From a virus, in IMG/VR virus record IMGVR_UViG_3300017991_002192, positions 22,759-86,758 of that record: 64,000 nt of DNA. One strand, 5' to 3'. Shown here in pieces: positions 1 through 64,000 of the stretch. Position numbers and translations under genes: made by a program. Positions within the stretch are counted from its first letter, which is position 1; each line of letters opens with the position of its first letter. A model generated the notes under the pieces. It did not search any database, was not told where the DNA came from, and worked only from the letters and a program-made list of their open reading frames with translations.

Positions 1-3000
1 ACTTGGATAGCCTCGCTGAAGTCTGACGGTGGTTCTTTGCTGGCTGCTTTCGCGAGCCCATCGAGCCACTGTGGCGGAGGCTCGCTCAGAACCCTCTGAG
101 CCTGGCGAAGCATCTCTGGGCTCATGCCCGTGGGCGTCAGGATGTTCCGAGCGACAGCGCCACCGAAGGCCGGGGTTGCGACCCAGGAAGCCTCGATGAA
201 GTTGACGCCTCCGTTGGCCAGCGTGGGGTGGCCGCAAAGCTCAGCAACTCTGTGCTTGTTGCCCTTGTCATCGTAGAAGTAGTTGCCCTTCTCAAATCGG
301 ACATGATTGCAAAGTTCTGTTTCATCAGCGCCAACATTTCCACACTTCGTGCAGATCGTCTCGGTGACCGAACAGTTGTGAACTGCCACACCCTCAACCA
401 CATAGGTGTGGTCCTCCTCTACTTCCATGTTGTAGACCGGCCCTTCGTACCAGCCCGACTCAACAGAGGTGACGGGGAAAACCACATGGTCATCTAAAAC
501 ACGAAGCTGCTGCTGTGCCTCTGACGGACGGCCAACCTTGTCAGAATACCCCCGAAGCTGTTGTGCAGAGGACAGCCCAACCGCGAGAGTAATGGCCGGA
601 CGCTTACCCGTTTCAGGATCGGGCATCCAACCGGCGCCTACAGCCTCCGCAAGCTCGATCGCTCTTCCATTTTGCGCGCATTCCATCCGCACAAAAACAC
701 CGCATCGCGTCAATAGCAGATGCAACTGACACGCCAAGGCATAGGAAGTCGTCGTCCCCGAAAGCGTCTTGTTGTCCTTACCCAACGTGCCATCACCATT
801 GATCCAGGCGCCAACAAGATGCCGGTGTAACTCCGCGGGTACGTGCATCGCCTCAAACGACACCCGCTTGCCGTGGCTATACTCACCGCAGTGTTTATAG
901 AACCAAGCCACGGCATCACGGCCAGTCATGTGGACCACACAGGTGTTCCGACTAGGCCGGTCCTGAACCCAGGGTTCGTTAGCCTCGGGAAACTCCTCCT
1001 TAAGAAGCTCGACTACCTCACGAACATAAGTGTCCTTCTCCTCCATGGAGAAGTTGAATTGCACTTCAACGTGCTCACCCTTGTGTTTGAGATAGGAACC
1101 TTCGGCCAAGAAATAGCCAGCCAGCCTTGCCTTGCCAACCGTCCAGCCTTTAGTCTGTAGATGAAATCGAACCTTGGGAAAGCACAAGAAATCACCAACC
1201 TCAAGCTCATCCGCTCGTACTTTCTCGAAACGAAGCGCTTTGAGATCAGTAATCTGCTGCTTCCGCCGCCGGGCTTCCGCCAGCGAATAGGTGTTGTTGG
1301 GGTTGTAGATCCGTTTGTCGTGGCCTCGTTTGAAACGACGTGTCGTGCGGCGCGTTATAGAGCTTGTCTCCCCAAGGGGCTCTCCACACCCACAAGCGCA
1401 CGTCTTCGGAGCCCGCAAAACCTCAAACCCATGGTTCGCCGTCGCCTGAATGGTAGAAGAAACCCCAACCGCCTTGATCCGACGCAACTCTCCTCGATAC
1501 GTCCGAATCTGCGTGTTGAGCACCTCGCGAAAACGACCCTTGTGGGTCAGCACCATATCCCCTGGGACCACCTCCTCGATCGCCACCCGCTGGCCGTCCT
1601 GCAACGACACCTGCGTCCCGGCCAGAAAGCACCCCATACTCAGAGTTCTCATCTTGCCAGACTCGATGTCCCTCACGAGACCTGTGTGCCGACGATCCGT
1701 CGCGAGCAAAATGTCAATGTAGACTGATGGTCCAATATCGCGAGCCACGGCATCGATGATTCGGCCTTTCGACTCTTCTTCCTTCTGCAAGTGCTCGCAG
1801 AAGTTTTGTGCCCCGATGAACGTCCGGTACGACTTCATCAACACCGGACGAGCCCAAGCATCACAGTTGTGAACAGCGACACCGTTAGCAACATACGAGT
1901 GGTCGTCTTCAACATCAAAGTTGTAGACAGGGCCCGCGTAAGCGATCGTATCGAGGTTCTCGATGATTTGCAGGTGGTAGCCATTCAAGAAGCGCAACTT
2001 GGGCGCAGCTTGAAGTCCTCCGCGCTCCTCGACGGCTGCAAGATACGGCTCTTCGTACACCGTATCCTGCACGAGATCTTCAACCCAAGCACCCCCGCAA
2101 GCAAGCGCCCACGATACGTTTCGCGGCTTCTCGGGATCGTTGACAATCTTGATTTCACCATCAACGATCAGCCGTTTACGTCCTGGCGATTCTATGCGTG
2201 TCAGGTGGGAAGAGATCCCGAGCCGCTGCAAGATGATCTGCATCTGACTGGCAAGGGAACGATTCGAGGTATCGCCAGTCAGCCGGATATCACCAGGCTT
2301 TTTCTCAGTGCGTGTGTCCTGAAAACACCCGTCTCCTTCCAGCCACCCCCGCGCGATTTCCATTTGTATGTCGGCAGAAGCAAACAGCAGATCAGGATGG
2401 AGAGTCTTTGTCTTAGATCCACTTCCGCGAACCCACTTGGTGAAGAAGGCCGCCGCGTCACGATGGGTCCTTGTCGTGACATGAATCCCGTTGTCGTTCT
2501 TGTGGGGCCGTATGACACACTCGACCCCAAACTCCCGCTTCATGAGATCCCGAACGAGCCGCGCGAGCGTAGGAGCTTCATCTTTGTGAAAAGCCCAGAT
2601 CGCCCCAACTCGCTCATTATCGTTTCTACTATCCTGCTCGTAGTAGCCTTCCGCCAAGAACAATCCAATCAGACGGGCTTGCCCAAGCGTCAGCCCAACA
2701 TCCTTTGCACCTCTCAGTACGGGAGAAGCAGTGAAATCGCGGTCTGTCAGATCCTTCGCCTCGACAAACTCTCCCCGTTTCTCTTCCAACAATTCGCGCT
2801 TCGGAACCCGCTTCGCGTAGTAACACTCGCTGGAACAGTAAAACTTCCCTATGAGATGCGAAATGCAGCGTGCATTCCATGAGACATGCTGCCGCGCCGG
2901 GCTTCCACAATTCACACATGCGTTCTCACGAAACACATAGAACGGATGCTCTGCCGTGACATACAGCCGCTCCGTTGTTCCTCGCGGCTTGATCTCGCGT

Positions 3001-3461
3001 AATTCCTCAACGACATCGCGCCGCATCGTGGCCGTCACTCGCTTCGGCCGACCAAGATGCGTCAGAACCTCATCCCCCTCACAGATGTCCTCGATGGCCT
3101 TGACCGTGCCATCTGCCATTGTGATGAGCGTCCCAGGAATGAAACAGTTGTTGTTGATGAATTTGTCGCACTCAGGTATGACCCGGTAGTCGGTCCACTT
3201 CCGGTTGATCCGGCGTCCCGTGTTGGGATCGAGGACTGACCCGAGCTTGACGTTCGGGACTTCTTCCACGTCCACGGACGCGACGATCGTGGCGTGTGTC
3301 AGCAGATACCGATGGGGGTCGAAGTTTTCCCCGAGGATCTCGCTGGCCTTCTCGACCAAATTCGCATCAGACCCGCCGCTTGCCGTGCGGATCTTGCTCC
3401 AACCGCGTCCCGATATGGCGGGCTCGACGGTCTGAGCGTATGCGTACTTGAGGAAAGCCAC
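1..3461 (-). CDS. Prohead-protease-like protein with two inteins (3' end outside window)
   Basis: The reading frame opens with GTG at 3461, directly after the stop of the upstream gene, and is still open at position 1 (1153 codons). Two inteins interrupt it. Removing them leaves an extein of at least 307 residues. The extein contains F-I-G-A-Q-N-F-C-E-H, with His at mature residue 130, then I-E-S-G-K-M-R-T-L-S-M-G-C with Ser at mature residue 181. This matches the His and Ser region of phage prohead proteases (U35/assemblin-like), where the Ser follows an I-x-x-G-x-L stretch. After the second intein comes a zinc-type cluster C-T-K-C-G...L-C-N-H and then I-E-A-S-W-V-A-T-P-A-F. The position after the giant head proteins and portal fits a capsid-maturation protease that would cleave scaffold and internal proteins. 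The family assignment is inference from motif and context. The inteins are very clear. Confidence 0.62.
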   Translation of the reverse strand, partial: MAFLKYAYAQTVEPAISGRGWSKIRTASGGSDANLVEKASEILGENFDPHRYLLTHATIVASVDVEEVPNVKLGSVLDPNTGRRINRKWTDYRVIPECDKFINNNCFIPGTLITMADGTVKAIEDICEGDEVLTHLGRPKRVTATMRRDVVEELREIKPRGTTERLYVTAEHPFYVFRENACVNCGSPARQHVSWNARCISHLIGKFYCSSECYYAKRVPKRELLEEKRGEFVEAKDLTDRDFTASPVLRGAKDVGLTLGQARLIGLFLAEGYYEQDSRNDNERVGAIWAFHKDEAPTLARLVRDLMKREFGVECVIRPHKNDNGIHVTTRTHRDAAAFFTKWVRGSGSKTKTLHPDLLFASADIQMEIARGWLEGDGCFQDTRTEKKPGDIRLTGDTSNRSLASQMQIILQRLGISSHLTRIESPGRKRLIVDGEIKIVNDPEKPRNVSWALACGGAWVEDLVQDTVYEEPYLAAVEERGGLQAAPKLRFLNGYHLQIIENLDTIAYAGPVYNFDVEDDHSYVANGVAVHNCDAWARPVLMKSYRTFIGAQNFCEHLQKEEESKGRIIDAVARDIGPSVYIDILLATDRRHTGLVRDIESGKMRTLSMGCFLAGTQVSLQDGQRVAIEEVVPGDMVLTHKGRFREVLNTQIRTYRGELRRIKAVGVSSTIQATANHGFEVLRAPKTCACGCGEPLGETSSITRRTTRRFKRGHDKRIYNPNNTYSLAEARRRKQQITDLKALRFEKVRADELEVGDFLCFPKVRFHLQTKGWTVGKARLAGYFLAEGSYLKHKGEHVEVQFNFSMEEKDTYVREVVELLKEEFPEANEPWVQDRPSRNTCVVHMTGRDAVAWFYKHCGEYSHGKRVSFEAMHVPAELHRHLVGAWINGDGTLGKDNKTLSGTTTSYALACQLHLLLTRCGVFVRMECAQNGRAIELAEAVGAGWMPDPETGKRPAITLAVGLSSAQQLRGYSDKVGRPSEAQQQLRVLDDHVVFPVTSVESGWYEGPVYNMEVEEDHTYVVEGVAVHNCSVTETICTKCGNVGADETELCNHVRFEKGNYFYDDKGNKHRVAELCGHPTLANGGVNFIEASWVATPAFGGAVARNILTPTGMSPEMLRQAQRVLSEPPPQWLDGLAKAASKEPPSDFSEAIQ
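375..1631 (-). other. Intein 2 of the prohead-protease-like gene (419 aa, LAGLIDADG type)
   Basis: The intein starts at Cys611 of the precursor (C-F-L-A-G-T-Q-V) directly after S-M-G, two residues past the presumed catalytic Ser. It ends V-A-V-H-N before Cys. Block F is V-Y-N-M-E-V-E-E-D-H-T-Y. The LAGLIDADG motifs are L-A-G-Y-F-L-A-E-G and L-V-G-A-W-I-N-G-D-G. A C-A-C-G-C-G-E ... R-G-H element near its residues 72-100 is also found three times in the free endonuclease at 36597-37664. The block V-L-T-H-K-G-R-F is shared with the portal intein. Confidence 0.93.
1866..3146 (-). other. Intein 1 of the prohead-protease-like gene (427 aa, LAGLIDADG type)
   Basis: The intein starts at Cys106 of the precursor (C-F-I-P-G-T-L-I, block A) after N-N-N. 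It ends V-A-V-H-N before a Cys, the normal splice nucleophile. Block F is V-Y-N-F-D-V-E-D-D-H-S-Y. Two LAGLIDADG helices are visible: L-I-G-L-F-L-A-E-G-Y and I-A-R-G-W-L-E-G-D-G. A Cys-rich insert (C-V-N-C-G ... C-Y-Y-A-K-R) resembles a small zinc finger. All splicing residues are present, so it should be active. Confidence 0.93.
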
Positions 3462-3995
3462 CTAGCCCTCCAACCCGGCGTCCATTGGTTTGATCAAGAA
3501 GAGACACCTATGACAGGCCAGAAGCCTTTCAGTGATGCCGTTGCGTCGTTTGTAGCGAGCCATCCCCATCGACCCTTTGCATCGTGGGCAGATGTATTCG
3601 CCAGTCTCAATCTCCTCTTGTGTGGGTCGGTACTGGCGATCTCGTGCGGCCCAATAGAGCGCCTTCTTGACGTATGCTTCCGCAACCCGGCGCACGCTAG
3701 ATTGCTTGTTTGCCGGGCCTGCGCTGACAGGAACCGTACCCGCACCGCCTGGAACTTGACTGTGCTCGGTCTTCGGCGGCGCATACGGAGTCCACTTGTC
3801 CAGCCGGACCACATCCTCGACCGGCTTACGAGTCCACCCCGTGGCAAATTGCAGATCGAGCATTCCGATCGCAGGCCAGACGGCAACGACGCGGCCTACA
3901 TCGGTATCCTCGCCGTTGAATAGCCTGACAGAATCCCCCACGGTGAATTCCCGTGTGGTCTCCTGCCAATTCACATCGTCTGACCTGCGTTCCAT
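3462..3995 (-). CDS. Hypothetical protein with SH3-like N-terminus and zinc ribbon
   Basis: This 177-residue protein starts at ATG 3995, ten bases after the stop of the preceding gene. Residues 17-60 (V-G-D-S-V-R-L-F-N-G ... G-R-V-V-A-V-W-P) read like a small beta-barrel of the SH3/KOW kind. The C-terminal third has C-P-R-C-K-G and C-H-R-C, a four-cysteine zinc ribbon. A Pro/Gly/Ala linker separates the halves. I do not recognise a named family. It is followed immediately by the protease start and probably belongs to the head-morphogenesis operon. Confidence 0.7.
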   Translation of the reverse strand: MERRSDDVNWQETTREFTVGDSVRLFNGEDTDVGRVVAVWPAIGMLDLQFATGWTRKPVEDVVRLDKWTPYAPPKTEHSQVPGGAGTVPVSAGPANKQSSVRRVAEAYVKKALYWAARDRQYRPTQEEIETGEYICPRCKGSMGMARYKRRNGITERLLACHRCLFLIKPMDAGLEG

Positions 3996-4004
3996 GCAGA
4001 TCGC

Positions 4005-4478
4005 CTACTCGGCGCCGTCAAGTGCAGCTTGAAGCCCCTGAAGCTTGGCGATCATCCGGCTGGCAACTACGGAGGCTGCCTTCGCATTGGAGAACAACCC
4101 TTGCTCCTGCCAGTTGCGAAGCTCGTTGTACTCCTTCTGGAGAAAGTTGCCCTTCATGTAAGGCTCATCGGGCTCCGTCTGCGGGGGCGTGTTGTCCTGC
4201 TTGCCGATCTCGGCAGGGTTGAACGGCTGCGACGGACCCTTGTTCGTGTTGTCGTCGGAACCTGGCGCTGTACCCTCTCCTGTGCCTTGCTGGTACGCCT
4301 CTTTCTCCTGGCCGGTCAGACGGCCAATCTCGTCGGAGAGCAGATCACAGCGATAGGCAAAGTCGAGCGCAATCTTCTGCGGAACCCCCAGGGATTCGTG
4401 ATTGTGCTGGAAGAGATTGGCAATACGATCAAGGTCATCCGTGACCTTTTGGGCAGCCTCACGAGTCAGCGTTGACAT
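4005..4478 (-). CDS. Possible internal in-frame translation product (157 aa)
   Basis: Within the 1523-residue gene, codon 1367 is ATG (M-S-T-L-T-R-E-A-A-Q) preceded by GAGAGG at a 7-base spacing, a strong Shine-Dalgarno sequence. Translation from here would give only the C-terminal 157 residues: a helical start, a low-complexity Gly/Thr/Asp/Pro middle and a helical end. In-frame nested starts that make scaffolds are known in phage head operons (lambda C/Nu3), and a protease gene lies just downstream. A chance ribosome-site match cannot be excluded. Confidence 0.4.
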   Translation of the reverse strand: MSTLTREAAQKVTDDLDRIANLFQHNHESLGVPQKIALDFAYRCDLLSDEIGRLTGQEKEAYQQGTGEGTAPGSDDNTNKGPSQPFNPAEIGKQDNTPPQTEPDEPYMKGNFLQKEYNELRNWQEQGLFSNAKAASVVASRMIAKLQGLQAALDGAE

Positions 4479-7400
4479 TTGTTTTCCTCTCTTTGAGACG
4501 AAAAAGGGTTCGACAGCGCGGACAGAAGGCTGCCCCGCTGCTAATACGTGCCTACTATCAAGCGAAAAACGAGAATTTCGTCCCTCTTTCTTCCGTTCCG
4601 CACTTTCAAAGTCTCCTTCTGGAGTTTCAGGTTCGGATCGGAGGAAATTCGGGTTCTTCGTTTCCAAGAATCGTTGAATTGCGCGGTCTGCATGCGACTT
4701 TGAAGGCTTCCCAATTTCTTTGGTCACAAAGTCGTTGAGAGCCCGCAAATACTCCAACCGCATGTCCAAAACAGGGCTTTCCTCGGGAGAATCTGAATCT
4801 GCCAGTCGGACCCTTTCTCCATCTCGGAGAGTCCACGCTGGAAGTTTCAAACTACCGGAGGAAGTCCGAGTTTGCGCCATCGGAACATCCGGTTTTAGGT
4901 ACTTCTCGATGAGTTTCTGCCACCAAGACTTTCCAGTAGCTTTTCGCGCCGTCTCGGCCACATACTTGGCGTCTCGGGCCTTCTTCTTCTCTCCGGCTTC
5001 TTCCAGTCGGGAGCGGATGAGGCGGTCCACGACGGTCATGTTGTCTACGGCCATGTCGATGATGGCCTGGCGCAAATGCCGCTTCTTCTCTTCTGGGAGC
5101 GCTGGCGTCTCCTCGGTGCCTACGAGGTACTCATCCATCCCCGGCATGGTGTCCTTGACGGACCGAGCCAGGTTGGCGTCATCGAGGCTCTGCATCGCAG
5201 AGTGGACCGACTTCTGGCCCTCCGCGCTGTAGAAATCCTCGACGGGACCTAGTAACAAGTCAATTTTGCCCGCCTTCGCCATCGCTCGCGCAACCTCCGC
5301 GAATCCCTCATTCACTTCGCGGCCCGGGATCTGCGGCAGCTTGTCTTCCTCGCGTTCATCAACGAGCGCAGCCAGGGCGATGCCATCGAGGATGCGGTTT
5401 AGCTCCTTGGCTTCGGGGCTCTCGGGATCGACGTTCTCCAGCCGCTCTTGAATCTGGGAGGCAGCAGCCGTCCTCATCTGCTGGGGCAACTCCTGGTACT
5501 TCTCGAAAGCCTGGAGCCCTCGCTGACGGGTTCCAGCGTCGTCCAGAGCAACCTGGCCGACCTTCTGTCCGCCGATCGTGAACGGGTCTGCGATCAACGT
5601 CTGTGCCGCCATCGCGCGTGCTGTGGCGCGTCCGATGTCCTCGGGGCTGCCCTCGTAGGATGGTTTCTCCAGCGCCTCCATGGACTCCCTGAGAAGCAAG
5701 GGCGGAATCCGTTGTGCGCCGGTTGCCGGATCTGTCTCGATGCGGTTCTTGATGTCTCGGTACTCGGCCTGGACAGCCTCGACGTACTTCTCTTTCTCCT
5801 CTAGATCGAGCCCTTCCAGGGCCGGGCCCAGCTTGTCCATGACATCCGAAGGGACTTCCTTCGTTCCGAAGATCCGTGCAGTGGACGACACCGCTGCCTT
5901 GTTCGCCTGATGCTTCGCCTTCTCACGTTGCTCATGTCGCTGGACGACGCGCGTGGCTTGGATGGCTTCCGCGATCTGGTCTCCCTTCGCGTGCGGATCG
6001 TCCATTTCATCGATGCGCTCCTCGAATTCCTCCAAGGACGCCTCTGCCGGAGCTAGAGCCGTTGCTGCATCGAGGTTCTCTTCCTGCTGCATGAGATGGA
6101 GATGGCGCTCGACGGCACCGATGACATCCTCGTACTTCTCCTCTTCCATCCCCTCCAGTTGCTTCTTGAGCACGTCCTTGACCTTCTTCGGGATGACGTA
6201 CTTGGAGTCGCCCGACAGGTCGCGCACGACTTCTTGCATCTTGTCGATGGAGTCGGTGACCTTGCGCTTCTTACCGCGTTGCTTCTGCTTGTCCTTCTTG
6301 ATCACCGCGTTCGCGTGAGCCTGCTCGACCACTTTCTGAGCTAGCTCATCGGCTTTGAGCGCTCCCGCGAAGTCATAGTCGGCCAAATCCTCTAGCGCCC
6401 GCTCGGCCTTCTGGACAGCCTTCGGCCCATCTATCGCGAGCGTCTTGGCTCGTGAACCGTAGCTCTGGAGAGCGCTGTTGAACGTTTTGATCTGCTCCGC
6501 GTCCATGTTCTCCAGCGCTGTCGTGATCTCCTTGCGCACGGCTGGAGGGAGCGAAGCACCTGCGATGTTGGATTTCAGAGAATCCGCAACGCCCTTCACG
6601 GTGTCTTTGACAATCTTCTTGCGTGCGACCGCTTCGGCGTCGGGCGATGGTTTCTTCCCCTTGTCTGGCGGAGGCTCATCCTTTATGTCTTTCCAGAGCT
6701 TCTCGCCTTCTTCCCCGACCTCAGCCTTGTCCTTCTTCGACTTCTCTTCCTCGGGCTTCTTTTCCTTGGGCTCGGGGTCCTCTAGGAATTCCTGCCAGGT
6801 CTTTTCCGTGTCCGGGTTCTTCTCTTTGTACTGGTCAAAGAGCTTCTTGGCGGCTTCCTCGCTCTTGGCCTTCTGCCAGGCTTGCAGGTAGAGAGCCGCC
6901 ACGTGTTTGTAATTCAGGCTGCGATCCTTGTCCTCATCCGCCCGGTCTCCCTTCAGATCCTCATCCTCTTCCTCGATGCGATGTTTTCGAAGGTCGTGAC
7001 GGGGCGGCTTCTTCTTGGGATCGGGACGGAGCAGTTTCCTGATCTGCTCCTCTTCTTTCTCGGCCTTGCTCTTGGTCGCCTCGCGCCCAAACTCGGGCGT
7101 CCCGTAGGGAGGCAGCAAACCCTGCTCCTGCAAGTGAGGAGCCGCCTCGGGAATCGTCACATCCCAGCGTCCATCACCGCCCGGCGACAACACGGCTCCG
7201 CCGTGTTCACGAATCTCCCGGCTCATGCGCTCCCACAACGCACTAAAGTCAGCCGGAACACCCTCGTTCCAAACCTCATCCGCAGCGTCACGCCAAACAC
7301 TGCGTGAGACCACGCGATGAAGCATCTCGGGCGAAATCGCGTAAATGGTTCCGGTATCCGTGCCCACTTCGGCCGCTGTCTTGGCCGCAACGCGCCGGAA

Positions 7401-8576
7401 CCCTTTGTGCCAACGCACTGTCCGCTTCCCCTGGACTGGCCGATCCAGCTTCACATACGGGATGCCCTTCTTGTCCACCACAGTGCCGGTGAACACGTCC
7501 ACCGTCATGAACGGCCCCACCTGATGCCATTCCACACGATCTCCGAACCGGACCCCGACTTCCTTCATGGCACGCTCGGCATCTCCGCGCAGACTCTTCC
7601 TCGCCTCACTCTTCGCCTTGTCGGACAACCGTTTGATCACCGGGTAGGCTTCCCGGTACTCGTCACTCGACAGAAACTTGTTCTTACCGCCGTACTCCCG
7701 GCTTTTCTTCTTCACCCACGCCATAGCCTCTTCGTAGTTGCGGAATTTCGGGGCGGCTGCCGTCTTGTCCAGATTCGTGAGAACGGTGCCGTCCTTCCTG
7801 TACTCGTCCTCCAAGTGAGGAACGAGATACTGGCTTCGCAACGTGCTCGGCTCGTGCCCGACAATTTCGGCCGTCTCCTTCAACGCTCGATTAAATTCGT
7901 CTTTGAGAATGCGGTCACGCTCCGTGCGAGCCTTCGGCAGCTTCGATCCCTTGCTCCTGACCTTCTTTAGCTGCCCAAGCATCTCCTCATTGGCATGGAG
8001 CCCTCGCAGATCCTTGGCCGTGATGCCTTCGGGCAGATAGGCATTGATGTCCTTGGCTGTGATGCTCGCGTCATCTGTCGTGAGGATCTGCTCGTCTGGC
8101 TTCTTGCCCTTCGTGATCTCCTTGAGCAGCTTGACCGCAGCCGCGTCGTTCACGATCTTCTTCTGCTTGACGCCAGACTTCCCGACGTAACTCAGCGTGG
8201 CCTTGTTGCCAGAGAACGTGACGTGCTTCTTGAGCCAGCCAGTAACACCGAAATGACCATCGTCGGCGCTGTCCTCGTTACCCGGACGCTCGTAAGTGTG
8301 ATCAATGAGTGCGACCGCCAGAGCGGTCAGTCGGGTCTTGTCATCCTTGCTCTTGAGATCGCTCTTGACCTTCTTGATCAGGTCGCTCCGGCGTTGTCGG
8401 AGCTTCTGGATGCGCTCGGCCTTGTCCTTGTCCCGCAACGCAACCTGCCGTTCGCTGTACTCGTAGACGGTCGTATCTTCACCGTCTTGGTTCTTGACGA
8501 CCTTCTTGCCCTTGTACTTGGTGTCCTGAGAGGCTCGGTACAAGGCCGCAACTTGAAGCACGGAATAGTCGCTCAC
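4005..8576 (-). CDS. Giant head-region protein with N-terminal DNA topoisomerase IB domain
   Basis: This 1523-residue protein starts at GTG 8576, which overlaps the upstream stop as GTGA. Residues 80-260 form a topoisomerase IB catalytic domain. R97 lies in E-R-P-G-N, K133 in Y-V-G-K-S-G, R191 in T-A-K-D-L-R, H241 in I-V-G-H and Y250 nine residues later, the same His-to-Tyr spacing as vaccinia topoisomerase. The enzyme should nick and rejoin DNA through a 3'-phosphotyrosine, relaxing supercoils. Residues 340-400 look like an SH3-type barrel. From about 500 on the protein is highly charged (Lys/Glu) and helical. A V-A-A-L-Y motif occurs at residues 8-16 and again at 558-567, each before a new module. 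Its place between the head proteins and the protease suggests a virion-internal protein. The fusion is unusual. Confidence 0.82.
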   Translation of the reverse strand: MSDYSVLQVAALYRASQDTKYKGKKVVKNQDGEDTTVYEYSERQVALRDKDKAERIQKLRQRRSDLIKKVKSDLKSKDDKTRLTALAVALIDHTYERPGNEDSADDGHFGVTGWLKKHVTFSGNKATLSYVGKSGVKQKKIVNDAAAVKLLKEITKGKKPDEQILTTDDASITAKDINAYLPEGITAKDLRGLHANEEMLGQLKKVRSKGSKLPKARTERDRILKDEFNRALKETAEIVGHEPSTLRSQYLVPHLEDEYRKDGTVLTNLDKTAAAPKFRNYEEAMAWVKKKSREYGGKNKFLSSDEYREAYPVIKRLSDKAKSEARKSLRGDAERAMKEVGVRFGDRVEWHQVGPFMTVDVFTGTVVDKKGIPYVKLDRPVQGKRTVRWHKGFRRVAAKTAAEVGTDTGTIYAISPEMLHRVVSRSVWRDAADEVWNEGVPADFSALWERMSREIREHGGAVLSPGGDGRWDVTIPEAAPHLQEQGLLPPYGTPEFGREATKSKAEKEEEQIRKLLRPDPKKKPPRHDLRKHRIEEEDEDLKGDRADEDKDRSLNYKHVAALYLQAWQKAKSEEAAKKLFDQYKEKNPDTEKTWQEFLEDPEPKEKKPEEEKSKKDKAEVGEEGEKLWKDIKDEPPPDKGKKPSPDAEAVARKKIVKDTVKGVADSLKSNIAGASLPPAVRKEITTALENMDAEQIKTFNSALQSYGSRAKTLAIDGPKAVQKAERALEDLADYDFAGALKADELAQKVVEQAHANAVIKKDKQKQRGKKRKVTDSIDKMQEVVRDLSGDSKYVIPKKVKDVLKKQLEGMEEEKYEDVIGAVERHLHLMQQEENLDAATALAPAEASLEEFEERIDEMDDPHAKGDQIAEAIQATRVVQRHEQREKAKHQANKAAVSSTARIFGTKEVPSDVMDKLGPALEGLDLEEKEKYVEAVQAEYRDIKNRIETDPATGAQRIPPLLLRESMEALEKPSYEGSPEDIGRATARAMAAQTLIADPFTIGGQKVGQVALDDAGTRQRGLQAFEKYQELPQQMRTAAASQIQERLENVDPESPEAKELNRILDGIALAALVDEREEDKLPQIPGREVNEGFAEVARAMAKAGKIDLLLGPVEDFYSAEGQKSVHSAMQSLDDANLARSVKDTMPGMDEYLVGTEETPALPEEKKRHLRQAIIDMAVDNMTVVDRLIRSRLEEAGEKKKARDAKYVAETARKATGKSWWQKLIEKYLKPDVPMAQTRTSSGSLKLPAWTLRDGERVRLADSDSPEESPVLDMRLEYLRALNDFVTKEIGKPSKSHADRAIQRFLETKNPNFLRSEPETPEGDFESAERKKEGRNSRFSLDSRHVLAAGQPSVRAVEPFFVSKRGKQMSTLTREAAQKVTDDLDRIANLFQHNHESLGVPQKIALDFAYRCDLLSDEIGRLTGQEKEAYQQGTGEGTAPGSDDNTNKGPSQPFNPAEIGKQDNTPPQTEPDEPYMKGNFLQKEYNELRNWQEQGLFSNAKAASVVASRMIAKLQGLQAALDGAE

Positions 8577-11500
8577 GGCCGTTCCTCCTTCAGAATCTTC
8601 ACAATCTCATCGTCCGTGAGCCCCTTATCCAACTCCTCCCCGATGATCCTGATCAACTGCTCAATCATCTTATCCATCGCGGATTCGGACTTGGACTTCT
8701 CTTCCGAAGCCATCACCACCTTACTCACGGCATCCCAAATCTGACCCAGACCAGGAAGAGCACTCGTGCTGACTGGAAGCACCGCCGAAATGCCTCCTGC
8801 CTGAGCAACACTTTCGGCTGCTTCGTAGGCCAGGAATCCCTCATCAGCAAACTGGTTCATGGCCTTGATGCCGATGTGCAGGCTCAGGCTATGCCCGAAC
8901 GCTTTAGCGCCGGCCAAGGCCACTCGCCCAATCGCTCCGCCTGCCGGCCTTCCGGTGGTCATGGCTAGAACCGTCCCTGCCACATACACACCGACTCCAT
9001 AAAGAGTCTTTGCCTCTGCCTTCGTGGGAGCGCGTCGTTCTTTCGCCAGCGTGGCGAGGATGCGCGGAGTCTCCTTGAAGATTGCCTTCAACTCGGCTTT
9101 GCCGGACTGGATGACCGCGGTCTTGATCTTTCCAGGGGCTTCCTTGATCGTCTTGGCGGCTGCTTTGGTCACGTCATCGCGATAACTCTTGTCCACGATG
9201 AATTTCTGGACCTTCTCGGGAGCTTCGCGAACCGATTTGGCGACCGACTTGCTGAGCCCCTTGATGCTCGTGAACACGTGGTCGAGCTTCTGCCGGACCG
9301 TTTTCTTGGGCTTTGGAGCCTTCCCCTTCTCGGGCTGGACAATCTCGTGTCGCTTCGGATCGGCTTTGGGGTGCTTGCGCTTGTACTCTTTCCACGCCTC
9401 CGGCGTGAACCGCTTGGCGAGGTACATCCGGGCGACCTTTGCCGGCATCCCAGGAGGGTCTTCACCCTTGATCACGACCGTGTCGAAGATCGACTTGTGG
9501 GGCTCCGGCAGATTGCCGAGGAGGTGCATGGCAAGCGCCTCACAGAAGTGCTCCTCCCTATTCGTACTGGCGTAAGGGGTCGGAAACTGCCCCCGTTTGG
9601 CTCGGCGCTCCAAAAACTTCCAGTACTCCCGCTTCTTGATCTTGGCGTCACGTCCAGTTGGCTTGTGCAAGACGTGGATGAAGCGATCATCGATATCGGT
9701 GACTATCGGAGGACCCCCGCGCCTCATGCCCTGCATGGGGATCGGAAGAGGCTCACCAATCTCAGGTAGATCTGTGGGTCTAGACCGCTCGTACTGCCCA
9801 AGCCCGTACTTGATCATCGAGTGGTGATTCGCCCATTTCGTCTTGACATCGCGAGACATGATCTTGTCCCAATAGCGATGCCCCAACTCATGCAGGAAAT
9901 TGTGAAGCTCGCCCTCTCCCACCTTGATATGCGGTCGTAGGTAGAGCTTGTCGTCATTCGGGTTGTACCAGGCCAACGTTCGCGGCTGACCGCCCGTCTC
10001 CCGCACGGTGTTGTGGACCTTGAACGGCCCGACCGTAAACAAGTCCTCTGCTCCCCCGATGCCATTCTCAACCTTGTCCGGCCACCCGGCTGCGTCTACC
10101 AAGTAGCGATACTTGCCCTTGTTCTTCTCAAGCCACGCGACGATGTCTCGTGGAGGCCGCTTGGCCGCAGAGAAGGGCCGTGCCGACAACTCAAACTTCT
10201 TCGCCTGGCCTCGCGGAATCGATTTGGTTTGAAGCAGGTACTCGACCCAGAGCTTGGCAGCCCGAAGCATGTGCGGCCAAATGACCCGGCCGCTAGACTT
10301 GAGACGCATGAGCAACGACCGAATGTCGTACTCGTCCAGACCTTTGAACCTGTTGGCCAGGAAATCGGCCCGCGATACCCCGCCCTTTTGCAGATCCTCA
10401 TCGACGCTACGGTTGAGAAGCTCCCATTTGCCCATCAGGTCCCCGAGCAGCTTGCTCATGGGAGCGCGGGCAACCAGATGCCGAATCGCTACCCGCTCTG
10501 CCATGCGGGCGGTCTTGTGTCGCGCTGCTACCCTCTTGGAAGACGGCAATCTCGTTGGCGGCAAGACGAGCTTGTTCTGCACACGCTTCCACAACTCACG
10601 CACTGCCCGTTGCCACCGCTTGCGGTCGTATTCCCACAGAGTCGCGAAGAACGGATGCGTGGCAATGGGGTCGCCCTTCTTGAGAACCCGGCCTTTCGAC
10701 TTGATCGGCCGCGGGTTGCCTACAAACTGGTCAAACTCCTTCTTCTTGGGTCGGGGGTCCTTCTCACCACCAACCACCCGCATGGTGCGAACCTCATCCA
10801 AGAACGTCTCCTCGCTCTGACCGAGCCACGTGAAAAACTCCTGCGGCAGTAGGTAGTACTGTAGATTCTTGGGAACGTCCTCATAGAGCGCAAAGCTGCC
10901 AACTTCGTACTCCTTTGGCGCACCTCGGCTCAGCGACTTGCGGATGTGTTCTTGCTCTTTCGGGCTCAGCTTCTCCCAGCTCTTGCCGCGCTCCAGAATC
11001 TTCCTCTCCATCAACTCCGCTTCAAACTGGAAGAACATCTGCTGGACCATGTGCCGAAGCTCATGCTTGATGATCGTGTCCATGGTCCGAGCAGCTTCGC
11101 GGTACTTGAAGATCTGGTCAGGCGCTCTACCGTGCAGCAGAATCCTCAACTTCTTGGTGTTGCCGTTCCACGTGCCGTGGACAGCGCGTTCTCGCGGAGC
11201 GGGCTGGCCTGTAAACTCCACCCCGACGCGAATCTTGGGTATCTCCTGCTGCAACTGCTCGATCGGGTAGTTTTTCGGCATCCCCCCCAGGTCCGTCACG
11301 AAGTCACGCTTGGACTTTTTCCGACCACGGCCCTTCGCACCATCGCGGATGGCTTCCTTCAGAATCTTGCTCGCTTTGTCGATGCCTTCTTGTCGTACCT
11401 CGATACGATCCTTGAGCCGCTCAATCTCTCTTGGAGTCGTTGCCTCCTTGAGATCAGCCTTGAATTCCTTGATATCCTCCTTGTGCCCCTTGATTTCCAC

Positions 11501-11620
11501 ACGGGCTCTCGTTGCAGCCCATGTGGCATATAGCGACTTCACCCAATCGAGGATCTCCTGTCGCATCTTTGGCGGGTAGGCCAAGATGCCGGCGACACGC
11601 ATGGGAGTCGTCACTTCCAC
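8573..11620 (-). CDS. Giant head-region protein with two metallopeptidase-like domains
   Basis: This 1015-residue protein has a GTG start at 11620; an alternative ATG is at 11602. Residues 183-196 contain H-E-L-R-H in a helix and residues 574-588 contain H-E-L-G-H, followed by E-E-H-F-C-E-A at 689-695. These are two zinc-peptidase-type HExxH sites, the second with a plausible third ligand. A short R-V-A motif occurs at the N-terminus (8-15), at 376-384 before the second domain, and at 728-734. The last copy is followed by E-A-W-K-E-Y-K-R-K-H-P-K-A-D-P-K-R-H. The end (about 855-960) has alanine/glycine-rich hydrophobic segments that could enter membranes. It is probably a virion protein. Whether the domains cleave peptide bonds is unknown. 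Confidence 0.75.
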   Translation of the reverse strand: MEVTTPMRVAGILAYPPKMRQEILDWVKSLYATWAATRARVEIKGHKEDIKEFKADLKEATTPREIERLKDRIEVRQEGIDKASKILKEAIRDGAKGRGRKKSKRDFVTDLGGMPKNYPIEQLQQEIPKIRVGVEFTGQPAPRERAVHGTWNGNTKKLRILLHGRAPDQIFKYREAARTMDTIIKHELRHMVQQMFFQFEAELMERKILERGKSWEKLSPKEQEHIRKSLSRGAPKEYEVGSFALYEDVPKNLQYYLLPQEFFTWLGQSEETFLDEVRTMRVVGGEKDPRPKKKEFDQFVGNPRPIKSKGRVLKKGDPIATHPFFATLWEYDRKRWQRAVRELWKRVQNKLVLPPTRLPSSKRVAARHKTARMAERVAIRHLVARAPMSKLLGDLMGKWELLNRSVDEDLQKGGVSRADFLANRFKGLDEYDIRSLLMRLKSSGRVIWPHMLRAAKLWVEYLLQTKSIPRGQAKKFELSARPFSAAKRPPRDIVAWLEKNKGKYRYLVDAAGWPDKVENGIGGAEDLFTVGPFKVHNTVRETGGQPRTLAWYNPNDDKLYLRPHIKVGEGELHNFLHELGHRYWDKIMSRDVKTKWANHHSMIKYGLGQYERSRPTDLPEIGEPLPIPMQGMRRGGPPIVTDIDDRFIHVLHKPTGRDAKIKKREYWKFLERRAKRGQFPTPYASTNREEHFCEALAMHLLGNLPEPHKSIFDTVVIKGEDPPGMPAKVARMYLAKRFTPEAWKEYKRKHPKADPKRHEIVQPEKGKAPKPKKTVRQKLDHVFTSIKGLSKSVAKSVREAPEKVQKFIVDKSYRDDVTKAAAKTIKEAPGKIKTAVIQSGKAELKAIFKETPRILATLAKERRAPTKAEAKTLYGVGVYVAGTVLAMTTGRPAGGAIGRVALAGAKAFGHSLSLHIGIKAMNQFADEGFLAYEAAESVAQAGGISAVLPVSTSALPGLGQIWDAVSKVVMASEEKSKSESAMDKMIEQLIRIIGEELDKGLTDDEIVKILKEERP

Positions 11621-14600
11621 TTCTTGACCACCAGATCCGTGAGCTTTCGGGGATCGTCAGCCAGCTTCGGGTCAGCCAGAATTAGCTCGCGAGCTAACGG
11701 TTTGATGCGGCTTCGCTCTGGCGGCGGCAGCATCAACTCGTCAATGACTCTCTTGTTGTCCACCGGAGGCTTGATCAGCCTGTCTGCAAACTTGCTCGCC
11801 TCATCCTCTGGCATCCTCACCGTGGTCTCGCGAAGCCACTGCCGTTGTTTGGGCGTGAGGAAGTGGAGCGGTGTGTTCGCTGGGAGACCGAGATCCATGA
11901 GATCGAGGAGAAGCTGCACCCGTCGGTCGCGCTTGAGTTGGTTCGCCATGAACGTGGCGAACGGTCGCTTCTCCTGAATCATCTCGCTCACCACGTCGAG
12001 CAGCCCAAGCTCCTTCATCTGACGTAGTGACTTGCGGGCGGTAGGCTCCTTGAGAATGTCTCCGACCAAGATGTTGCCGATGGCCTCCCAGGGCATCTGC
12101 TTCATCTTCCGTGCGTTGCGCTTGATGGAAGCCGCTACGTCTGGCGGGATCTTGAAGCCGTACTTCCCCGTAAACTTAATGACCCTCAACATGCGCGTGG
12201 GGTCATCTGAGAACGTCTTGTTGGGGTCGGCCGGGCATTTGACCGAACGCTCTTTCAGGTCTTTCAGACCACACCCCGTAAGATCGATGATCTCGGCCTT
12301 GTCTGGCCCCTTCGCCAAGTCCAGCAGGCGCCACATCAATGTATTCATTGTAAAGTCGCGCCTTCGTATATCCTGCTCGATGGTCGCCGGTTGTACCTCC
12401 GAAGGCTTGTAGCCTTTCCCCTCACCCTTGGCGTAGGACTCGCTACGGGCGTTGGCGATCTCTATGACCTCACCCTTCATGTTGTCGCCATCTAGCTCCC
12501 AATCTCCGCTCACAGTGAGGATGGCGACCCCGTACTGATTCGTCTTGAGGTTTGTGGCTGCTGGGATCCGACGCGCTAACTCCTTGGCAAACCACTCGGA
12601 GTCGCGCCCGGCCGACATGGAGTCGATCACGAGATCCAGATCCTTGATCGGCCGCTCGATGACGAAGTTTCGTACCGCGCCACCCACCACGTAGACATGC
12701 TTCGCTACGCCGAGGCTCCTCGCAGTCTCGGACAGAAACTTCATCAACGCGATCGAGCGTCGGTGCGCACTCAGAGCCAAGTGCTGGGAAGCCACCCGAC
12801 CAATGAAGATCTCCGGCTCCTGGTCTCCTTCCAAAGTATCTTCACCACGGAAAGTCTCATCATGGATGACCGAGACCCGAGCTTGGAGCCTCTCTGCCAG
12901 GTCTTCTGAACGAAGCGTGGCGTGCTCGCCGAACCCCTTGGAGTCCTCACAGACCCCCAGCAACTCCTTGCGGTATGCCTCCAGGTGCGCGGGACCTTTC
13001 CCTTCTTTCCACAGCCGCGCCAACGCATGCCACAGATCGTCGCTCCAGAACATGATCTCGTTGGGTTTCTTCCCCAACCACTCGGCAAATTCGATGAGCC
13101 ACTGGTTCAACGGCTCCGACTTGCTTCCGTAGTTGAAGCTCCCGTCCTCCAGAATCGGACCCATCACGAAATTCCATGCCTCTTCTAGCTCTGTCCGGGT
13201 CGCCGGTCGGCCCCAGGCAAGCAGATACTCTCGGTCCACATCCCGCATGGCGTCACCCAGGATGTCCGCGGGACGATCCCCGCCATAGAGCGCCCCTTCG
13301 TTCGGGTCCGTGCCTGGGATGGCGTTCATCAAGCCACCCTTGTCGACTGGCGGAGGGTTGATGCCCGGCTTGCCCGGCTGAATCGCCCACCATCCAGCCG
13401 TCTTGAGCCTGTACTGGAAAGCCACGCGCATTACGGGCGGAGCGATCTTCAGGAACGACGCCACGTCCTCGTTCCACTCCGTGCTATCCACAACGGGTCC
13501 GGCTTTGGCAACTCCCAACAACCGCGCGGCTTCGGCTACGAGATCCTCCGCCGTCACTTCCTCATCCTCCTCTTCGGCCCGGTAGAGCACGTCGGGATTC
13601 AGCGCCAGCCAGCTATCGCTTGGCTTGGCTGTCTTCAAAGAGGGATCTGCCCTAGCGTCTGGTCCTTCCAAGGGAACCAAGCTGTCCTGGTCCTCCCAGT
13701 CCTCAATGCCTTCGTCATCTCGCACCAGAACATCTGGATTGAGGATGTCGTATCGCTCCAACTTCAAGACAACGCCATCCTTCCAAGATCCGTCTGTATA
13801 AGGGCCGATCTTCACGCGCTGGCCTGGATAGAAACACTCTCCATCACCAGCGCACTTCTTCTCTCCCGCCTTTCCGTCGATCTCCCATTGCCTACAGACC
13901 TCTCCCTTCCCGTCCCCTTTGGTGGACCACTCCTTGAAGTGCGGCTTGCAAAACCACGCATGGCCGATGCCCTCAGCCCAGATACACTCGATCTCTGGAG
14001 CCTTCTTGCAGCCCTTGTGCATGCACTGGCTCACGGAATGGCGTGCGATCTTGATCTGGGGCAGAATCGTCTTGAGCCACAACCGAACCTCCGGCAGTAC
14101 GGTGCGTGGTCCGTAACCGACGAGCATGCCCAGAGCCTCGCAAAACGCTTCCTCCTTATTCTTGTGGGCGTATCCCGTGATCGGCTTGCCGTGGACCCGA
14201 AACTTGGCCGTGCCGCCTTCTGCGAGGTACTTCTTCAAGTCATCCATGCCCAAGACGTAATCGAATACGCGCTTGGTCTCCGGCATGTGCCACAGCCCTT
14301 GGATCTGAAGATAAAGTAACGGGTTCTCTTTCTTGATCCGTTCGTTATCGTAGAGAAACTTGTCGCCTCCGTACCTACGAGCAACTTCGTTGAGATCAAG
14401 CGTTCCGTAGTTTCCTGAAATCGCCCGAGACCAGAAGTCTTGAGCGGTTTTGCTCAAGTACGTCTTGTAGACGTGGTGCCCCATCTCATGCGCAATGGTC
14501 TTAGCCAGCGCGCCTGGATTTCGCTCCGCCGAAGTAGGATTGATGGAGATGTGGTCGTGCTCGTAGACCCCCGCTTCATCGAGCCTCGCACGGAAATCGA

Positions 14601-16143
14601 CAACCAACGGAAGCTGACCGCGGAGCAGAAGCGGAAGCGCTTGTCTGGCACGCTGTTTGTAGCGTTTCAGACCTACCTTAAATCGTTCCAAAAAGTCGGC
14701 GTACATCTCAGAGGAGTCGGTCGGAAAACCTCTGATTGTTACCGGAAGACCCTCAATGCTTACCCGCTCCTCTTCAGGGATATCCACGCCCAGCGGTGTT
14801 TCAGAGATTCGCGAGTACCACTCCGCAAAGTCCTTGAGCACACGCCATGCTTTGCGCGCTGAGCGACGCACACGCCCTTCCCACTTTGGAAGCTCGCGCT
14901 GTAGCTGCGCAAACAGCCCCTCTCTAGACGCCCTCGGATCATACTTGACCACAAATTCGTAGCGCTCTAGAGGAACACGAAAGTCGAGATGCAAATCCCA
15001 GACCTCGTGCCCGATCTTCTTGTCCCAATAGTCTGCATCACCTTGGGTAATTCGCCTCTGAAATCTCAGGTCTTTGATTGCCTTGCGAAGACGATCAAGA
15101 ACGAAAAGCTCAAACCGATCACTCCAAGTCTGGACCGCCTCTTTCCACTTCAACGCCTGTTTATAGTCCTTCACGACCTTGGCGTTCTTCATCAGCATCA
15201 AGAAGTCCTTGCGAAACTTCTCGATCTGCCGTAGGTCAAGTGGCTGAACGCGAGCCAAGTACTGCCTGGCAACACGTTTGGCAATTTCCCCATGGACCTC
15301 GACTCCGAGCGGACGACCTTGTTCCTTCTGTGTGTCGCTCCAGACACGCCCGGTGAAGTACCCGCTGTCCTCGAATAGCGACCGCACTGGCCCGTTGAGA
15401 AACGTCTCCTCATCTCTGTTGTCCGGCCAGAGCACAAATCGATGGTTGTCCGCTGCATCCCAACCCGACTCCGCGACAAACGCTGACTTCTGCCAGTGGG
15501 AGAACGTGCCATCAAAGTCAAGCTGCGCCTTCGTGGGGATGTCCCGAGGACTCCTTTTCTGAGCACCCAGCTTGCTCTGGAGTGCGGACCCAAACTTGAC
15601 TTTGTGGACCTTGGGCAAGCCCCACACTTCCATTTCATCAAACTCCCACGTACCGGTCGGCACGTCCCCCTTGTACGGCTTGTCAAACCCAGGCGTGTAA
15701 TCCAACGTGACGTGCGGCATGTAGACGGGAAACGAGTCCTTGACCTCGAAACCCGCTTCCTCCAAGCGATTCTTCACCCGGTCCCGTAACTCAGCCATCG
15801 GCTGACCGAATTTCACGGCCACGTGAGGAACGATCCGCCCCTTGTCGGTGTGCTGGAAGTAGTTGAGATCGCCCAGCGTGGCCTTGACCCTGGGCCAGCC
15901 CTCGCCCTGGAACGCATCGCTCAAAACCCTCAGAAAGTCAGCTTCCCGGTCCTCCGAAACGTCACCTACGAACAGGAAAGTGGTGTGCGGTGGCGAACGG
16001 TCCTCAGTGCCGAGTGACGGAAACTGCCTGGCGAGAGCGGCGGGCAGCGGAATGAACAATCCCACGCTGTCCCGGTAGCCAGTTTTCTTGCCATTCGCCT
16101 GCCGTTGCAGGTAACGTTTGGCGATTTTGGCGGCTGAGAACAT
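11611..16143 (-). CDS. Giant head-region protein: 2H phosphoesterase, metallopeptidase-like and CCA-adding-type domains
   Basis: This 1510-residue protein starts at ATG 16143. Residues 23-185 form a 2H phosphoesterase (LigT/2'-5' RNA ligase type) with H-T-T-F at 53-56 and H-V-T-L at 144-147. Residues 545-675 hold H-E-M-G-H (552-556) and K-E-E-A-F-C-E-A, a zinc-peptidase signature. Several Cys pairs follow at 707-770. Residues 1130-1510 are a class II CCA-adding/poly(A)-polymerase domain with V-G-G-A-V-R-N, D-L-D at 1168-1170, R-R-R-D-F-T-M-N-T-L and D-D-P-T-R-M-L-R-V-I-K-F. R-V-A-x-x-Y-L-type motifs lie at 7-13, 290-296, 906-912 and 1116-1122. The RNA-end-processing activities suggest tRNA or RNA repair, perhaps injected with the DNA. 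That role is inference; the folds are clear from motifs. Confidence 0.82.
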   Translation of the reverse strand: MFSAAKIAKRYLQRQANGKKTGYRDSVGLFIPLPAALARQFPSLGTEDRSPPHTTFLFVGDVSEDREADFLRVLSDAFQGEGWPRVKATLGDLNYFQHTDKGRIVPHVAVKFGQPMAELRDRVKNRLEEAGFEVKDSFPVYMPHVTLDYTPGFDKPYKGDVPTGTWEFDEMEVWGLPKVHKVKFGSALQSKLGAQKRSPRDIPTKAQLDFDGTFSHWQKSAFVAESGWDAADNHRFVLWPDNRDEETFLNGPVRSLFEDSGYFTGRVWSDTQKEQGRPLGVEVHGEIAKRVARQYLARVQPLDLRQIEKFRKDFLMLMKNAKVVKDYKQALKWKEAVQTWSDRFELFVLDRLRKAIKDLRFQRRITQGDADYWDKKIGHEVWDLHLDFRVPLERYEFVVKYDPRASREGLFAQLQRELPKWEGRVRRSARKAWRVLKDFAEWYSRISETPLGVDIPEEERVSIEGLPVTIRGFPTDSSEMYADFLERFKVGLKRYKQRARQALPLLLRGQLPLVVDFRARLDEAGVYEHDHISINPTSAERNPGALAKTIAHEMGHHVYKTYLSKTAQDFWSRAISGNYGTLDLNEVARRYGGDKFLYDNERIKKENPLLYLQIQGLWHMPETKRVFDYVLGMDDLKKYLAEGGTAKFRVHGKPITGYAHKNKEEAFCEALGMLVGYGPRTVLPEVRLWLKTILPQIKIARHSVSQCMHKGCKKAPEIECIWAEGIGHAWFCKPHFKEWSTKGDGKGEVCRQWEIDGKAGEKKCAGDGECFYPGQRVKIGPYTDGSWKDGVVLKLERYDILNPDVLVRDDEGIEDWEDQDSLVPLEGPDARADPSLKTAKPSDSWLALNPDVLYRAEEEDEEVTAEDLVAEAARLLGVAKAGPVVDSTEWNEDVASFLKIAPPVMRVAFQYRLKTAGWWAIQPGKPGINPPPVDKGGLMNAIPGTDPNEGALYGGDRPADILGDAMRDVDREYLLAWGRPATRTELEEAWNFVMGPILEDGSFNYGSKSEPLNQWLIEFAEWLGKKPNEIMFWSDDLWHALARLWKEGKGPAHLEAYRKELLGVCEDSKGFGEHATLRSEDLAERLQARVSVIHDETFRGEDTLEGDQEPEIFIGRVASQHLALSAHRRSIALMKFLSETARSLGVAKHVYVVGGAVRNFVIERPIKDLDLVIDSMSAGRDSEWFAKELARRIPAATNLKTNQYGVAILTVSGDWELDGDNMKGEVIEIANARSESYAKGEGKGYKPSEVQPATIEQDIRRRDFTMNTLMWRLLDLAKGPDKAEIIDLTGCGLKDLKERSVKCPADPNKTFSDDPTRMLRVIKFTGKYGFKIPPDVAASIKRNARKMKQMPWEAIGNILVGDILKEPTARKSLRQMKELGLLDVVSEMIQEKRPFATFMANQLKRDRRVQLLLDLMDLGLPANTPLHFLTPKQRQWLRETTVRMPEDEASKFADRLIKPPVDNKRVIDELMLPPPERSRIKPLARELILADPKLADDPRKLTDLVVKKWK

Positions 16144-16181
16144 AGCCCTCGATAGAGGGCTTAGATAGGCTATCTATCAGC
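16144..16181 (-). promoter_or_regulatory. Intergenic hairpins between the portal and 1510-aa genes
   Basis: On the minus strand the gap holds GCCCTC-TATC-GAGGGC, a perfect six-base stem with a four-base loop, just before the ATG at 16143. Upstream is a second inverted element, AGGCT-GATAGAT-AGCCT. There is no T-run, so a classical terminator is not supported. They could shape translation or mRNA processing. Confidence 0.4.
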
Positions 16182-19100
16182 CTAGAACCGTCCTCCGCCG
16201 CCTTCCTCCTTCGGCTCGTACTTGAGCCCAAGCCGCTTGGCGATCATCTCCGTGAAGTCGGTATCGTCAGCCAGCTTGGTTCCCACGCTGGAGTAGGCAC
16301 CGCGGAGAACCTCGTTGAACGTCGCGTCTTGGAAGGTCGCGAAGTCGCGCTCCAACTCCTCCGCCGCCGACTCTGGATCGATGTTGAGAAGGTCCAGAAT
16401 GGTCGAAACCGGGATCGAGCCTTTCGAGTAGAGGTTGTAGAGTGCGTCGTAGGTGTCCTGATTGTCCCGAAGCGCAAGCCGAGTAAAGCTCAGCTTCGGA
16501 TAGACGACCTGATCCCTGCCATTGACGGTCTCGATGAAGCCCATCCTCGCGCACATGGGCTTGAAGCAATACTCCTCGATGAGATCTTGAACGATCTCAC
16601 GCATGAGCATGTAGCGGACGTTGATGACCTCCAGATTGATGCGGTCGCCACTGTAGCTCGACTCGCCAGACAGCAACGACTCCGTGACCCCGAGCCCCGC
16701 GTAAAGCTCCCGGTTGATTAGCTCGTACTCTCCCGAAAGCTCCAAGAGACGACCCTGCGGTGTCATCTCTTCCCACGTCACCTGGAAGTTGGTGACGATG
16801 CTGTAGTCGGGATCTTGCAGCGCCAGATCGATCTGATCTCGGAGGGCCTCGGTCTGCGCTTGGTTCATATTCTCAGCGTAGACCAGGCGAATTGGAGTCA
16901 TATGACGCGATGCGATCGATGTCTGGGCTTGCCGACAGTTATGCAAAAGCAATCCACCGCCTGTATGCGACTCATCTTCTTCTACATCAAACGAATACAC
17001 CGTACCCGTGTATGGAATTCTCTCCACTCCAGTGATTCTTCGAGTCAGCCTATTATGATCAAACCGCGAACGCCAAGTATACTTTCGCTCAACCCACTCT
17101 GTTTCTTCTCCCTTAACTGAACCCCTACTCCACTCCCTAACACTAGAATAATCTGTGCTTCTCAGCGAATAATATGTTGCCTCCGGGTACGTGTATGTCT
17201 TCTCCCGCATCCCGGATTTTGTTTTCCAGCGGCGCGTTATCGAAGTTGCAGACCTCGTGCATTGCCCAACATACGACACAAGCCCCACACGATTGCACAA
17301 GAGATGTAACTGATCAATTAATGTAGCGTTTGCCAACTCAACAGAGATCTCGACAGTTTTATCGTTAGAAGGCAATCCAACCTTCAACGATCCGTCCGTA
17401 TCAAGTAGGCCACACAGCAACGCCTTGATTTGTTCATCTGCTAGCTCAAACACCCAAAAAGGCAACCGCTTAGTATAGCAGTCAACGCCCATCTCCTCGG
17501 CTACCCATCGTGCAAACAATTCATCCTCAACACGAACATAATGAATCGCACTCTCCGTGTCGTATTCCCCCATTACAGGGGTAAAATGCAGATTCTCATC
17601 GCTGATCAAATCTCCTGCAATGCGGGCGATCCGATCTCGTACTTTTAACGAAATGGCGTCGCCGCCGAACGACCACTCAACATAGCAGGTATTGAGAAAT
17701 CTACAATCGCTGTGCCATATTGCCCCATCACCCAAAAAAGCACCAAGCAAATAACACACGTCTTCCGTCAGAGGAACTTCGCAAAGACCCGAAGCCAACG
17801 TATGATACTGAGTCTCATCAGGAACCTCGGCGTCTGGGGGCGCGGGATGCCACGTAGTCTTGCGCGGACCTGCCCCTACTGGAGTTGTATCCATCCGCAG
17901 ACCCAAACGCTTTCTTAGTGTAAACGCGTAGTTCCTTAAGCGAACAGGAAATGCCAGTAACCTCAGAAAGAGCCTTGTAAGAAACCTGAGTAGGTCTCTC
18001 CAAATCTCTGAGCCATTCTAGCAATTTCCTCATTCCTTGTACGGCCCCGACACGATTGACATGATCCTGCGGAAAACTAAATGTTACATATAGAGTGTTG
18101 TCCTCTTCGCTTACCTCACAAACACTCAAGTGACGGTCCACAATACAAGTCTCCCCCCCGCAAAGACTTCTTCGTTGGACCGCAAAATGACGATTGCCCC
18201 ACCACTTTCTAAGATCAAACGTCCTCCGCCTATCCCCGTTATCAATCGAAGGCTCGCAAAGCTGCTGCCCCGGCCTCAACTCACCTGCTTCGATCCATCG
18301 CTCAACACCATCCTCCACAACCAACACTCGATGATCCCTCGTCACACAAAGCGGACGCCGGATTCCCTCCACCGCCAGAGCAACAATATCTTCTTCAATT
18401 TCCCGAGACCCGGTTATAGCCTTGCGAAATCTCCCCTTGTGCGTAAGTAAGAATTCCCCGTCTTGAATCGTCTCTACTCGGACCTGCTGCGGGATACCCT
18501 TTCTCCTCACCCAAACCAAGCAGCCCGGAAGCAGACACTTGTCCTTATAGACGAGCGTGCGAATGCAGCGCTCCAGACGAGAGTGCCCGCGGGGCTCGTA
18601 CTGGCTGCGCTTGTTCGCCATGTAGTAGCAGAACGACCCTGCCTTCGGATTCGTGTTGAGCGGGATGTTCTTGCCATCCGTAACCGCACTCACGACATCC
18701 GCAGGCATCGACTCCACAATCTCTTTGGCTCGTTCGTCGCCGTTGCCAGCCATCTCGATGATGGCCTTGGTCTTGGAGTCAGGGATTAGCTCGATGAGTT
18801 TCTCATCCGTAAAGGGAAAGCCCTCAAGATGAATCTGCTCCGGCGGAAGCACGCGGATCGCCGTCCATCCTTCGTAGTTTGCCTGCATCCAGTCGGCAGC
18901 GCGCTCGTCCGCGTTGTCGCGCTCCTCGGCTTGCTCGATCAGCTCCGCACCCTCCTCATCCGGCAAGACATACTTCCGCTCGACACGGATATCCTCGGGC
19001 ATCTCCGGGTTGCGGTCCTCAAAGAAGATGAAGACCTCACCAAGGAGGTTGTACTCGTGAACGATCTCGATCAGCCGATGCAACAACCCGATGTTCTTGC

Positions 19101-19647
19101 ACCAACGTTTGATGAAGTCCAATGACTGATCGCCAAGCTCCTTGCTCTTGGCCTCGGGGCGACCGAGACGAATCTTGGACAGCGGTAGCTCCGTGTGTAG
19201 ATCGATGGCCTGACCAACAAACGGATCAGCCCGGTAGAAGAACCGGAAGTAGTTTCGCTGCTCGTCTAGGCTCTGCGGTAGCTCAAGGAAATCGGTGGAT
19301 AGCTCGGGCGAATAGAAGTTGCCACCACTTCCGAGCGTGGATGATCCCGCCGACCCAACACCCGAACCGCCGCCAGAAACACCTATGCCTCCTACGCCGC
19401 CGGCTCCTCCGTAGCCGCTGAAAGCCGACCCACCACACGTAGCGATCTTCGACCTCATCGAGCCACGAATGAGAGGCTGCGGCTTACCTACCGATAGCTC
19501 CTCTCGCCGGTCTGTCCGCGTGGGTACTCGGCCCACGAGTTGAGCATCTCCGTTGGTCGGAACATCCGCTGATCCCGCGATGACCCGTCGCTTGGGGGTC
19601 ACCCGCAGGCATGTCCGAGCGCGAACGCGTTTCCTTGGAGACGCCAC
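16182..19647 (-). CDS. Portal protein, interrupted by an intein that carries a frameshift
   Basis: The gene starts at GTG 19647. The N-terminal extein (370 residues) has a Gly/Ser-rich lead (about 70-110), then portal-type sequence (R-F-F-Y-R-A-D-P-F-V-G-Q-A-I-D-L-H and E-Y-N-L-L-G-E-V-F-I-F-F). The C-terminal extein (16937 to 16182, 251 residues) continues R-Q-A-Q-T-S-I-A-S-R-H-M-T-P and resembles the portal clip/stem region. The spliced product would be about 621 residues, normal for a portal: the dodecameric ring through which DNA is packaged. The frame changes inside the intein: the first frame ends at 17818 and the second opens upstream of it. Deleting one base from the five-G run at 17836-17840 joins them. 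Terminase lies three genes upstream, as usual. The identification rests on sequence feel plus position. Confidence 0.82.
16938..18537 (-). other. Intein in the portal gene (about 533 aa, frameshifted)
   Basis: The intein starts C-L-L-P-G-C-L-V after Y-K-D-K and ends G-L-L-L-H-N before Cys. Block F is V-Y-S-F-D-V-E-E-D-E-S. LAGLIDADG motifs are L-L-G-A-F-L-G-D-G and L-C-G-L-L-D-T-D-G. Its length is 1600 nt, one more than a multiple of three. The frames overlap between 17818 and 17906. The second half lacks a convincing ribosome-binding site, so a base indel or a sequencing error fits better than a natural split. Confidence 0.85.
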
Positions 19648-19649
19648 AA

Positions 19650-20063
19650 TTAGCCTTCTAAGTCTCTGTCTCTGATAGCCAAATCCGGGTCGCTGTAGTC
19701 AACGAGCGACCCACGCTTTGCGCGCCTGACTGCGGATAACGCGTCCCCTATGTTCCCGACCAAAAACCTCATTTCTCGGTGCTCTGGACCGCGCTTGGCT
19801 ATCCGAATGCTCCTAAACGCCCTCAGAGCCCTCCTGAGAGCCCTCTCAGCCTCTTCCAGCGAACCGGTCCCCCGCTGCAACAAGGCAGTATTTTCGGCCT
19901 CCTGGGCCTCCTGGCGGCTCCTGGCGGCCCGCCACGTCGGAGACCGCTCCAGCACCGCGGCAGCCCGTTCCTGGTCCCCTTCATCTAGATACCGCAGGTA
20001 TGCCTGGCGCTGCCGAGGGGGCAGGGCACGGACTGCGGGATCGCGCGCGGAGAGTAGCGTCAT
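19650..20063 (-). CDS. Hypothetical protein, Arg/Ala-rich helical
   Basis: I take ATG 20063 as the start because it overlaps the upstream stop as ATGA; an in-frame alternative lies at 20087. The 137-residue product is strongly helical and rich in Arg, Ala and Glu, with R-Q-A-Y-L-R-Y-L-D-E-G-D-Q near the start. No membrane segment or catalytic motif is visible. It sits between terminase and portal, where small head-joining or unknown proteins are common. I recognise no family. Confidence 0.6.
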   Translation of the reverse strand: MTLLSARDPAVRALPPRQRQAYLRYLDEGDQERAAAVLERSPTWRAARSRQEAQEAENTALLQRGTGSLEEAERALRRALRAFRSIRIAKRGPEHREMRFLVGNIGDALSAVRRAKRGSLVDYSDPDLAIRDRDLEG

Positions 20064-20338
20064 CCCTTCCCACTGTACCCGCCCCACTTTGGCGCAGGGC
20101 TGATTCGTTTGGTCTTGATCGCGTTCTTGATGATCTTCTTGAGCAGATCAATCTGCGCAACGCTCCCCTTCGCCGCTGCCTCCCACGAACCCCCCAGACC
20201 AGAGAAGCACCCACAGACCCACTCGTACTCTTGGGGAAGGTGCTGGACCTTCTCCGCCTTCCCCATGGTACGGATGAGATCCTTGATCAACCGATGGTCA
20301 GCCCGGAGGAGATCTGAAGGCTGAAGGATCTTTGCCAT
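20060..20338 (-). CDS. Hypothetical small protein between terminase and portal
   Basis: A 92-residue protein begins at ATG 20338, close behind the terminase stop, and ends in a 4-base overlap with the next gene. It is basic, with an N-terminal helix (L-L-R-A-D-H-R-L-I-K-D-L-I-R) and two cysteines in W-V-C-G-C-F. The C-terminus is Lys/Gly-rich (K-W-G-G-Y-S-G-K-G). I do not recognise it. Tight coupling on both sides supports a real gene. Confidence 0.6.
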   Translation of the reverse strand: MAKILQPSDLLRADHRLIKDLIRTMGKAEKVQHLPQEYEWVCGCFSGLGGSWEAAAKGSVAQIDLLKKIIKNAIKTKRISPAPKWGGYSGKG

Positions 20339-20339
20339 G

Positions 20340-22478
20340 TCACCCCTTTAGCCTTCCTCCGCGAACCCCGAGCACTGGACGCACATAGTGACCCTGGCGC
20401 TGGCGAACAGTCCGATGCTCATGGCTACCACTCTGCATCGCCCTCATTCGCGCCTTGACAACCGCACCTTCTGAGATTCGGTGTCGATTGGGGCCAACGC
20501 CCTGAGCTATCTGCCCTGAGATATACTTGATGTTTCCAAGTCTCTGCGAAGCCAGCCACACCATGCGCACCAGAGCATCCGAGCGGTCGTCATGCTTACC
20601 AACGAGATTGGGAGCCTTGACCTCCACGATGTACTTGGACTTGATCGTGGCCTGTAGCTCCAGCAACTCTTGGAGATACGAGATAGGCCCTTCTTCCTCC
20701 TTCGGATCGTCGCCCTCCCCCATCTCGTCCTGCGCCGCCAGTGCCTCCCGGTACGCGTCCTCGCTCATCCCCGTCTTGTCCTTATCGGGCATGTCATCGT
20801 AGAGAACGAGCCGCGACTCTCCGCCGGGAAGCCTCTCGTACATCAGATCCTTGAAGTTTTTGAAGATCTGGCTCGACAGAGGACCCGTCAGGTGTTGCGT
20901 CTTGATCTGGGCAAGTCCGCGCTTCGCAAGAGCTTGCTCAAAGATGATCCCGGCCCACTGATCGAACATCCCCTCCTCGATCAGAAACTTCTTCGACAAG
21001 TCCCGAATCCAGTCAGCCACTTCCTCGTAGTCGAGCCGCTCATGGTTCTCGTAGGGCCCTGGCGTCCCGGCACGGATCTCATCGATGTAGTCGAGGATGA
21101 CCTTGGGGCCTTCGATGTGACCGATGGCTACGGCCGTGCCGTCTTGAGCCAACGCGAAGTCGATCCCCATGAAATGAGGAACACGAGGGAGCCCGCGTGT
21201 TCGCTGGCGAAGCGTCGGGTCCACGCATTCGAGCAGATCCTTGCGGACCTCGATCCAACCCAGCGTCCGGCTGGAGAATTCGCCGCCAAACTCCGTGATG
21301 AATTGGATAGGATCTTTGGCGTACTCTTTCTCGTACTCTCCCGGCGGAATGGTCGGGTTGATCTCCCACGTCGGTGCCTGAATCGCCAGCATGTTGGCCG
21401 ACCCAGAGCCGCCCTTCATCGCCATCTGGAACAACTCGAAAAACTTGCCCTGCCGACCAAGCGGAGATGAGATCAGAATCATGCGCCCATCGGATGTTTC
21501 CGTGAGCGCCTTGGTTCGGTTGTCGGGATCCTTCGGAGTAAACGTCGAGAGCGACGGAGAGATCGCCTTGTAGACCTCCTCTGCCGACGACTGCCCTGCA
21601 TCTGTGAAGTGAGCGATCTCGTCTAGGATGGCGACGATGTTACCGGGACCACGCAGCCCCTTCGCGATGCACGAACGGAAAGTGACGTTGATGCTCGCCT
21701 GCTGAGCATTGCCATCAAACCGACCGAAGTCTTGGATGTCCCTCGCCGTCTGAAACTTCGCAAAGGTCTGGGTCGAGTTGGCCCGGTGAGCCGCGAAGTA
21801 GTCCGTGTCGTTGAAGATCGCCTTGACCTTGCCGTAGAGAATGCTCGCCTGATCACGATCAGTAGCAACAGAGATAAGCTGAATCGTCTCGCCGTTTGGG
21901 AGCCCGTAGAAAAGCTGCGGATCCCCCTTGGCCAGCAGCTTGTACGTCTCGTAAGCCGCAATGATGGCCGACAACTCAGTCTTTCCTGACCGTCGTCCGA
22001 CACTCAGGATCATCTCCCGGCGTTCTTCGCCGGGAATGACCTCGCGAATGTTCGCACGCTGGTTGTCGTACAGATAGTGCAGGTACTCGCGCTCAGTCAG
22101 CCACTTCGCTGAGGCTGGCGTCTTGCGCCAAGGAGCATCGTCATCATAGATGACGACGGTCTTGCGCATGATGGTCCGAATGAGTTGCGCTCGATCTGCC
22201 TGACCACTGACCTTGGGATCTTCCTCCAGCGCCAGAGCCAGGAGATCCACGGTCGAGTAAGACGCCAGTAGCTCCTCTGAAAAGCCAGCCGGGCTGTCAT
22301 CGAGAGCCAGCCCGTAGTGGGCCTTGAGGATGACTCTTTGTGCTGGGAAAAGCCTGCGGCCTGCCCACTCCTCGATGAAGGTGATGACATCCACCACCTC
22401 TGTCTGCCCGGAAGCCGCGTTGTTGTCCCAGAAGGAGCCGACCGTTCGGGCTATCTCCGCTAGGCTCGACCGGGTCAC
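20340..22478 (-). CDS. terL: Terminase large subunit
   Basis: This is the packaging motor ATPase and nuclease. With the GTG start at 22478 (GTGA overlap with the upstream stop, GAGGA seven bases before) it has 712 residues; a TTG at 22511 would add 11. Walker A is S-V-G-R-R-S-G-K-T (about 159-167). Walker B is I-V-A-I-L-D-E-I-A. The motif I-S-S-P-L-G-R follows as the coupling region. The RNase-H-like nuclease has M-G-I-D-F-A-L and, near the end, D-D-R-S-D-A-L-V. The protein hydrolyses ATP to drive DNA through the portal and cuts the concatemer. The Arg/Gly-rich tail (about 640-712) is longer than in many homologues. Confidence 0.95.
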   Translation of the reverse strand: MTRSSLAEIARTVGSFWDNNAASGQTEVVDVITFIEEWAGRRLFPAQRVILKAHYGLALDDSPAGFSEELLASYSTVDLLALALEEDPKVSGQADRAQLIRTIMRKTVVIYDDDAPWRKTPASAKWLTEREYLHYLYDNQRANIREVIPGEERREMILSVGRRSGKTELSAIIAAYETYKLLAKGDPQLFYGLPNGETIQLISVATDRDQASILYGKVKAIFNDTDYFAAHRANSTQTFAKFQTARDIQDFGRFDGNAQQASINVTFRSCIAKGLRGPGNIVAILDEIAHFTDAGQSSAEEVYKAISPSLSTFTPKDPDNRTKALTETSDGRMILISSPLGRQGKFFELFQMAMKGGSGSANMLAIQAPTWEINPTIPPGEYEKEYAKDPIQFITEFGGEFSSRTLGWIEVRKDLLECVDPTLRQRTRGLPRVPHFMGIDFALAQDGTAVAIGHIEGPKVILDYIDEIRAGTPGPYENHERLDYEEVADWIRDLSKKFLIEEGMFDQWAGIIFEQALAKRGLAQIKTQHLTGPLSSQIFKNFKDLMYERLPGGESRLVLYDDMPDKDKTGMSEDAYREALAAQDEMGEGDDPKEEEGPISYLQELLELQATIKSKYIVEVKAPNLVGKHDDRSDALVRMVWLASQRLGNIKYISGQIAQGVGPNRHRISEGAVVKARMRAMQSGSHEHRTVRQRQGHYVRPVLGVRGGRLKG

Positions 22479-23161
22479 TGCTTCATCCTCATCCGAGCCT
22501 CGTTCCACCAATCATCAGCCTCGACACGGTGACTGAATTTGGTGAACGTCAGCTTGATGGCCTCCTCACGGATATTTGCAGAGGACATGGCCTCGCGAAA
22601 CGTCTCCATGATCAGGTTGTAGACACCCTTGAAAGCCGGGCTCTCCAGATCGATGCCCTTGGACATGATCTGGTCCATCCGCTTGAGCCATGTGTCACCG
22701 ATCTTGGTCAACGCCGCGATGCGACGATTCGAGAGCATGGCTGAGCCCTCGCCTTTGCGGTCTGCCTCAATGCGCTCGAATTCCAGGGAGGAAACCTCGT
22801 TGGCTATGGCCTTGATCGTTTCGTGCAGAACCTCCACCGACTCCGGGTTCTCGCGAACCGCAGCCAGAAGAGGATCCTTCTTCATGTGTTCTTCTTTGTC
22901 CTTGACGATGACCTTGACTAGCTCATCTTTGGGATCCCGCTTGGGACGGACCTTCCGCCCCGGCTTCCCCGTCATGAAGATGGGCCTGCGCTTCTTGCTG
23001 CTCAGCGCAATCGTGTCGGTATCGAGAAGGACTTGCTCCTCGGGGCCAACCAAACCAGGAAGGATTCGCCACTTCTCTTTCCCTTCGGCCGTGACGACCT
23101 TGACCCGTGTGGCATTTGGAGGACTGTCAGCAAGGAGATCTAGCTGTTCTTTCGTCGGCAT
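22475..23161 (-). CDS. Hypothetical protein upstream of the large terminase
   Basis: The protein has 228 residues and its stop overlaps the terminase start. The first 60 residues look like a beta-rich module (R-V-K-V-V-T-A-E-G-K-E-K-W-R-I). A basic linker (G-R-K-V-R-P-K-R-D-P-K) follows, then long helices (about 95-220). The location is typical of a small terminase subunit, which binds DNA and recruits the motor, but I see no helix-turn-helix and cannot assign it by sequence. The function is left open. Confidence 0.65.
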   Translation of the reverse strand: MPTKEQLDLLADSPPNATRVKVVTAEGKEKWRILPGLVGPEEQVLLDTDTIALSSKKRRPIFMTGKPGRKVRPKRDPKDELVKVIVKDKEEHMKKDPLLAAVRENPESVEVLHETIKAIANEVSSLEFERIEADRKGEGSAMLSNRRIAALTKIGDTWLKRMDQIMSKGIDLESPAFKGVYNLIMETFREAMSSANIREEAIKLTFTKFSHRVEADDWWNEARMRMKQ

Positions 23162-23167
23162 TCACAC

Positions 23168-23905
23168 CTAGCGATACACGCTTCCATGGCTGTCGAAGTT
23201 GATCTTGTTCTTGCGCAACCAGTCCGTAAGCTGATACCAAGACACCCGTTTGAGCGCGTCAGGGTTGACCTTGAGCATCTTGTAGAGTTTCCGCGCTCCT
23301 GTCGGAGACTTCGATACGATCACCGTGTATGTTGGATCGTGCGATTGGAAATCCGCACCTGGGTCGTATGCCTTGAAGTCGGTCCACGTACTTTGAAGAG
23401 TGAAGTCCTTGCCCTTGATGCTGAGCGGCTTGTAGTCCGAGGGCTCGACCAACAGGTAGTTGATTTCGTCTTGGCTGATGCGAGGAAACCAGGGATCAGG
23501 CTTGCCGTCGATCTTCTGCTCCTCCCACTCCTTGGTCGTCAACTCCTCGGCTTTGCTGAGAGCCTTCTGGAGTTTCTTGAGAGCCTGATCGTAGGTGTCG
23601 TTCTTGCCAATCTTGGCGCCATCGCGATGGTGAAGCAGGTTGTCCACAATGAACGCATCGAAGGGCCTACTACCCGGTGCGTTGATAGGAATCGACAGGG
23701 TGCGAACACTCCGACGCCTGAGCGGCTTTTGAGGAATTTCGACCACCCTGATCATAAAACGATCCGCATAGACACGGATGTTCTTGCCCTCAAGAATCTT
23801 TGGAATTTCCCGCGCGACCTTCTTGCGGGTCACGAGCGGAAGCAAAAACGACCGAAGATTTGGCTTCTCATAGGCAAGACGGATGACGCTCTTACGAAGG
23901 CTCAT
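23168..23905 (-). CDS. Virion-region protein with N-terminal LRK..IRLA tag
   Basis: A 245-residue protein starting M-S-L-R-K-S-V-I-R-L-A-Y-E-K-P and L-R-S-F-L-L-P-L-V-T. This lead is shared with three other proteins in the same region (26223, 29190, 31731). The rest is a mixed alpha/beta domain with V-Y-A-D-R-F-M-I-R-V-V and an H-H-R-D-G segment near residue 92. I see no known catalytic motif. The shared N-terminus suggests these proteins are handled alike during assembly, for example targeting to the prohead. That is inference. Confidence 0.65.
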   Translation of the reverse strand: MSLRKSVIRLAYEKPNLRSFLLPLVTRKKVAREIPKILEGKNIRVYADRFMIRVVEIPQKPLRRRSVRTLSIPINAPGSRPFDAFIVDNLLHHRDGAKIGKNDTYDQALKKLQKALSKAEELTTKEWEEQKIDGKPDPWFPRISQDEINYLLVEPSDYKPLSIKGKDFTLQSTWTDFKAYDPGADFQSHDPTYTVIVSKSPTGARKLYKMLKVNPDALKRVSWYQLTDWLRKNKINFDSHGSVYR

Positions 23906-23912
23906 AACGACC

Positions 23913-24506
23913 TCACGCGGGGAGAATCACGTTGCCGCCACGTTGCGGATCGCCCGGAGCCAAGAACCCACTGTCTGGCGTGATATTCGAGAAGTTGGCT
24001 TTGGCGCCAAACACTTGTGTTCGCCACGTGAGCACCTGGCTACCAAGAGGCCCAACGACATTGACAACTGCTGCCGCGGGCGTACCGGTGTAGCCTGGCA
24101 GATTGCTAATCGCTAACGCCAGGTTCGTTGCCGTGGCCCCCACGTTGGCCCCAACGGCGAAGTCCTCTCCTGCCTCCAGCACAAACCTACCGATGAAAAC
24201 GAACGCGCGCCCGGTGGTGAAGTCGTTGTCGTTGATCGTGACAGCTCCCGTCTGGCCCGTCCACGGAGGATTCGTCAGAAGGGAACCCGTCCCTGTTGCC
24301 ACGACCGTATTGCGAGCAGCGTCGTGTCCATACGACAGGTAGCTCGTGTTCTGCCACTCGAACCCAGACCTCGTGCGAATGGGATTGCTTCCCGTCGTGC
24401 CAAACTCGGGCGTGTGCGGCTTGGAGAAATTCGCTACCAATAGCTGATAGGGCGGCTGTGCCGACTGCGGCGCTATGAGCAACGGTGTGATCCTGAGTTG
24501 ACCCAT
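23913..24506 (-). CDS. Predicted structural protein, beta-rich
   Basis: The protein has 197 residues, is rich in Thr, Gly, Asn and Ala, has almost no charge clusters and no cysteine: a composition typical of virion surface proteins. The stretch A-T-A-T-N-L-A-L-A-I-S-N-L resembles D-T-A-T-N-L-T-T-A-I-N in the beta-helix protein at 30093-31721, suggesting a shared small module. It lies among tail-type and tagged proteins upstream of the terminase block. A decoration, tail or baseplate role is possible. The exact role is not visible. Confidence 0.6.
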   Translation of the reverse strand: MGQLRITPLLIAPQSAQPPYQLLVANFSKPHTPEFGTTGSNPIRTRSGFEWQNTSYLSYGHDAARNTVVATGTGSLLTNPPWTGQTGAVTINDNDFTTGRAFVFIGRFVLEAGEDFAVGANVGATATNLALAISNLPGYTGTPAAAVVNVVGPLGSQVLTWRTQVFGAKANFSNITPDSGFLAPGDPQRGGNVILPA

Positions 24507-24515
24507 GCAGTCCTC

Positions 24516-26195
24516 CTATCCGGTCGCGGATAGAGTCCACCCTTCAAAGGGCTCTTGGTCCGTCTTCGGCATCTTCTCTCGTTCGCCGGATTCTGCTAGC
24601 TCACGTAGCTCGCTCCACTGCGGAACCGAATGGAAATAGCCCTCATCGTCCGCGAGACTTTCCCATGAAGCATCGAGATCCAGGTCATCGGCATCGACTT
24701 CCTCGTCCTCATCCTCCTCGCCACGGCGAATCGGCCGGAAGGACGAATAGCCACCCCAGGACTTTTCGAGAGGCGTCATCTCGCCAGGCAATCCTGCCCA
24801 TCCTGGCCCGTATCCCGGCCCCGGCCCATATCCACCCCAGCCCGGTCCTGGCCCCCGGCCCGGCCCCGGCCCATATCCACACTCATATCCACGTCCTGGT
24901 CCATATCCTCGTCCCCATGCCTCAACCAACGTAGCTACCCGCGACACACCACCAAGTGACTGCTGCACCAAATACGTGTGAGTCTCATGGGTATTGGCAA
25001 TGGCGGCCAAAAAATCATCAAGCCCCAACGTCAAAGAGCCTTCCTTCTCTAACTGATCGTAGATCAGACGCAGACTCTCTTGAAAATCCTTCTCAGCTTG
25101 AAGAGACCTACGACGTAAATCCTCAATCGAAGACCAACGCTGCAACCATCCCTGCATCAAAGAAGCCAGCGCCACAGGCTCAACAGCTTCCGCACCGAAG
25201 AAGGCAACCAACTTCTCAGCAAGAGAATCGACTTCCTCATCGATTGCCTCATAAATGCGCTGGAACATGAGATGCTTACCGTAGAAAGGCTCCCCACGCG
25301 TTGTCCAGTGTGCTGTGTAGTAGTGCTGATACATTGCCTGCAACAACGCCATCAGCGCTCTGAGGTTGACGCATGCTTGCTTAGTGTTCTCCATTGAGGA
25401 CCACCTATTCATCAAAGCAGCCTGCTTCTCCCCACCTTCTGTTTTCTCTTCCTCTTGTTTGAGAACCGCAGCGGCAAGGCTGGCTGCGTTCTCTTTGGAC
25501 TTCGCCTTCCCGACTAGCGCCATCTCGTCATCCGTCACGTTCGTAAAGTAGTCGAGCAATGCTTGCTTGAGATCATCAGGCATGTCGGCCAAATCGGCGG
25601 CTGTCTTGCCTTCCTTACCGCCAGCCCACTTGGCAAGTTTCTTGGCGAGCACTCCCAACGCCCCGAGACCTGCCAACACCGTTGCACTACCGGGAATAGC
25701 TCCCATCGCCGCTCCTGCCGCTCCTGCGAGCAGTGTGCCCTTGATCCCTGGCAACATCGTTGCGAGATCGCCAGAACCCAGAGCATCAAGCCACTCAGGC
25801 CCCAGAGCAGCGCCTACCGCAGCGCCAACAGCGATACCCGCTGTAGGTAGATGCTTGAGAAACTTGCTTGTCGAGCCCTCAGAGATACTCAGGAGCTTAT
25901 CGACACCATCCGCGATCTTCTGCGACTGCTCGCCGATCGCCTCCTTGAATTTGCTCTCGATCTTCGGCTTCGCGGCCTTGAGCGCCTCCTTGGTCTCGTT
26001 CGCTTTCCCCTTCGGCTTCTCAGCCTTCTCCTCTTCCTTCCCACGCTCCCTCTTGCGCTCACGGATCGTATGACGCTCCCGCTTTGCGCCAGGGTGATCC
26101 TTCTTGTACGTCTCCCACTCCTCGGGGGAAAACTCCCGCGCCACCCGCTCTACCTCGGGAGCAACGATCCAGCTTTGAAGAGCTAGAGCAGTCAT
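24516..26195 (-). CDS. Virion-region protein with Dps/ferritin-like domain and glycine-zipper segments
   Basis: The protein has 559 residues. Residues 16-44 carry E-R-V-A-R-E-F-S-P-E-E-W then H-P-G-A-K-R-E-R-H, a motif also in the 1015-aa protein. Residues 115-190 have glycine/alanine-rich hydrophobic stretches, probably membrane-active. Residues 270-415 form a Dps-like four-helix domain. H296, H308, D323 and E327 have exactly the 12/15/4 spacing of E. coli Dps ferroxidase ligands, in A-H-W-T-T-R-G-E-P-F and K-H-L-M-F-Q. Dps proteins bind and oxidise iron and can bind DNA. Residues 428-470 are a Gly/Pro/Tyr-rich repeat, followed by an acidic tail. An internal virion protein protecting DNA or storing iron is plausible but inferred. 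Confidence 0.75.
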   Translation of the reverse strand: MTALALQSWIVAPEVERVAREFSPEEWETYKKDHPGAKRERHTIRERKRERGKEEEKAEKPKGKANETKEALKAAKPKIESKFKEAIGEQSQKIADGVDKLLSISEGSTSKFLKHLPTAGIAVGAAVGAALGPEWLDALGSGDLATMLPGIKGTLLAGAAGAAMGAIPGSATVLAGLGALGVLAKKLAKWAGGKEGKTAADLADMPDDLKQALLDYFTNVTDDEMALVGKAKSKENAASLAAAVLKQEEEKTEGGEKQAALMNRWSSMENTKQACVNLRALMALLQAMYQHYYTAHWTTRGEPFYGKHLMFQRIYEAIDEEVDSLAEKLVAFFGAEAVEPVALASLMQGWLQRWSSIEDLRRRSLQAEKDFQESLRLIYDQLEKEGSLTLGLDDFLAAIANTHETHTYLVQQSLGGVSRVATLVEAWGRGYGPGRGYECGYGPGPGRGPGPGWGGYGPGPGYGPGWAGLPGEMTPLEKSWGGYSSFRPIRRGEEDEDEEVDADDLDLDASWESLADDEGYFHSVPQWSELRELAESGEREKMPKTDQEPFEGWTLSATG

Positions 26196-26222
26196 CAGAT
26201 CACCGTCCGTAGTAGCCGTTTC

Positions 26223-26537
26223 TCAGTGCGAAGGCTTCGTGGTGAATTCACACTTTCTCAGTGCGAGTTTCTCAGCTTCCTTCAGACTCTTGGCCTTTCC
26301 GTGTTTCTTGGTCCTCTTGCCGGATTGAGCCACGAGAAAATCTCCGTCTTTCTCTACGTGATCGATGAAGATCCCGTAGTTGTACTTGTAGCGCGTTCCT
26401 CCGTACTTCATCCCGTGGATGATCTCTGGCTTGCCCAACTTCTTGGCGGCCTCCTTGAGCAGCGGGAGGATGGCGTCGCGCACTTCGCCAGGGTTCTCAT
26501 GAGCGAGTCGGATGAGGTGACTTCGCAGACTACTCAT
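26223..26537 (-). CDS. Small tagged virion-region protein
   Basis: I place the start at ATG 26537 (M-S-S-L-R-S-H-L-I-R-L-A-H-E-N-P), because it overlaps the preceding stop and begins with the shared tag; the longer frame reads into the upstream gene. The 104-residue product continues R-D-A-I-L-P-L-L-K-E-A-A-K-K-L and ends in a compact basic domain (Y-G-I-F-I-D-H-V-E-K-D-G-D-F-L-V-A). No known family. It belongs to the set with the tag at 23168, 29190 and 31731. Confidence 0.65.
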   Translation of the reverse strand: MSSLRSHLIRLAHENPGEVRDAILPLLKEAAKKLGKPEIIHGMKYGGTRYKYNYGIFIDHVEKDGDFLVAQSGKRTKKHGKAKSLKEAEKLALRKCEFTTKPSH

Positions 26538-28485
26538 CATTCCACTCCATGCCTCCGAAGGTGTACTCTGACAACTTGGACAAAGGCGGCCCCTCATCGA
26601 TGTCGAAGCCTTCAAGGTTATCGTTGCAGAGATCAAACTCGGATGGCGAGAAAATCGAAGCCGTTATCTCGGCATCCGAAGCATCGGCCAGCCGTATCTG
26701 CTCAGCCTGATACACGAGTGGGTTTTCGACCGGCGGCGCATCCACCAACATCTTGTTGTACTTCTGGCACCGCATCGTGCCATCTTCCAACTGACTCCGC
26801 GACACGCACGAGCTACAACGTGACATAGCCAAAACGGTAGGTAGTGCGTTCGCGCGGTGAATCAGAGCGCCTTCCTCACAGCCTTTTGTCCCGCTCGATG
26901 AAGCATAGGCAGCGGCATCCACATACACGCGCCCCGAAAGCCCTTCATGCTTCTTGCGGATCTGAGTCAGTTGCTTGCTGGCTGCCGAGAGCAACCGCGG
27001 AGAGAATTTCCCTCTGAGCAGATCGGTCAGACCCTTGCCTGCGAATCCTTCTGTCATCTGTCGCCTGGCCCACCGCATCATCTGTGTGACCTGACGGACA
27101 TTCTCACCCTCTGGCTCTGGGACTTGCTGAGAAGCCACACGCTTCTGTAGCTCCGCACCCTGACCCCGCATCGCCTCGAATGCTTCTTTCGCCGTCGCCA
27201 TTGGCGGCAGACGACCATCCCCTCTGTAGACCCCACTCTCCTTGCGTGCTGTAATGATACGCGCTGCTTTCTTGAGCATGGCGTCTGGATGTCCACCGGA
27301 CTCCAGGAGAGTACGCGCCTCACCTTCTGTGAGGAGACGAGCGTTGACCCATTGTCCAATCTTCGCCTGCACCTTCTTGCTCTGGTGCTTCGCGGCCAAT
27401 TTGGCCGGATCGACCACTTCACGCTTCGCTGGGCCAGTTTCCGCAAATGCCCGACGCGCCTCCTCTGGCGAAATCTCCGGCTCGGGCACCACATCCTTGG
27501 GGAATTGCTGCCGCGTCACCGGCACCACGTTCCGCTCGTGACGCAGGAATGCTTGTTGGAGCGCCAGGCGCTTGTCCATGACCGTAGCCATACGGTCCAG
27601 TCGCCCTGTCGCCTCCAGACGCGGCGCGTAGTGGGCGTATGCCTGATTCCAGTCAACCGCCGTAACCACTTTCAGGCCCAGCAGAGCATTGCAGGCGCAC
27701 TCCGAGCTGTTGCCGCCCTTGCACGCCGTGCATTGTCCGCACGCTATGAGATAGCGTGCGGTCTTGTAATTCTTCTTGATCTCCTTGGCCCACTTCCCCC
27801 GGAGCAGTCCAGGGAAAGCGCTTGGACGCAAGTACACATTCCCAACGAGCCCATGCTCATTCTCCAGAGCCTTCATGGGCTTCGCCAGCCGTGCTGCTTC
27901 ATGGCCGAGAGCTTGAACGACCTCTTCCTTGATCTGAGCAACCGAAACGCCGGAAGCGGACTTGCGCATTGCCGAAGCCAGAACACGCCGAAGGTCAGCA
28001 TCGGAAACCTTCGTTTCGGTTGGGGCTGCGTCACGATCGACTGCCTCGATCCGACGAATACCATCCGTTCTCTTGCCCCATGCTTCAACTAGCTCTGGGA
28101 TCACTCGATTGGTCGCCAAGCTCGGAAGCCGATTGGGATCTTGCTCAGCATCCTCTAACCAGGAGAAGTCCGTGACATCAGGTACCGAATCCGTATGGGC
28201 CTCATCCTCCTGATACTCCGGCTGCGGCAGACCGCTGTCGGCTACCAGATCCGTGCTGGTCAGATCGAACCCTTCTTCCTCCGTACGCTCGACTCCCTCG
28301 GGAATCGCGAGTTTATCGTCCGCATCAACGATGCCATCGGGCAGTCCGCCGAGACCATAGGCTTCGGGAAGCCTGGCGCCATCGACAACACCATCCCCAT
28401 ACTGCTCATCGAAGTCGTACCCCTCCAAGAGATAGTTGTATCCCATGGTGGGCGTGAGATCGTCACTTGGCATCTTGGAACCCAT
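26530..28485 (-). CDS. Hypothetical virion-region protein with cysteine clusters
   Basis: The start ATG at 28485 overlaps the upstream TAA as TAATG. The protein has 651 residues. The first 110 are acidic and disordered. Two cysteine-rich patches occur: A-C-G-Q-C-T-A-C ... E-C-A-C near residue 255 and C-S-S-C ... M-R-C-Q-K-Y-N-K near 580. Each is preceded by a V-Y-(L/V) beta segment, so the two halves look like a duplicated module that could bind zinc or iron-sulfur. The middle is helical and Lys/Arg-rich. I cannot name a family. Confidence 0.65.
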   Translation of the reverse strand: MGSKMPSDDLTPTMGYNYLLEGYDFDEQYGDGVVDGARLPEAYGLGGLPDGIVDADDKLAIPEGVERTEEEGFDLTSTDLVADSGLPQPEYQEDEAHTDSVPDVTDFSWLEDAEQDPNRLPSLATNRVIPELVEAWGKRTDGIRRIEAVDRDAAPTETKVSDADLRRVLASAMRKSASGVSVAQIKEEVVQALGHEAARLAKPMKALENEHGLVGNVYLRPSAFPGLLRGKWAKEIKKNYKTARYLIACGQCTACKGGNSSECACNALLGLKVVTAVDWNQAYAHYAPRLEATGRLDRMATVMDKRLALQQAFLRHERNVVPVTRQQFPKDVVPEPEISPEEARRAFAETGPAKREVVDPAKLAAKHQSKKVQAKIGQWVNARLLTEGEARTLLESGGHPDAMLKKAARIITARKESGVYRGDGRLPPMATAKEAFEAMRGQGAELQKRVASQQVPEPEGENVRQVTQMMRWARRQMTEGFAGKGLTDLLRGKFSPRLLSAASKQLTQIRKKHEGLSGRVYVDAAAYASSSGTKGCEEGALIHRANALPTVLAMSRCSSCVSRSQLEDGTMRCQKYNKMLVDAPPVENPLVYQAEQIRLADASDAEITASIFSPSEFDLCNDNLEGFDIDEGPPLSKLSEYTFGGMEWNDE

Positions 28486-29153
28486 TAGGCACCTTCCAAC
28501 CAACGGCTCGCTAGTCGGCTCGCGGTCTTGGCAACCCCTTCGTTGCCTTCCTCAAACTCTTCTTCGATCTGCTCCTCGGCCCACTCCTCGGGATCGCTGC
28601 GGATCTCCTCCACGTCCTCGATCATCTCCTGCACTTCACGTTTCTGCTCGGAGTCTTCTTGACGCGAGAGCACGGACCAGTGCGGAGCATTCACTTCGTC
28701 ATAGAGCGTGTCCGACAGAGCCGACAAGGACTCGACACAATTCATAAACTGCCGTCTCATGTCCGAGATCTTCTGGATGAATCCCTTGCCACCCAGACTT
28801 CCGTCCGGGCTCACACGCGCCGACTTGGTTTTGGCAAACACGTTGTAGGCCGAGAGAACATGCCCCAATCCAGCCAGCGTCGAGCGTAGCGCCCGCGCCA
28901 GAGGCTTGAGGTTCTTGGGCGAATAGTTGAAATCCCCTATGACACGCTCGGATGGCCCAACATCAGCATAGGCCCACTGATTCTCGTCTCCGCCGCGATC
29001 CTTCCTGAAGATGACCTCTCCAGCCGTCTTGATGCGGCCTCCCGTCTCCTGGCTCGCGATCCGGTCCATTGACGCCAACAGGCTTTCTGCCCGTGAATAC
29101 AAGCACCTAGCCTGGTAAATGGCTGCTACACGCTGTGGGTCGGGCTGAGTCAT
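28485..29153 (-). CDS. Hypothetical virion-region protein with R-V-A-A-I-Y tag
   Basis: The 222-residue protein starts M-T-Q-P-D-P-Q-R-V-A-A-I-Y-Q-A-R, one of the R-V-A-x-x-Y motifs found before domains in the giant head proteins. The centre is helical, with I-S-D-M-R-R-Q-F-M-N-C-V. The tail is strongly acidic (about 170-210) and ends A-S-R-L-A-S-R-W-L-E-G-A. It resembles a small internal virion protein. Function unknown. Confidence 0.62.
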   Translation of the reverse strand: MTQPDPQRVAAIYQARCLYSRAESLLASMDRIASQETGGRIKTAGEVIFRKDRGGDENQWAYADVGPSERVIGDFNYSPKNLKPLARALRSTLAGLGHVLSAYNVFAKTKSARVSPDGSLGGKGFIQKISDMRRQFMNCVESLSALSDTLYDEVNAPHWSVLSRQEDSEQKREVQEMIEDVEEIRSDPEEWAEEQIEEEFEEGNEGVAKTASRLASRWLEGA

Positions 29154-29174
29154 GGGGGTCCGTAGGGGGTTTTT

Positions 29175-29184
29175 CTATAGGAGG
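29175..29184 (-). promoter_or_regulatory. CCTCCTATAG element upstream of 28485-29153
   Basis: The minus strand reads CCTCCTATAG about 22 bases before the ATG at 29153, followed by AAAAACCCCC. The core CTATAG recurs in other gaps of this window (see 44881, 63661 and the variants at 50753 and 56747). It may be a promoter element. Evidence is only the recurrence. Confidence 0.3.
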
Positions 29185-29189
29185 ATTCG

Positions 29190-29522
29190 CTACTTACAGC
29201 CTAGTAGTGCCACTTCGACGCGGGATCGCTCCACTCGCCTTTGCCCTTGTAGCCCTGGCGCAACACCCCAGCCGCCATACCCGGTCTTGAAGCCTCCCAG
29301 GCCCTTGATCACCTTTTCCACCTTCCGCTTCTGGTTCTCGTTCGCGACCTCGATCTCCCAATCCGTCCCGCGACCGCTCACCTCCCCCGGAAGATTGTGT
29401 TTCTTGATCAGAGCCTTGACCTGGCGAAGCGTCAGCTTGGCGGCCAATACATCAAGCAACGCTTCCCGAAGCATGCCGGGATTCTCGTGTGCAAGGCGGA
29501 TGAGATTCTTGCGAAGCGTCAT
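29190..29522 (-). CDS. Small tagged virion-region protein
   Basis: The 110-residue protein begins M-T-L-R-K-N-L-I-R-L-A-H-E-N-P-G-M-L-R-E-A, the same lead as 26223-26537. A short basic domain follows (L-R-Q-V-K-A-L-I-K-K-H-N-L-P) with two beta segments (W-E-I-E-V-A and the G-G-F-K-T-G-Y-G-G-W-G region). No catalytic motif. It reads like a small DNA-binding or structural protein, but the function cannot be assigned. Confidence 0.65.
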   Translation of the reverse strand: MTLRKNLIRLAHENPGMLREALLDVLAAKLTLRQVKALIKKHNLPGEVSGRGTDWEIEVANENQKRKVEKVIKGLGGFKTGYGGWGVAPGLQGQRRVERSRVEVALLGCK

Positions 29523-29525
29523 GGC

Positions 29526-30089
29526 CTAGCCTTTCAAGGGCTCTCCCGTGTCATCAAACAAACGGCTGATCACATACTCGCCGTCCTTCTCCTCAAAGCT
29601 CCACAGGTCCTTCGTGCTCTTGTGGACTAACTCACTTGTCTTGTCGTCCGAGCTAATGAAGGTTCCGTGCAAGTCACCAAGGCTGGCGAAGCGCATGGTG
29701 GGAGGGTTTGCGTCCTCGGAGGTTCCTGGCCGAAGGTGGTAGCGAGAGACGGGCATGAAGTACCCGTCATCCCATCTCACGAACACATTGTCTCCCAGGC
29801 TCGTGCAGTCACCCTCTGCCGTCCGCACCATGATAACCGATCCCTCGACGCCCTCATCAGGGATGTAGTCATAGTGAAGAACCGAACCAATGTTTGCCAC
29901 GAAAGCAACGCGCGTACCCGCAACCGCCGGAACCGCCAACGCATTCTTCTCACGCTCACGATCAGTCAGGCTCCGAACCGCAACAAACTGACCCCCATCC
30001 AACTTTTTGCCCTGGATGTGGGAGTCCATCACATCGGTGTCGGGGCCCAGCGTAATGCTGGCATAGGGATCGAAGGGGTCACCACTCAT
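29526..30089 (-). CDS. Hypothetical virion-region protein
   Basis: The 187-residue protein starts at ATG 30089 and ends four bases before the next start. It is acidic and beta-rich, with G-T-R-V-A-F-V-A-N-I-G and V-F-V-R-W-D-D-G-Y-F-M-P-V-S-R-Y-H-L-R, the latter resembling an SH3-like barrel strand pair. No cysteine cluster or signal peptide. It lies directly downstream of the beta-helix tail-type gene in the same transcription unit. Function unknown. Confidence 0.6.
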   Translation of the reverse strand: MSGDPFDPYASITLGPDTDVMDSHIQGKKLDGGQFVAVRSLTDREREKNALAVPAVAGTRVAFVANIGSVLHYDYIPDEGVEGSVIMVRTAEGDCTSLGDNVFVRWDDGYFMPVSRYHLRPGTSEDANPPTMRFASLGDLHGTFISSDDKTSELVHKSTKDLWSFEEKDGEYVISRLFDDTGEPLKG

Positions 30090-30092
30090 TGA

Positions 30093-31721
30093 TTACCTCG
30101 TTACCGTGAAACCGACCGTGGTCGTCTGTGGTGCGCCGAACGTCACCGTGAAACTGGCTGCCGATCGAGAAGTCACAACCGGAATGTCCGCAACCGCCCC
30201 AGGCAAGATGGCCGAATCGAGATGCACGGTGTAGGCTGCATCTGGCTGGGGAACCGGGAACGTGAATGTCGCTGCTGGTGCAGCGGCGAATGCGAGCGAC
30301 CCAACCGAGAGAGTCTCCGCTACGGTGGAAGTCCCGTCTCCAGTCAGGGTGCCGCGTGTGCAATTCGTCAGTGTAGCCGCCGAGGAACCCGTCACATCCA
30401 GAGCACCCAGAGACGAGTTTTGCGCCGTGAGAGCGCCTCCCCCACCCACCGTCGTGGAAGTGCTCACGTCCGAATTGGCAATCAAAGCCGTCCCGCCAGA
30501 CAACGTAAACGCTGCGCTTAGCCGAGACGAGCGAACATCTAGGCTCCCGACCACCCCAACAAACGTTGCCGTGACCGCCGTCGAAACCGTCATGTCGCGC
30601 AACGTGTAGGTGGATGTCGCGATGGACGGCAACGTGCCGCCTGAATCGTAACGAAGGTCGATTCGAGAAACGTTGCCGAGTCCGACAACCTCAAACCGAG
30701 CACACTCGTGACAGATCAACGTAGCTCCGGTGCTCGATCCGGCGCAGTCGCCGCCCTGCACGTAGATGTTGTTGATCGACGCCAGGTTCATGTACTGGCC
30801 CGTCACTCCGGCCGGAACGAAGTCGCAGTTGAGAAACGCGATATGATCGTTCGCAACCGTAGAACCGGCAGCCGAATCTACCCCACCAGCCAGCGTGGCT
30901 CCCGAAAGCACAAAAGTTGCCGGCACAGAAGTTGCCATCGTAATCGCATTTCCAGCCAACCCAGGTACCTGCGCTCGAAGCGTGATCACCGGACCGCTGG
31001 AAAATGCCTTAACCGTCGTGTCAAGCGGCGTGTTGATTGGATCGTTGATTGCCGTCGTGAGATTCGTGGCCGTGTCGATGAACGTGGCTCCAAGCAGAAA
31101 TTCTCCCGCTACCGGAACACCGGACGCAATCGCCGTGAGCGTGATCCCGGCAATGGAAACCGTGTCTCCCGCAAGCGTCACATCGGATACCGTGATCGTG
31201 CCTGTCGCGTAGAGCGCAGAAGTCACCGTGACACAAGCGCTCGACACGTCGGTGTTCTCGAAGCGCACGCCTTCAAAGGTCACACGCCGAGGCACCGAGA
31301 AAGGTCCCTCCAAGATAGTGAGCGTATCGTTCGCAGTGGCGTTCCGAACGATGACGTTTCCGAGTCCCCGGACCTGGACGCCGTCACGATCAGCGTAAAC
31401 ATCCTCGATGTAGACCCCCGGCATTAGAAGAATGAGCCAGGGATTCGAGGCGCTCGCTGACGTGGGAACCGCCGCAAAGGCTGCCTGAAGGGTCGTGATC
31501 GGGTTGTTGTCCGCGTCCTTGCTCACGCCATCGCCAGAGCCGCAAACGATCACACCATCGACACCCTGCAAACCGATGATTTCGGCCAGCTTGCGAGCGC
31601 TTACAACAGCATCCGAAAAGAGAAGCTCTCCGGTTGTCGCGTCCGACTCGATTAGCCGAACACCAACGCCACTATCGCCGACGATTTCCAGAGCATCGAG
31701 TTTGAGCGGGGGCTGTGCCAT
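30093..31721 (-). CDS. Beta-helix tail-spike or fibre-like protein
   Basis: This 542-residue protein is rich in Thr, Ser, Val, Gly and Ala. Residues 75-120 contain T-L-Q-A-A-F-A-A-V-P and L-I-L-L-M-P-G-V-Y-I-E-D-V, the opening coil of right-handed parallel beta-helix (pectate-lyase-like) proteins. Repeating short strands follow to about 470. The last 70 residues form a separate beta domain also seen at the end of 32792-33220 (F-T-F-P-V-P-Q-P-D-A-A-Y-T-V / V-T-F-A-T-P-L-S-N-T-S-Y-R-V). Such proteins usually contact the host surface. A virion attachment role is likely; enzymatic activity cannot be judged. Confidence 0.7.
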   Translation of the reverse strand: MAQPPLKLDALEIVGDSGVGVRLIESDATTGELLFSDAVVSARKLAEIIGLQGVDGVIVCGSGDGVSKDADNNPITTLQAAFAAVPTSASASNPWLILLMPGVYIEDVYADRDGVQVRGLGNVIVRNATANDTLTILEGPFSVPRRVTFEGVRFENTDVSSACVTVTSALYATGTITVSDVTLAGDTVSIAGITLTAIASGVPVAGEFLLGATFIDTATNLTTAINDPINTPLDTTVKAFSSGPVITLRAQVPGLAGNAITMATSVPATFVLSGATLAGGVDSAAGSTVANDHIAFLNCDFVPAGVTGQYMNLASINNIYVQGGDCAGSSTGATLICHECARFEVVGLGNVSRIDLRYDSGGTLPSIATSTYTLRDMTVSTAVTATFVGVVGSLDVRSSRLSAAFTLSGGTALIANSDVSTSTTVGGGGALTAQNSSLGALDVTGSSAATLTNCTRGTLTGDGTSTVAETLSVGSLAFAAAPAATFTFPVPQPDAAYTVHLDSAILPGAVADIPVVTSRSAASFTVTFGAPQTTTVGFTVTR

Positions 31722-31730
31722 GAGTTGCTC

Positions 31731-32783
31731 CTAGAGGATCTCCCGCGTCATGGCGTTGCGCCCCTTCGTGGTGATCTTCATCGCCCCAGCCCGGTTGGCT
31801 TTGATCATCCCCTTCTTGGCGAGCGACTGGAGAAGGGGGTTAGCCCGAAAGTCGTAGGGGCCAAGGTTATTGCGTTCGAAGTAGCGGACCCGGTGACCGC
31901 CCTTGATCCCGCCGATGATGTTGAGAGCCTTCTGCTCATCGGGAGGAAGTTTGTCCTCATCCCCAGACGGAAGAATGGCCGACAGGTTGGATGGGTTGAC
32001 TTTGATGCGGGCAAAGGAGCCACGACCACCCGATTCGCCAACAACCACAGCTCCGTTGGCCGGGATGGGGTAGTTGCGCCGATCCAGATCAACCTGCTTG
32101 CGCTCGAAGGGGTTGGGGCCGCCCCACGAGCCCATCTCCGTTTTCATCTGACCCGTCTGCATGTTGACGACGATGACGTAGCCGCGCTGTCCCGAAGCAC
32201 TGGCCGACCCTTCGCTCGGACTGTAGGTCGTGTCCGGCTCGACTCGAATGTCCTTGCGCCGGTATCCCACGGACTTGAGAGCCCGCTGAAGCACCGGAGG
32301 CAACTCGCGAAGCTCCACCCAAAAGTCCTTGGCCGTCCGCAACACTCCCGGCTCTGTCTCCAAAATGAGTTTGTAGGGATGTTCCGAGTAGTATTTCTGG
32401 AACCTCTCGCGATGCGTGTCCCACCCCACCCCCGGACGACCGAAGGGATCTAGACCAGGGCTTGGGGACAACATTCGAATCATGACAACTGGATACTTCG
32501 ATACCGCGCGGTCTAGCTCCTTGCGGACGAGCCTCGTTAGGTGTTGACGACCTTTCGTAGCTCCAATCTCAGCGTCCATGTAGATCCCAAGGATAACCTC
32601 TCGTTTCCCGTTCAAAGTCGGCTTGTCCGAAATCACCTTGACGCTATCGACACCCTGTAGCTTCTCAATCTGCTTGGAAAGACTACCCAGAGCGCCCGCA
32701 TCCTTCTCGATCAAAGGCAACAGATAGGACCGCAGATCCTCCCGTTGATAAGCCAGCTTCAAGACTCTCTTGCGTAGCGACAT
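31731..32783 (-). CDS. Tagged virion-region protein, unknown function
   Basis: The 350-residue protein begins M-S-L-R-K-R-V-L-K-L-A-Y-Q-R and L-R-S-Y-L-L-P-L-I-E, the tag family of 23168-23905. Residues 45-110 alternate strands and helices (V-K-V-I-S-D-K-P and V-I-L-G-I-Y-M-D-A-E). A Ser/Gly linker lies around 195-205. The C-terminal 60 residues (L-L-Q-S-L-A-K-K-G-M-I-K ... T-T-K-G-R) resemble a winged-helix fold, which may bind DNA. Assignment beyond this is not possible. Confidence 0.63.
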   Translation of the reverse strand: MSLRKRVLKLAYQREDLRSYLLPLIEKDAGALGSLSKQIEKLQGVDSVKVISDKPTLNGKREVILGIYMDAEIGATKGRQHLTRLVRKELDRAVSKYPVVMIRMLSPSPGLDPFGRPGVGWDTHRERFQKYYSEHPYKLILETEPGVLRTAKDFWVELRELPPVLQRALKSVGYRRKDIRVEPDTTYSPSEGSASASGQRGYVIVVNMQTGQMKTEMGSWGGPNPFERKQVDLDRRNYPIPANGAVVVGESGGRGSFARIKVNPSNLSAILPSGDEDKLPPDEQKALNIIGGIKGGHRVRYFERNNLGPYDFRANPLLQSLAKKGMIKANRAGAMKITTKGRNAMTREIL

Positions 32784-32791
32784 GAGTCCTC

Positions 32792-33220
32792 CTACACGAA
32801 CAGATCGAAGCCCACGAACCCCGTAAACGAGATGCTCGCGTTGATGGTGAAGCCGGTGAGAGTTTTGTTTGTCGTCCAGAAGTACACCGGGTCTTGTTGA
32901 GCAATCTGGACGCGATAGCTCGTGTTGGAAAGGGGTGTCGCGAACGTCACCGTTTGACTCGTATCGTTCGTGAACGTCAGAATGCCATTGATCGCACTTG
33001 TGGTAGCCAAGATATTCTCCACCTGGCCGATGGCCGTCTGCTGATCATCGAGAACGAATTGCGGAATCTGTGTGTTGGAATCGCAGAGAGGACCGTAGGG
33101 CGAGAGGATGTCTCGAATCCCAAGCACACCATTCATGTTCTGGACGATGGTGTAGTACCACGACTGTCCGCCGCTCTCCGAGCGGTACGTGAACGCTGAC
33201 TCGATCAGTGAGAGGGTCAT
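32792..33220 (-). CDS. Small structural protein with beta domain shared with the beta-helix protein
   Basis: The 142-residue protein starts at ATG 33220, overlapping the upstream stop as ATGA. The N-terminal half is helical (Q-T-A-I-G-Q-V-E-N-I-L-A-T-T). The C-terminal half is a beta domain with Q-T-V-T-F-A-T-P-L-S-N-T-S-Y-R-V and F-T-I-N-A-S-I-S-F-T-G-F-V-G-F-D, matching the end of the 542-aa beta-helix protein. It probably belongs to the tail or receptor-binding apparatus. Confidence 0.6.
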   Translation of the reverse strand: MTLSLIESAFTYRSESGGQSWYYTIVQNMNGVLGIRDILSPYGPLCDSNTQIPQFVLDDQQTAIGQVENILATTSAINGILTFTNDTSQTVTFATPLSNTSYRVQIAQQDPVYFWTTNKTLTGFTINASISFTGFVGFDLFV

Positions 33221-33543
33221 CGATCACCATCTCGGGTCCAAATCCACGACGTATCCATCCCCTTCTTCTCAAAGAAGGTCTTGAGCGACATGATCGCCTT
33301 CCAGTCTGACGACCATACTGTGAAACCGCCGACCTCTTCCTTCACCCCCAAATCGGGAAGCTGGTCCACACCCGCGAGCTTGAAACGACCATCCCGAAAG
33401 CTCCGCAACAAACTCACATAAGGCGCCGAATCCTGGTTGTGGTAAACCCGGAATCGATACTCTGGTTTGGCACGTTTCAGCAGCCAATCACGGGCCACCT
33501 TCTTAGCCATGATGATCCGCCGCTCAGATGGTTTCTTTTCCAT
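33217..33543 (-). CDS. Small virion-region protein with K-V-A-R-D-W-L motif
   Basis: The 108-residue protein runs from ATG 33543; a second ATG at 33510 would remove 11 residues. M-A-K-K-V-A-R-D-W-L-L-K-R resembles the R-V-A-x-x-Y-L motif of the giant head proteins. The rest is a compact alpha/beta domain rich in Lys and Trp. It is the first gene after the hairpin at 33620-33656, so it may start the virion transcription unit. Unknown function. Confidence 0.58.
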   Translation of the reverse strand: MEKKPSERRIIMAKKVARDWLLKRAKPEYRFRVYHNQDSAPYVSLLRSFRDGRFKLAGVDQLPDLGVKEEVGGFTVWSSDWKAIMSLKTFFEKKGMDTSWIWTRDGDR

Positions 33544-33619
33544 GAGGTAGAGGAGTCCTACTCAAATGGGACGGATAGGCGGAGTACCGGCCCAGGAGCC
33601 CCTGAAAGGCCCAGAAACG

Positions 33620-33656
33620 CAGAAACCGGACCCTGGAGCCCAGAGCCCGGTTTCTG
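33620..33656 (-). terminator. Strong hairpin between the lipoprotein gene and the virion genes
   Basis: A perfect 10-base inverted repeat (plus strand CAGAAACCGG at 33620-33629 and CCGGTTTCTG at 33647-33656) encloses a 17-base loop that can pair further (CTGG/CCAG). It begins 17 bases after the lipoprotein stop. There is no long T-run after it on the minus strand, so it is a terminator-like or processing hairpin rather than a textbook intrinsic terminator. Confidence 0.5.
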
Positions 33657-33672
33657 GCTGCCGTGGGCGGAA

Positions 33673-34242
33673 CTAGCGTCTACACTCGTCAAACGTGATC
33701 TCGACAGCCGGGACCGAGATCATGCTACCGGGCTCGGCGACCTGATCGGTGATGGGCTTGATCAACCCCCGAATGTACGCAATGGCCCCCAGCGCGGCGA
33801 CCCCCTTCTTGCAGTCGTGCTGCTTGAGTTTCTTGGCGTAAAACTCGCCGGTCATGAGAGCTATGCCGGAGACGCCCTCGATGAGCGGAACCAGATCTTC
33901 GTGTCCCTGCGGCGTGTCGCCCTTGATCGCCAGGCACTCTTCAAGGTCTAGCTCCATCGCAGGAAGAACGATCTTGTCCTGCATCTTCCCCGACAGCACA
34001 TCCTGCGCCGAACCGAACCCCGAGATCAGAACCTCCGTTGCCACGCACCCGCCGAAATTCTTCTTCTCGATGAATTCGTTGCGTCCGATCATGGCGGCGG
34101 TCTTGCCACCGTCCAGGGCGATGAGAATGAGCGGGTAGTAGTCCTCGGGACTAGCGGTTTGCTTCTTGACCTTGCAGCCCGTGGACCCAGCCATGAGCCC
34201 AATAAGAGCAACCACCGACATGAATTTTGCGAATCGAGACAT
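33673..34242 (-). CDS. Predicted lipoprotein
   Basis: I choose ATG 34242 because AGGAG lies 7 to 8 bases before it; the longer frame to 34269 would spoil the signal peptide. The 189-residue protein starts M-S-R-F-A-K-F, followed by a hydrophobic stretch (V-V-A-L-I-G-L-M-A-G) and the lipobox G-S-T-G-C, so signal peptidase II should cleave before Cys26 or so and lipidate it. The mature part is globular, with three further cysteines. It could alter the host envelope, for example superinfection exclusion or lysis, but no family is recognised. Confidence 0.7.
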   Translation of the reverse strand: MSRFAKFMSVVALIGLMAGSTGCKVKKQTASPEDYYPLILIALDGGKTAAMIGRNEFIEKKNFGGCVATEVLISGFGSAQDVLSGKMQDKIVLPAMELDLEECLAIKGDTPQGHEDLVPLIEGVSGIALMTGEFYAKKLKQHDCKKGVAALGAIAYIRGLIKPITDQVAEPGSMISVPAVEITFDECRR

Positions 34243-34282
34243 GACCTTCTCCTGTGCTTGACGTGTCATAGGCGGACTATCG

Positions 34283-34894
34283 CTAGTCCACGACGTGCGT
34301 TACTCGGGCATCCCAAGCGTTGCGTTGTACTTCGCGAAGAATGTTGAGGTTTCTGCTGATGGCATCGAAGACCTGAGCGTAGGTCTCCATCTCCTCATTG
34401 TTCTGCATCTTCTGCGTGGCTCGCATGAACCGATGTCGCACGAGACCTTGCGTGACGCCCAGACGCTTTGCGACCTCGCTCTGACACGTGGTCTTGTACA
34501 TGAGCACCATGATCTCAACATCCTTCGGATCAGCCAAGAAGCCACGCATTGCTTCCTCGATCTCCTCCGCCGTCACATCAGGCAACGAGAGCATAAACTG
34601 AATGCGTAGGGTTGCTCGTTGCAGTCGGTAGCAGACAGTCGGCTGACTGACCTTGAAGATGTTTGCAATGTCTGTTTGTTTCAGGTGACGAAAGAAGTAC
34701 AACTCCACGAAGTCAGCTTCACGCGGTGGGAGATCCTCGATGATCTCCCGAATGCGCTCCAGGTTTCGTTGCGCCTCTTCGGAAGGCTCATCGTTGACCG
34801 TTGACTCGATGAAGTCCATCAAGTCGTCAACCGAGTACCGAGCCTCTAACTCGGCAGGATCAACTGACCGGCAATCCGTCCATCGCGTCGCCAT
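34283..34894 (-). CDS. Sigma-region-4-like transcription regulator with two helix-turn-helix units
   Basis: ATG 34894 overlaps the stop of the NusG-like gene (TGATG). The protein has 203 residues. Residues 50-98 (E-D-L-P-P-R-E-A-D-F-V-E-L-Y and L-K-Q-T-D-I-A-N-I-F-K-V-S-Q-P-T-V) match sigma-70 region 4. Residues 125-165 (C-Q-S-E-V-A-K-R-L-G-V-T-Q-G-L-V) form a second similar helix-turn-helix. Regions 2 and 3 are missing, so it is not a full sigma factor. It could redirect host RNA polymerase to phage promoters. It lies at the boundary between replication and virion genes, where a late-transcription switch would make sense. Confidence 0.72.
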   Translation of the reverse strand: MATRWTDCRSVDPAELEARYSVDDLMDFIESTVNDEPSEEAQRNLERIREIIEDLPPREADFVELYFFRHLKQTDIANIFKVSQPTVCYRLQRATLRIQFMLSLPDVTAEEIEEAMRGFLADPKDVEIMVLMYKTTCQSEVAKRLGVTQGLVRHRFMRATQKMQNNEEMETYAQVFDAISRNLNILREVQRNAWDARVTHVVD

Positions 34895-35445
34895 CAAACA
34901 ACACCTTTGTCAATGCTCGCATCCAGAAACACCCGAGGAATCCGGGCCATCGTCTGCAACGACCGCAAACCGATGTGGACTATAGCACAGTCGTCCAAGA
35001 TCAGAAGCACCTCTCCGTCCAAACCACGATACTTACCTTCGGTCACATGAACCTTCATGCCAGGTGAGATATCTGACGCAATACGCTCCATCAATTGTCG
35101 ACGCAAACTCTGTATTTCAATATCCGCAATCGTACTCAGAACCTTCACACCGGAGGGTGAGATTGCAGACATGACCTTTGAAACTAGCTTCGTGTCACTC
35201 TCCAATTTGAAATAGTCTACTTCGTCCAACCCCGAAGCTATGAAAGCATATCCTTCCATTAGGTGGATGGTGATTTGCTTGCCGCCTTTGGCGTAGACCT
35301 TCGCTGGCACGAACACGGGCCAGTCCTCATCTACGCCCAGAGCTTCACGGATATCGGTGACCAGAGACCCGTCTTCGACCTTTTGCTCGCCCTGCTTGGA
35401 TAGCTCAAGAGCCACCCAGGTAACCCGGTCCCTCTGATCTCCCAT
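34894..35445 (-). CDS. NusG-like transcription elongation factor
   Basis: The start at ATG 35445 is inside the end of dnaX; a TTG at 35454 is also possible. The roughly 183-residue protein begins with an NGN-type domain (T-W-V-A-L-E-L-S then V-F-V-P-A-K-V-Y and H-L-M-E-G-Y-A-F-I, matching NusG's conserved G-Y-(V/A)-F). It ends with a KOW motif (I-S-P-G-M-K-V-H-V-T-E-G-K-Y-R-G-L-D-G-E-V). NusG and RfaH bind RNA polymerase and change pausing and termination. Pairing with the sigma-like gene suggests control of late transcription. Confidence 0.75.
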   Translation of the reverse strand: MGDQRDRVTWVALELSKQGEQKVEDGSLVTDIREALGVDEDWPVFVPAKVYAKGGKQITIHLMEGYAFIASGLDEVDYFKLESDTKLVSKVMSAISPSGVKVLSTIADIEIQSLRRQLMERIASDISPGMKVHVTEGKYRGLDGEVLLILDDCAIVHIGLRSLQTMARIPRVFLDASIDKGVV

Positions 35446-36604
35446 TCTCGTCAATCAACTCCCGCAGCCGTTCATCCAAACGCTGCGCAAAGTCTTCGGG
35501 AGACAGAGTAGAGGATTGGCGAGAACCATCTTGCGGAGCGCCTTGCCGGTTAGAACGTGCAGCACGTGGATCACAAAACACACCCGTGGAAGTCACGTAC
35601 CCCTCTACAATACCAGCCTGCTCCTCAGGAGCCGGGTCCGGTAAAGGTTTTTCAGGGGACGGGGAAGGTGCATCTTCGGTCTTTTTCGGTGCAGGCGGAG
35701 CTACGATTTTCGGCTCGGAAGAACCTTCACTCACGGTGGGCTGCACGGCAACAGGAGTCTCGGTCTGCACGATCGTGGCTACCGCTCCAGTCGCCAATTG
35801 ATGAAGTGCAGCCAAATCACAACGCAGCATTGCAGACGAAACCCGGCCCGGACGCTTCGCAAATCTCGACCCGGCTTCAATCAGAAATGCCCCATGGCGA
35901 TCTCCGACTTCTTTGAGTTTGTCCTTGTCCAAAAATGAAGGTACGGTTCCTACTCCCAAATTTGCCAACCGATATGCCAACATTGCCAACTCGGCCAGGT
36001 TGTCGTAGGCAGTGGCCGGGGCGACGTGCTGCAAAAGCCGCTCTATGGCTTCCAGGAGGGCTTTCTGGTCCTTTCCGATGTTCTCCAGAACCTCCAGGTA
36101 GATCGGATTGGCGTCCATCTGGAGATACGAGCGGACGCTCTCAGGACTCACATCCCCGACCATCGAGACCCCCTCGACAGCCTTGATGGCGTCTCGGATG
36201 TGGCACTCCGTGGCCTCGGCTATGAGCATCAGGGCCTCTGGCTGGTGAGGGATCTCTTCAGCGGTGCAGATCTGCCCCAGCCGCTCCGCGATCTGCGCAG
36301 GCGCGCAGGGTCGGATGATGAAGGCGGGAGCGCAGCGGGACAGGACAGCCGGTCGCATCTTCTCGGGCTCCGTCGTCGCGAAGATGCACACGAGCTTCTT
36401 GTCCTGGCTGTTGGGCCGGTTGTCCTCCATCGGCAGAAGCATGGCGTCGAATGCTTGACGACTTAGCTCATGGCAGTTGTGAGCCAGGACAGCATGACAA
36501 CCGTTACCCTCACGTGAATAGGCGAAGAAAGCATGGCTGCCAGCAACAGCAACATCATAAACCTTCCTCTTCCCCGCGAGGATTCGTCGCACGAGCCTAG
36601 CCAC
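35405..36604 (-). CDS. dnaX: DNA polymerase III gamma/tau-like clamp loader, C-terminal piece with split-intein C-half
   Basis: The gene starts at GTG 36604, with GGTGAGG seven bases upstream, overlapping the end of the endonuclease gene. Its first 43 residues are an intein C-terminal fragment. From Cys44 (C-H-E-L-S-R-Q-A-F-D-A-M-L) it is the clamp-loader ATPase continuing after Walker B, with sensor-1 (C-I-F-A-T-T-E-P) and L-S-R-C arginine finger. A Pro-rich linker (about 300-345) precedes a short C-terminal helix. After trans-splicing with the product of 37674-38372 the enzyme would be about 483 residues. It would load the beta clamp (41353-42498) with the delta and delta-prime subunits encoded at the right end. 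Confidence 0.88.
   Translation of the reverse strand: MARLVRRILAGKRKVYDVAVAGSHAFFAYSREGNGCHAVLAHNCHELSRQAFDAMLLPMEDNRPNSQDKKLVCIFATTEPEKMRPAVLSRCAPAFIIRPCAPAQIAERLGQICTAEEIPHQPEALMLIAEATECHIRDAIKAVEGVSMVGDVSPESVRSYLQMDANPIYLEVLENIGKDQKALLEAIERLLQHVAPATAYDNLAELAMLAYRLANLGVGTVPSFLDKDKLKEVGDRHGAFLIEAGSRFAKRPGRVSSAMLRCDLAALHQLATGAVATIVQTETPVAVQPTVSEGSSEPKIVAPPAPKKTEDAPSPSPEKPLPDPAPEEQAGIVEGYVTSTGVFCDPRAARSNRQGAPQDGSRQSSTLSPEDFAQRLDERLRELIDENGRSEGPGYLGGS
36476..36604 (-). other. Split intein, C-terminal half (43 aa) of dnaX
   Basis: Residues 1-43 are M-A-R-L-V-R-R-I-L-A then K-V-Y-D-V-A-V-A-G-S-H-A-F-F-A (block F) and V-L-A-H-N (block G) before Cys+1. The size matches known intein C-halves. The piece has its own start codon and ribosome-binding site. 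Confidence 0.9.
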
Positions 36605-37664
36605 AAGCGCACCTCACCTTGTACCGCATCGAATCAGGAACGAAAGGCCGAACAGCTTTGACCAGGCTTTCAGCGTCGCTCCGAGGAACATACAGATACC
36701 AATACCCCCGAGCCTTAGCCTTGACTACCTGAAGATAGCCACGACTACGAAACCACCCAACCATCAAATCATGTTCCTGCTCCGAAAAGGCTTCAGTGTG
36801 AAAAGCTGCGTGAGACAGCTTTTTGTTACTGAAAGAAACCGATCCGTCATCCATGAACCAGTACGCCAAAGCTCTGTCATCGATCTCATCTAGCCATCGG
36901 CCGGTGACCCGCTTTGGGCCGCCACCGGGCCGGACAAGCTCGTAGATCTCCCCCAAGGCTACCGCGCAAGAGGAGGAGGCTTGAATTCCAAGATTGTCTG
37001 TGTATCCGCTTGTCTGCGTCTCTTGCCACCACCAAGACAATCGCTCTAACACTCGGATCTTGTGTAGTGTGTACTCACGTTGAGAAATCCCATGCGTGAA
37101 TTGCAAACGCGGTGTTTTACACGGCACAGAAATTGACACATCACCCAAAAGCACACCAAGAACCACGCTGCGCTCTATCGAGTTAAGCCTCTGTAACCCC
37201 GACCGACGATGTGCATGTCCTGGGTAATGCTTCGCATCCGGCAAACGAGCACGCATCTGATCCGGCGTTCGGTGAAGACGCAACCCACACCCACAAGCGC
37301 AAAGGGGCGCCCGAGCATTCCATTCAGCCGCTCGTTTCTCCCAATCCACCACCGGACCCGGAGTCATGCGAGCGGCGTGTTGTCGATCCCGTACCTTTCT
37401 AGGTTGTCCTCGCTCATCAACAGCCTCGATCAATTCTCCACACCCGCAAGCGCAAGAAATAAGCGGAGCATGCCCCGGACGATATTTAGGTAGCCATACA
37501 TTGCGCTGGGCGCCTTGCGCTTTGAGCCACTCCAAACTAACTCGAATTGGCTCAGCACAACCACAAGCACACAACTTTCCTCGCCGCAGCAGAAGCTCCA
37601 AACGTCTCTCCCAATAGGCGTCACTTCCTCTTGGATGGGGATTTTTTGTCATCGCATCCAACAT
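36597..37664 (-). CDS. Free-standing LAGLIDADG homing endonuclease between the dnaX halves
   Basis: ATG 37664 is preceded by GAGG at seven bases; the protein has 355 residues. Three modules of the form C-A-C-G-C-x-x-x followed by H about 25-30 residues on occupy residues 32-145 and look like zinc-binding DNA-recognition units. Then come V-V-L-G-V-L-L-G-D and L-A-Y-W-F-M-D-D-G, two LAGLIDADG helices, so it is probably a monomeric homing endonuclease. It sits exactly where an endonuclease domain would lie inside an unbroken intein, but it is separated from the N-half by a TGA (37676-37674) and from the C-half by a frame change. It would cut intein-less dnaX alleles to spread the cassette. Confidence 0.85.
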   Translation of the reverse strand: MLDAMTKNPHPRGSDAYWERRLELLLRRGKLCACGCAEPIRVSLEWLKAQGAQRNVWLPKYRPGHAPLISCACGCGELIEAVDERGQPRKVRDRQHAARMTPGPVVDWEKRAAEWNARAPLCACGCGLRLHRTPDQMRARLPDAKHYPGHAHRRSGLQRLNSIERSVVLGVLLGDVSISVPCKTPRLQFTHGISQREYTLHKIRVLERLSWWWQETQTSGYTDNLGIQASSSCAVALGEIYELVRPGGGPKRVTGRWLDEIDDRALAYWFMDDGSVSFSNKKLSHAAFHTEAFSEQEHDLMVGWFRSRGYLQVVKAKARGYWYLYVPRSDAESLVKAVRPFVPDSMRYKVRCACG

Positions 37665-37673
37665 ATCACGACC

Positions 37674-38372
37674 TCAGCGTCGAGCAAACGACGCATTAGC
37701 GGCTTCGCAAACATCATCGCCATCCGTCAAGTCCGAAGCGGCAACCCATCCTCGATTCCTCGTGAATATCTCCTGGTCGGTCGTAACAGTTAACACAACA
37801 CCATTATCAAATTCCAACATCACACAGTCGCGTTCATCTTCGATGTCATGCCAATCAGTAACCGGCCTCCAACAATGGTCACCAGTAACCGGATCTAGCG
37901 AGGCAACCAAACCCATGTATCTCTCTTCCACAAGGTCTTTGATGCTCCGCGCGCCGTCCGGCGTCAAAAGCATCGTGTCCTCAGTAAAGCACTCATCGAA
38001 GAGATAGATCTTCTGCTTGCCCGAGAACGTCGAATAGTCCAGATCTTGGATAAGCTTGGCAACGTCCGCTTTGCCACTGTTGGTGGCGGCATCAACTTCG
38101 ATGAAGCACTCGTGCGAGCCGGGCTTGTCGAGCATCACCTTGCACGAATGACACTCGTCACATGGCTCCCCCTTCTGAGGATTAGCACACAGCAACGCTC
38201 GGGCGAGAATGCGAGCAAGGGTCGTCTTTCCTGCGCCAAACGGACCGCCGAAGAGGTAGCTCTGACAGAACCCATGTCCCGTGCTCACGAATTGGCGCAG
38301 CACCGCGACAGTGCCTTCTTGCCCGAGCACTTCCTTGTACTTCATTGGCCTGTATTTGGTATCGAGACTCAT
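37674..38372 (-). CDS. dnaX: DNA polymerase III gamma/tau-like clamp loader, N-terminal piece with split-intein N-half
   Basis: I choose ATG 38372 (M-S-L-D-T-K-Y-R-P), overlapping the stop of a 40-codon gene as ATGA. K-Y-R-P-M-K-Y-K-E-V-L-G-Q is the standard DnaX opening. Walker A is G-G-P-F-G-A-G-K-T-T (about 38-47). The zinc module C-A-N ... C-D-E-C-H-S-C follows. The extein stops at Y-L-F-D-E, the Walker B site, then Cys128 starts the intein N-half. The piece cannot be an active ATPase alone, because sensor and arginine-finger parts are encoded at 35405-36604. Confidence 0.9.
   Translation of the reverse strand: MSLDTKYRPMKYKEVLGQEGTVAVLRQFVSTGHGFCQSYLFGGPFGAGKTTLARILARALLCANPQKGEPCDECHSCKVMLDKPGSHECFIEVDAATNSGKADVAKLIQDLDYSTFSGKQKIYLFDECFTEDTMLLTPDGARSIKDLVEERYMGLVASLDPVTGDHCWRPVTDWHDIEDERDCVMLEFDNGVVLTVTTDQEIFTRNRGWVAASDLTDGDDVCEAANASFARR
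37677..37991 (-). other. Split intein, N-terminal half (105 aa) of dnaX
   Basis: It starts C-F-T-E-D-T-M-L-L-T-P-D-G (block A) and includes V-L-T-V-T-T-D-Q-E-I-F-T (block B, although His of the usual T-x-x-H is replaced by Gln in T-D-Q-E) and W-V-A-A-S-D-L-T-D-G-D. It ends at a TGA. The length of about 100 residues matches natural split-intein N-halves. The missing block-B His deserves attention. Confidence 0.9.
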
Positions 38373-38491
38373 CCTTCCGGCCGTGTGGTCTCCTCTACGC
38401 GACGTAGCACCCAAGCTACCCCATCATGAAACCCATCTGTATACCCGTCTGTGGCGATCACTTCTTCCGCCGGGATCGCGTGCTGATGCAT
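38369..38491 (-). CDS. Small protein of 40 residues upstream of dnaX
   Basis: ATG 38491 lies one base after the stop of 38493-38990, and the TGA overlaps the dnaX start as ATGA, so the reading frame fills the gap exactly. The product reads M-H-Q-H-A-I-P-A-E-E-V-I-A-T-D-G and ends R-R-V-E-E-T-T-R-P-E-G. GGAGTAGG from the preceding gene could act as its ribosome site. There is no recognisable domain. The perfect fit suggests translational coupling into dnaX. Confidence 0.55.
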   Translation of the reverse strand: MHQHAIPAEEVIATDGYTDGFHDGVAWVLRRVEETTRPEG

Positions 38492-38492
38492 C

Positions 38493-38990
38493 CTACTCCT
38501 CCTCCTCCTCCATCGTCTCCTCTTCCTCCTCCGCGCCGAACATCTGCTCCACCAACGTCTTGGCCTTCGGGTTCTGTGCAGGACGCCACAAGCCCCAGCG
38601 CTCTACCTCATCCCGATACCCCACGAAGTCCGGTGGCTTGACGCCATACGTGATGCCACCTTGCTGGCTCACGTCTGCGACCATGGCACACAGATGGTGA
38701 TCAAGGAGCGCAGTCTTTTGCTTGTCGGAGAGTGGCTTCCAGTAGTCGTGCCCTAGCTCGATGATGAATGTGATCTTGCGCTTGTTCTCCGTCACCAACC
38801 CGGCGGCCAGCAGCAGGGGCGCCTTCTTGGTCTTGCCCGCCACAGCCACGCCTCCCGGCGTTGATGCCTTCTCCTTGAAATACACGAAGATCTGGTCTTT
38901 CACATCGGATAGATGCGGATGGTACTTGCCAATCAGCATCTTCAGCGCTTTGTAGACATCGTTTCCTGCTTCAAAGATCTCCTGAGACAT
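38493..38990 (-). CDS. Putative phage metallopeptidase-fold protein, active site altered
   Basis: ATG 38990 has GGGAG upstream; the longer frame runs into the primase gene. The 165-residue protein resembles the phage metallopeptidase family: an N-terminal helix, Y-H-P-H-L-S-D-V, then P-L-L-L-A-A and F-I-I-E-L-G-H-D-Y-W before L-S-D-K-Q-K-T-A-L-L-D-H. Where the family has D-H-E-L-x-H this protein has D-H-H-L-C-A-M, so the Glu and the second His are gone and catalysis is doubtful. The C-terminus is a poly-Glu tail. Family membership is from memory of the pattern. Confidence 0.6.
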   Translation of the reverse strand: MSQEIFEAGNDVYKALKMLIGKYHPHLSDVKDQIFVYFKEKASTPGGVAVAGKTKKAPLLLAAGLVTENKRKITFIIELGHDYWKPLSDKQKTALLDHHLCAMVADVSQQGGITYGVKPPDFVGYRDEVERWGLWRPAQNPKAKTLVEQMFGAEEEEETMEEEEE

Positions 38991-39001
38991 GGCTGCTCCC
39001 G

Positions 39002-39679
39002 TCAGTTGTGGTAAGGAAACTCGCGACGCATGGCCTCTGCGCCGCCTCGATCCCAAATCTTACCTGGGTCATCCTCTGCTCTACCGTAAGCAATCTCCCG
39101 GCATGAGACTCCGCGACCCTGAAGGTTCGCGAGAGCCTCTTGTGATCCTTTACGCCCTGCGGCATCCCGATCGAACACGAGATTGACGTGCTTGCAGAAC
39201 CGCCGGAGAAACTCCACCTGGCTATAGACGAGACGCGCAGGCCCCGCTCCTAGTACAGGCTCGTCCGGCAACGCGTGCTGTAGCGCGAACACATCGAAGG
39301 CTCCCTCCACGATCCACGGATCTCGACCGTCCCAGATCTTGTCCATCGCCACCTGGAGCCCAACCCAGCACACGCACCAAGGCCGGTCTCCGATCAGCCA
39401 ACGAAGGACCGCCTTCTCACCTATAGATCGGCTGTCCCATCCCAGAAGAACCCCGCGAGGGCTCCGCAGCGGGATGATGATGCGGTCATTGAAAACCTCG
39501 CCGTGCTCGCCAAGACGCTTCCGAAAGTCCTCATCTGGAGCGGACTCTGCTGGTGCCGTCCAGGTCGTGATCCCCCACTCCTCGATGGTCTCTGGCTTCG
39601 CCCCGCGCGCCAAGAGGTAACCTCTCGCCTCCTGCGACAGCACACACTGCGCCAGGGCTTCCTCGACCCACTCTCTCAT
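39002..39679 (-). CDS. DnaG-type primase, TOPRIM catalytic part
   Basis: The 225-residue protein lacks the N-terminal zinc domain and C-terminal helicase-binding domain of DnaG. It has Y-L-L-A-R-G-A-K-P-E-T-I, R-I-I-I-P-L-R-S-P-R-G and the TOPRIM core: E125 in W-I-V-E-G-A-F-D and D170/D172 in V-F-D-R-D-A-A-G-R. These residues hold metal for RNA primer synthesis. D-D-P-G-K-I-W near the end matches DnaG. It could work with another primase or helicase part outside the window. The ATGA overlap with 39676-40212 shows it is read in the same unit. Confidence 0.85.
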   Translation of the reverse strand: MREWVEEALAQCVLSQEARGYLLARGAKPETIEEWGITTWTAPAESAPDEDFRKRLGEHGEVFNDRIIIPLRSPRGVLLGWDSRSIGEKAVLRWLIGDRPWCVCWVGLQVAMDKIWDGRDPWIVEGAFDVFALQHALPDEPVLGAGPARLVYSQVEFLRRFCKHVNLVFDRDAAGRKGSQEALANLQGRGVSCREIAYGRAEDDPGKIWDRGGAEAMRREFPYHN

Positions 39680-40212
39680 CTCTTCACTACTGCGATTCCC
39701 CGAAGCGGATTGTGGACCACGACAATGACGTGTCCCGTGCTCATCTGTCCCATATCACCCACGAATGACCGGTCCTTCGGGAGCAGCACCAAGTGCCCCT
39801 CCGGCACCCACTCTTTGACGTAGGTGTTCACCTCTTCCAGATACGTTTCCTTCACGTCCGATGCGACCAGGGCTTCCACATCATCGAAACTGTAGGCTTT
39901 GAGGTAAGCCAACGCCGCCTGCACACCCTCGATCGTGAGAGGATGTATGTTGCCTACCTCCTTCTCTTCCCCTGCCCGAACGACCTCTTCGATGATCTTG
40001 GTGCGCAGCGTCAGATCCTTGCGCGGGCAGGCACGAATCTTCTCTCGGTTGTTTGCCTTGTGGACCCACACGAGCGGGAACGGGGCTCCTTCCCGAGCCG
40101 AAACCAGGAAGGGCGCACTCTCGGGATCGACAGGAACCTCCATGATTCGAGGAGGGACTTTCGCTTGCTTGAGCAAGCCATCCCAATTGTGAACCATCAA
40201 CAGATCACTCAT
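39676..40212 (-). CDS. Hypothetical protein in the replication block
   Basis: ATG 40212 lies inside the end of the upstream gene (8-base overlap) and the stop overlaps the primase start. The 178-residue protein is alpha/beta, with F-P-L-V-W-V-H-K-A-N-N-R-E and a helical middle (L-T-I-E-G-V-Q-A-A-L-A-Y-L). The end (H-V-I-V-V-V-H-N-P-L-R-G-I-A-V-V-K) is strongly beta. No known motif. Coupling to primase and clamp genes suggests a role in replication. Confidence 0.6.
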   Translation of the reverse strand: MSDLLMVHNWDGLLKQAKVPPRIMEVPVDPESAPFLVSAREGAPFPLVWVHKANNREKIRACPRKDLTLRTKIIEEVVRAGEEKEVGNIHPLTIEGVQAALAYLKAYSFDDVEALVASDVKETYLEEVNTYVKEWVPEGHLVLLPKDRSFVGDMGQMSTGHVIVVVHNPLRGIAVVKR

Positions 40213-40699
40213 TGGGTTCCTCCGCCAATGGTTCTTCCGGCAGCTCCTCTGGCTCCTCTTTGCCAACCAAGTCCAAGACACTGTGCTCGGGTTTCGCCTT
40301 GGGCTGCTCGCCCAGAACCCACGTCAACGCTGCAATGTCGGGATAGTGCTTAGCAACCCATCCGATCTCTACGGGCGTCCCGTCTAGACCAAGCAGCGAC
40401 GCGAACATCTCCTTGAGATCCTCCGCCGTGTTCTGGCACTTAAAATACGGACACTGCTGCGCCTGCGAAGCGCCATCGAACGCATCGTCACAGATGGTGT
40501 TGTTCCACGCAGAGCGATCTGCGATTTGGAAGAGGCACACGTGAACCGTCTCCCTGGCGCTCGTCTTACGCGGAAACTTCACAGGAGCGTTGTAGGCGCA
40601 GTTGCACGGTCGTCTCTTGAGCCCTTCCTCGATGAACCTCTTACGATGCCGAAACACCACCTGGCCCAGCTTGTGCTTGATGGCTCCGGGCTTCATCAT
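40205..40699 (-). CDS. Hypothetical cysteine-cluster protein
   Basis: The 164-residue protein begins M-M-K-P-G-A-I-K-H-K-L-G and has six cysteines: R-R-P-C-N-C-A-Y-N, V-C-L-F, I-C-D-D, and Q-C-P-Y-F-K-C. These are suited to zinc or an iron-sulfur cluster. The C-terminal 35 residues are acidic and Pro/Glu-rich. It overlaps the neighbouring genes on both sides within the recombination/replication operon. I know no named family. Confidence 0.62.
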   Translation of the reverse strand: MMKPGAIKHKLGQVVFRHRKRFIEEGLKRRPCNCAYNAPVKFPRKTSARETVHVCLFQIADRSAWNNTICDDAFDGASQAQQCPYFKCQNTAEDLKEMFASLLGLDGTPVEIGWVAKHYPDIAALTWVLGEQPKAKPEHSVLDLVGKEEPEELPEEPLAEEPNE

Positions 40700-41349
40700 T
40701 GGCGTCGTTCCTTGAATTTGACGCTACCATCGGCCTGCACATCAACAACGTAGGCTTTCTCAGCCGCATCGATGAGCAACGGATCGTGGCTCACGGCAAG
40801 AACATCCATACCGCCAGGAATGCGATTGCACAAAGTCCTCAGGAACGTCGCCATGCGGTCCACGTAGAGCTTGGCGATGGCTCCTAACGTCTCATCCAAC
40901 ACAAGCAACGGCCGCAAGCCCCGACGCATAATCACGATGATGCGCAGCAACACGGACTCGACGGTGCTTATAGAGCCGCCAAAGAAGTCCACATCGGCGC
41001 CCTTAACCACCTCTCCGTCCGGCTTGCGGTCTACCGTCATCAGATCAACGGAGACCTTACCTCGTGAAGACGTGACATCGGCCTCCAGGCTCACGTCCTT
41101 GTCGGGGAAAATCTCCTGCAAGCCCTCCGTCTGGAGCTTTGTCACGGCTTCGACGCCCTCCGTCACCTCCGCGTCCACCAACGTCCGAAGCAACTCAGCT
41201 ACCAACAGAAGCAACGCTTCCTCGTTTGTCAGGTCCCGAATCTCCTGCTGATTGGTCTTGTTCCGGCGCTGAAGCGCATCGCGAAAGCCGATCGCCTGAT
41301 CGGCTTTCGATCGAAGGGAGCCAATAGACGGAAGCTCAGAAAGCACCAT
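40696..41349 (-). CDS. SbcC/Rad50-like ATPase, C-terminal half
   Basis: The 217-residue protein has a short helical lead, then D-F-F-G-G-S-I-S-T-V-E-S-V-L-L-R (a degenerate ABC signature), Walker B L-L-V-L-D-E-T-L-G and A-V-S-H-D (switch His). There is no Walker A. The matching N-terminal half with Walker A and zinc hook is 46611-47870, about 5 kb upstream. Together they would form one ABC-type head on two chains, acting with the SbcD-like nuclease (43859-44845) on DNA ends. The frame starts directly after the clamp gene. Confidence 0.75.
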   Translation of the reverse strand: MVLSELPSIGSLRSKADQAIGFRDALQRRNKTNQQEIRDLTNEEALLLLVAELLRTLVDAEVTEGVEAVTKLQTEGLQEIFPDKDVSLEADVTSSRGKVSVDLMTVDRKPDGEVVKGADVDFFGGSISTVESVLLRIIVIMRRGLRPLLVLDETLGAIAKLYVDRMATFLRTLCNRIPGGMDVLAVSHDPLLIDAAEKAYVVDVQADGSVKFKERRQ

Positions 41350-41352
41350 CGG

Positions 41353-42498
41353 TCACGGTATCCACACTAAGATCGTGAGATACTTGTCGCCCTCCCGGTC
41401 CTCCACAAACCGCGTCCAGCCGCCCTCTTCAGCGGGATTGAGCCCAAACTTGAGCACGTTACCGCCTCTGTACGAGGACAAGATTCGCTGAAGATAGGGA
41501 TACTCCACATCCCAGCCGTTCTTCGGGAGCCCAACCTCCACACCATCCTTGGAACCGTACTCAGGACATTCGAGATCCAACGTAACCGTCGCCCCAGAAT
41601 CGGCTGTCATGGACGTGACAACCTTCTGTGCTGTGGGATCGAAGTTGAACGTGATCTTGAGATCTTCTTTCGCAGCGCTCGCCGAAAGCTGCTGAATCGC
41701 TCGATCCAGGTCTTTGGTACCCACTTCCCACCAATGCGCATCCTCGACTTCCTCGATGTCCTCCAACTCCAGAAACGCCGTGGTAGGGCGCCCCACGCTG
41801 AGCACTCCCCCATCATCTCGACGGAGAAATAGCGACCGCTTGTGCTCCAGCACTTCCAGCTTGTCATCTCCTGCCAACAGCAGGAACGAAAGCACCGAAG
41901 GAATGTCTTTGCCATGGATGCGCAGGTTGGAATTCCCTAGCTCCTCCAGTGAAACGATCGTCAACGCAGCCGTATCGGTTGCCCACAACGACCCGTCTTT
42001 GGCTTCGGTGACGGCCATCTCTGGCCGTGTCGTGTCGGCTGCCGAAATGAACGACTTGACGTGAGACAGGGCAGCGTGAAGCCGCCGCGCCTCGATGGTC
42101 ATGGTCTTCTTCGCGCCTTTGAGCGTCTTGTCCCAGAAGGGGAAGGAAGATGGATCGAGAGAACGGAATTGCACGGTGCCAGATGGAGCGGTCGCAGAGA
42201 CAACACCACCATCTAGCTCCAGAACCACCGCGGCGTCGTCTACTGCCTTGAGCCATTGCTGTAGTCGCCAGGATTCGATCGTGAAAGCGTCGGGCGCGTC
42301 CTCTCCGTCATCCACTGAAGCGTTGCAGATGAGTGGAATGCTCGCTCCAAGACGACCATTGTAAGACAGAATGCTCGTCTGATCGTCCTTGGTCCGAAAC
42401 ACGAAATGGGTCGTGAGATCGCTGCCGCTTCCCGAGGTTCCGATCGACACAACCTGCAATGCGTTTTCCAGATCACTCTTCGCTACTTCGATCTTCAT
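41353..42498 (-). CDS. dnaN: DNA polymerase III beta sliding clamp
   Basis: I take ATG 42498 (M-K-I-E-V-A-K-S-D-L-E-N-A-L), inside the end of the preceding gene. The 381-residue length suits a beta clamp of three repeated folds. Signature pieces are D-A-F-T-I-E-S-W-R-L-Q-Q-W-L, E-A-R-R-L-H-A-A-L-S-H-V and T-E-A-K-D-G-S-L-W-A-T-D-T-A-A-L. The ring would tether a polymerase to DNA and be loaded by the phage clamp loader. Phages more often use T4-type clamps, so a bacterial-style clamp with its own loader is notable. Identification is by pattern. Confidence 0.75.
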   Translation of the reverse strand: MKIEVAKSDLENALQVVSIGTSGSGSDLTTHFVFRTKDDQTSILSYNGRLGASIPLICNASVDDGEDAPDAFTIESWRLQQWLKAVDDAAVVLELDGGVVSATAPSGTVQFRSLDPSSFPFWDKTLKGAKKTMTIEARRLHAALSHVKSFISAADTTRPEMAVTEAKDGSLWATDTAALTIVSLEELGNSNLRIHGKDIPSVLSFLLLAGDDKLEVLEHKRSLFLRRDDGGVLSVGRPTTAFLELEDIEEVEDAHWWEVGTKDLDRAIQQLSASAAKEDLKITFNFDPTAQKVVTSMTADSGATVTLDLECPEYGSKDGVEVGLPKNGWDVEYPYLQRILSSYRGGNVLKFGLNPAEEGGWTRFVEDREGDKYLTILVWIP

Positions 42499-42787
42499 TA
42501 GCTTCTTCTCCGTCTGCGTCACCGAGGAAAGGAGCAAGCTGCTCCTCAAGATCTTCAATGTCCCGCTCCAGGTCCGAGACCAACTGCTCGTATCGCGTCT
42601 CCAGTTTCTCGATGTAGCCATCGATATCATCTGGATCGACCTTGCGACTACGGCAGGCTTCTTCGGCCGCCTTCAGATTCGACTCGGCTGCCTCTTTCTT
42701 GCCTTTGATGCGTTCGATGTGCGCCAGAATCTCGGTACGACGCCGAATCGCATCTTCCAGACGTTGGTCGGTCGTGGTCTCTGGCAT
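42473..42787 (-). CDS. Small coiled-coil protein
   Basis: The 104-residue protein is almost entirely one helix with heptad-like spacing (R-L-E-D-A-I-R-R-R-T-E-I-L-A-H-I to D-I-E-D-L-E-E-Q-L), ending in an acidic tail. It has no catalytic motif. It lies between the RecB-like nuclease and the clamp and overlaps the latter. It might be an adaptor of the recombination complex. Unassigned. Confidence 0.6.
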   Translation of the reverse strand: MPETTTDQRLEDAIRRRTEILAHIERIKGKKEAAESNLKAAEEACRSRKVDPDDIDGYIEKLETRYEQLVSDLERDIEDLEEQLAPFLGDADGEEANEDRSSEE

Positions 42788-42802
42788 GGGAAACCTGTAG
42801 CC

Positions 42803-43747
42803 TTATTTACCCGAACGCGAGGTTGAATGAACCGGGGAATTCAGATCAAATTCCACGAACCCGGTCGCCTCATCTACCGTAGGCAGGCTCACTCTTGGCC
42901 TACTCCGCGGATCGGCCTCTCTCATGGCTTTGCGCTCGGGGCACACCGTTTCGTAGTCGCAGAACCGACACGTTGCCGAGTTGGGCGTGGCGTCGAATTC
43001 CTCCTTGTTCATCTTCTGCCGCGCCTCTAAAGCGCGCTTCGCGAGAGTCTGGAGATCACGCTTGGTGAATTCGATCCACTCTACTCCCGTCTCATCCTTG
43101 CCGTCATAGGGGTAGCGATACCACACAAACGCAAGGCGATCGGGCATCGCGTTGTACGCCAGGTAGAAGCACAAGGCGTAGAATCTCAACTGGTCTGGGT
43201 CTACATACTTACCCTTCGTTGTAGAATTCTTGCCATCCAGAATGGTGATGCCCGTGTCCTCACGACGGATGATCACGTCTGCATAGCCACCAAGGGGATT
43301 CCTCTTGTCAATCCACCCACGAAGGTTCACTTCTGCGCGCGCATACGAACCCAGAAACCTGTGATACTTCATGGTACGCATGTAGCCCAGCACCCCATCG
43401 CAGCACACCCGCACCATCTCAGCCTGACCCGGCGCTTGCCTCCAATCGACGTAGTGCTTCGCCAATTCCTGCGTGAAAGCGGCCTTGGTCATCCGCACCA
43501 ACCGATGCTTGAGCCCTTCCGGCTTCCGCCATAGCTCCTCGTTGTAAAAGGTCTCGACAGCCGACTGGATGACGAGCCCCATGATCTTGTGGTGGGCAGA
43601 CTTCTTGACTGGCTTGGGCTTCTTACGCCCAGGCCCGCCGCCTACGTCGATATCACCCCACCCACGGTTCCAGAGAAAGCACTGCGGACAGCCCTCATAC
43701 GTGATGAGGTTGTTCCAGTAGAGCGTAAAATCGTGCTTCGCAGCCAC
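42803..43747 (-). CDS. Cas4/RecB-like PD-(D/E)xK nuclease with iron-sulfur cysteines
   Basis: The 314-residue protein starts at GTG 43747. G-G-Y-A-D-V-I-I then I-L-D-G-K-N-S give D157, D171 and K173 of the nuclease site, followed by D-P-D-Q-L-R-F-Y-A-L (Q186, motif QxxxY). C20 together with C260, C263 and C269 (C-R-F-C-D-Y-E-T-V-C) match the four cysteines that hold a 4Fe-4S cluster in Cas4/AddB-type enzymes. It would cut or resect DNA ends. Neighbours SbcD, SbcC halves and RecA support a recombination role. No cas genes or CRISPR array are present. Confidence 0.85.
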   Translation of the reverse strand: MAAKHDFTLYWNNLITYEGCPQCFLWNRGWGDIDVGGGPGRKKPKPVKKSAHHKIMGLVIQSAVETFYNEELWRKPEGLKHRLVRMTKAAFTQELAKHYVDWRQAPGQAEMVRVCCDGVLGYMRTMKYHRFLGSYARAEVNLRGWIDKRNPLGGYADVIIRREDTGITILDGKNSTTKGKYVDPDQLRFYALCFYLAYNAMPDRLAFVWYRYPYDGKDETGVEWIEFTKRDLQTLAKRALEARQKMNKEEFDATPNSATCRFCDYETVCPERKAMREADPRSRPRVSLPTVDEATGFVEFDLNSPVHSTSRSGK

Positions 43748-43758
43748 GTGATCTCACT

Positions 43759-43854
43759 CTACCGAATAGCAAACCTCCCAAGACGACGGCGCAGCACACA
43801 CGTTACGCCGCCGCCAAGGGAGGCCCTCCTTCTATTCACAACCATTCTACCCAT
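43759..43854 (-). CDS. Possible small Arg-rich ORF (31 aa)
   Basis: In the 111-base gap between the nuclease and SbcD genes, ATG 43854 opens a frame M-G-R-M-V-V-N-R-R-R ending L-G-R-F-A-I-R. GGTGAGG is only two bases from the ATG, which is too close for good initiation. The gap also contains GGGAGG repeats. I would not rely on it. Confidence 0.22.
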   Translation of the reverse strand: MGRMVVNRRRASLGGGVTCVLRRRLGRFAIR

Positions 43855-43858
43855 GGCC

Positions 43859-44845
43859 TCACCTACTGTTTTCAGCTTCCTCGATGTAGAGAATGGCCCG
43901 CTCACGCACGTTGTCGGGAACACCCATCCGATCGATCCTCTCTTGGAGGGACTCCGAGTTGGCTTCCTTGCCCAGCGTCTCGCGCAGAGACGACACAAAC
44001 GCTTCCATCGTCATTGCTCGCGTCTCGGCCTGAACGCGGCGCTCCAGGTTGAACACGTCATCTACAGGGCGAACCTTGAGGTTACGACGCTCGATCTGGA
44101 AACCATCTTTTGCGAACGTGAGAATGGCAACCCCAGGTTCACGATCGAGATCGTCCTGGCTCAACGAACCTCGCGTGAGCGCGCCGATGTTGACGATCCA
44201 CTTGCCCGGTCTGTGCTCTACGATGCCTTGATCCTTGTGCCAATGCCCAAAGACCCAGACATCCACATCGGGCGACAGGTTGAGCGCGTCATCGTACTTC
44301 ACGATGTCCTCGCCCTCAAACATCGTCCCTCCACGCGGCGACGCGAGAACATGCGCCATGACAACGAGATAGTCCTCCTTCTCTTTGCGTACCTCGAACC
44401 GCCCCATGTCGTACTTGGGACCGTGGTAAGGAATGCCCACGACACGGACCTCGACACCACTATCCGGGTCAGTCAGCCTCCGCGTGTGCTCTCCGTAGCA
44501 ACGCTGAAAGACTCCCGTCGAGAACAACACGCCCAACGGTTGCTGGTCCAGGTAGTCGAGGTTGCCGTAGACGCAATCGTGGTTGCCGACGTTTCCCCAG
44601 ACCGAACAGGGGTACTTGGCATGGACATCCGCTACAAGCCGCACCATCGCGTGAGAGTTGCGCCCAGGAGACTTCACATCGAAGAAATCCCCATTGTCTA
44701 GGACAGCATGGGCATCAACCTCGCGAGCAATCTCGCCAACCTGAGCGAGCTTCTCCGCGACGGTCTCGATCCAGTTATCCGTTCTCGACTGCGGAGTGTG
44801 GTCCGAGATGTGAACGTCGGAACGAGTGACGAAGCGAATGCCCAC
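43859..44845 (-). CDS. sbcD: SbcD/Mre11-like exonuclease (metallophosphoesterase)
   Basis: The 328-residue protein has the five phosphoesterase motifs in order: S-D-V-H, N-G-D-F-F-D, G-N-H-D, V-M-A-H and G-H-W-H. A helical C-terminal part (V-Q-A-E-T-R-A-M onward) would contact the ATPase partner. Mre11/SbcD nucleases use manganese to process double-strand breaks with Rad50/SbcC; T4 gp47 is the phage example. The partner is present here in two separately encoded halves. ATG 44845 lies 36 bases downstream of a CTATAG element. Confidence 0.88.
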   Translation of the reverse strand: MGIRFVTRSDVHISDHTPQSRTDNWIETVAEKLAQVGEIAREVDAHAVLDNGDFFDVKSPGRNSHAMVRLVADVHAKYPCSVWGNVGNHDCVYGNLDYLDQQPLGVLFSTGVFQRCYGEHTRRLTDPDSGVEVRVVGIPYHGPKYDMGRFEVRKEKEDYLVVMAHVLASPRGGTMFEGEDIVKYDDALNLSPDVDVWVFGHWHKDQGIVEHRPGKWIVNIGALTRGSLSQDDLDREPGVAILTFAKDGFQIERRNLKVRPVDDVFNLERRVQAETRAMTMEAFVSSLRETLGKEANSESLQERIDRMGVPDNVRERAILYIEEAENSR

Positions 44846-44880
44846 ACTCCGCTATACCCACGAAGTAAACAGGTTGCTCC

Positions 44881-44890
44881 CTATAGGTGA
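44881..44890 (-). promoter_or_regulatory. TCACCTATAG element upstream of the sbcD-like gene
   Basis: The minus strand reads TCACCTATAGGGAG, 36 bases before ATG 44845. The same core and nearly the same spacing occur at 63661 and 56747. The likeness to the T7 promoter initiation block is partial: the T7 upstream half (TAATACGA) is absent and no phage RNA polymerase is seen here. Confidence 0.35.
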
Positions 44891-44967
44891 CGCTACAGCG
44901 GAACCTGCGCTACGCACATCCCGACGTTGTAACGCGCTGCCGGACTGCCTCGGCCTTGGCTTCTTAG

Positions 44968-45183
44968 TCACTCTCCTCTTTCTGCCCACAAAATAGTCCC
45001 GAGAGTGGTTTCAATCACAAACCACCCATAGACCGGATGATGGCCAATATCGATGGGAGCCGCTTCGCCAGACAACTTTGCTTGAGATTCTTGAATCTGT
45101 TGTGCCTCGATACGTGCTTCTTCAGAAGCGCGATCCCAATTGCACGTCCTAGCGGGGTTTCCTGCGTGTGTGGGAGAGACCAT
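44968..45183 (-). CDS. Small hypothetical protein
   Basis: The 71-residue protein starts at ATG 45183, just after the stop of the Ntn-hydrolase gene, with AAGGAG four bases upstream. It reads A-S-E-E-A-R-I-E-A-Q-Q-I-Q-E-S-Q (helix) then I-D-I-G-H-H-P-V-Y-G-W-F-V-I-E-T-T-L-G-T (beta). There is no known domain. The ribosome site and adjacency support it. Confidence 0.5.
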   Translation of the reverse strand: MVSPTHAGNPARTCNWDRASEEARIEAQQIQESQAKLSGEAAPIDIGHHPVYGWFVIETTLGTILWAERGE

Positions 45184-45190
45184 AGTCTCC

Positions 45191-46579
45191 TTACGGGCAC
45201 ATGTCTGCTTGAACCTCGACCCACGGATTCCCCCCGCGAGTCTCCAAAATGTCCTTCAGATCCAGCCATTGAGGATGTTCCTGGATGAAAGCGTCCTTGT
45301 CGAAAACCATGCCACAGCTATTGCCCCATCGTGCCCAGAATCGCAGCTTCCGAGCACTTTCCTGGGTCATGACCTTCCCATCCACAGCACCGCGCGGCTG
45401 GAACGGGAACGGGCGCGTGGGATCGGACATGTACTGCCGCGGATCGAGATAGTAGTGCGAGCACACGGTACGAGAGGACGGGTTGTCAACGGGCTCTATC
45501 CCCATCTGTTCGTGATACACGTCATGGTGATCGCCAATGAGACTCTGAGCCATGTGGTGATCGATCTTCCCGCGCCACTGCTGCATCATCTGACGCAAGC
45601 GAACCTGCCTGGCTCCTTGGTGACGCCGAATGTCACAGTATCCCGTGTTGGAGCACTCGATGTTCCGAATCGCCGGGTCAAGGGGAGCGTTGAAGCCAAT
45701 GAAGTAGCCCGGCCCCTTCCCTGGCCCCTCCAACTGAGGATTCATCTCGACGTTGTACAGCTCAAGCCCAAGCTCAAACCGCAGGATGTCTCCGCTCCGG
45801 TAGTCCGCAAGCAGCCAACTATTGGCGTAGCCTCCATTGTTGTGGTCGAGCATGTGCTTGACAAACTCGCCAAGCTCGGTCGCGTATTGCATCGCCTGAC
45901 GCACACGAACAAACTCGGGCGTGCCCGTGGGATCGTAGAGACCAAACCCACCGATAGTGGTCTCCGTTCCCATGATGCCGCCGGACGTAACGAAAAAGTC
46001 GGAAAACGAATCAACCCAACCCGGACTGCTCTGCATGAACATCCGATTGCCCGTGGATGGTACGATGTCCAGGATGAGGTTGCTGTACTGACCAAGGGCA
46101 AACTCGTTGAACGAGTTGTGCGCCATCACGATCTGGTCACCCTTCGTAGTCGGGCCGCCGGCCAAGAACGCAGAGCAGTGGTCGCTCTCGGGATACACCG
46201 GGTCGTAACCCAACCGCTTCTGCTCATTGGGCCACCAATAGTCCGTCAACTCCTCTTGTCCGTTCCACGCGAGGATGTCCTCATACGTGATCTCGACTCC
46301 CGCTTCGCAGGCTCCTTCCGCGATTCCCTGCATCTCTTGCTGTAGCTCAGTCGGGATCTTCCCCTTCCACATGTTCGCTGCGGCTTCTCTGAAGAACGCC
46401 CACGACTTGCCTGTGCTGTAGGGCGTCATGAATGAGAGCGCTTTGAAGATGGTCCGCAGACGCTCCGCCAACAAATAGCCATGCTGAAAACCGCGCTGAA
46501 AAGGACTCCCTTCACAGTGCAGGTAGTCCCAGCCAGCGATCGGAAACGTGTAGCCCTTACCACAAGTGTGCATGGTCAC
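45191..46579 (-). CDS. Ntn-hydrolase of the C45 / phospholipase-B-like type
   Basis: The 462-residue protein has R-G-F-Q-H-G-Y-L-L-A-E near residue 30 and S-D-H-C-S-A-F-L-A-G-G around Cys135, followed by I-V-M-A-H-N-S-F. This matches the autoproteolytic Cys of C45 acyltransferase-like and phospholipase-B-like Ntn-hydrolases. The Cys would become the N-terminal nucleophile after self-cleavage. Possible substrates are amides, acyl groups or lipids; no specific one can be read. No signal peptide is clear. The gene sits inside the recombination block between RecA/SbcC and SbcD and looks like an acquired accessory gene. Confidence 0.6.
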   Translation of the reverse strand: MTMHTCGKGYTFPIAGWDYLHCEGSPFQRGFQHGYLLAERLRTIFKALSFMTPYSTGKSWAFFREAAANMWKGKIPTELQQEMQGIAEGACEAGVEITYEDILAWNGQEELTDYWWPNEQKRLGYDPVYPESDHCSAFLAGGPTTKGDQIVMAHNSFNEFALGQYSNLILDIVPSTGNRMFMQSSPGWVDSFSDFFVTSGGIMGTETTIGGFGLYDPTGTPEFVRVRQAMQYATELGEFVKHMLDHNNGGYANSWLLADYRSGDILRFELGLELYNVEMNPQLEGPGKGPGYFIGFNAPLDPAIRNIECSNTGYCDIRRHQGARQVRLRQMMQQWRGKIDHHMAQSLIGDHHDVYHEQMGIEPVDNPSSRTVCSHYYLDPRQYMSDPTRPFPFQPRGAVDGKVMTQESARKLRFWARWGNSCGMVFDKDAFIQEHPQWLDLKDILETRGGNPWVEVQADMCP

Positions 46580-46610
46580 ACAGACGCTCCTTCAATAGCC
46601 TCTTTACCAC

Positions 46611-47870
46611 TCACTCTTCCTCGTGTTCGATAGACGCACCGCATAGTGGGCACTCATCGTACTGCTCCAACACAGAACCCAAGGCGTCGAGGAGAGCATC
46701 TAGCTCTTTTCGCTTCTCTGCCAAGTCTCCCTCGTAACCTTCAATCAGATCGCGACTCGTCTGGACTTCGGTGCGCATCCCGTAAATCCACTTGAGAATT
46801 TGGCGTAGCTTGTTGGCCTTCTTAAGCACCGAGTCGTCGCCGAGTTTGGAGGCGCGCGCGATCTCCGCGGCCCCCCTCAACTTCACAATCTCCTCTTGCA
46901 GAGGCTTAAGCCGATCACGTAGCTGGAGGAGCTTCTGGAGACCCTCTTGAAGCCGCTGGAGGCCCGTCACAACGTCTTGAGACGGGATTTGGCTGGCCAC
47001 GTCCCCGAGTTTCTTGAGCGCCTCCACACGCTCCCTGGCGGCTCTCAAATCGCGTTGAAGTTTCCAGTATTCCTGTAACTCCTGGCCCAGATCGCGGCCT
47101 TCCCGCACCCGCTCTTTGGTCGGCACCATCGCCGCCACTTCATCGAAACCCTCCAGCCGATCAACCTGCTCCCGAGCCTCCGTGTATTGCCGCTTGAGAG
47201 AAACCAACTTCTCACGCCCAGCTTTGACGCGATCGGCCTGATCGCGTTTCGTCTGGAGCCCCTCCAGTGTCGCGACAACCCCATCAAGCCCATCAAACAT
47301 AGCCAGTTGTTCTTCAATCGTCTCCTGATCTGTCTTGCGCAGCTTGAGCGTCGCCATAGTCTGACGACGATCTGATTCGCACGCCTTGAGCGCCTTGTTG
47401 AGCACCGTAATACGATCGATGTTGGCAACCCCATCAGCAATTGCGCTTCCCGGCTTGTCCAACAGAAACAACGGTCCCGACTTCCACGCCGCAAACTGCG
47501 GCCACAGAGTCGCATTGCCAGCTTGGAGAGAGCCAACCCCGAAAGCCTCCAAGACCTGCGGCGGAGCCCCGGTCTTCCCCACCTTCACAAACTTCTCAGT
47601 GCTGTCCCCAACACGCAACTCATAATCGTTCTTGCCGCCACCCTTTTCCCACTTGACGTAGAGATCGTTCTTGCTGTCCGTGATCTCCACCGTGGAGTGC
47701 TTCGCCCCGTAACGGACGAACGACGGCGCGGGGTTTGTGAAGGTTCCCTGGATCGCCCGAACCAGCGCCGACTTGCCTGCGTTGTTCGTGCCGGTGAGAG
47801 CCGTGAACCCGTCGATGACGACGGTCGCATCCTTGATGCTCTGAAAGTTGCGAACCCGAATGTGAAGCAT
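46611..47870 (-). CDS. SbcC/Rad50-like ATPase, N-terminal half with zinc hook
   Basis: The 419-residue protein starts M-L-H-I-R-V-R-N-F-Q-S-I-K-D-A and has Walker A G-T-N-N-A-G-K-S (27-34). A coiled coil runs from about 155 to 400, ending in C-P-L-C-G near the C-terminus, the CxxC zinc hook. There is no signature motif or Walker B; those are in 40696-41349. The ATG overlaps the recA stop. The two chains would assemble the ATPase that regulates the SbcD-like nuclease. This is a Rad50 cut at the hook, where normal proteins continue into the returning coil. Confidence 0.8.
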   Translation of the reverse strand: MLHIRVRNFQSIKDATVVIDGFTALTGTNNAGKSALVRAIQGTFTNPAPSFVRYGAKHSTVEITDSKNDLYVKWEKGGGKNDYELRVGDSTEKFVKVGKTGAPPQVLEAFGVGSLQAGNATLWPQFAAWKSGPLFLLDKPGSAIADGVANIDRITVLNKALKACESDRRQTMATLKLRKTDQETIEEQLAMFDGLDGVVATLEGLQTKRDQADRVKAGREKLVSLKRQYTEAREQVDRLEGFDEVAAMVPTKERVREGRDLGQELQEYWKLQRDLRAARERVEALKKLGDVASQIPSQDVVTGLQRLQEGLQKLLQLRDRLKPLQEEIVKLRGAAEIARASKLGDDSVLKKANKLRQILKWIYGMRTEVQTSRDLIEGYEGDLAEKRKELDALLDALGSVLEQYDECPLCGASIEHEEE

Positions 47871-49147
47871 TACGCCTCGGTATCAGATTCGGGCTCCGGT
47901 GCGGTCCCCGGCGCACTCACGTTCGCAAGCATCTCAGTCAACTCATCTAGGTCGTCATCGCCATCATCCCCCTCATACACAAGATCGTCGTCATCCACTA
48001 CAGGCGTAACCGTAGATCCCAGGTACGGCATGACCTGATCGTAAAGCGTCTGCATCGCACCTTCTTCCGCCATCATCTGCCGCCGAAACTTGTCCATGCC
48101 TTGAGTCTTGACATTCGTGTCGCCCTTGGGGCTGCTCCACTCCAACCAAGCGCCTCCCTTGTGGACGAGATTATGCGCAATCCCAATCTCAATGAGGGTC
48201 CGGTAGTCGTCAAAGCCCTCGCCATGCCGAATGTAGAGAGTCTCCTCGTTTCCTTGTTGAGCACTGACACGACACTTTTCGAGCTTCGCCTTAATTACAG
48301 CACCGATGACCCGTTCCTGTATCTGGTTGGTCAGCGGATTGACAGCCTTTGCCTTCTCGGTTTGGATACGCGTCAGCTTGAGCCGCAGATCAGACTGATG
48401 ACCCCACGTTCTTCCGCCCTGGATCGTGTCTCCGGTAGCACCCTTACCACCCGCCGTGTTGATCTTCGTGCGAAGCTGAGCAATGCCAATGAGAGCCGTG
48501 CCTGTCTTGCCTGCCACGCTACGCAGCTTAGGCAGATACTTCGACCACATAGCCGCCACCAATCCAATCTGCCCAAGCTCCGCTACGTCCTTGAGATCGC
48601 TGTCCAGAACCTTCTGCGGAACACCAACACCCACCGAATCGAACACTACCAGATCAACGCCTTCTCTCGCCATCGCGTAGGCAATCGTCATGCCGATGTC
48701 GAGAGATGTAGGCTGAGCCAACACAAACTTACTCTTGTCTCCGATAGGGACGCCCAGCGCGGCAGCGTAGTGGGGCACGATGGCGTTCTCGTAGTCGATG
48801 AAACACACAGTGCCGCCGTTGGCGATGGCTGAAGCTGCGACGCTGAGAGCCAGAGTCGTCTTACCGCTTCCCTCATGCCCGTACAACTGCATGATGCGCT
48901 TTCGAGGCATCCCAGGACACGGAGCGACTCCGTGGTCGTTCTGCTTACCTCCGATGAGGTAGTCGATGACGATGCTGCCCGTGGGAATGTAGGGCAGCGA
49001 CTCCTTAAGCGACTGGACGTCAACCACGCGCCATTCTTGCGTCTTGAGCGTATCATCGATCAACGTGGTCGCTCGTTGAACCGCGCTCCCTTGCTTAGCA
49101 GTGACCTTGGTCCGCTTCGCTACTTTTTTCTTGGTTTTCTTAGACAC
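47870..49147 (-). CDS. recA: RecA-like recombinase
   Basis: The 425-residue protein has a Lys-rich start and Walker A Y-G-H-E-G-S-G-K-T-T (about 89-98). Walker B is D-L-V-V-F-D-S-V, and Q-L-R-T-K and G-G-R-T-W follow as in RecA's DNA-binding loops. The C-terminus (from about 375) is strongly acidic, as in RecA regulatory tails. It would coat ssDNA and exchange strands with ATP. Partners nearby are RuvC-like resolvase, RecD2, SbcCD and the candidate ssDNA-binding protein. Confidence 0.9.
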   Translation of the reverse strand: MSKKTKKKVAKRTKVTAKQGSAVQRATTLIDDTLKTQEWRVVDVQSLKESLPYIPTGSIVIDYLIGGKQNDHGVAPCPGMPRKRIMQLYGHEGSGKTTLALSVAASAIANGGTVCFIDYENAIVPHYAAALGVPIGDKSKFVLAQPTSLDIGMTIAYAMAREGVDLVVFDSVGVGVPQKVLDSDLKDVAELGQIGLVAAMWSKYLPKLRSVAGKTGTALIGIAQLRTKINTAGGKGATGDTIQGGRTWGHQSDLRLKLTRIQTEKAKAVNPLTNQIQERVIGAVIKAKLEKCRVSAQQGNEETLYIRHGEGFDDYRTLIEIGIAHNLVHKGGAWLEWSSPKGDTNVKTQGMDKFRRQMMAEEGAMQTLYDQVMPYLGSTVTPVVDDDDLVYEGDDGDDDLDELTEMLANVSAPGTAPEPESDTEA

Positions 49148-49156
49148 GACGATCTC

Positions 49157-49807
49157 CTACGCAGACCAGAGGAAAAACCGCTCATCCTCGCGATGGATGA
49201 TGCCCTTTTTGACGACCTCGCCAGCCCGCTTTCCTCGCTTGAACGTGTGGATCTTGAGAAACTGCTCACGCTCGGCGGGCGTGAGATCCTCTTCCTTCAA
49301 AATCCCTTCCCAGAAACTCCAGAACCGGCCCGCCGTCCGTGCAACCCAATAGGCATCTGCTTCATCACTAGACCATCGGCCCTTACCTCCCGTGTCCTCC
49401 TTGGCAGCCTCACGCATGTCAGCCTTCACCATCTTCCACAGTCGTCCGGCTACCCGTGGTCGCTTGAGAAACAAACGAGCATGTGCTTTCGTCTGCCCTG
49501 GAGAGAAGAACACCACATCCTGCTTCTCGCTCTTGATGGCCTCGCAGGAGAACAAAAACAGACCATACATCCCCTCTGACCAGAGATCGTGGAACACGGG
49601 GTACTCGATCCCCATGTGGTCTGGCCGGTACTCCTGAATCTTCTCACGGAGCCATTCCCGCATCTGCGTGTAGCGGTCAATGAATTCCATCTTGGCTGGT
49701 GTTGACCAGCGCCCTCGCCCAACGACTCGGGCCTTCCCCTTCGCTTCGGTGTCGTGAACGACCCAGCCGAAATTGGTCAACGAAGGGTCCAGCCCGAGCA
49801 CGAGCAT
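49157..49807 (-). CDS. RuvC-like Holliday-junction resolvase
   Basis: The 216-residue protein has the RNase-H fold acidic set: D7 in L-G-L-D-P-S-L, E68 in G-I-E-Y-P, and D148/D151 in S-S-D-E-A-D-A-Y. These bind two metals to cut four-way junctions, which phages must resolve before packaging. The position directly upstream of recA fits. It is larger than E. coli RuvC (173 aa), with a basic C-terminal extension. The exact substrate preference is unknown. Confidence 0.82.
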   Translation of the reverse strand: MLVLGLDPSLTNFGWVVHDTEAKGKARVVGRGRWSTPAKMEFIDRYTQMREWLREKIQEYRPDHMGIEYPVFHDLWSEGMYGLFLFSCEAIKSEKQDVVFFSPGQTKAHARLFLKRPRVAGRLWKMVKADMREAAKEDTGGKGRWSSDEADAYWVARTAGRFWSFWEGILKEEDLTPAEREQFLKIHTFKRGKRAGEVVKKGIIHREDERFFLWSA

Positions 49808-49815
49808 ACGGACGC

Positions 49816-50643
49816 CTATTCTTCCAAGATGTCTCCCAGCAGCCCGTCGATCTCTGTGTCGGCCGCAGGTGCAGAGACTCCGGTAGGAGAAGCCGTCTGC
49901 TGTCCCAACCGCTCCCGAATCTGATCGAGCGTCATGTCACGCGCAATGAAGTTGCGCAAGTCCGCCATGATCTCTCGCGTCATGGCGAGAATGTGCTCGA
50001 TCACTTCCCGCGACCGCTTGTCCGGCGCACGGGGATCGCCCTTGGTCTTGGTACCAAACTCTGCCTCCAGAACCTCATCGCCCAGAGCCCGCTCGATGAG
50101 CGAACGGAACAGGCTGGTCTTTGCAGGCAAGAAGTCCATCTTCTGATACTGCGTGTCGGTACACGTAGCCATCAGGTCGTGGTCCCCGAAAGGCCATTGG
50201 CGATGAGCCGCCGAGATCGGCTGGTACTTGTCCTTACTCATCACCCACGGATACAAGTCGGGCATCCGAGACAGAGACTCTTTCGTCACATTCCCCTGCG
50301 GGTCGGTTGGCCAGACGATGATGATGGTTGCCACGTAGGTCTTGGGCGGCTCACCAGAGATCTCCGCATACTCCGGCCCCTTGTGAAGGAAATAACCGAC
50401 GCCAGGCTTGTAGTGCCGCGGGGCACCGATGAATTTCGGCGTTGCAGGCTCAGCCTCGTCCTCCGTCGTCATCGACTTGAGGAGCGTCTTCATGGCCTCA
50501 TCGAGATTCTCGTTCTCCGCCCCATCCCAATGGGAAAACCCAATCCGATAGGTACGCTTCTCGGCGCTGAAGCGAGCGATCTTCTTGCCCACCTTGTCGT
50601 CATTCTGCCCGATGCCAAACTCAAAAAACGCATCGTCACTCAT
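49816..50643 (-). CDS. Candidate single-stranded-DNA-binding or recombination accessory protein
   Basis: I choose ATG 50643, with AAGGAG seven bases before. The 275-residue protein has a central beta-rich region (K-T-Y-V-A-T-I-I-I-V-W-P) with C-T-D-T-Q-Y-Q-K-M, and a helical then acidic C-terminus ending G-L-L-G-D-I-L-E-E. An acidic tail after a beta core is typical of phage ssDNA-binding proteins, and recA/ruvC neighbours agree. No zinc cluster like T4 gp32 is seen. The assignment is inference. Confidence 0.5.
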   Translation of the reverse strand: MSDDAFFEFGIGQNDDKVGKKIARFSAEKRTYRIGFSHWDGAENENLDEAMKTLLKSMTTEDEAEPATPKFIGAPRHYKPGVGYFLHKGPEYAEISGEPPKTYVATIIIVWPTDPQGNVTKESLSRMPDLYPWVMSKDKYQPISAAHRQWPFGDHDLMATCTDTQYQKMDFLPAKTSLFRSLIERALGDEVLEAEFGTKTKGDPRAPDKRSREVIEHILAMTREIMADLRNFIARDMTLDQIRERLGQQTASPTGVSAPAADTEIDGLLGDILEE

Positions 50644-50764
50644 GTGCTTTCTCCTTGACCGTGGCCCGGCACTGGGTTTGTGGTTTCCTTTGGAACAGTA
50701 CAAGGAACCGGGCCAACGATTGACCATACCCCGCCCGTCAGGCGATTGATGGCAATAGATGGCC
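50644..50764 (-). promoter_or_regulatory. Intergenic region upstream of the candidate ssDNA-binding gene
   Basis: This 121-base gap contains the minus-strand element CCATCTATTG (50753-50762) and, from 50682 to 50709, a near-perfect inverted repeat (GGTTTCCTT ... AAGGAACC on the plus strand). The segment 50733-50762 also resembles 56724-56756: both hold GCCC, CAGGCGA and ATAGATGG blocks in the same order on the plus strand. It may hold a promoter for the recombination genes. Confidence 0.4.
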
Positions 50765-51886
50765 CTAATCGTCGTACTCTAGACCCTCTAGAATCGTATC
50801 GACATCGATGCTGCCTGGGTCCGAGGGCGGCTCGGGCTCGGCATCCTCCACATCGAGACCTTCCAGAAAGGTGTCCACTTCCTCAGCCGTCGTGGTCGAG
50901 GGCAAAATATCCTCTTCCGCATGCGCGTCCAACAATGTCCTGCCATCCTCATCCAACTGTGACATGACATCTGACTCGTGCCCTAGCTCGGGTTCCTCCT
51001 CCGACCCCTCTTCCTCCGGCTCCTCTTCCTCCGACCCCTCTTCCTCCGACCCCTCTTCCTCCGACCCCTCTTCCTCCGACCCCTCTTCCTCCGGCTCCTC
51101 TTCCTCCGACTCCTCCGACCCCTCTTCCTCCGACCCCTCTTCCTCCGACCCCTCTTCCTCCGACCCCTCTTCCTCCGACCCCTCTTCCTCCGGCTCCTCT
51201 TCCTCCGACTCCTCTTCCTCCGACTCCTCCGACTCCTCCTCCAAATCGCCATTGTCCGCGGCATCAACCTGGGCAATCAGGTCATCGACCACAGCAACAT
51301 CGTCAGCCGTGACAGCTTCGGGTTTTGACATCGGATAGGCCGCTCCGGTGGGCTGCCCCCAATGAGCCCCGAGCCCCAATTCGTGCTCGCAGATCTTCAA
51401 CTGGTCTCGTAACTGGGCTTGCTTGTTCCGCAGATCAGTCACTTTGGTCTTGACAGCAACGAGCAGCCTCTCCAGATCCTCGACCGAAAGCTCTAGCTCT
51501 TTGATTCGCACGACCGACTCGGCCAAAATCACCCTGGCTGCGGCTTCGCGGTCGGCCGTGCTTCGCCCAGCACGAACATGTGGATTGTGCGCCAGCAAAT
51601 CCGTGTAAGCGATCTCGTACTTGCCCTTCTCACGAGCCAATTCGTGCTCGAACCAGCCCCGATCTTCCAATAGCTGCAATTGCAACGCCGTACAGCGCCG
51701 AAGCTGATTGCTGATCGCGGCCTTCTTGTTATTCATCGCCTTCGGCCCAACCGCCAGAGGATCGGCGTCCAGATCGATGGCGGGCATCGAGCGAAGCTCC
51801 TTGTGGATGCGCCGAATCCGGGCCTCATCAACAACGGGCTTGTCCGGTACGAGATCGCTACTCATGGTCGTCGCTGCTTCCGACAT
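50765..51886 (-). CDS. Acidic repeat protein
   Basis: The 373-residue protein has a helical N-terminal half (about 20-180) with A-I-S-N-Q-L-R-R-C-T-A-L-Q-L-Q-L-L and coiled-coil character. A long stretch of Glu-Glu-Glu-Gly-Ser units follows (about 215-300), then an acidic end with two copies of D-T-(F/I)-L-E-G-L near 340 and 365. No enzyme motif. Acidic proteins can mimic DNA or bind recombination proteins. The neighbourhood suggests a role with RecA or ssDNA-binding protein, but this is speculation. The repeat is likely length-variable. Confidence 0.68.
   Translation of the reverse strand: MSEAATTMSSDLVPDKPVVDEARIRRIHKELRSMPAIDLDADPLAVGPKAMNNKKAAISNQLRRCTALQLQLLEDRGWFEHELAREKGKYEIAYTDLLAHNPHVRAGRSTADREAAARVILAESVVRIKELELSVEDLERLLVAVKTKVTDLRNKQAQLRDQLKICEHELGLGAHWGQPTGAAYPMSKPEAVTADDVAVVDDLIAQVDAADNGDLEEESEESEEEESEEEEPEEEGSEEEGSEEEGSEEEGSEEEGSEESEEEEPEEEGSEEEGSEEEGSEEEGSEEEEPEEEGSEEEPELGHESDVMSQLDEDGRTLLDAHAEEDILPSTTTAEEVDTFLEGLDVEDAEPEPPSDPGSIDVDTILEGLEYDD
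50996..51243 (-). repeat. 15-base tandem repeat inside the acidic protein gene
   Basis: About 16 imperfect copies of the plus-strand unit CCTCTTCCTCCGACC, with CGGCTCC variants, encode Glu-rich repeats on the minus strand. The array keeps frame because the unit is a multiple of three. Such arrays expand and contract by slippage and are error-prone in assemblies. Confidence 0.9.
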
Positions 51887-52280
51887 TCTTTCCTCGACTA
51901 AGCAAGTCGCGAATCAGCTTGGCATAGTTGTTCTTGTACATCCGAACCCGCGCCTGACACACCTCGGGACCAATCCCGCCGCCAGCCATCGCCGCCTCGG
52001 TCGCGGCAATGTCAGCCTGCATCGCCACCAGCAGATGAGCAATTCGGGCTTCAAACATGGTCATCCCCTGTGCAGCTATCCGATCATCGTCTTCAAGCAC
52101 TCCGATCACGTCGGCGCCTCGGCCGCCCGCATCATCCTGTATGGATTCCCAGGCGGCAGCAAAGCCCGCAAACGAATCACCGTCTCGGTGCTTGTATGCC
52201 CGAGTTGCCACGACCTTCGTGATACGCAGCTTCCGTCTGATCGAAGATAGGACTTCCCTTAGCTCATCGTCGGCAGCCAT
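51858..52280 (-). CDS. Hypothetical helical protein
   Basis: The 140-residue protein starts at ATG 52280, just after the RecD2 gene, and overlaps the acidic protein gene by 29 bases. It is helical, with L-R-E-V-L-S-S-I-R-R-K-L-R-I-T and M-F-E-A-R-I-A-H-L-L-V-A-M-Q-A-D-I-A-A-T-E. One Cys lies in P-E-V-C-Q-A-R-V. No family recognised. Its operon position suggests recombination or replication. Confidence 0.6.
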   Translation of the reverse strand: MAADDELREVLSSIRRKLRITKVVATRAYKHRDGDSFAGFAAAWESIQDDAGGRGADVIGVLEDDDRIAAQGMTMFEARIAHLLVAMQADIAATEAAMAGGGIGPEVCQARVRMYKNNYAKLIRDLLSRGKNVGSSDDHE

Positions 52281-52291
52281 TCCACACTCCT

Positions 52292-55200
52292 TTACGCCTC
52301 GGCCGCCTCACTTGAGCACCCAGCGAGCGCAATTAGCCGGTCAGGGAAGAGCGTGTTCCGCGTATCGACCTCCCTGTTCCCCACAGCCCGCGCCAACGCC
52401 GTGGGGTGCCCAAAAAGGCAGACCTTCCGGCGAGCCCGCGTAATTGCCGTATAGATGAGGTTGCGCTGTAGCTGACGCCGGAAACCGCTGACCCAGGGCA
52501 TCAGAATGACATCGTACTCCTGGCCCTGGCTGTTCCACCCGTAAAACCCATTTTGTAGAAAACGATGCCCGTCCGGCACTTCGACACAGACAGAAGAAGA
52601 GACGCAAGGCTCAACCGACGCCACCACACTATGGTGGTCCTCCAAAAACGAAGCCAACTCCCGCTGGGCCTGTGTCCCTGTCGAGTACTTCAAGATCTCG
52701 GCGGCTGCATGTCGGCTGATACACCCCCTATTGATGCCATTCCGATACACCGGCAACGGAACCCGAGACCCCAACTCTGCACGCAGAGCCTTGACTAACC
52801 TCCTGCTACACGGAAAAACATAGCGCTCCGGCCCCACCGCCAATCTCGCCCTCTCTTGCTTCTCACGTGTGATGAAACCAATTTCCTCACCGAACTTTCT
52901 GGCATTAACGCCGTAAAGCTGAAGAGAAGGGGTGCGGCTCGTTGTTCTTCCAGCAATGATACCCATACGCAAAAGAAGCACCCGAACCTTCTCCCGCACT
53001 CCTGCAAACTTACTGGCCAGCTCAATGTGATCGAGTTTCGTAGGGTCACCCGAACGAAGATGCACCGACCCATCCTCAAACAACCCACGTAGAAACCACC
53101 GCTGAACCTCCACCGGAGACTGCAAGACACAAGAAGGAACATCCTTCGCGTGCGGCAGCAACCCACCAAGTCGGGACAACCATTGGGATAGGAAAACGGA
53201 GCTTACCTCGGCATGGTACGCTCCCAATTCGTGGAATCGCGACGCTTCCACACCAAATAGCTCCCGACAAAGCTCAGCAAACCGATCCACCACTTCTCGG
53301 TGCCTCTTGGCCAAACGAAACCCTGCGGGGGAAAGCGTACCGTCAGCCACAAACAACCCCAAAAACTCCGCGCCGCTGTTGTTGAGTACAGACGGGACCG
53401 AATACAACCGAGTCCGAACGTCCGTCTCTTGCGGAGGAGACGGTAACACGGCCGGCTCAATGGCATCTAGCTCCGGCCGCATTCGCAATCGCAGAAAATC
53501 CCCGATCTTGATCCCCTGAGCCACCTTCCGCTCATAGGTTTCCGTCTCAGCATCCCAAACATCCAAGCCATGGTCTGGAGTAACGCTGACGGAGTAGCCG
53601 TCTTTGGTCGTGATTTTCAGCATCGGAGCTTCTGGGTTGACGACCTTCCGTTCGTAGGCCCTCGGGCCTCCTGGCGCACCAACCATTCCCGCCCCCGGCA
53701 ATGAAGCAATCGGAAGAAGCCCTTTGGTTGTCTCCACCAAAGTGTCGGGGTGGAGACATTTGTGACACGTGATCGCGTAAGCCAGTCGGAGATGTGAGGA
53801 TGCCGTGCGGAACGGGAGGAAAACCTCCGTCTCTGGCGGTCCCCAAATCCTGATCTTGACTTCTTTCTTCTTCCGGTCCAGACGCACAATCTTACCCACG
53901 TCGCCGTTGAAGATATCGTACTGATAGTTGTTCTTGACCACCATCACCCGATCACCTTCACGAACCGTCTCCGCCCCCAACCGCATCTCTCGCAGACCTG
54001 GCTGTTTGGGGTTGAGCAAACCCCGGATACGCGAATTCAGGTTCGTGACTCCGAGAGTCCCAGCATGACGTGGGCTGAGCACCTGGAAGTTGGCGTGCTT
54101 GTCATAGAGTTTCATGACGGTAGCCAGCAACGTCTCCAGCACCTTCTCTTCTGTCTGGATCTCAAACAGAGCAAAGTCCGTCTTGCCTGGAGTCGGTTGT
54201 GGGATCTCGCCGCTGTTGATCGCGTGCGCTGCCAGAACGATGTCCGACGTGTCCTCCTGACGATAGATCTCTGTCAGTCTCGTCACGGGAAACAACTCGG
54301 TAGCAATCATGTCCCGCAGCACGTTGCCGGGGCCTACCGGGGGAAGCTGCGCCGCATCTCCCACGAACACGATGCGACACTTCTTCTGCGTGCAAGACAG
54401 GATCCGGTACAGCAAGTGCTGATCAACCATCGAGGACTCGTCCACAATGAGCACTTCGGCAGGATGGGGCGATCCTTCATCGTAGCCCCAAAGCTCTCCA
54501 GACCCGTCGCCCGACGCTCCTTCGCTGGTCCCGACGATGCCCGCGTATGTAGACTCGCGATCGTCCTCCCCATCAATCCCACGTGCCTGAAATGCCCTGT
54601 GAATCGTGGACGCCTCCGAGCCCGTAACAGACTGGACACGTTTGGCAGCAATCCCCGTGGGCGCAACGAGCAAGAACGACACCCCTGCGTCTTGCAAAAC
54701 CCTCACGACCGTCCGCAGACAAAACGTCTTTCCCGTTCCAGGTGACCCCGTAATGATGGAAACCGGATGAATAAGCGCATTGAGGGCCGCTTGCATCTGA
54801 AGGCGCTCCAGCGACACCTTGCTTCCGCCCGTCCATTCGTCCAGAGCTAGCTTCGCAGTGCCCTCAAGATCCAGCGGGTTCTCTTTTGCGTGCTCGGCGG
54901 TTTTGACTCCAACCTCTCCTAGCCTCTTGGTGTATTCCTGAATGTCCTCTCCGCAGATCTGCGCGCGCTCCATCCTCTCTACCAGGAGCTTTGCCGACTC
55001 ATCCTCGATCAGAAACGGCCACGGCTCGTAGATGGCTACCGTTCCGGGCTTGGTCTTGCGGTCGAGGGTGACCGCGCCTTCCTGGTGACACGCCTTGAGC
55101 GTGTGAGCGATTTGCTCGGTCGTCACATTGGGAATGATCTCCTTGACCGCAGCAAAGAGATCACCCGAAAGCATGTACAGATGCCCCATCCCCCGCCGAC

Positions 55201-55936
55201 TCTTCACCATGTGAAGCACTGCGCCTCGAATCCTCTTGTCCGAATCCAACGACAGCCCCATGCGCATGGCAATCTCGTCTGCCTGCTTGAATTCGATCCC
55301 GTCGATCTGAACAAGACTCCACGGATCCTCCGCGAGCACCTGCTCCACGCGATCTCCAAACAGGCTCCACACCCGATCAATCTTCACCTTCGGCAAATCA
55401 AACTCGCTCAGGAAGCTGAGTGCCTGGAACATCGCCTTGACCGCTTGCCACCGCGAAACGATGTGCTCGGCTGACAACTGATCGATGCCTCGAACCTCTT
55501 GCAGCCGCTCGGCATCTCCAAGAGCGGTTTCCATCTCGTCGCCGAAGTGGTCGGACAATATCTGAAGAGTCAGACGACCCACTCCGTGCGCGCTCAGGAT
55601 CTTCTTGATCGTGGAGACCGTCCAGGGACCTCGGATGACAGGGGCGCGCGTGATCTCGATCTGGCGTCCGTACTCCGGGTGCTTGACCCATTTGCCTTCA
55701 AACCCAAACCACGTACCGACATCCACATTCAGACCGGGGATGTTGCCTCGAATTGTCACCAGCGCTCCGGCAAGGGGAGAATAGTCCTCTGCTGGATCAT
55801 CCCTCTCACGCCTGAAGCTGCGGCTGGCCGGACCAGCATCATCCGCATCATCGATCTTGATCTTGAGAATGTAGAACGCTTGCCCTGCGTTCTCAAAGAT
55901 GACCGAATGGACTCGGCCTGTGTAGTACTCCGTCAT
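52292..55936 (-). CDS. RecD2-like DNA helicase with an intein
   Basis: The 1214-residue precursor has an N-terminal OB-like domain, helix-hairpin-helix region (about 105-250), then Walker A I-T-G-S-P-G-T-G-K-T (395-404), motif II I-V-D-E-S-S-M-V-D, motif III F-V-G-D-A-A-Q-L-P-P-V and, after the intein, S-Q-G-Q-E-Y-D-V and T-A-I-T-R-A-R. This is the RecD2 layout of 5'-to-3' SF1B helicases. Without the 409-aa intein it is 805 residues. The helicase would unwind DNA in replication or repair. The intein sits in the H-K-S-Q-G motif needed for ATP-coupled translocation, so splicing is essential for activity. Confidence 0.9.
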   Translation of the reverse strand: MTEYYTGRVHSVIFENAGQAFYILKIKIDDADDAGPASRSFRRERDDPAEDYSPLAGALVTIRGNIPGLNVDVGTWFGFEGKWVKHPEYGRQIEITRAPVIRGPWTVSTIKKILSAHGVGRLTLQILSDHFGDEMETALGDAERLQEVRGIDQLSAEHIVSRWQAVKAMFQALSFLSEFDLPKVKIDRVWSLFGDRVEQVLAEDPWSLVQIDGIEFKQADEIAMRMGLSLDSDKRIRGAVLHMVKSRRGMGHLYMLSGDLFAAVKEIIPNVTTEQIAHTLKACHQEGAVTLDRKTKPGTVAIYEPWPFLIEDESAKLLVERMERAQICGEDIQEYTKRLGEVGVKTAEHAKENPLDLEGTAKLALDEWTGGSKVSLERLQMQAALNALIHPVSIITGSPGTGKTFCLRTVVRVLQDAGVSFLLVAPTGIAAKRVQSVTGSEASTIHRAFQARGIDGEDDRESTYAGIVGTSEGASGDGSGELWGYDEGSPHPAEVLIVDESSMVDQHLLYRILSCTQKKCRIVFVGDAAQLPPVGPGNVLRDMIATELFPVTRLTEIYRQEDTSDIVLAAHAINSGEIPQPTPGKTDFALFEIQTEEKVLETLLATVMKLYDKHANFQVLSPRHAGTLGVTNLNSRIRGLLNPKQPGLREMRLGAETVREGDRVMVVKNNYQYDIFNGDVGKIVRLDRKKKEVKIRIWGPPETEVFLPFRTASSHLRLAYAITCHKCLHPDTLVETTKGLLPIASLPGAGMVGAPGGPRAYERKVVNPEAPMLKITTKDGYSVSVTPDHGLDVWDAETETYERKVAQGIKIGDFLRLRMRPELDAIEPAVLPSPPQETDVRTRLYSVPSVLNNSGAEFLGLFVADGTLSPAGFRLAKRHREVVDRFAELCRELFGVEASRFHELGAYHAEVSSVFLSQWLSRLGGLLPHAKDVPSCVLQSPVEVQRWFLRGLFEDGSVHLRSGDPTKLDHIELASKFAGVREKVRVLLLRMGIIAGRTTSRTPSLQLYGVNARKFGEEIGFITREKQERARLAVGPERYVFPCSRRLVKALRAELGSRVPLPVYRNGINRGCISRHAAAEILKYSTGTQAQRELASFLEDHHSVVASVEPCVSSSVCVEVPDGHRFLQNGFYGWNSQGQEYDVILMPWVSGFRRQLQRNLIYTAITRARRKVCLFGHPTALARAVGNREVDTRNTLFPDRLIALAGCSSEAAEA
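52532..53758 (-). other. Intein in the RecD2-like gene (409 aa, LAGLIDADG type)
   Basis: It begins C-L-H-P-D-T-L-V-E-T at precursor residue 727, between H-K and S-Q-G, and ends G-F-Y-G-W-N before Ser. Block B is V-T-P-D-H-G-L-D. The LAGLIDADG motifs are F-L-G-L-F-V-A-D-G and L-R-G-L-F-E-D-G-S. The penultimate His usual in inteins is Trp here. Splicing with a Ser+1 is common. Confidence 0.92.
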
Positions 55937-56179
55937 CTAGTAGGACACAGTGCTCGAATGGGGATCGCCACCTACACCACACATCCATCGCCGCAACACT
56001 TCATCACACGAAACTCCACAGGAAAGCTCGTGTGAAAACGGTCCCGTGGTGGCATTCGCCCATGCCCGCACGACAGCAACTTCAATGAGCCGTCTCGGAA
56101 GCTTCCAGACAACCCAAAACAACGCATTCTCTTTCCACTTGTAGATACGATGGCGGACTGTCCACATTAAGGTTCTCAT
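55937..56179 (-). CDS. Small basic protein with hydrophobic N-terminal half
   Basis: The 80-residue protein starts in an ATGA overlap with the upstream gene and stops one base before the RecD2 ATG. M-R-T-L-M-W-T-V-R-H-R-I-Y-K-W-K then A-L-F-W-V-V-W-K-L-P-R-R-L-I-E-V-A-V gives an amphipathic, possibly membrane-bound helix. It ends with two cysteines (L-S-C-G-V-S-C-D-E) and L-R-R-W. Tight coupling argues for a real gene. Function unknown. Confidence 0.62.
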   Translation of the reverse strand: MRTLMWTVRHRIYKWKENALFWVVWKLPRRLIEVAVVRAWANATTGPFSHELSCGVSCDEVLRRWMCGVGGDPHSSTVSY

Positions 56180-56709
56180 GGCTTCAACTCGTCCTTCTCT
56201 TTCTGAATCATCGACAGAAAGTCACGCAACTGGCCGATCCTCTCTTGAAGACGCTCTATGGAGGGGTTCTTCATGTCGTCCTCAATCTCGGCCGTAAGCT
56301 CCTCCAGGTCCGGCAACACGGTTGCGACGATCTGGCTCTGGTGCCCGACGAGGAAGTCGAAATAGAGCCTGACTTTCGACCCATCCTCTTTCGTGAGCGA
56401 CCACTCCCCAGCATCGTACCGGAGCACGCCCTTGCTGTTGACCTCGTACAAGTAGTTGGGTCGGTCGTGGTGCCCCACATGACAATGCCCAGACGGTTCC
56501 TCCAGACAACAACCACCACCCCAACGGTCTGGGAGCGGCGGATCGGGAGGGCAGTGGTGAGCAACGAAAGTCACCGTCTCCCCAAGCATCGGCTCCAGGG
56601 CCTTCTCTACCGAGACAGTTCCAAGCTCATCGTCCGCAACCAACAGATTGTCGTCTTGCCGGTAAAAGACTCCCGACAACACAACGACCTGTGCTTTGGC
56701 CTTGACCAT
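56176..56709 (-). CDS. Hypothetical Cys/His-rich protein
   Basis: The 177-residue protein has a beta-rich start (A-Q-V-V-V-L-S-G-V-F-Y) and a striking central cluster, H-H-C-P-P-D-P-P-L-P-D-R-W-G-G-G then C-C-L-E-E-P-S-G-H-C-H-V-G-H-H, which could bind zinc. A helix ends the protein (I-E-R-L-Q-E-R-I-G-Q-L-R-D-F-L-S). I recognise no named family. An ATAGATGG-type element lies 38 bases upstream of the ATG (56747-56756). Confidence 0.65.
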   Translation of the reverse strand: MVKAKAQVVVLSGVFYRQDDNLLVADDELGTVSVEKALEPMLGETVTFVAHHCPPDPPLPDRWGGGCCLEEPSGHCHVGHHDRPNYLYEVNSKGVLRYDAGEWSLTKEDGSKVRLYFDFLVGHQSQIVATVLPDLEELTAEIEDDMKNPSIERLQERIGQLRDFLSMIQKEKDELKP

Positions 56710-56746
56710 TCACCTACCACTACGCCCAACAGGCGAAGTATCGAGG

Positions 56747-56756
56747 CGATAGATGG
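56747..56756 (-). promoter_or_regulatory. CCATCTATCG element upstream of 56176-56709
   Basis: The minus strand reads CCATCTATCG, 38 bases before ATG 56709, with a GCCC/CAGGCGA segment beside it (plus strand 56724-56737) that is also found near 50733-50746. It is a candidate promoter or operator. Confidence 0.35.
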
Positions 56757-56760
56757 GCAG

Positions 56761-59700
56761 CTACCCGCACTTGGTGCTACCACATTGCCTGCATCGCGGG
56801 CAATTCTCCTGGTAGACCATCGTGCCCTTCCCGCCACAATCAGGGCAGACCTTCACGGCCTTAACCTCGGTCCCGTCCGCGATGTACTTCTTCAGCACGC
56901 GGGCAATCACCTTGGCAAAATCGTACATATCTGCGTCGGCCGTTCGCCCAAGCTGCTCCGCGATGAATTGAACAGGAGCACCGTGGCGCAACGACAGGCT
57001 GAGGATGCGCGTAAAGTCCCCTTGCTGCGGGTTGTCAAACATCTTCACGATGTTCTTGATCTTGTTGGGGTCGTCCTCATCCCCGTACCAAAGATCGTAC
57101 TTCCCACCATCCTTGAAAGACCGCTTGACAATCACGCCTTGCGTGATCTTCTTCGGGATCTCGATGTTTTCCGAGAAGCCACCGAAGATCTCGTAGGGCT
57201 TGCCGTCGTACAGACCAACGAGAATCATCCAATCGGTATACTCTTTTTCACCAATCTTGACCCGTGAGCGGTGGATGTCACAGGCAAGTTTCTCCAGCCG
57301 CTTGGGAGCATTGTGCTGCACAAACGCCGACTTCTTCTTGATCGGAGCATCTTCCCTACTACCCTCGCGATAGATCGTGATGCCCTTGCACCCCGCCTTC
57401 CACGCTTCGGTGTAGATCTTCTCTACCTCTTCCACCGTGACGGTTTCGGGCAGATTCAACGTGCTGGAGATTGCATGATCAACGTACTGACCCGCTGCCG
57501 CCTGTAGCCGAACACGTTGCTGCCAATCCATCGATTCAGCCTCAGCCATGTGGTAGGGACTCTCTTCAAAATCATCGTCGGTCTTGCCGGTGACTTCCTT
57601 CCACTTGCGGAACCCGTGCTCGCTAACTGTGTAGTCCTGCCACGCGACCCCCTCGTTATCGACGCGATCGACCCGAGCGCCTTGATCGTTGGGATTGATC
57701 TTCTTTGAGCGCGTGTAAAGCGCCTTGTAGAGAGGCTCAATCCCACTCGTAGTCTGGGTCATCATCGAAACGGACCCCGTGGGAGCCGTCGTGAGATTGG
57801 CGATATTGCGCCGCCCGTTCTGCTCCCAGCGCATCCGCAACTCAGGACCGCCCGCCTCCATGATGCGCTGAATGAAGGGATGGTCCTTCTCTTTGGCGTA
57901 GTTATAGATCGGGAAACAACCGCGTTCTCCTGCCATCTCTACAGATGCCTCATACGAACCCACCGCCAACGCCTTGTAGATCTCCCGCACGACCTCGATG
58001 CTCTCATCTGTCCCGTAGCGAACCCCGAGCATAGCAACCGTGTCGCCAAGTCCCGTGATCCCCAGGCCAGTACGACGCCCGGTGAGACCAGCCTTATGGG
58101 TCTCCTCCCACAACATTCGTTCCGGGGCCTTGACCCAATCGGGCTCTGGATCCTTGTCAATCTTGGCGAGGATCTTCTCCACTAGCTCTAGCTCGATGTC
58201 AACGAGATCGTCTAAGAGCCGCTGAGCCTTGTTGGCGACCTGGCGGAATTTCTCCCACTCGAATGCGGCCTGGTCCGTGAACGGATCGGAAACGAAACTC
58301 GTCAGGTTGAGCGCCAGCAGACGACACGAATCTGCGTTCGCGGACAGCGGAATCTCTGCACAGTTATGGCTATTGATGAGAACCCGTTGCGGTTTACCAT
58401 ACTTAGAAAGAGACTCCACCCCCCCGATATAATAATTGCTTACCCCATCAACAGCACCGTTGTACACATCCGCGGTTCCGTCTTCCTCAATGGAGACAAT
58501 GCGATGATTATAGTTCTGCGCGGCCTCCTTGAGGGCAGCATAGCTCCGAAAGCCGTTAACATTGCTTTTTCGGATATTGAAAGGCACGCCTTCTTCTGAG
58601 CAGCTCCGTTCCCACTCTCTTCTGTAAGGAACACGCCCCAACCGGAATTGCACTGCTGTAAATACTCTGAGCTGCTCGTCGCGAACACAACGCATTCGCT
58701 TTCGATGTCCTGTGCGAACCCCTTGTAAATGCTTCTTTCGGAACCCCTCCAAACGCGCACGGCGCGAATTCTGACAAGCGCTGCTACAACACTCTTGTCC
58801 TCTTCGAGTCAGCGGCAAGGAAAAGTTCTTGCCGCACTGTGGACAAGTCTTACGAACCAAGATTTCACGACCCTCGACAACCAACGGAAGATCGGTCACC
58901 GATTTCGCGTAAGCAATACGCCTGTCCAAGCTCCTCTTTAGCGGCAATCGGTGATGCTTCGGGATTTCTTTCCCAGTCGCAAATTCCCAAATCATCCGAT
59001 GTTCTGCACGAGAATAGGATCGGTTGCAATTTCGCAGCCACAAGTAATCCTGACCTCGTTTATCTCTCTTAGGCCAGCGATCTTTAATGGATGCCTCGTA
59101 CCGATAACCTACATGAAGGCTATCCCCCACCATCAATTCATCTACTGAAGCGTAGACCCCCGCACGGAGAAGGAACTGGTGCTCTTTTGTCGCACGGAAA
59201 ATCGTGCCATCCTCTAGCTTGATCTTGTAGACTGGCTTACGACCACTAATCCCCGGATTCCGCATCATCTTGATGACAATGCGCCCTTCTTCTCCACACG
59301 CGTACACGGGGACATCGCACCCCTCATCCGCCAAGGTCTCAAATGACACAAATCCGCGACCGTCGGCAACCGCCACAAGCGTATCTCCCGTCATGCACGG
59401 GTTCGTGCTGACCGTCCGGTAACCTTCCTCAGCGTAGCAGTCGGCCGGGCTCTCGCGCAGGATGGTGTCCCAGAAGAGAAGCCCAGGCTCGGCGCTGTCG
59501 CGAGCCCCCTTCATAATCTCCGCCCAGACCTCGCGAGCATCCAGCCACCCCTCGATTTTCGGATTCTCCTTCTCGTCACACGGCCAGCGGAGATGGTACT
59601 CCTTGCCCTCCTCGACTGCCTTCAGGAATTCGTCGGAGAGCCGCACGCTGATGTTCGCGTGCGTAACCTTCGTTCGTTCCTCATGTCCACACGCCCGACA

Positions 59701-61641
59701 CGCTGTCTTTTCGTTCTTGATGCGAACGAACGTCATGATTTCGGGGTGGTGAACATCGCACGTAATCATCAAAGCGCCGCGCCGACCGCTGTTGTGGGCA
59801 TACAATCCGTTAGCGAAAAACAGATGAGTGTCATCAAGAACGAGATCGTAGGTCTCCTCCTCTCCCCCCTCTACCACCTGTACAATCTCGTCGTTGGACA
59901 TTCTCATCGCACACGACGGAATATCAACACCCTCTACAGCAAGACGATCGAGGGTGTTTCGCGAAAGAAGGTGAGACGGATCGGGGCAGTATGCAAACTT
60001 GCTATATCGGACGCCCAAGTCAGCAGCATTGAAAATTGACAACACGTTATCGCGCTTGGCTACAAACCCGAGCGAAGCCACCTTCACACTCTGTCCGCCA
60101 AGAAACTCGATGAACCGACGCTGACTAGAAGCCCCCACCACATTGGCCGAATAAAGAGTTTTCCAACCCTTCTCAGACCTGTCCTCTTCATGCCAGCTCG
60201 TCGCAATTCCATACGCGGCCAAAACAATCTTAAGAGTAGTCAAGAAACGCCGAGAAGTGGAGCTAAAACTGTAGCCCTTCTTCGAGCCGGACGCATAGCC
60301 GTCCGCATCAAAGTATCCAGCAACGAAAGCAGCCAAGACTTCCCGTTTCGCCCGAAGGAAACACTGAGGAAACGCAACTTCAGGCTCTCTCTGAAAAAGA
60401 CCATTAACAGTCAAAAACAAGTAGATCTGTTCTGAAGAAATCCGCAGTCGCTGTAGGTCCCCATCTCCGGGTTTAAGGCGCCCAGAGTACCCAAAGACAC
60501 GCTCAACAAGCGTTGTAACCTTCTCGGTTACTTCCGGCCAATCGTTAGACAAAGCCACGCTGACACAGTGGTTTGTTGTGATCTTTTTCTCAGCTACCTC
60601 CACACAACCATCCCCACAAAACTGCCCAACCAAATAAGCCAACTCCGCAGTTAGCGTGGAAGGAAAACGCCACCTCTTCAGCCTGTTCCCGCTCATGCCC
60701 ATAAACGGAGGTTCCAACGGAATCGCACTCCCCTCCCAGCCCTCCCCTAACAGATTTGTAATGGGATCGCCAACCATCATCTCACCCACGGCAATCTCAC
60801 CACTCATGCTGTGAAACACATGATCCCCCGAAGCCCAGACCTCCAATCCGCGAGACGTTCGAACCTGAACCACCGACTTCCGGTTCTTTAGTACCTTCGC
60901 AACCCTTCTCCAACCCTCGGCCGTCCACACCAAGTCACTGCGTTGTTGAATCCGCTCAATCGGCTTGAGTCCTTTAGACGTGAGAACCAGAGTACCAGCC
61001 GCCAAACACTGTGCAACCTCCTTGCACGTTCGCGAGTACCTCTCCATGAACACGCCGATGCCATCCGTGGTCTCGGCTGCGTTGGTGGTCGGCTGTCCTT
61101 TCGGACGCAACGTAGAAATGTCGAAACCGACACCACCACGACGCTTCATGATCTGTGCCTGCTGCTGGTCCGTCACGAAGATTCCACCGTAGGAATCGTA
61201 CGGTGGCGGCACGACGTAGCAGTTGCTCGCGCTCTGATACCTGTATGGGTTCCCGATCGCTGACATGGGCGATCCTTGCGGCACGACGTAGCGAAAGTGA
61301 TCGAAGAGATCGAAGATCTCCTCCTCTGACAGCGAGTTGGGATACTTCGCCTCGGCGCGTGCGAATTCGCGCGCTAACCGACGATGCATGTCCTCAGGAG
61401 TTTTCTCGACATACTGGTTGGCGTTGTTCTTCAACGCGTACTTCGTGGCGAACACGTTAGCCGCCAACTCGTCACCACCGAAGTATGCAAGCGAAGCCTC
61501 CATGACTTCTGCGAATGTATACGTCGGACGAACCGCCTCGACGTGCGCTTGCTGTGCCTCACCCGGAGGCCGCGCTCCGTTGGTTGGCTTCTTCTTAGAA
61601 GGCACAGGAACACAGTCGTCAGGAAGCCTCTGTTGCAGCAT
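56761..61641 (-). CDS. nrdJ: Class II (B12-dependent) ribonucleotide reductase with two inteins
   Basis: The 1626-residue precursor yields about 875 residues after splicing. Extein marks: S-A-S-N-C-Y-V-V-P-P-P (first active Cys region), G-G-V-G-F-D-I-S-T-L-R-P, H-A-N-I-S-V-R-L, N-P-C-A-E-I-P-L (active-site Cys after splicing), A-P-T-G-S-V-S-M-M and a C-terminal redox/zinc tail (C-P-D-C-G-G ... C-P-R-C-R-Q-C-G). The single-chain type with H-A-N-I-S-V and no partner NrdB gene suggests the adenosylcobalamin-dependent class, which makes dNTPs without oxygen. It feeds the phage replication module. Both inteins interrupt highly conserved sites. Confidence 0.93.
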   Translation of the reverse strand: MLQQRLPDDCVPVPSKKKPTNGARPPGEAQQAHVEAVRPTYTFAEVMEASLAYFGGDELAANVFATKYALKNNANQYVEKTPEDMHRRLAREFARAEAKYPNSLSEEEIFDLFDHFRYVVPQGSPMSAIGNPYRYQSASNCYVVPPPYDSYGGIFVTDQQQAQIMKRRGGVGFDISTLRPKGQPTTNAAETTDGIGVFMERYSRTCKEVAQCLAAGTLVLTSKGLKPIERIQQRSDLVWTAEGWRRVAKVLKNRKSVVQVRTSRGLEVWASGDHVFHSMSGEIAVGEMMVGDPITNLLGEGWEGSAIPLEPPFMGMSGNRLKRWRFPSTLTAELAYLVGQFCGDGCVEVAEKKITTNHCVSVALSNDWPEVTEKVTTLVERVFGYSGRLKPGDGDLQRLRISSEQIYLFLTVNGLFQREPEVAFPQCFLRAKREVLAAFVAGYFDADGYASGSKKGYSFSSTSRRFLTTLKIVLAAYGIATSWHEEDRSEKGWKTLYSANVVGASSQRRFIEFLGGQSVKVASLGFVAKRDNVLSIFNAADLGVRYSKFAYCPDPSHLLSRNTLDRLAVEGVDIPSCAMRMSNDEIVQVVEGGEEETYDLVLDDTHLFFANGLYAHNSGRRGALMITCDVHHPEIMTFVRIKNEKTACRACGHEERTKVTHANISVRLSDEFLKAVEEGKEYHLRWPCDEKENPKIEGWLDAREVWAEIMKGARDSAEPGLLFWDTILRESPADCYAEEGYRTVSTNPCMTGDTLVAVADGRGFVSFETLADEGCDVPVYACGEEGRIVIKMMRNPGISGRKPVYKIKLEDGTIFRATKEHQFLLRAGVYASVDELMVGDSLHVGYRYEASIKDRWPKRDKRGQDYLWLRNCNRSYSRAEHRMIWEFATGKEIPKHHRLPLKRSLDRRIAYAKSVTDLPLVVEGREILVRKTCPQCGKNFSLPLTRRGQECCSSACQNSRRARLEGFRKKHLQGVRTGHRKRMRCVRDEQLRVFTAVQFRLGRVPYRREWERSCSEEGVPFNIRKSNVNGFRSYAALKEAAQNYNHRIVSIEEDGTADVYNGAVDGVSNYYIGGVESLSKYGKPQRVLINSHNCAEIPLSANADSCRLLALNLTSFVSDPFTDQAAFEWEKFRQVANKAQRLLDDLVDIELELVEKILAKIDKDPEPDWVKAPERMLWEETHKAGLTGRRTGLGITGLGDTVAMLGVRYGTDESIEVVREIYKALAVGSYEASVEMAGERGCFPIYNYAKEKDHPFIQRIMEAGGPELRMRWEQNGRRNIANLTTAPTGSVSMMTQTTSGIEPLYKALYTRSKKINPNDQGARVDRVDNEGVAWQDYTVSEHGFRKWKEVTGKTDDDFEESPYHMAEAESMDWQQRVRLQAAAGQYVDHAISSTLNLPETVTVEEVEKIYTEAWKAGCKGITIYREGSREDAPIKKKSAFVQHNAPKRLEKLACDIHRSRVKIGEKEYTDWMILVGLYDGKPYEIFGGFSENIEIPKKITQGVIVKRSFKDGGKYDLWYGDEDDPNKIKNIVKMFDNPQQGDFTRILSLSLRHGAPVQFIAEQLGRTADADMYDFAKVIARVLKKYIADGTEVKAVKVCPDCGGKGTMVYQENCPRCRQCGSTKCG
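58363..59397 (-). other. Intein 2 of the reductase (345 aa, HNH-like endonuclease region)
   Basis: It starts C-M-T-G-D-T-L-V at precursor residue 749 within N-P/C and ends L-I-N-S-H-N before C-A-E-I-P-L. Block B is R-A-T-K-E-H-Q-F. There is no LAGLIDADG; instead Y-S-R-A-E-H-R-M-I-W-E-F-A-T-G, K-H-H-R-L-P-L and a four-Cys unit C-P-Q-C-G-K ... C-C-S-S-A-C. This resembles HNH homing-endonuclease regions but with altered residues, so its activity is doubtful. Confidence 0.9.
59791..61008 (-). other. Intein 1 of the reductase (406 aa, LAGLIDADG type)
   Basis: It starts C-L-A-A-G-T-L-V-L-T at precursor residue 212 after E-V-A-Q and ends L-Y-A-H-N before Ser (S-G-R-R-G-A). Block F is T-Y-D-L-V-L-D-D-T-H. 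The LAGLIDADG helices are L-V-G-Q-F-C-G-D-G and V-A-G-Y-F-D-A-D-G. All splice residues are present. Confidence 0.93.
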
Positions 61642-61697
61642 CAGGAACCCTCACTCACCTGTGTGTGTCGTTGTCGCGACCGACATGCCCGGAGCAT

Positions 61698-61711
61698 GGT
61701 TGCGCGCAACC
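61698..61711. promoter_or_regulatory. Perfect 14-base palindrome upstream of the reductase gene
   Basis: GGTTGCGCGCAACC is its own reverse complement and lies 57 bases before the reductase ATG at 61641, within a 103-base gap. It may be an operator or a hairpin in the leader. No other copy was noticed. Confidence 0.3.
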
Positions 61712-61744
61712 AAGGACAGGGTATAGACCGACAAACGAGCCACG

Positions 61745-62740
61745 TCACTGTACCGGGTGTGTGCGCTCTTGTATAGCCTTGAGAAGTGCGCACTCCAATT
61801 CCACCCAAGAATTAACGTGACCCGACTTCACCCCTCTCTCAATTTCTCCGAGGGAGGTTAAAAGTCTCGCCAGACTTTTTTCGCCCCACTTTTGCGCCAC
61901 CGGAACGACTTTCGTTTTGCAAACGTAGGAGTGTAACTTGAGACGTGCGGAAATTTCTTCGATCTCAGCCTTTTGTCCGAGAAGTGCAGCCGCATGGAGC
62001 CACTGCGAGACGTTGCGTGCGAGCAGCCCGCACGCCTTCATCGTGGGGTCTCCAGCATGCGTCCTCCTCATGGCCGCGAGAGCCCTCACAAGACGTGACG
62101 GGTGCATAGCACCCAGAGCATCGGCCACGGCGATGGCACCCACCTGAGAGAGCGTGGAGAGCGTCAGCCGCAAGTGCGCCGCCTGCACTTCTTGGCCGCC
62201 CGTAGCATGGAGTAGGGCGGCAATTTTCTGGACCTCAAAAGCCAGGATCCCCACGTCAATTCCAGCCGCCTGGACCATAACTTGGGCGAGTTTTTCGCTC
62301 AGCCGAATTTTCCGACGTTTGGCCTCGGCAACTACGAATCCAACTGCATGCTGCCCCTGTTTCCAGGCCGGGATCGCCTCGAAACGGATGTGGACCTCGT
62401 TGGGGAGCGTCTTTGCAACGGTCGCCAAACTCCCCTTGGCCTTGAGATCGCCTCGATGATCCAAAACCAGGCAGATCTTTTTGGACCCGCTGTGGTGGTG
62501 CTTCAGGAGCAGATCTGCGTCCGCCTTTTGGGGCTCACGAACGATGACAAGAGTTTTGTCCTTGAAGAGACTTCCCGCACCTAGCGTGCGAGTCAACTGC
62601 TGCTTGTCCGATCCCTTGATGTACTCAACCCGACGACCCGAGCGCGCCGCCGCCGCGACGGCTTTCTGAATCTCACGGTGTTGCATGAAATCCTGCGCCC
62701 CCGAGATGAGCACAACAGGCGGAGGGTCTAGCCAGGACAT
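61745..62740 (-). CDS. holA: DNA polymerase III delta subunit-like clamp-loader protein
   Basis: ATG 62740 lies inside the end of the upstream gene. The 331-residue protein starts W-L-D-P-P-P-V-V-L-I-S-G-A-Q-D-F, like the delta opening L-(L/I)-x-G-x-(E/D). It has I-K-G-S-D-K-Q-Q-L and later G-I-D-V-G-I-L-A-F-E-V-Q-K-I-A-A-L-L, the delta helical signature. No P-loop, as expected. It would open the beta clamp and join the gamma/tau and delta-prime subunits. Similarity is structural-pattern level; confidence comes partly from the other loader genes. Confidence 0.72.
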   Translation of the reverse strand: MSWLDPPPVVLISGAQDFMQHREIQKAVAAAARSGRRVEYIKGSDKQQLTRTLGAGSLFKDKTLVIVREPQKADADLLLKHHHSGSKKICLVLDHRGDLKAKGSLATVAKTLPNEVHIRFEAIPAWKQGQHAVGFVVAEAKRRKIRLSEKLAQVMVQAAGIDVGILAFEVQKIAALLHATGGQEVQAAHLRLTLSTLSQVGAIAVADALGAMHPSRLVRALAAMRRTHAGDPTMKACGLLARNVSQWLHAAALLGQKAEIEEISARLKLHSYVCKTKVVPVAQKWGEKSLARLLTSLGEIERGVKSGHVNSWVELECALLKAIQERTHPVQ

Positions 62741-63006
62741 GAGCGCCGAATATGGTCCTGCCGATAAGGTTCCCAATCCGCCTGCTTCGCGAACCACTCC
62801 TCAACAAACGGCTTGCACGGCTCAGACAGAACCACTTTCTTGAGTTTGAGAAGCGCATCGTCGGGGCTCATTCGCGACGTAGCGGAGATCTCTCGTCCGA
62901 AGGAAGAGGGTGTCACAAACCGCGCCGTCCACTCCTTGTTCCAGCAGAGGGACCGCGTGACCGAAACAGGATACTCTCGCCAAAACGTATAGGCTTCTGG
63001 ATTCAT
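62728..63006 (-). CDS. Small hypothetical protein between loader genes
   Basis: ATG 63006 has GGGAGG upstream. The 92-residue product (M-N-P-E-A-Y-T-F-W-R-E-Y-P-V-S-V) is basic, with M-S-P-D-D-A-L-L-K-L-K-K-V-V-L and a Trp-rich end. It overlaps the delta gene by 13 bases and follows delta-prime by one base. No family is recognised. Coupling suggests a loader- or replisome-linked role. Confidence 0.6.
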   Translation of the reverse strand: MNPEAYTFWREYPVSVTRSLCWNKEWTARFVTPSSFGREISATSRMSPDDALLKLKKVVLSEPCKPFVEEWFAKQADWEPYRQDHIRRSCPG

Positions 63007-63007
63007 G

Positions 63008-63625
63008 TCAGCCTCCCGCGAACACAGCCAGAATCTCATTCTTCCCCACGTACCGATAACCACCTAACCGCCGCAACCGTTCCCAAAACATGTAGCGCTT
63101 TCCGCTCATCTGATCTGGGTCGAGAGACATCGCACGCACACAGGCATCGATGATGTCTCCCGGCGACGCCTTGGTTTCCCGAAGCAATTCGATGGCGCGT
63201 GCTCGATCCTTATCTACAGCCGCCTTCACCAGATCCAGCGCAAACGCCAGCATCTCTTCATCGTGTTCCTCCAGCCCTGGGCACCATCTGTGGATGCACC
63301 TGGATCGGATGGTCGAGGAAATCGCACCCAAATCGTTAGCCCACAGAACAGGACGCACGACCTCGGGATCGAATTCCTCGATGACCTTCAGCAACACGTC
63401 CGTCGCGTTCTGCTGTGCCAGGTCCAAGGGCCCCACGATAAACGCCCCCGGTTCATCGCCCACCGTTGCCGACTGCATCAACGCGATGATCGAACGGGCA
63501 TCATCGATCTTGAGCCCCTCTTCTCCGAAGGGACCGCCAACACAGCGGCCGATTCGGGGAAGCTGCTGTCCGACCTCCTGGCGAGCCCGAGGCCCATGAA
63601 ACAGCAGTGCCGACGTGTACCGCAC
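63008..63625 (-). CDS. holB: DNA polymerase III delta-prime-like clamp-loader protein
   Basis: The gene starts at GTG 63625; the protein has 205 residues, shorter than delta-prime proteins of about 330. A-L-L-F-H-G-P-R-A-R resembles a P-loop without G-K-T, as in delta-prime. L-K-I-D-D-A-R-S-I-I, A-T-D-V-L-L-K-V-I-E-E and I-R-S-R-C (the SRC motif) follow. The C-terminal domain is reduced. It would sit in the loader ring with DnaX and delta. A CTATAG element lies 36 bases upstream. Confidence 0.72.
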   Translation of the reverse strand: MRYTSALLFHGPRARQEVGQQLPRIGRCVGGPFGEEGLKIDDARSIIALMQSATVGDEPGAFIVGPLDLAQQNATDVLLKVIEEFDPEVVRPVLWANDLGAISSTIRSRCIHRWCPGLEEHDEEMLAFALDLVKAAVDKDRARAIELLRETKASPGDIIDACVRAMSLDPDQMSGKRYMFWERLRRLGGYRYVGKNEILAVFAGG

Positions 63626-63660
63626 GTCGGCCTATACGCTTCCCGCCGATCTCCGGCACA

Positions 63661-63670
63661 CTATAGATGG
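63661..63670 (-). promoter_or_regulatory. CCATCTATAG element upstream of the delta-prime gene
   Basis: The minus strand reads CCATCTATAG, 36 bases before GTG 63625. It matches CCATCTATCG at 56747 (38 bases upstream) and TCACCTATAG at 44881 (36 bases upstream). Candidate promoter core. Confidence 0.38.
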
Positions 63671-63672
63671 TC

Positions 63673-63873
63673 TCAGAACGAGATCGCGTATGCCTTGCCG
63701 CACGTCAGACACTTATAGGTGGCTCGTCTCCCGCCGCCGGGGATGTTCACCGTAGACACCACCACGGCTTCCGTGCCTGGGCAGTTGGACTCGCCCGTGA
63801 TGTCGTGCTTGGCACGGCATGGCATGTGGACGGTATTCTTCGGCTTCGGCTTCGGCTTCGCTTTGTCGGTCAT
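63673..63873 (-). CDS. Small zinc-ribbon protein
   Basis: ATG 63873 overlaps the stop of the partial upstream gene. The 66-residue protein starts M-T-D-K-A-K-P-K-P-K-P-K (basic lead), then H-M-P-C-R-A-K-H ... N-C-P-G-T and Y-K-C-L-T-C-G-K, four cysteines spaced for zinc. It is probably a small nucleic-acid-binding protein. No named family. Confidence 0.65.
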   Translation of the reverse strand: MTDKAKPKPKPKNTVHMPCRAKHDITGESNCPGTEAVVVSTVNIPGGGRRATYKCLTCGKAYAISF

Positions 63874-64000
63874 GGCAGTCCCCACGCAGTCTGAAGGTAC
63901 AAGTGGACGAAAGCCCGCTCGTCATCAGACAATACCCGCTCATACAAGACTATCTCCGCGAGAGATCCTTCCAGGTAGTCGTAGGATGCGGCCCCGTTGA
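63870..64000 (-). CDS. C-terminal end of a LamG/concanavalin-like structural protein (partial)
   Basis: The frame enters at the right edge and stops at TGA 63872-63870, overlapping the next ATG. The visible 43 residues include Y-L-E-G-S-L-A-E-I-V-L-Y-E-R-V-L-S-D-D-E and Y-L-Q-T-A-W-G-L-P. This is the closing strand pattern of laminin-G-like (concanavalin) domains that often end phage tail-fibre or receptor-binding proteins. The bulk of the gene is outside the window. Confidence 0.6.
   Translation of the reverse strand, partial: NGAASYDYLEGSLAEIVLYERVLSDDERAFVHLYLQTAWGLP

Follow-up and report, generated by a model that had tools for sequence, protein, structure and literature searches.

Two short peptide tags, here called T1 and T2, mark the ends of many unrelated proteins in a group of very large related phages, and T1 is also found at the joints of giant multidomain proteins encoded among the head genes. 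The tags are most likely address labels that load cargo into the virus head as docking peptides for the prohead, a reading to which we give a probability of about 0.6. The DNA analysed (the window) is a stretch of 64,000 nucleotides from the IMG/VR virus record IMGVR_UViG_3300017991_002192, positions 22,759 to 86,758. An initial annotation of the window had described one repeated motif in the giants, which is only one part of the picture: there are two tags, and T2, with four copies in the window, had been missed.

Two tags and how they were scored

T1 has the consensus PSAxRVAxR[YF]LxAR, with sites at N-termini, C-termini and joints, and T2 has the consensus LRSKLIRLAHxNPxLRPHLLPLLK and is mostly N-terminal. 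Both are basic, with mean net charges of +2.5 (T1) and +2.9 (T2). The T2 copy at 32703..32783 is predicted to form a helix at residues 3-13, a break and a further helix from residue 15 on, with a mean pLDDT of 86 for residues 1-10, 90 for residues 11-20 and 67 overall. A further segment, T3, was detected in 8 copies across 12 records.

The T1 profile was seeded with 29 distinct tags from protein ends in related phages, none of them from this phage, and bits for window sites refer to this relatives-only profile unless another is named. Some of the 29 seeds lie in homologs of the giants, and dropping five such seed sites gave a 24-seed profile. T2 was searched with a regular expression that yields 0 to 0.6 chance matches per shuffled record. 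Gene starts come from a simple caller of our own, and the records were scanned in separate stretches, which cuts genes at the boundaries, such as the 1523-aa protein that is split in G002.

The three giant proteins

The three giant minus-strand open reading frames of the initial annotation were found with the coordinates and lengths given there:

4005..8576, minus strand: 1523-aa giant, topoisomerase IB (PF01028, 4.8e-24) and a long charged region
8573..11620, minus strand: 1015-aa giant, two HExxH modules and a hydrophobic C-terminal module (from sequence)
11611..16143, minus strand: 1510-aa giant, 2H phosphoesterase-like domain, HExxH module and CCA enzyme (from sequence, profiles and relatives)

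Among the domains proposed earlier, topoisomerase IB and the CCA enzyme are borne out, the CCA/poly(A) polymerase head of the 1510-aa giant with a profile match of 2.5e-19. The 2H match is weak in the window (0.0059); Pfam 2_5_RNA_ligase2 was detected in 3 of the 94 tagged proteins scanned (best 4.2e-13), and the 2H module aligns across relatives. The supposed metallopeptidases of the window have an HExxH motif seen in the sequence and no profile match; these modules are called metallopeptidase-like here.

The T1 and T3 sites of the giants are:

16099..16140, minus strand: T1, N-terminus of the 1510-aa giant (residues 2-15), before the 2H phosphoesterase-like domain; 15.5 bits (24-seed 16.8)
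15247..15288, minus strand: T1, interior joint of the 1510-aa giant (residues 286-299), before the metallopeptidase-like module; 16.4 bits (24-seed 17.4)
13399..13440, minus strand: earlier proposed copy at residue 906 of the 1510-aa giant; weak and unsupported, 3.6 bits
12769..12810, minus strand: T1-like, interior joint of the 1510-aa giant (residues 1112-1125), before the CCA enzyme; 7.4 bits
10505..10546, minus strand: T1, 1015-aa giant (residues 359-372), in tandem with the next; 23.8 bits (24-seed 24.4)
10466..10507, minus strand: T1, 1015-aa giant (residues 372-385), upstream of the second metallopeptidase-like module; 23.7 bits
9410..9451, minus strand: T1, 1015-aa giant (residues 724-737), before the hydrophobic C-terminal module, 3 aa from the module joint; 19.5 bits
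9341..9409, minus strand: T3 segment directly behind the preceding T1, shared with a 559-aa protein
8526..8567, minus strand: weak T1, N-terminus of the 1523-aa giant, before topoisomerase IB; 3.2 bits
6876..6917, minus strand: weak T1 inside the 1523-aa giant (residues 554-567); 5.1 bits, homologous G006 site 13.1 bits
4041..4082, minus strand: T1 near the C-terminus of the 1523-aa giant; 11.4 bits (24-seed 12.8)

Nine motif copies had been claimed in these proteins. Those at residues 376 and 728 of the 1015-aa giant and at residues 6 and 290 of the 1510-aa giant stand. The copies at residue 1116 of the 1510-aa giant and at residues 8 and 558 of the 1523-aa giant are weak, the first verging on intermediate and with a strong counterpart in G006, the other two stronger at the corresponding sites of relatives. 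In the 1510-aa giant the copy at residue 906 is weak and has no support, and residue 8 of the 1015-aa giant is not the motif (-9.6 bits). Two copies had been overlooked, at residue 363 of the 1015-aa and residue 1503 of the 1523-aa giant. The motif is indeed commoner than chance. With the relatives-only profile the giants have 5 sites of at least 12 bits against a mean of 0.04 in 200 shuffles (maximum 2), and with the 24-seed profile, freed of the giants' homologs, 6 sites against 0.045 expected (shuffle maximum 1). Four of the nine claimed copies are among these 6, and all four stay strong.

The idea that the giants are joined cargo proteins, with the motif placed before domains, is well supported by the sequences of relatives, in which the same domains (topoisomerase IB, CCA enzyme, 2H phosphoesterase and metallopeptidase-like) are separate or reordered with T1 adjoining, at protein ends or joints, some copies being weak. 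The bits given next for the N-termini of separate homologs (G004, G005, G017 and LR745208.1) come from a profile trained on this phage. In the 1510-aa giant, T1 at 15247..15288 lies 3 aa from the module joint, and a homolog of the metallopeptidase-like module behind it starts a G017 protein right behind an N-terminal T1 (20.2 bits); the same module in a separate LR745208.1 protein has a weak N-terminal T1 ahead of it (7.7 bits). In G006 a strong T1 (24.2 bits) stands ahead of the homologous CCA module, and the N-termini of CCA homologs in G005 and G017 have a weak motif (5.6 and 6.8 bits). The second HExxH module and the C-terminal module of the 1015-aa giant are found apart in relatives. Separate homologs of the former carry an N-terminal T1, of 21.3 bits in G004 and of 9.9 bits in LR745208.1; in the joint test, the nearest alignment end to T1 at 10466..10507 is 62 aa away. 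The topoisomerase module of the 1523-aa giant is placed differently in relatives, with T1 counterparts just before it in G006, G003, LR745208.1 and G012 (11.8-13.7 bits, first profile). In LR745208.1 and G012 a HAD domain is fused to topoisomerase IB with T1 between them, and in this phage HAD is a separate protein with a C-terminal T1 (12.3 bits). Among the separate homologs with an N-terminal motif is also a distant one in LR745208.1 (22.0 bits).

Other tagged proteins and the head-gene neighbourhood

Tags were also found on smaller proteins of the window:

3660..3701, minus strand: T1-like, middle of the 177-aa protein 3462-3995; 12.6 bits with the first profile, below 8 with the relatives-only profile, by eye with 8 homologs
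23825..23905, minus strand: T2 (pattern), N-terminus of a 245-aa protein
26064..26135, minus strand: T3 segment near the N-terminus of a 559-aa ferritin-like protein, shared with the 1015-aa giant
26448..26540, minus strand: T2 (pattern), N-terminus of the protein ending at 26223
28488..28529, minus strand: T1, C-terminus of the 222-aa protein 28485-29153; 22.3 bits
29103..29144, minus strand: T1, N-terminus of the same 222-aa protein; 10.4 bits
29436..29522, minus strand: T2 (pattern), N-terminus of a 110-aa protein
32703..32783, minus strand: T2 (pattern), N-terminus of a 350-aa protein, the predicted two-helix element
33472..33513, minus strand: T1, N-terminus of the 108-aa protein 33217-33543; 21.1 bits with a profile that includes a homolog's tag

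Three separate proteins had been said to carry the motif. This is right for 33217-33543 and for 28485-29153, most of whose 8 aligned homologs show, by eye, a T1-like N-terminus; it is not supported for 24516-26195 (below 8 bits). Tagged genes of the window (at least 12 bits, or T2) make up 8 of 23 called genes up to 33.6 kb and 0 of 31 beyond (p = 0.0005), the totals being approximate since the caller includes some doubtful ORFs. The window's replication genes lie beyond 33.6 kb and are untagged at this threshold; three genes there have sub-threshold T1 matches (9.3-10.2 bits). Over the whole 497-kb genome, tagged genes are spread throughout.

The giants are surrounded by head genes:

20340..22511, minus strand: terminase large subunit (phrog_2, 6.7e-26)
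17818..19647, minus strand: portal protein, N-terminal part, interrupted (an intein by eye; phrog_16240, 3.8e-10)
3..3461, minus strand: head maturation protease with inteins, running past the window edge (phrog_18299, 2.5e-07; Intein_splicing, 3.9e-14)

The gene order is terminase, portal, tagged giants, 177-aa gene, protease, acidic protein and major head protein. The protease gene predicted at the operon end is thus there, with one gene (3462-3995) between it and the giants, and in G004 the protein after the 177-aa homolog is an intein-free protease match (6e-15). The name scaffold-like reflects the position and the acidity of the acidic protein. Its net charge lies between -40 and -84 in all 7 phages examined, and the homolog in G004 matched no family.

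Tags across related phages

We found 140 tagged called proteins in 10 related phage records, which are not independent of one another. T1 sites of at least 13 bits number 94 in these records, 20 of them C-terminal, 38 interior and 36 N-terminal. For both tags, a site counted as N-terminal when it fell within residues 1-40 or shortly ahead of the start that the caller had set. T2 is near the N-terminus in 51 of 69 sites, including three that look like chance by eye and are kept in the counts (LR745208.1 697-aa, G006 332-aa and G006 212-aa). In proteins of at least 80 aa, terminal placement was observed for 41 of 59 T1 (14.0 expected) and 54 of 68 T2 sites (19.8 expected). Interior sites lie within 20 residues of a module joint in 22 of 34 cases (10.1 expected; maximum 18 in 2000), in unmasked alignments that may end at the tag since the tag itself is shared. 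Only one of 19 multi-tag proteins has both tags (9.0 expected), the other 18 being of a single kind.

Modules move relative to their tags. Out of 337 distinct module pairs, each of at least 50 aa, 10 carry T1 ahead of the module in one of the two phages but behind it in the second, 20 and 22 agree, 81 (before) and 56 (after the module) have a recognisable T1 in one phage only, and 67 have it in neither. T1 is therefore either non-obligatory or drifting below the threshold.

Some tagged proteins have domains characteristic of injected effectors (ART-PolyVal, LPD1, a C70 papain-like protease, GNAT and 2H), and DnaJ, topoisomerase IB and CCA are also represented. The 94 tagged proteins scanned match 27 Pfam families, most in one protein each (ART-PolyVal and LPD1 in 1 of 94 each). 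Few have a known domain, so the label 'effector' is drawn from few of them.

The terminase stretches of tag-carrying phages are 55-60% identical to that of this phage. A terminase is present in 11 of the 17 records searched out of 19 with T2, and the other 6 are 18-76 kb long. In the outgroups, no terminal tag turned up in the stretches scanned, which cover 40.9 kb in Rctr197k and 150 kb, roughly half of the genome, in Tunturi_5; two interior T1 matches of at least 13 bits in Tunturi_5 are taken as chance (0.6 per shuffle). A T1 DNA pattern with a narrow codon choice hit three stretches in viral_contigs, one in G004; the other two bear T1 and one of them also T2. A string search of open-licence papers, which figures and other wordings may escape, found none of six tag strings, and literature searches on targeting motifs in jumbo or huge phages brought up no entry naming such a tag.

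What the tags may do

We propose that both tags are docking peptides, short, basic and helical, which would act as portable address labels. A protein with a tag at either end, or at the joint of two former proteins, would be captured during head assembly, packaged inside the prohead, probably through the acidic scaffold or an inner shell, and later injected with the DNA. The giants would be polyvalent effector proteins made by joining genes already bearing T1, so that the tags would mark the seams. Since the tags are rarely mixed in one protein, there may be two addresses, probably two docking partners or two sub-locations. More tentatively, and with the odds slightly against it, these phages may form a megaphage clade with two-label cargo sorting, in which two almost mutually exclusive tags would steer some tens of unrelated proteins in each phage towards a pair of docking sites in the growing head, with effector giants built from already tagged genes.

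The pairing of basic tags with an acidic scaffold-like protein favours packaging, as do the excess of tag sites over shuffles, their placement at termini and seams, the shuffled modules with T1 beside them, the head genes around the giants, the lack of tags among the window's genes beyond 33.6 kb and the effector-type domains. Against it weigh the scatter of tagged genes over the genome, the module pairs that have T1 in one phage only or in neither, and the presence of two tags where a single packaging route would need one.

Tags that address another place, such as the tail, the membrane or nucleoid of the host, or a site of assembly during infection, would fit tagged genes all over the genome and two classes that almost never mix, which suggests more than one destination. 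However, the giants lie within the head-gene cluster and no replication gene of the window has a tag of 12 bits or more, and we regard this reading as unlikely. We also considered a phage-nucleus import signal. Multisubunit RNA polymerase marks nucleus-forming jumbo phages, and G002 has no match to the RNA polymerase beta family (PF00562), found in 14 of 14 control genomes, so nucleus import is less likely.

The tags had also been suggested to be processing signals, at which the head protease or the fused metallopeptidases would cut, freeing the enzymes before packaging or after injection. Interior copies do mark seams and a head maturation protease is encoded near the giants. Cleavage of polyvalent proteins by zincin-like peptidases is proposed in the relevant passages of PMC5512222, and cleavage of head proteins in giant phages and T4 is described in those of PMC5694885. 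On the other hand, a cut at the 20 of 94 T1 sites near a C-terminus would free next to nothing, and no conserved cleavage site was found after T2 across 69 sites: ten places on from where the second-half [LVIM]R begins, the residue E occurs in 18, K in 13, T in 8 and A in 8. Processing would also leave the two tag kinds unexplained, and is improbable.

Still less credible are tags as mere seams of frequent gene recombination, repeated because they recombine and with no address function; they do coincide with module joints and occur in many unrelated proteins, but small separate proteins are tagged too, in phages with such diverged terminases, and multi-tag proteins keep to one kind. A degron-like handover to a host protease or chaperone would suit short basic motifs at termini, but the tag length, the conserved prolines of T2 and the interior copies are unusual for degrons as generally known, and we consider it very unlikely.

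Proteins that travel in the virion of a giant phage are usually known only by mass spectrometry of the cultured phage. Should the tags prove to direct packaging, the set of proteins that uncultured megaphages inject could be read from sequence, new early-infection effectors could be picked by tag alone, and tagged reporters could be tested in laboratory assembly systems. Fusion of genes already carrying an address is a suggested origin of multidomain injected proteins.

Comparison with known systems

Giant phages of the SPN3US/phiKZ type package many inner head (ejection) proteins with the genome and have a head protease (PMC5694885). Long propeptides are described for them, and a counterpart of T1 or T2 is unmentioned in the parts of that paper on these proteins.

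Microcompartment encapsulation peptides are short amphipathic helices at protein ends, some 18 residues long and attached through a linker, which bring unrelated enzymes into a protein shell, as outlined in PMC12339742. The likeness is drawn from descriptions; the shell is a different one, and here the setting is a virus with copies at the joints of multidomain proteins.

The capsid-targeting sequence of T4, with which the motif had been compared, is an N-terminal peptide of about 10-20 residues that takes internal proteins into the prohead and is cut off, according to the portions of PMC9958956 and PMC5694885 that treat it. T2 is likewise a short, mostly N-terminal peptide common to unrelated proteins, in a phage with a head protease. 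Compared by description, T1 differs in being also C-terminal and interior, and there are two tag classes here. A T4-like packaging tag is still the best-fitting reading, the head being the probable destination.

The giants resemble a known class, the polyvalent proteins (Iyer et al. 2017, PMC5512222), which are large, join several domains of unrelated enzymatic function, among them 2H phosphoesterases, peptidases and nucleotidyltransferases, come in many cases from portal-terminase phages and are thought to be packaged and injected. The passages of that paper on these proteins mention no address peptide shared at termini or between domains; here small proteins and giants share tags. In line with this class, the 1510-aa giant combines CCA, 2H-like and HExxH modules, relatives combine HAD_SAK with topoisomerase IB, and terminase, portal and protease genes lie next to the giants (also in G004). 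Of the domains typical of the class, ART-PolyVal and LPD1 were each seen in one of the 94 tagged proteins scanned in these phages, and the window's peptidase-like modules show HExxH but match no profile.

Detection of two peptide tags

The three giant proteins of the window are encoded by the following genes:

4005-8576, minus strand, 1523 aa protein
8573-11620, minus strand, 1015 aa protein
11611-16143, minus strand, 1510 aa protein

The initial annotation described nine R-V-A-x-x-Y-L copies in these proteins, most of them just ahead of a new domain, and read the giants as joined cargo proteins. As a simple pattern, the motif has 20 matches in the 606 called proteins of G002, a 497-kb IMG/VR record that is in part nearly identical to the source record of the window, compared to a mean of 7.1 and a maximum of 13 over 200 shuffles; many good copies are terminal. 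A first profile of this tag (T1, PSAxRVAxR[YF]LxAR), with 12 terminal copies as seeds, gave 22 sites above 12 bits, its own seeds included, versus 1.65 in shuffles. A second profile, whose 29 terminal tags came exclusively from relatives, detected five sites of at least 12 bits in the giants versus 0.04 expected; after removal of five seed sites located in homologs of the giants, six sites were found versus 0.045 expected. Of the nine annotated copies, four are strong and one is wrong. The remaining four are weak, although three of these correspond to stronger copies in relatives. Two further copies had been missed.

The second tag, T2, is longer than T1 and common to the N-termini of other window genes. 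It accounts for 121 of the 152 short similarities in a self-comparison of G002, and a degenerate DNA pattern of it was found in 30 stretches across 19 IMG/VR records and in two stretches within one bacterial metagenome bin. Based on an alignment of 27 tags, T2 is predicted to form two helices separated by a break, with a mean pLDDT of 67 overall and of 86 and 90 for residues 1-10 and 11-20, respectively.

Distribution among related phages

Judged by its terminase, portal and head maturation protease genes, the window virus is a tailed phage. In segment-wise comparison its 86.8 kb source record is 99.8-99.995% identical to part of G002, and a 372-kb record also encodes the 1015 aa protein and a 559 aa protein, both 100% identical. 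The closest match in the collection of named phages is LR745208.1, an uncultured 485-kb phage, whose terminase is 48.8% identical over 92%. Terminase is encoded by 11 of the 17 searched T2-bearing IMG/VR records, with best stretches 55-60% identical. Both tags occur in eight of the ten related records read in quantity (G002, LR745208.1, G006, G004, G003, G012, G005 and G017), G016 having T1 only (60 kb read) and G014 T2 only (40 kb read). Two contigs binned with an Actinomycetota genome (MAG), L147 (RFZO01000033.1) and L148 (RFZO01000070.1), both carry T2, and L147 also T1; they may be of phage origin and hint weakly at the host.

Tags at protein ends and module joints

In proteins of at least 80 aa, 41 of the 59 T1 sites of at least 15 bits are terminal (14.0 expected), as are 54 of the 68 T2 sites (19.8 expected). 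Across ten records, 36 T1 sites of at least 13 bits are N-terminal, 20 C-terminal and 38 interior, while T2 has 51 N-terminal, 4 C-terminal and 14 interior sites; the shuffled-protein background, summed over the ten records, is 2.4 T1 and 2.0 T2. Of 34 interior tags, 22 lie no more than 20 residues from a module joint, as defined by alignments, versus 10.1 expected and at most 18 in 2000 draws. The other 12 are farther from a joint, including the tandem T1 pair of the 1015 aa protein, 62 and 75 residues off.

Proteins with several tags have a single kind in 18 of 19 cases, and with tag labels shuffled within each record 9.0 mixed proteins are expected (minimum 3 in 2000 runs). The sole mixed protein (96 aa, G017 locus L139:11415-11705), which begins with T2 and carries T1 close to its C-terminus, could be an adaptor linking both tag classes. 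A third shared segment, T3 (approximately EFxxExxxxYLxEHPxADPxxHTV), often follows T1 or T2 and has eight copies in 12 records. Further features of the window are:

9341-9409, T3 segment
26064-26135, T3 segment
28485-29153, 222 aa protein with T1 at both ends, near terminase, with homologs in eight related records

Module shuffling in the giant proteins

In comparison with the related records, the domains of the giants are shuffled modules. The 2H phosphoesterase-like domain sits ahead of the metallopeptidase-like HExxH module in the window, ahead of the CCA enzyme in G006, ahead of topoisomerase IB in G003, G004 and G014, and after the CCA enzyme in G005. In LR745208.1, the HExxH module of the 1510 aa protein is a stand-alone 459-residue open frame with a weak N-terminal T1 (7.7 bits), and in G017 it opens a 1470-residue frame directly behind an N-terminal T1 (20.2 bits). 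The second HExxH module of the 1015 aa protein has separate homologs with N-terminal T1 in G004 (21.3 bits) and LR745208.1 (9.9 bits). At the exact position of the window's weak copy ahead of the CCA enzyme, G006 has a T1 of 24.2 bits, and proteins of G005 and G017 that open with a CCA homolog have weak N-terminal versions (5.6 and 6.8 bits, respectively). In G002, a HAD domain has a gene of its own, which carries a C-terminal T1 (12.3 bits); HAD_SAK scores 25.2 bits there, slightly below the family cut-off of 25.6. This domain is homologous to the HAD region of LR745208.1 (3.9e-25), where, as in G012, HAD and topoisomerase IB form one protein with T1 in between.

The T1 counts over 337 distinct between-record module pairs speak against a simple story. 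A recognisable T1 precedes the module in just one of the two records in 81 pairs and follows it in just one in 56; both records agree in 20 pairs (before) and 22 (after), 10 pairs switch from before to after, and 67 have no recognisable T1.

For the domain scan, 94 tagged proteins with a length of 110 aa or more were used, 31,774 residues in all, with the 1510 aa and 1015 aa giants of the window excluded. Pfam detected 27 families, among them topoisomerase IB (4), HAD_SAK (3), 2_5_RNA_ligase2 (3) and, in one protein each, ART-PolyVal, LPD1, DnaJ, C70 peptidase, GNAT, ParB-like nuclease, hydrolase and others. PHROGs detected 34 families, and none of the best 25 is described as a head or tail protein.

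Tagged genes in the head-gene cluster

The gene order in G002 and G004 is terminase, two small genes, portal, tagged giants, a 177 aa gene, protease, a very acidic gene, a 226-232 aa gene and head protein, with protein families determined on the window and G004; gene sizes in G006 fit the same order. The last gene of the G004 cluster matches a major head protein (8.6e-48). Up to 33.6 kb of the window, 8 of the 23 called genes are tagged (T1 of at least 12 bits, or T2), versus 0 of 31 beyond (p = 0.0005), where three of the 31 have sub-threshold T1 matches of 9.3-10.2 bits. This latter part contains the replication genes, which were assigned by eye from their sequences.

By profile matches, inteins interrupt the head protease (3-3461), and by eye the portal (16182-19647), clamp-loader and helicase genes (35405-38414, 52292-55936) seem interrupted as well. 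An untagged phospholipase B-like family match (1.1e-11) lies amid the replication genes at 45191-46579. The G002 protein homologous to the major head protein of G004 (470046-470918) starts loosely like T1 (KQRIISDYIKTAAGR), and T1 possibly imitates a head-protein arm, which is speculative. Short fragments similar to parts of this head protein are found in G002 at 288238-288600, 313898-314170 and 491415-491720.

Proposed docking and comparison with known systems

The tags are basic, with a mean charge of +2.5 for T1 and +2.9 for T2, compared to +0.1 and +0.3 for random stretches of the tagged proteins. The protein encoded behind the protease has a net charge of -40 to -84 in all seven phages checked. 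Its C-terminus is similar throughout, and by its position it is a candidate scaffold. From the basic tags, this acidic scaffold-like protein and the predicted T2 helices we propose, as an inference, docking in the prohead, in which tagged proteins would bind to the scaffold or inner shell.

A string search for six tag strings gave no match in the open-licence papers covered. As far as the passages of PMC5512222 go, polyvalent proteins describe the giants well, in an account without a shared address peptide, unlike the tagged giants here. The T4 targeting sequence, in the portions of PMC9958956 and PMC5694885 that concern it, has the mode of action that we propose for the tags; it is N-terminal and cleaved, whereas T1 is also found at C-termini and in the interior of proteins.
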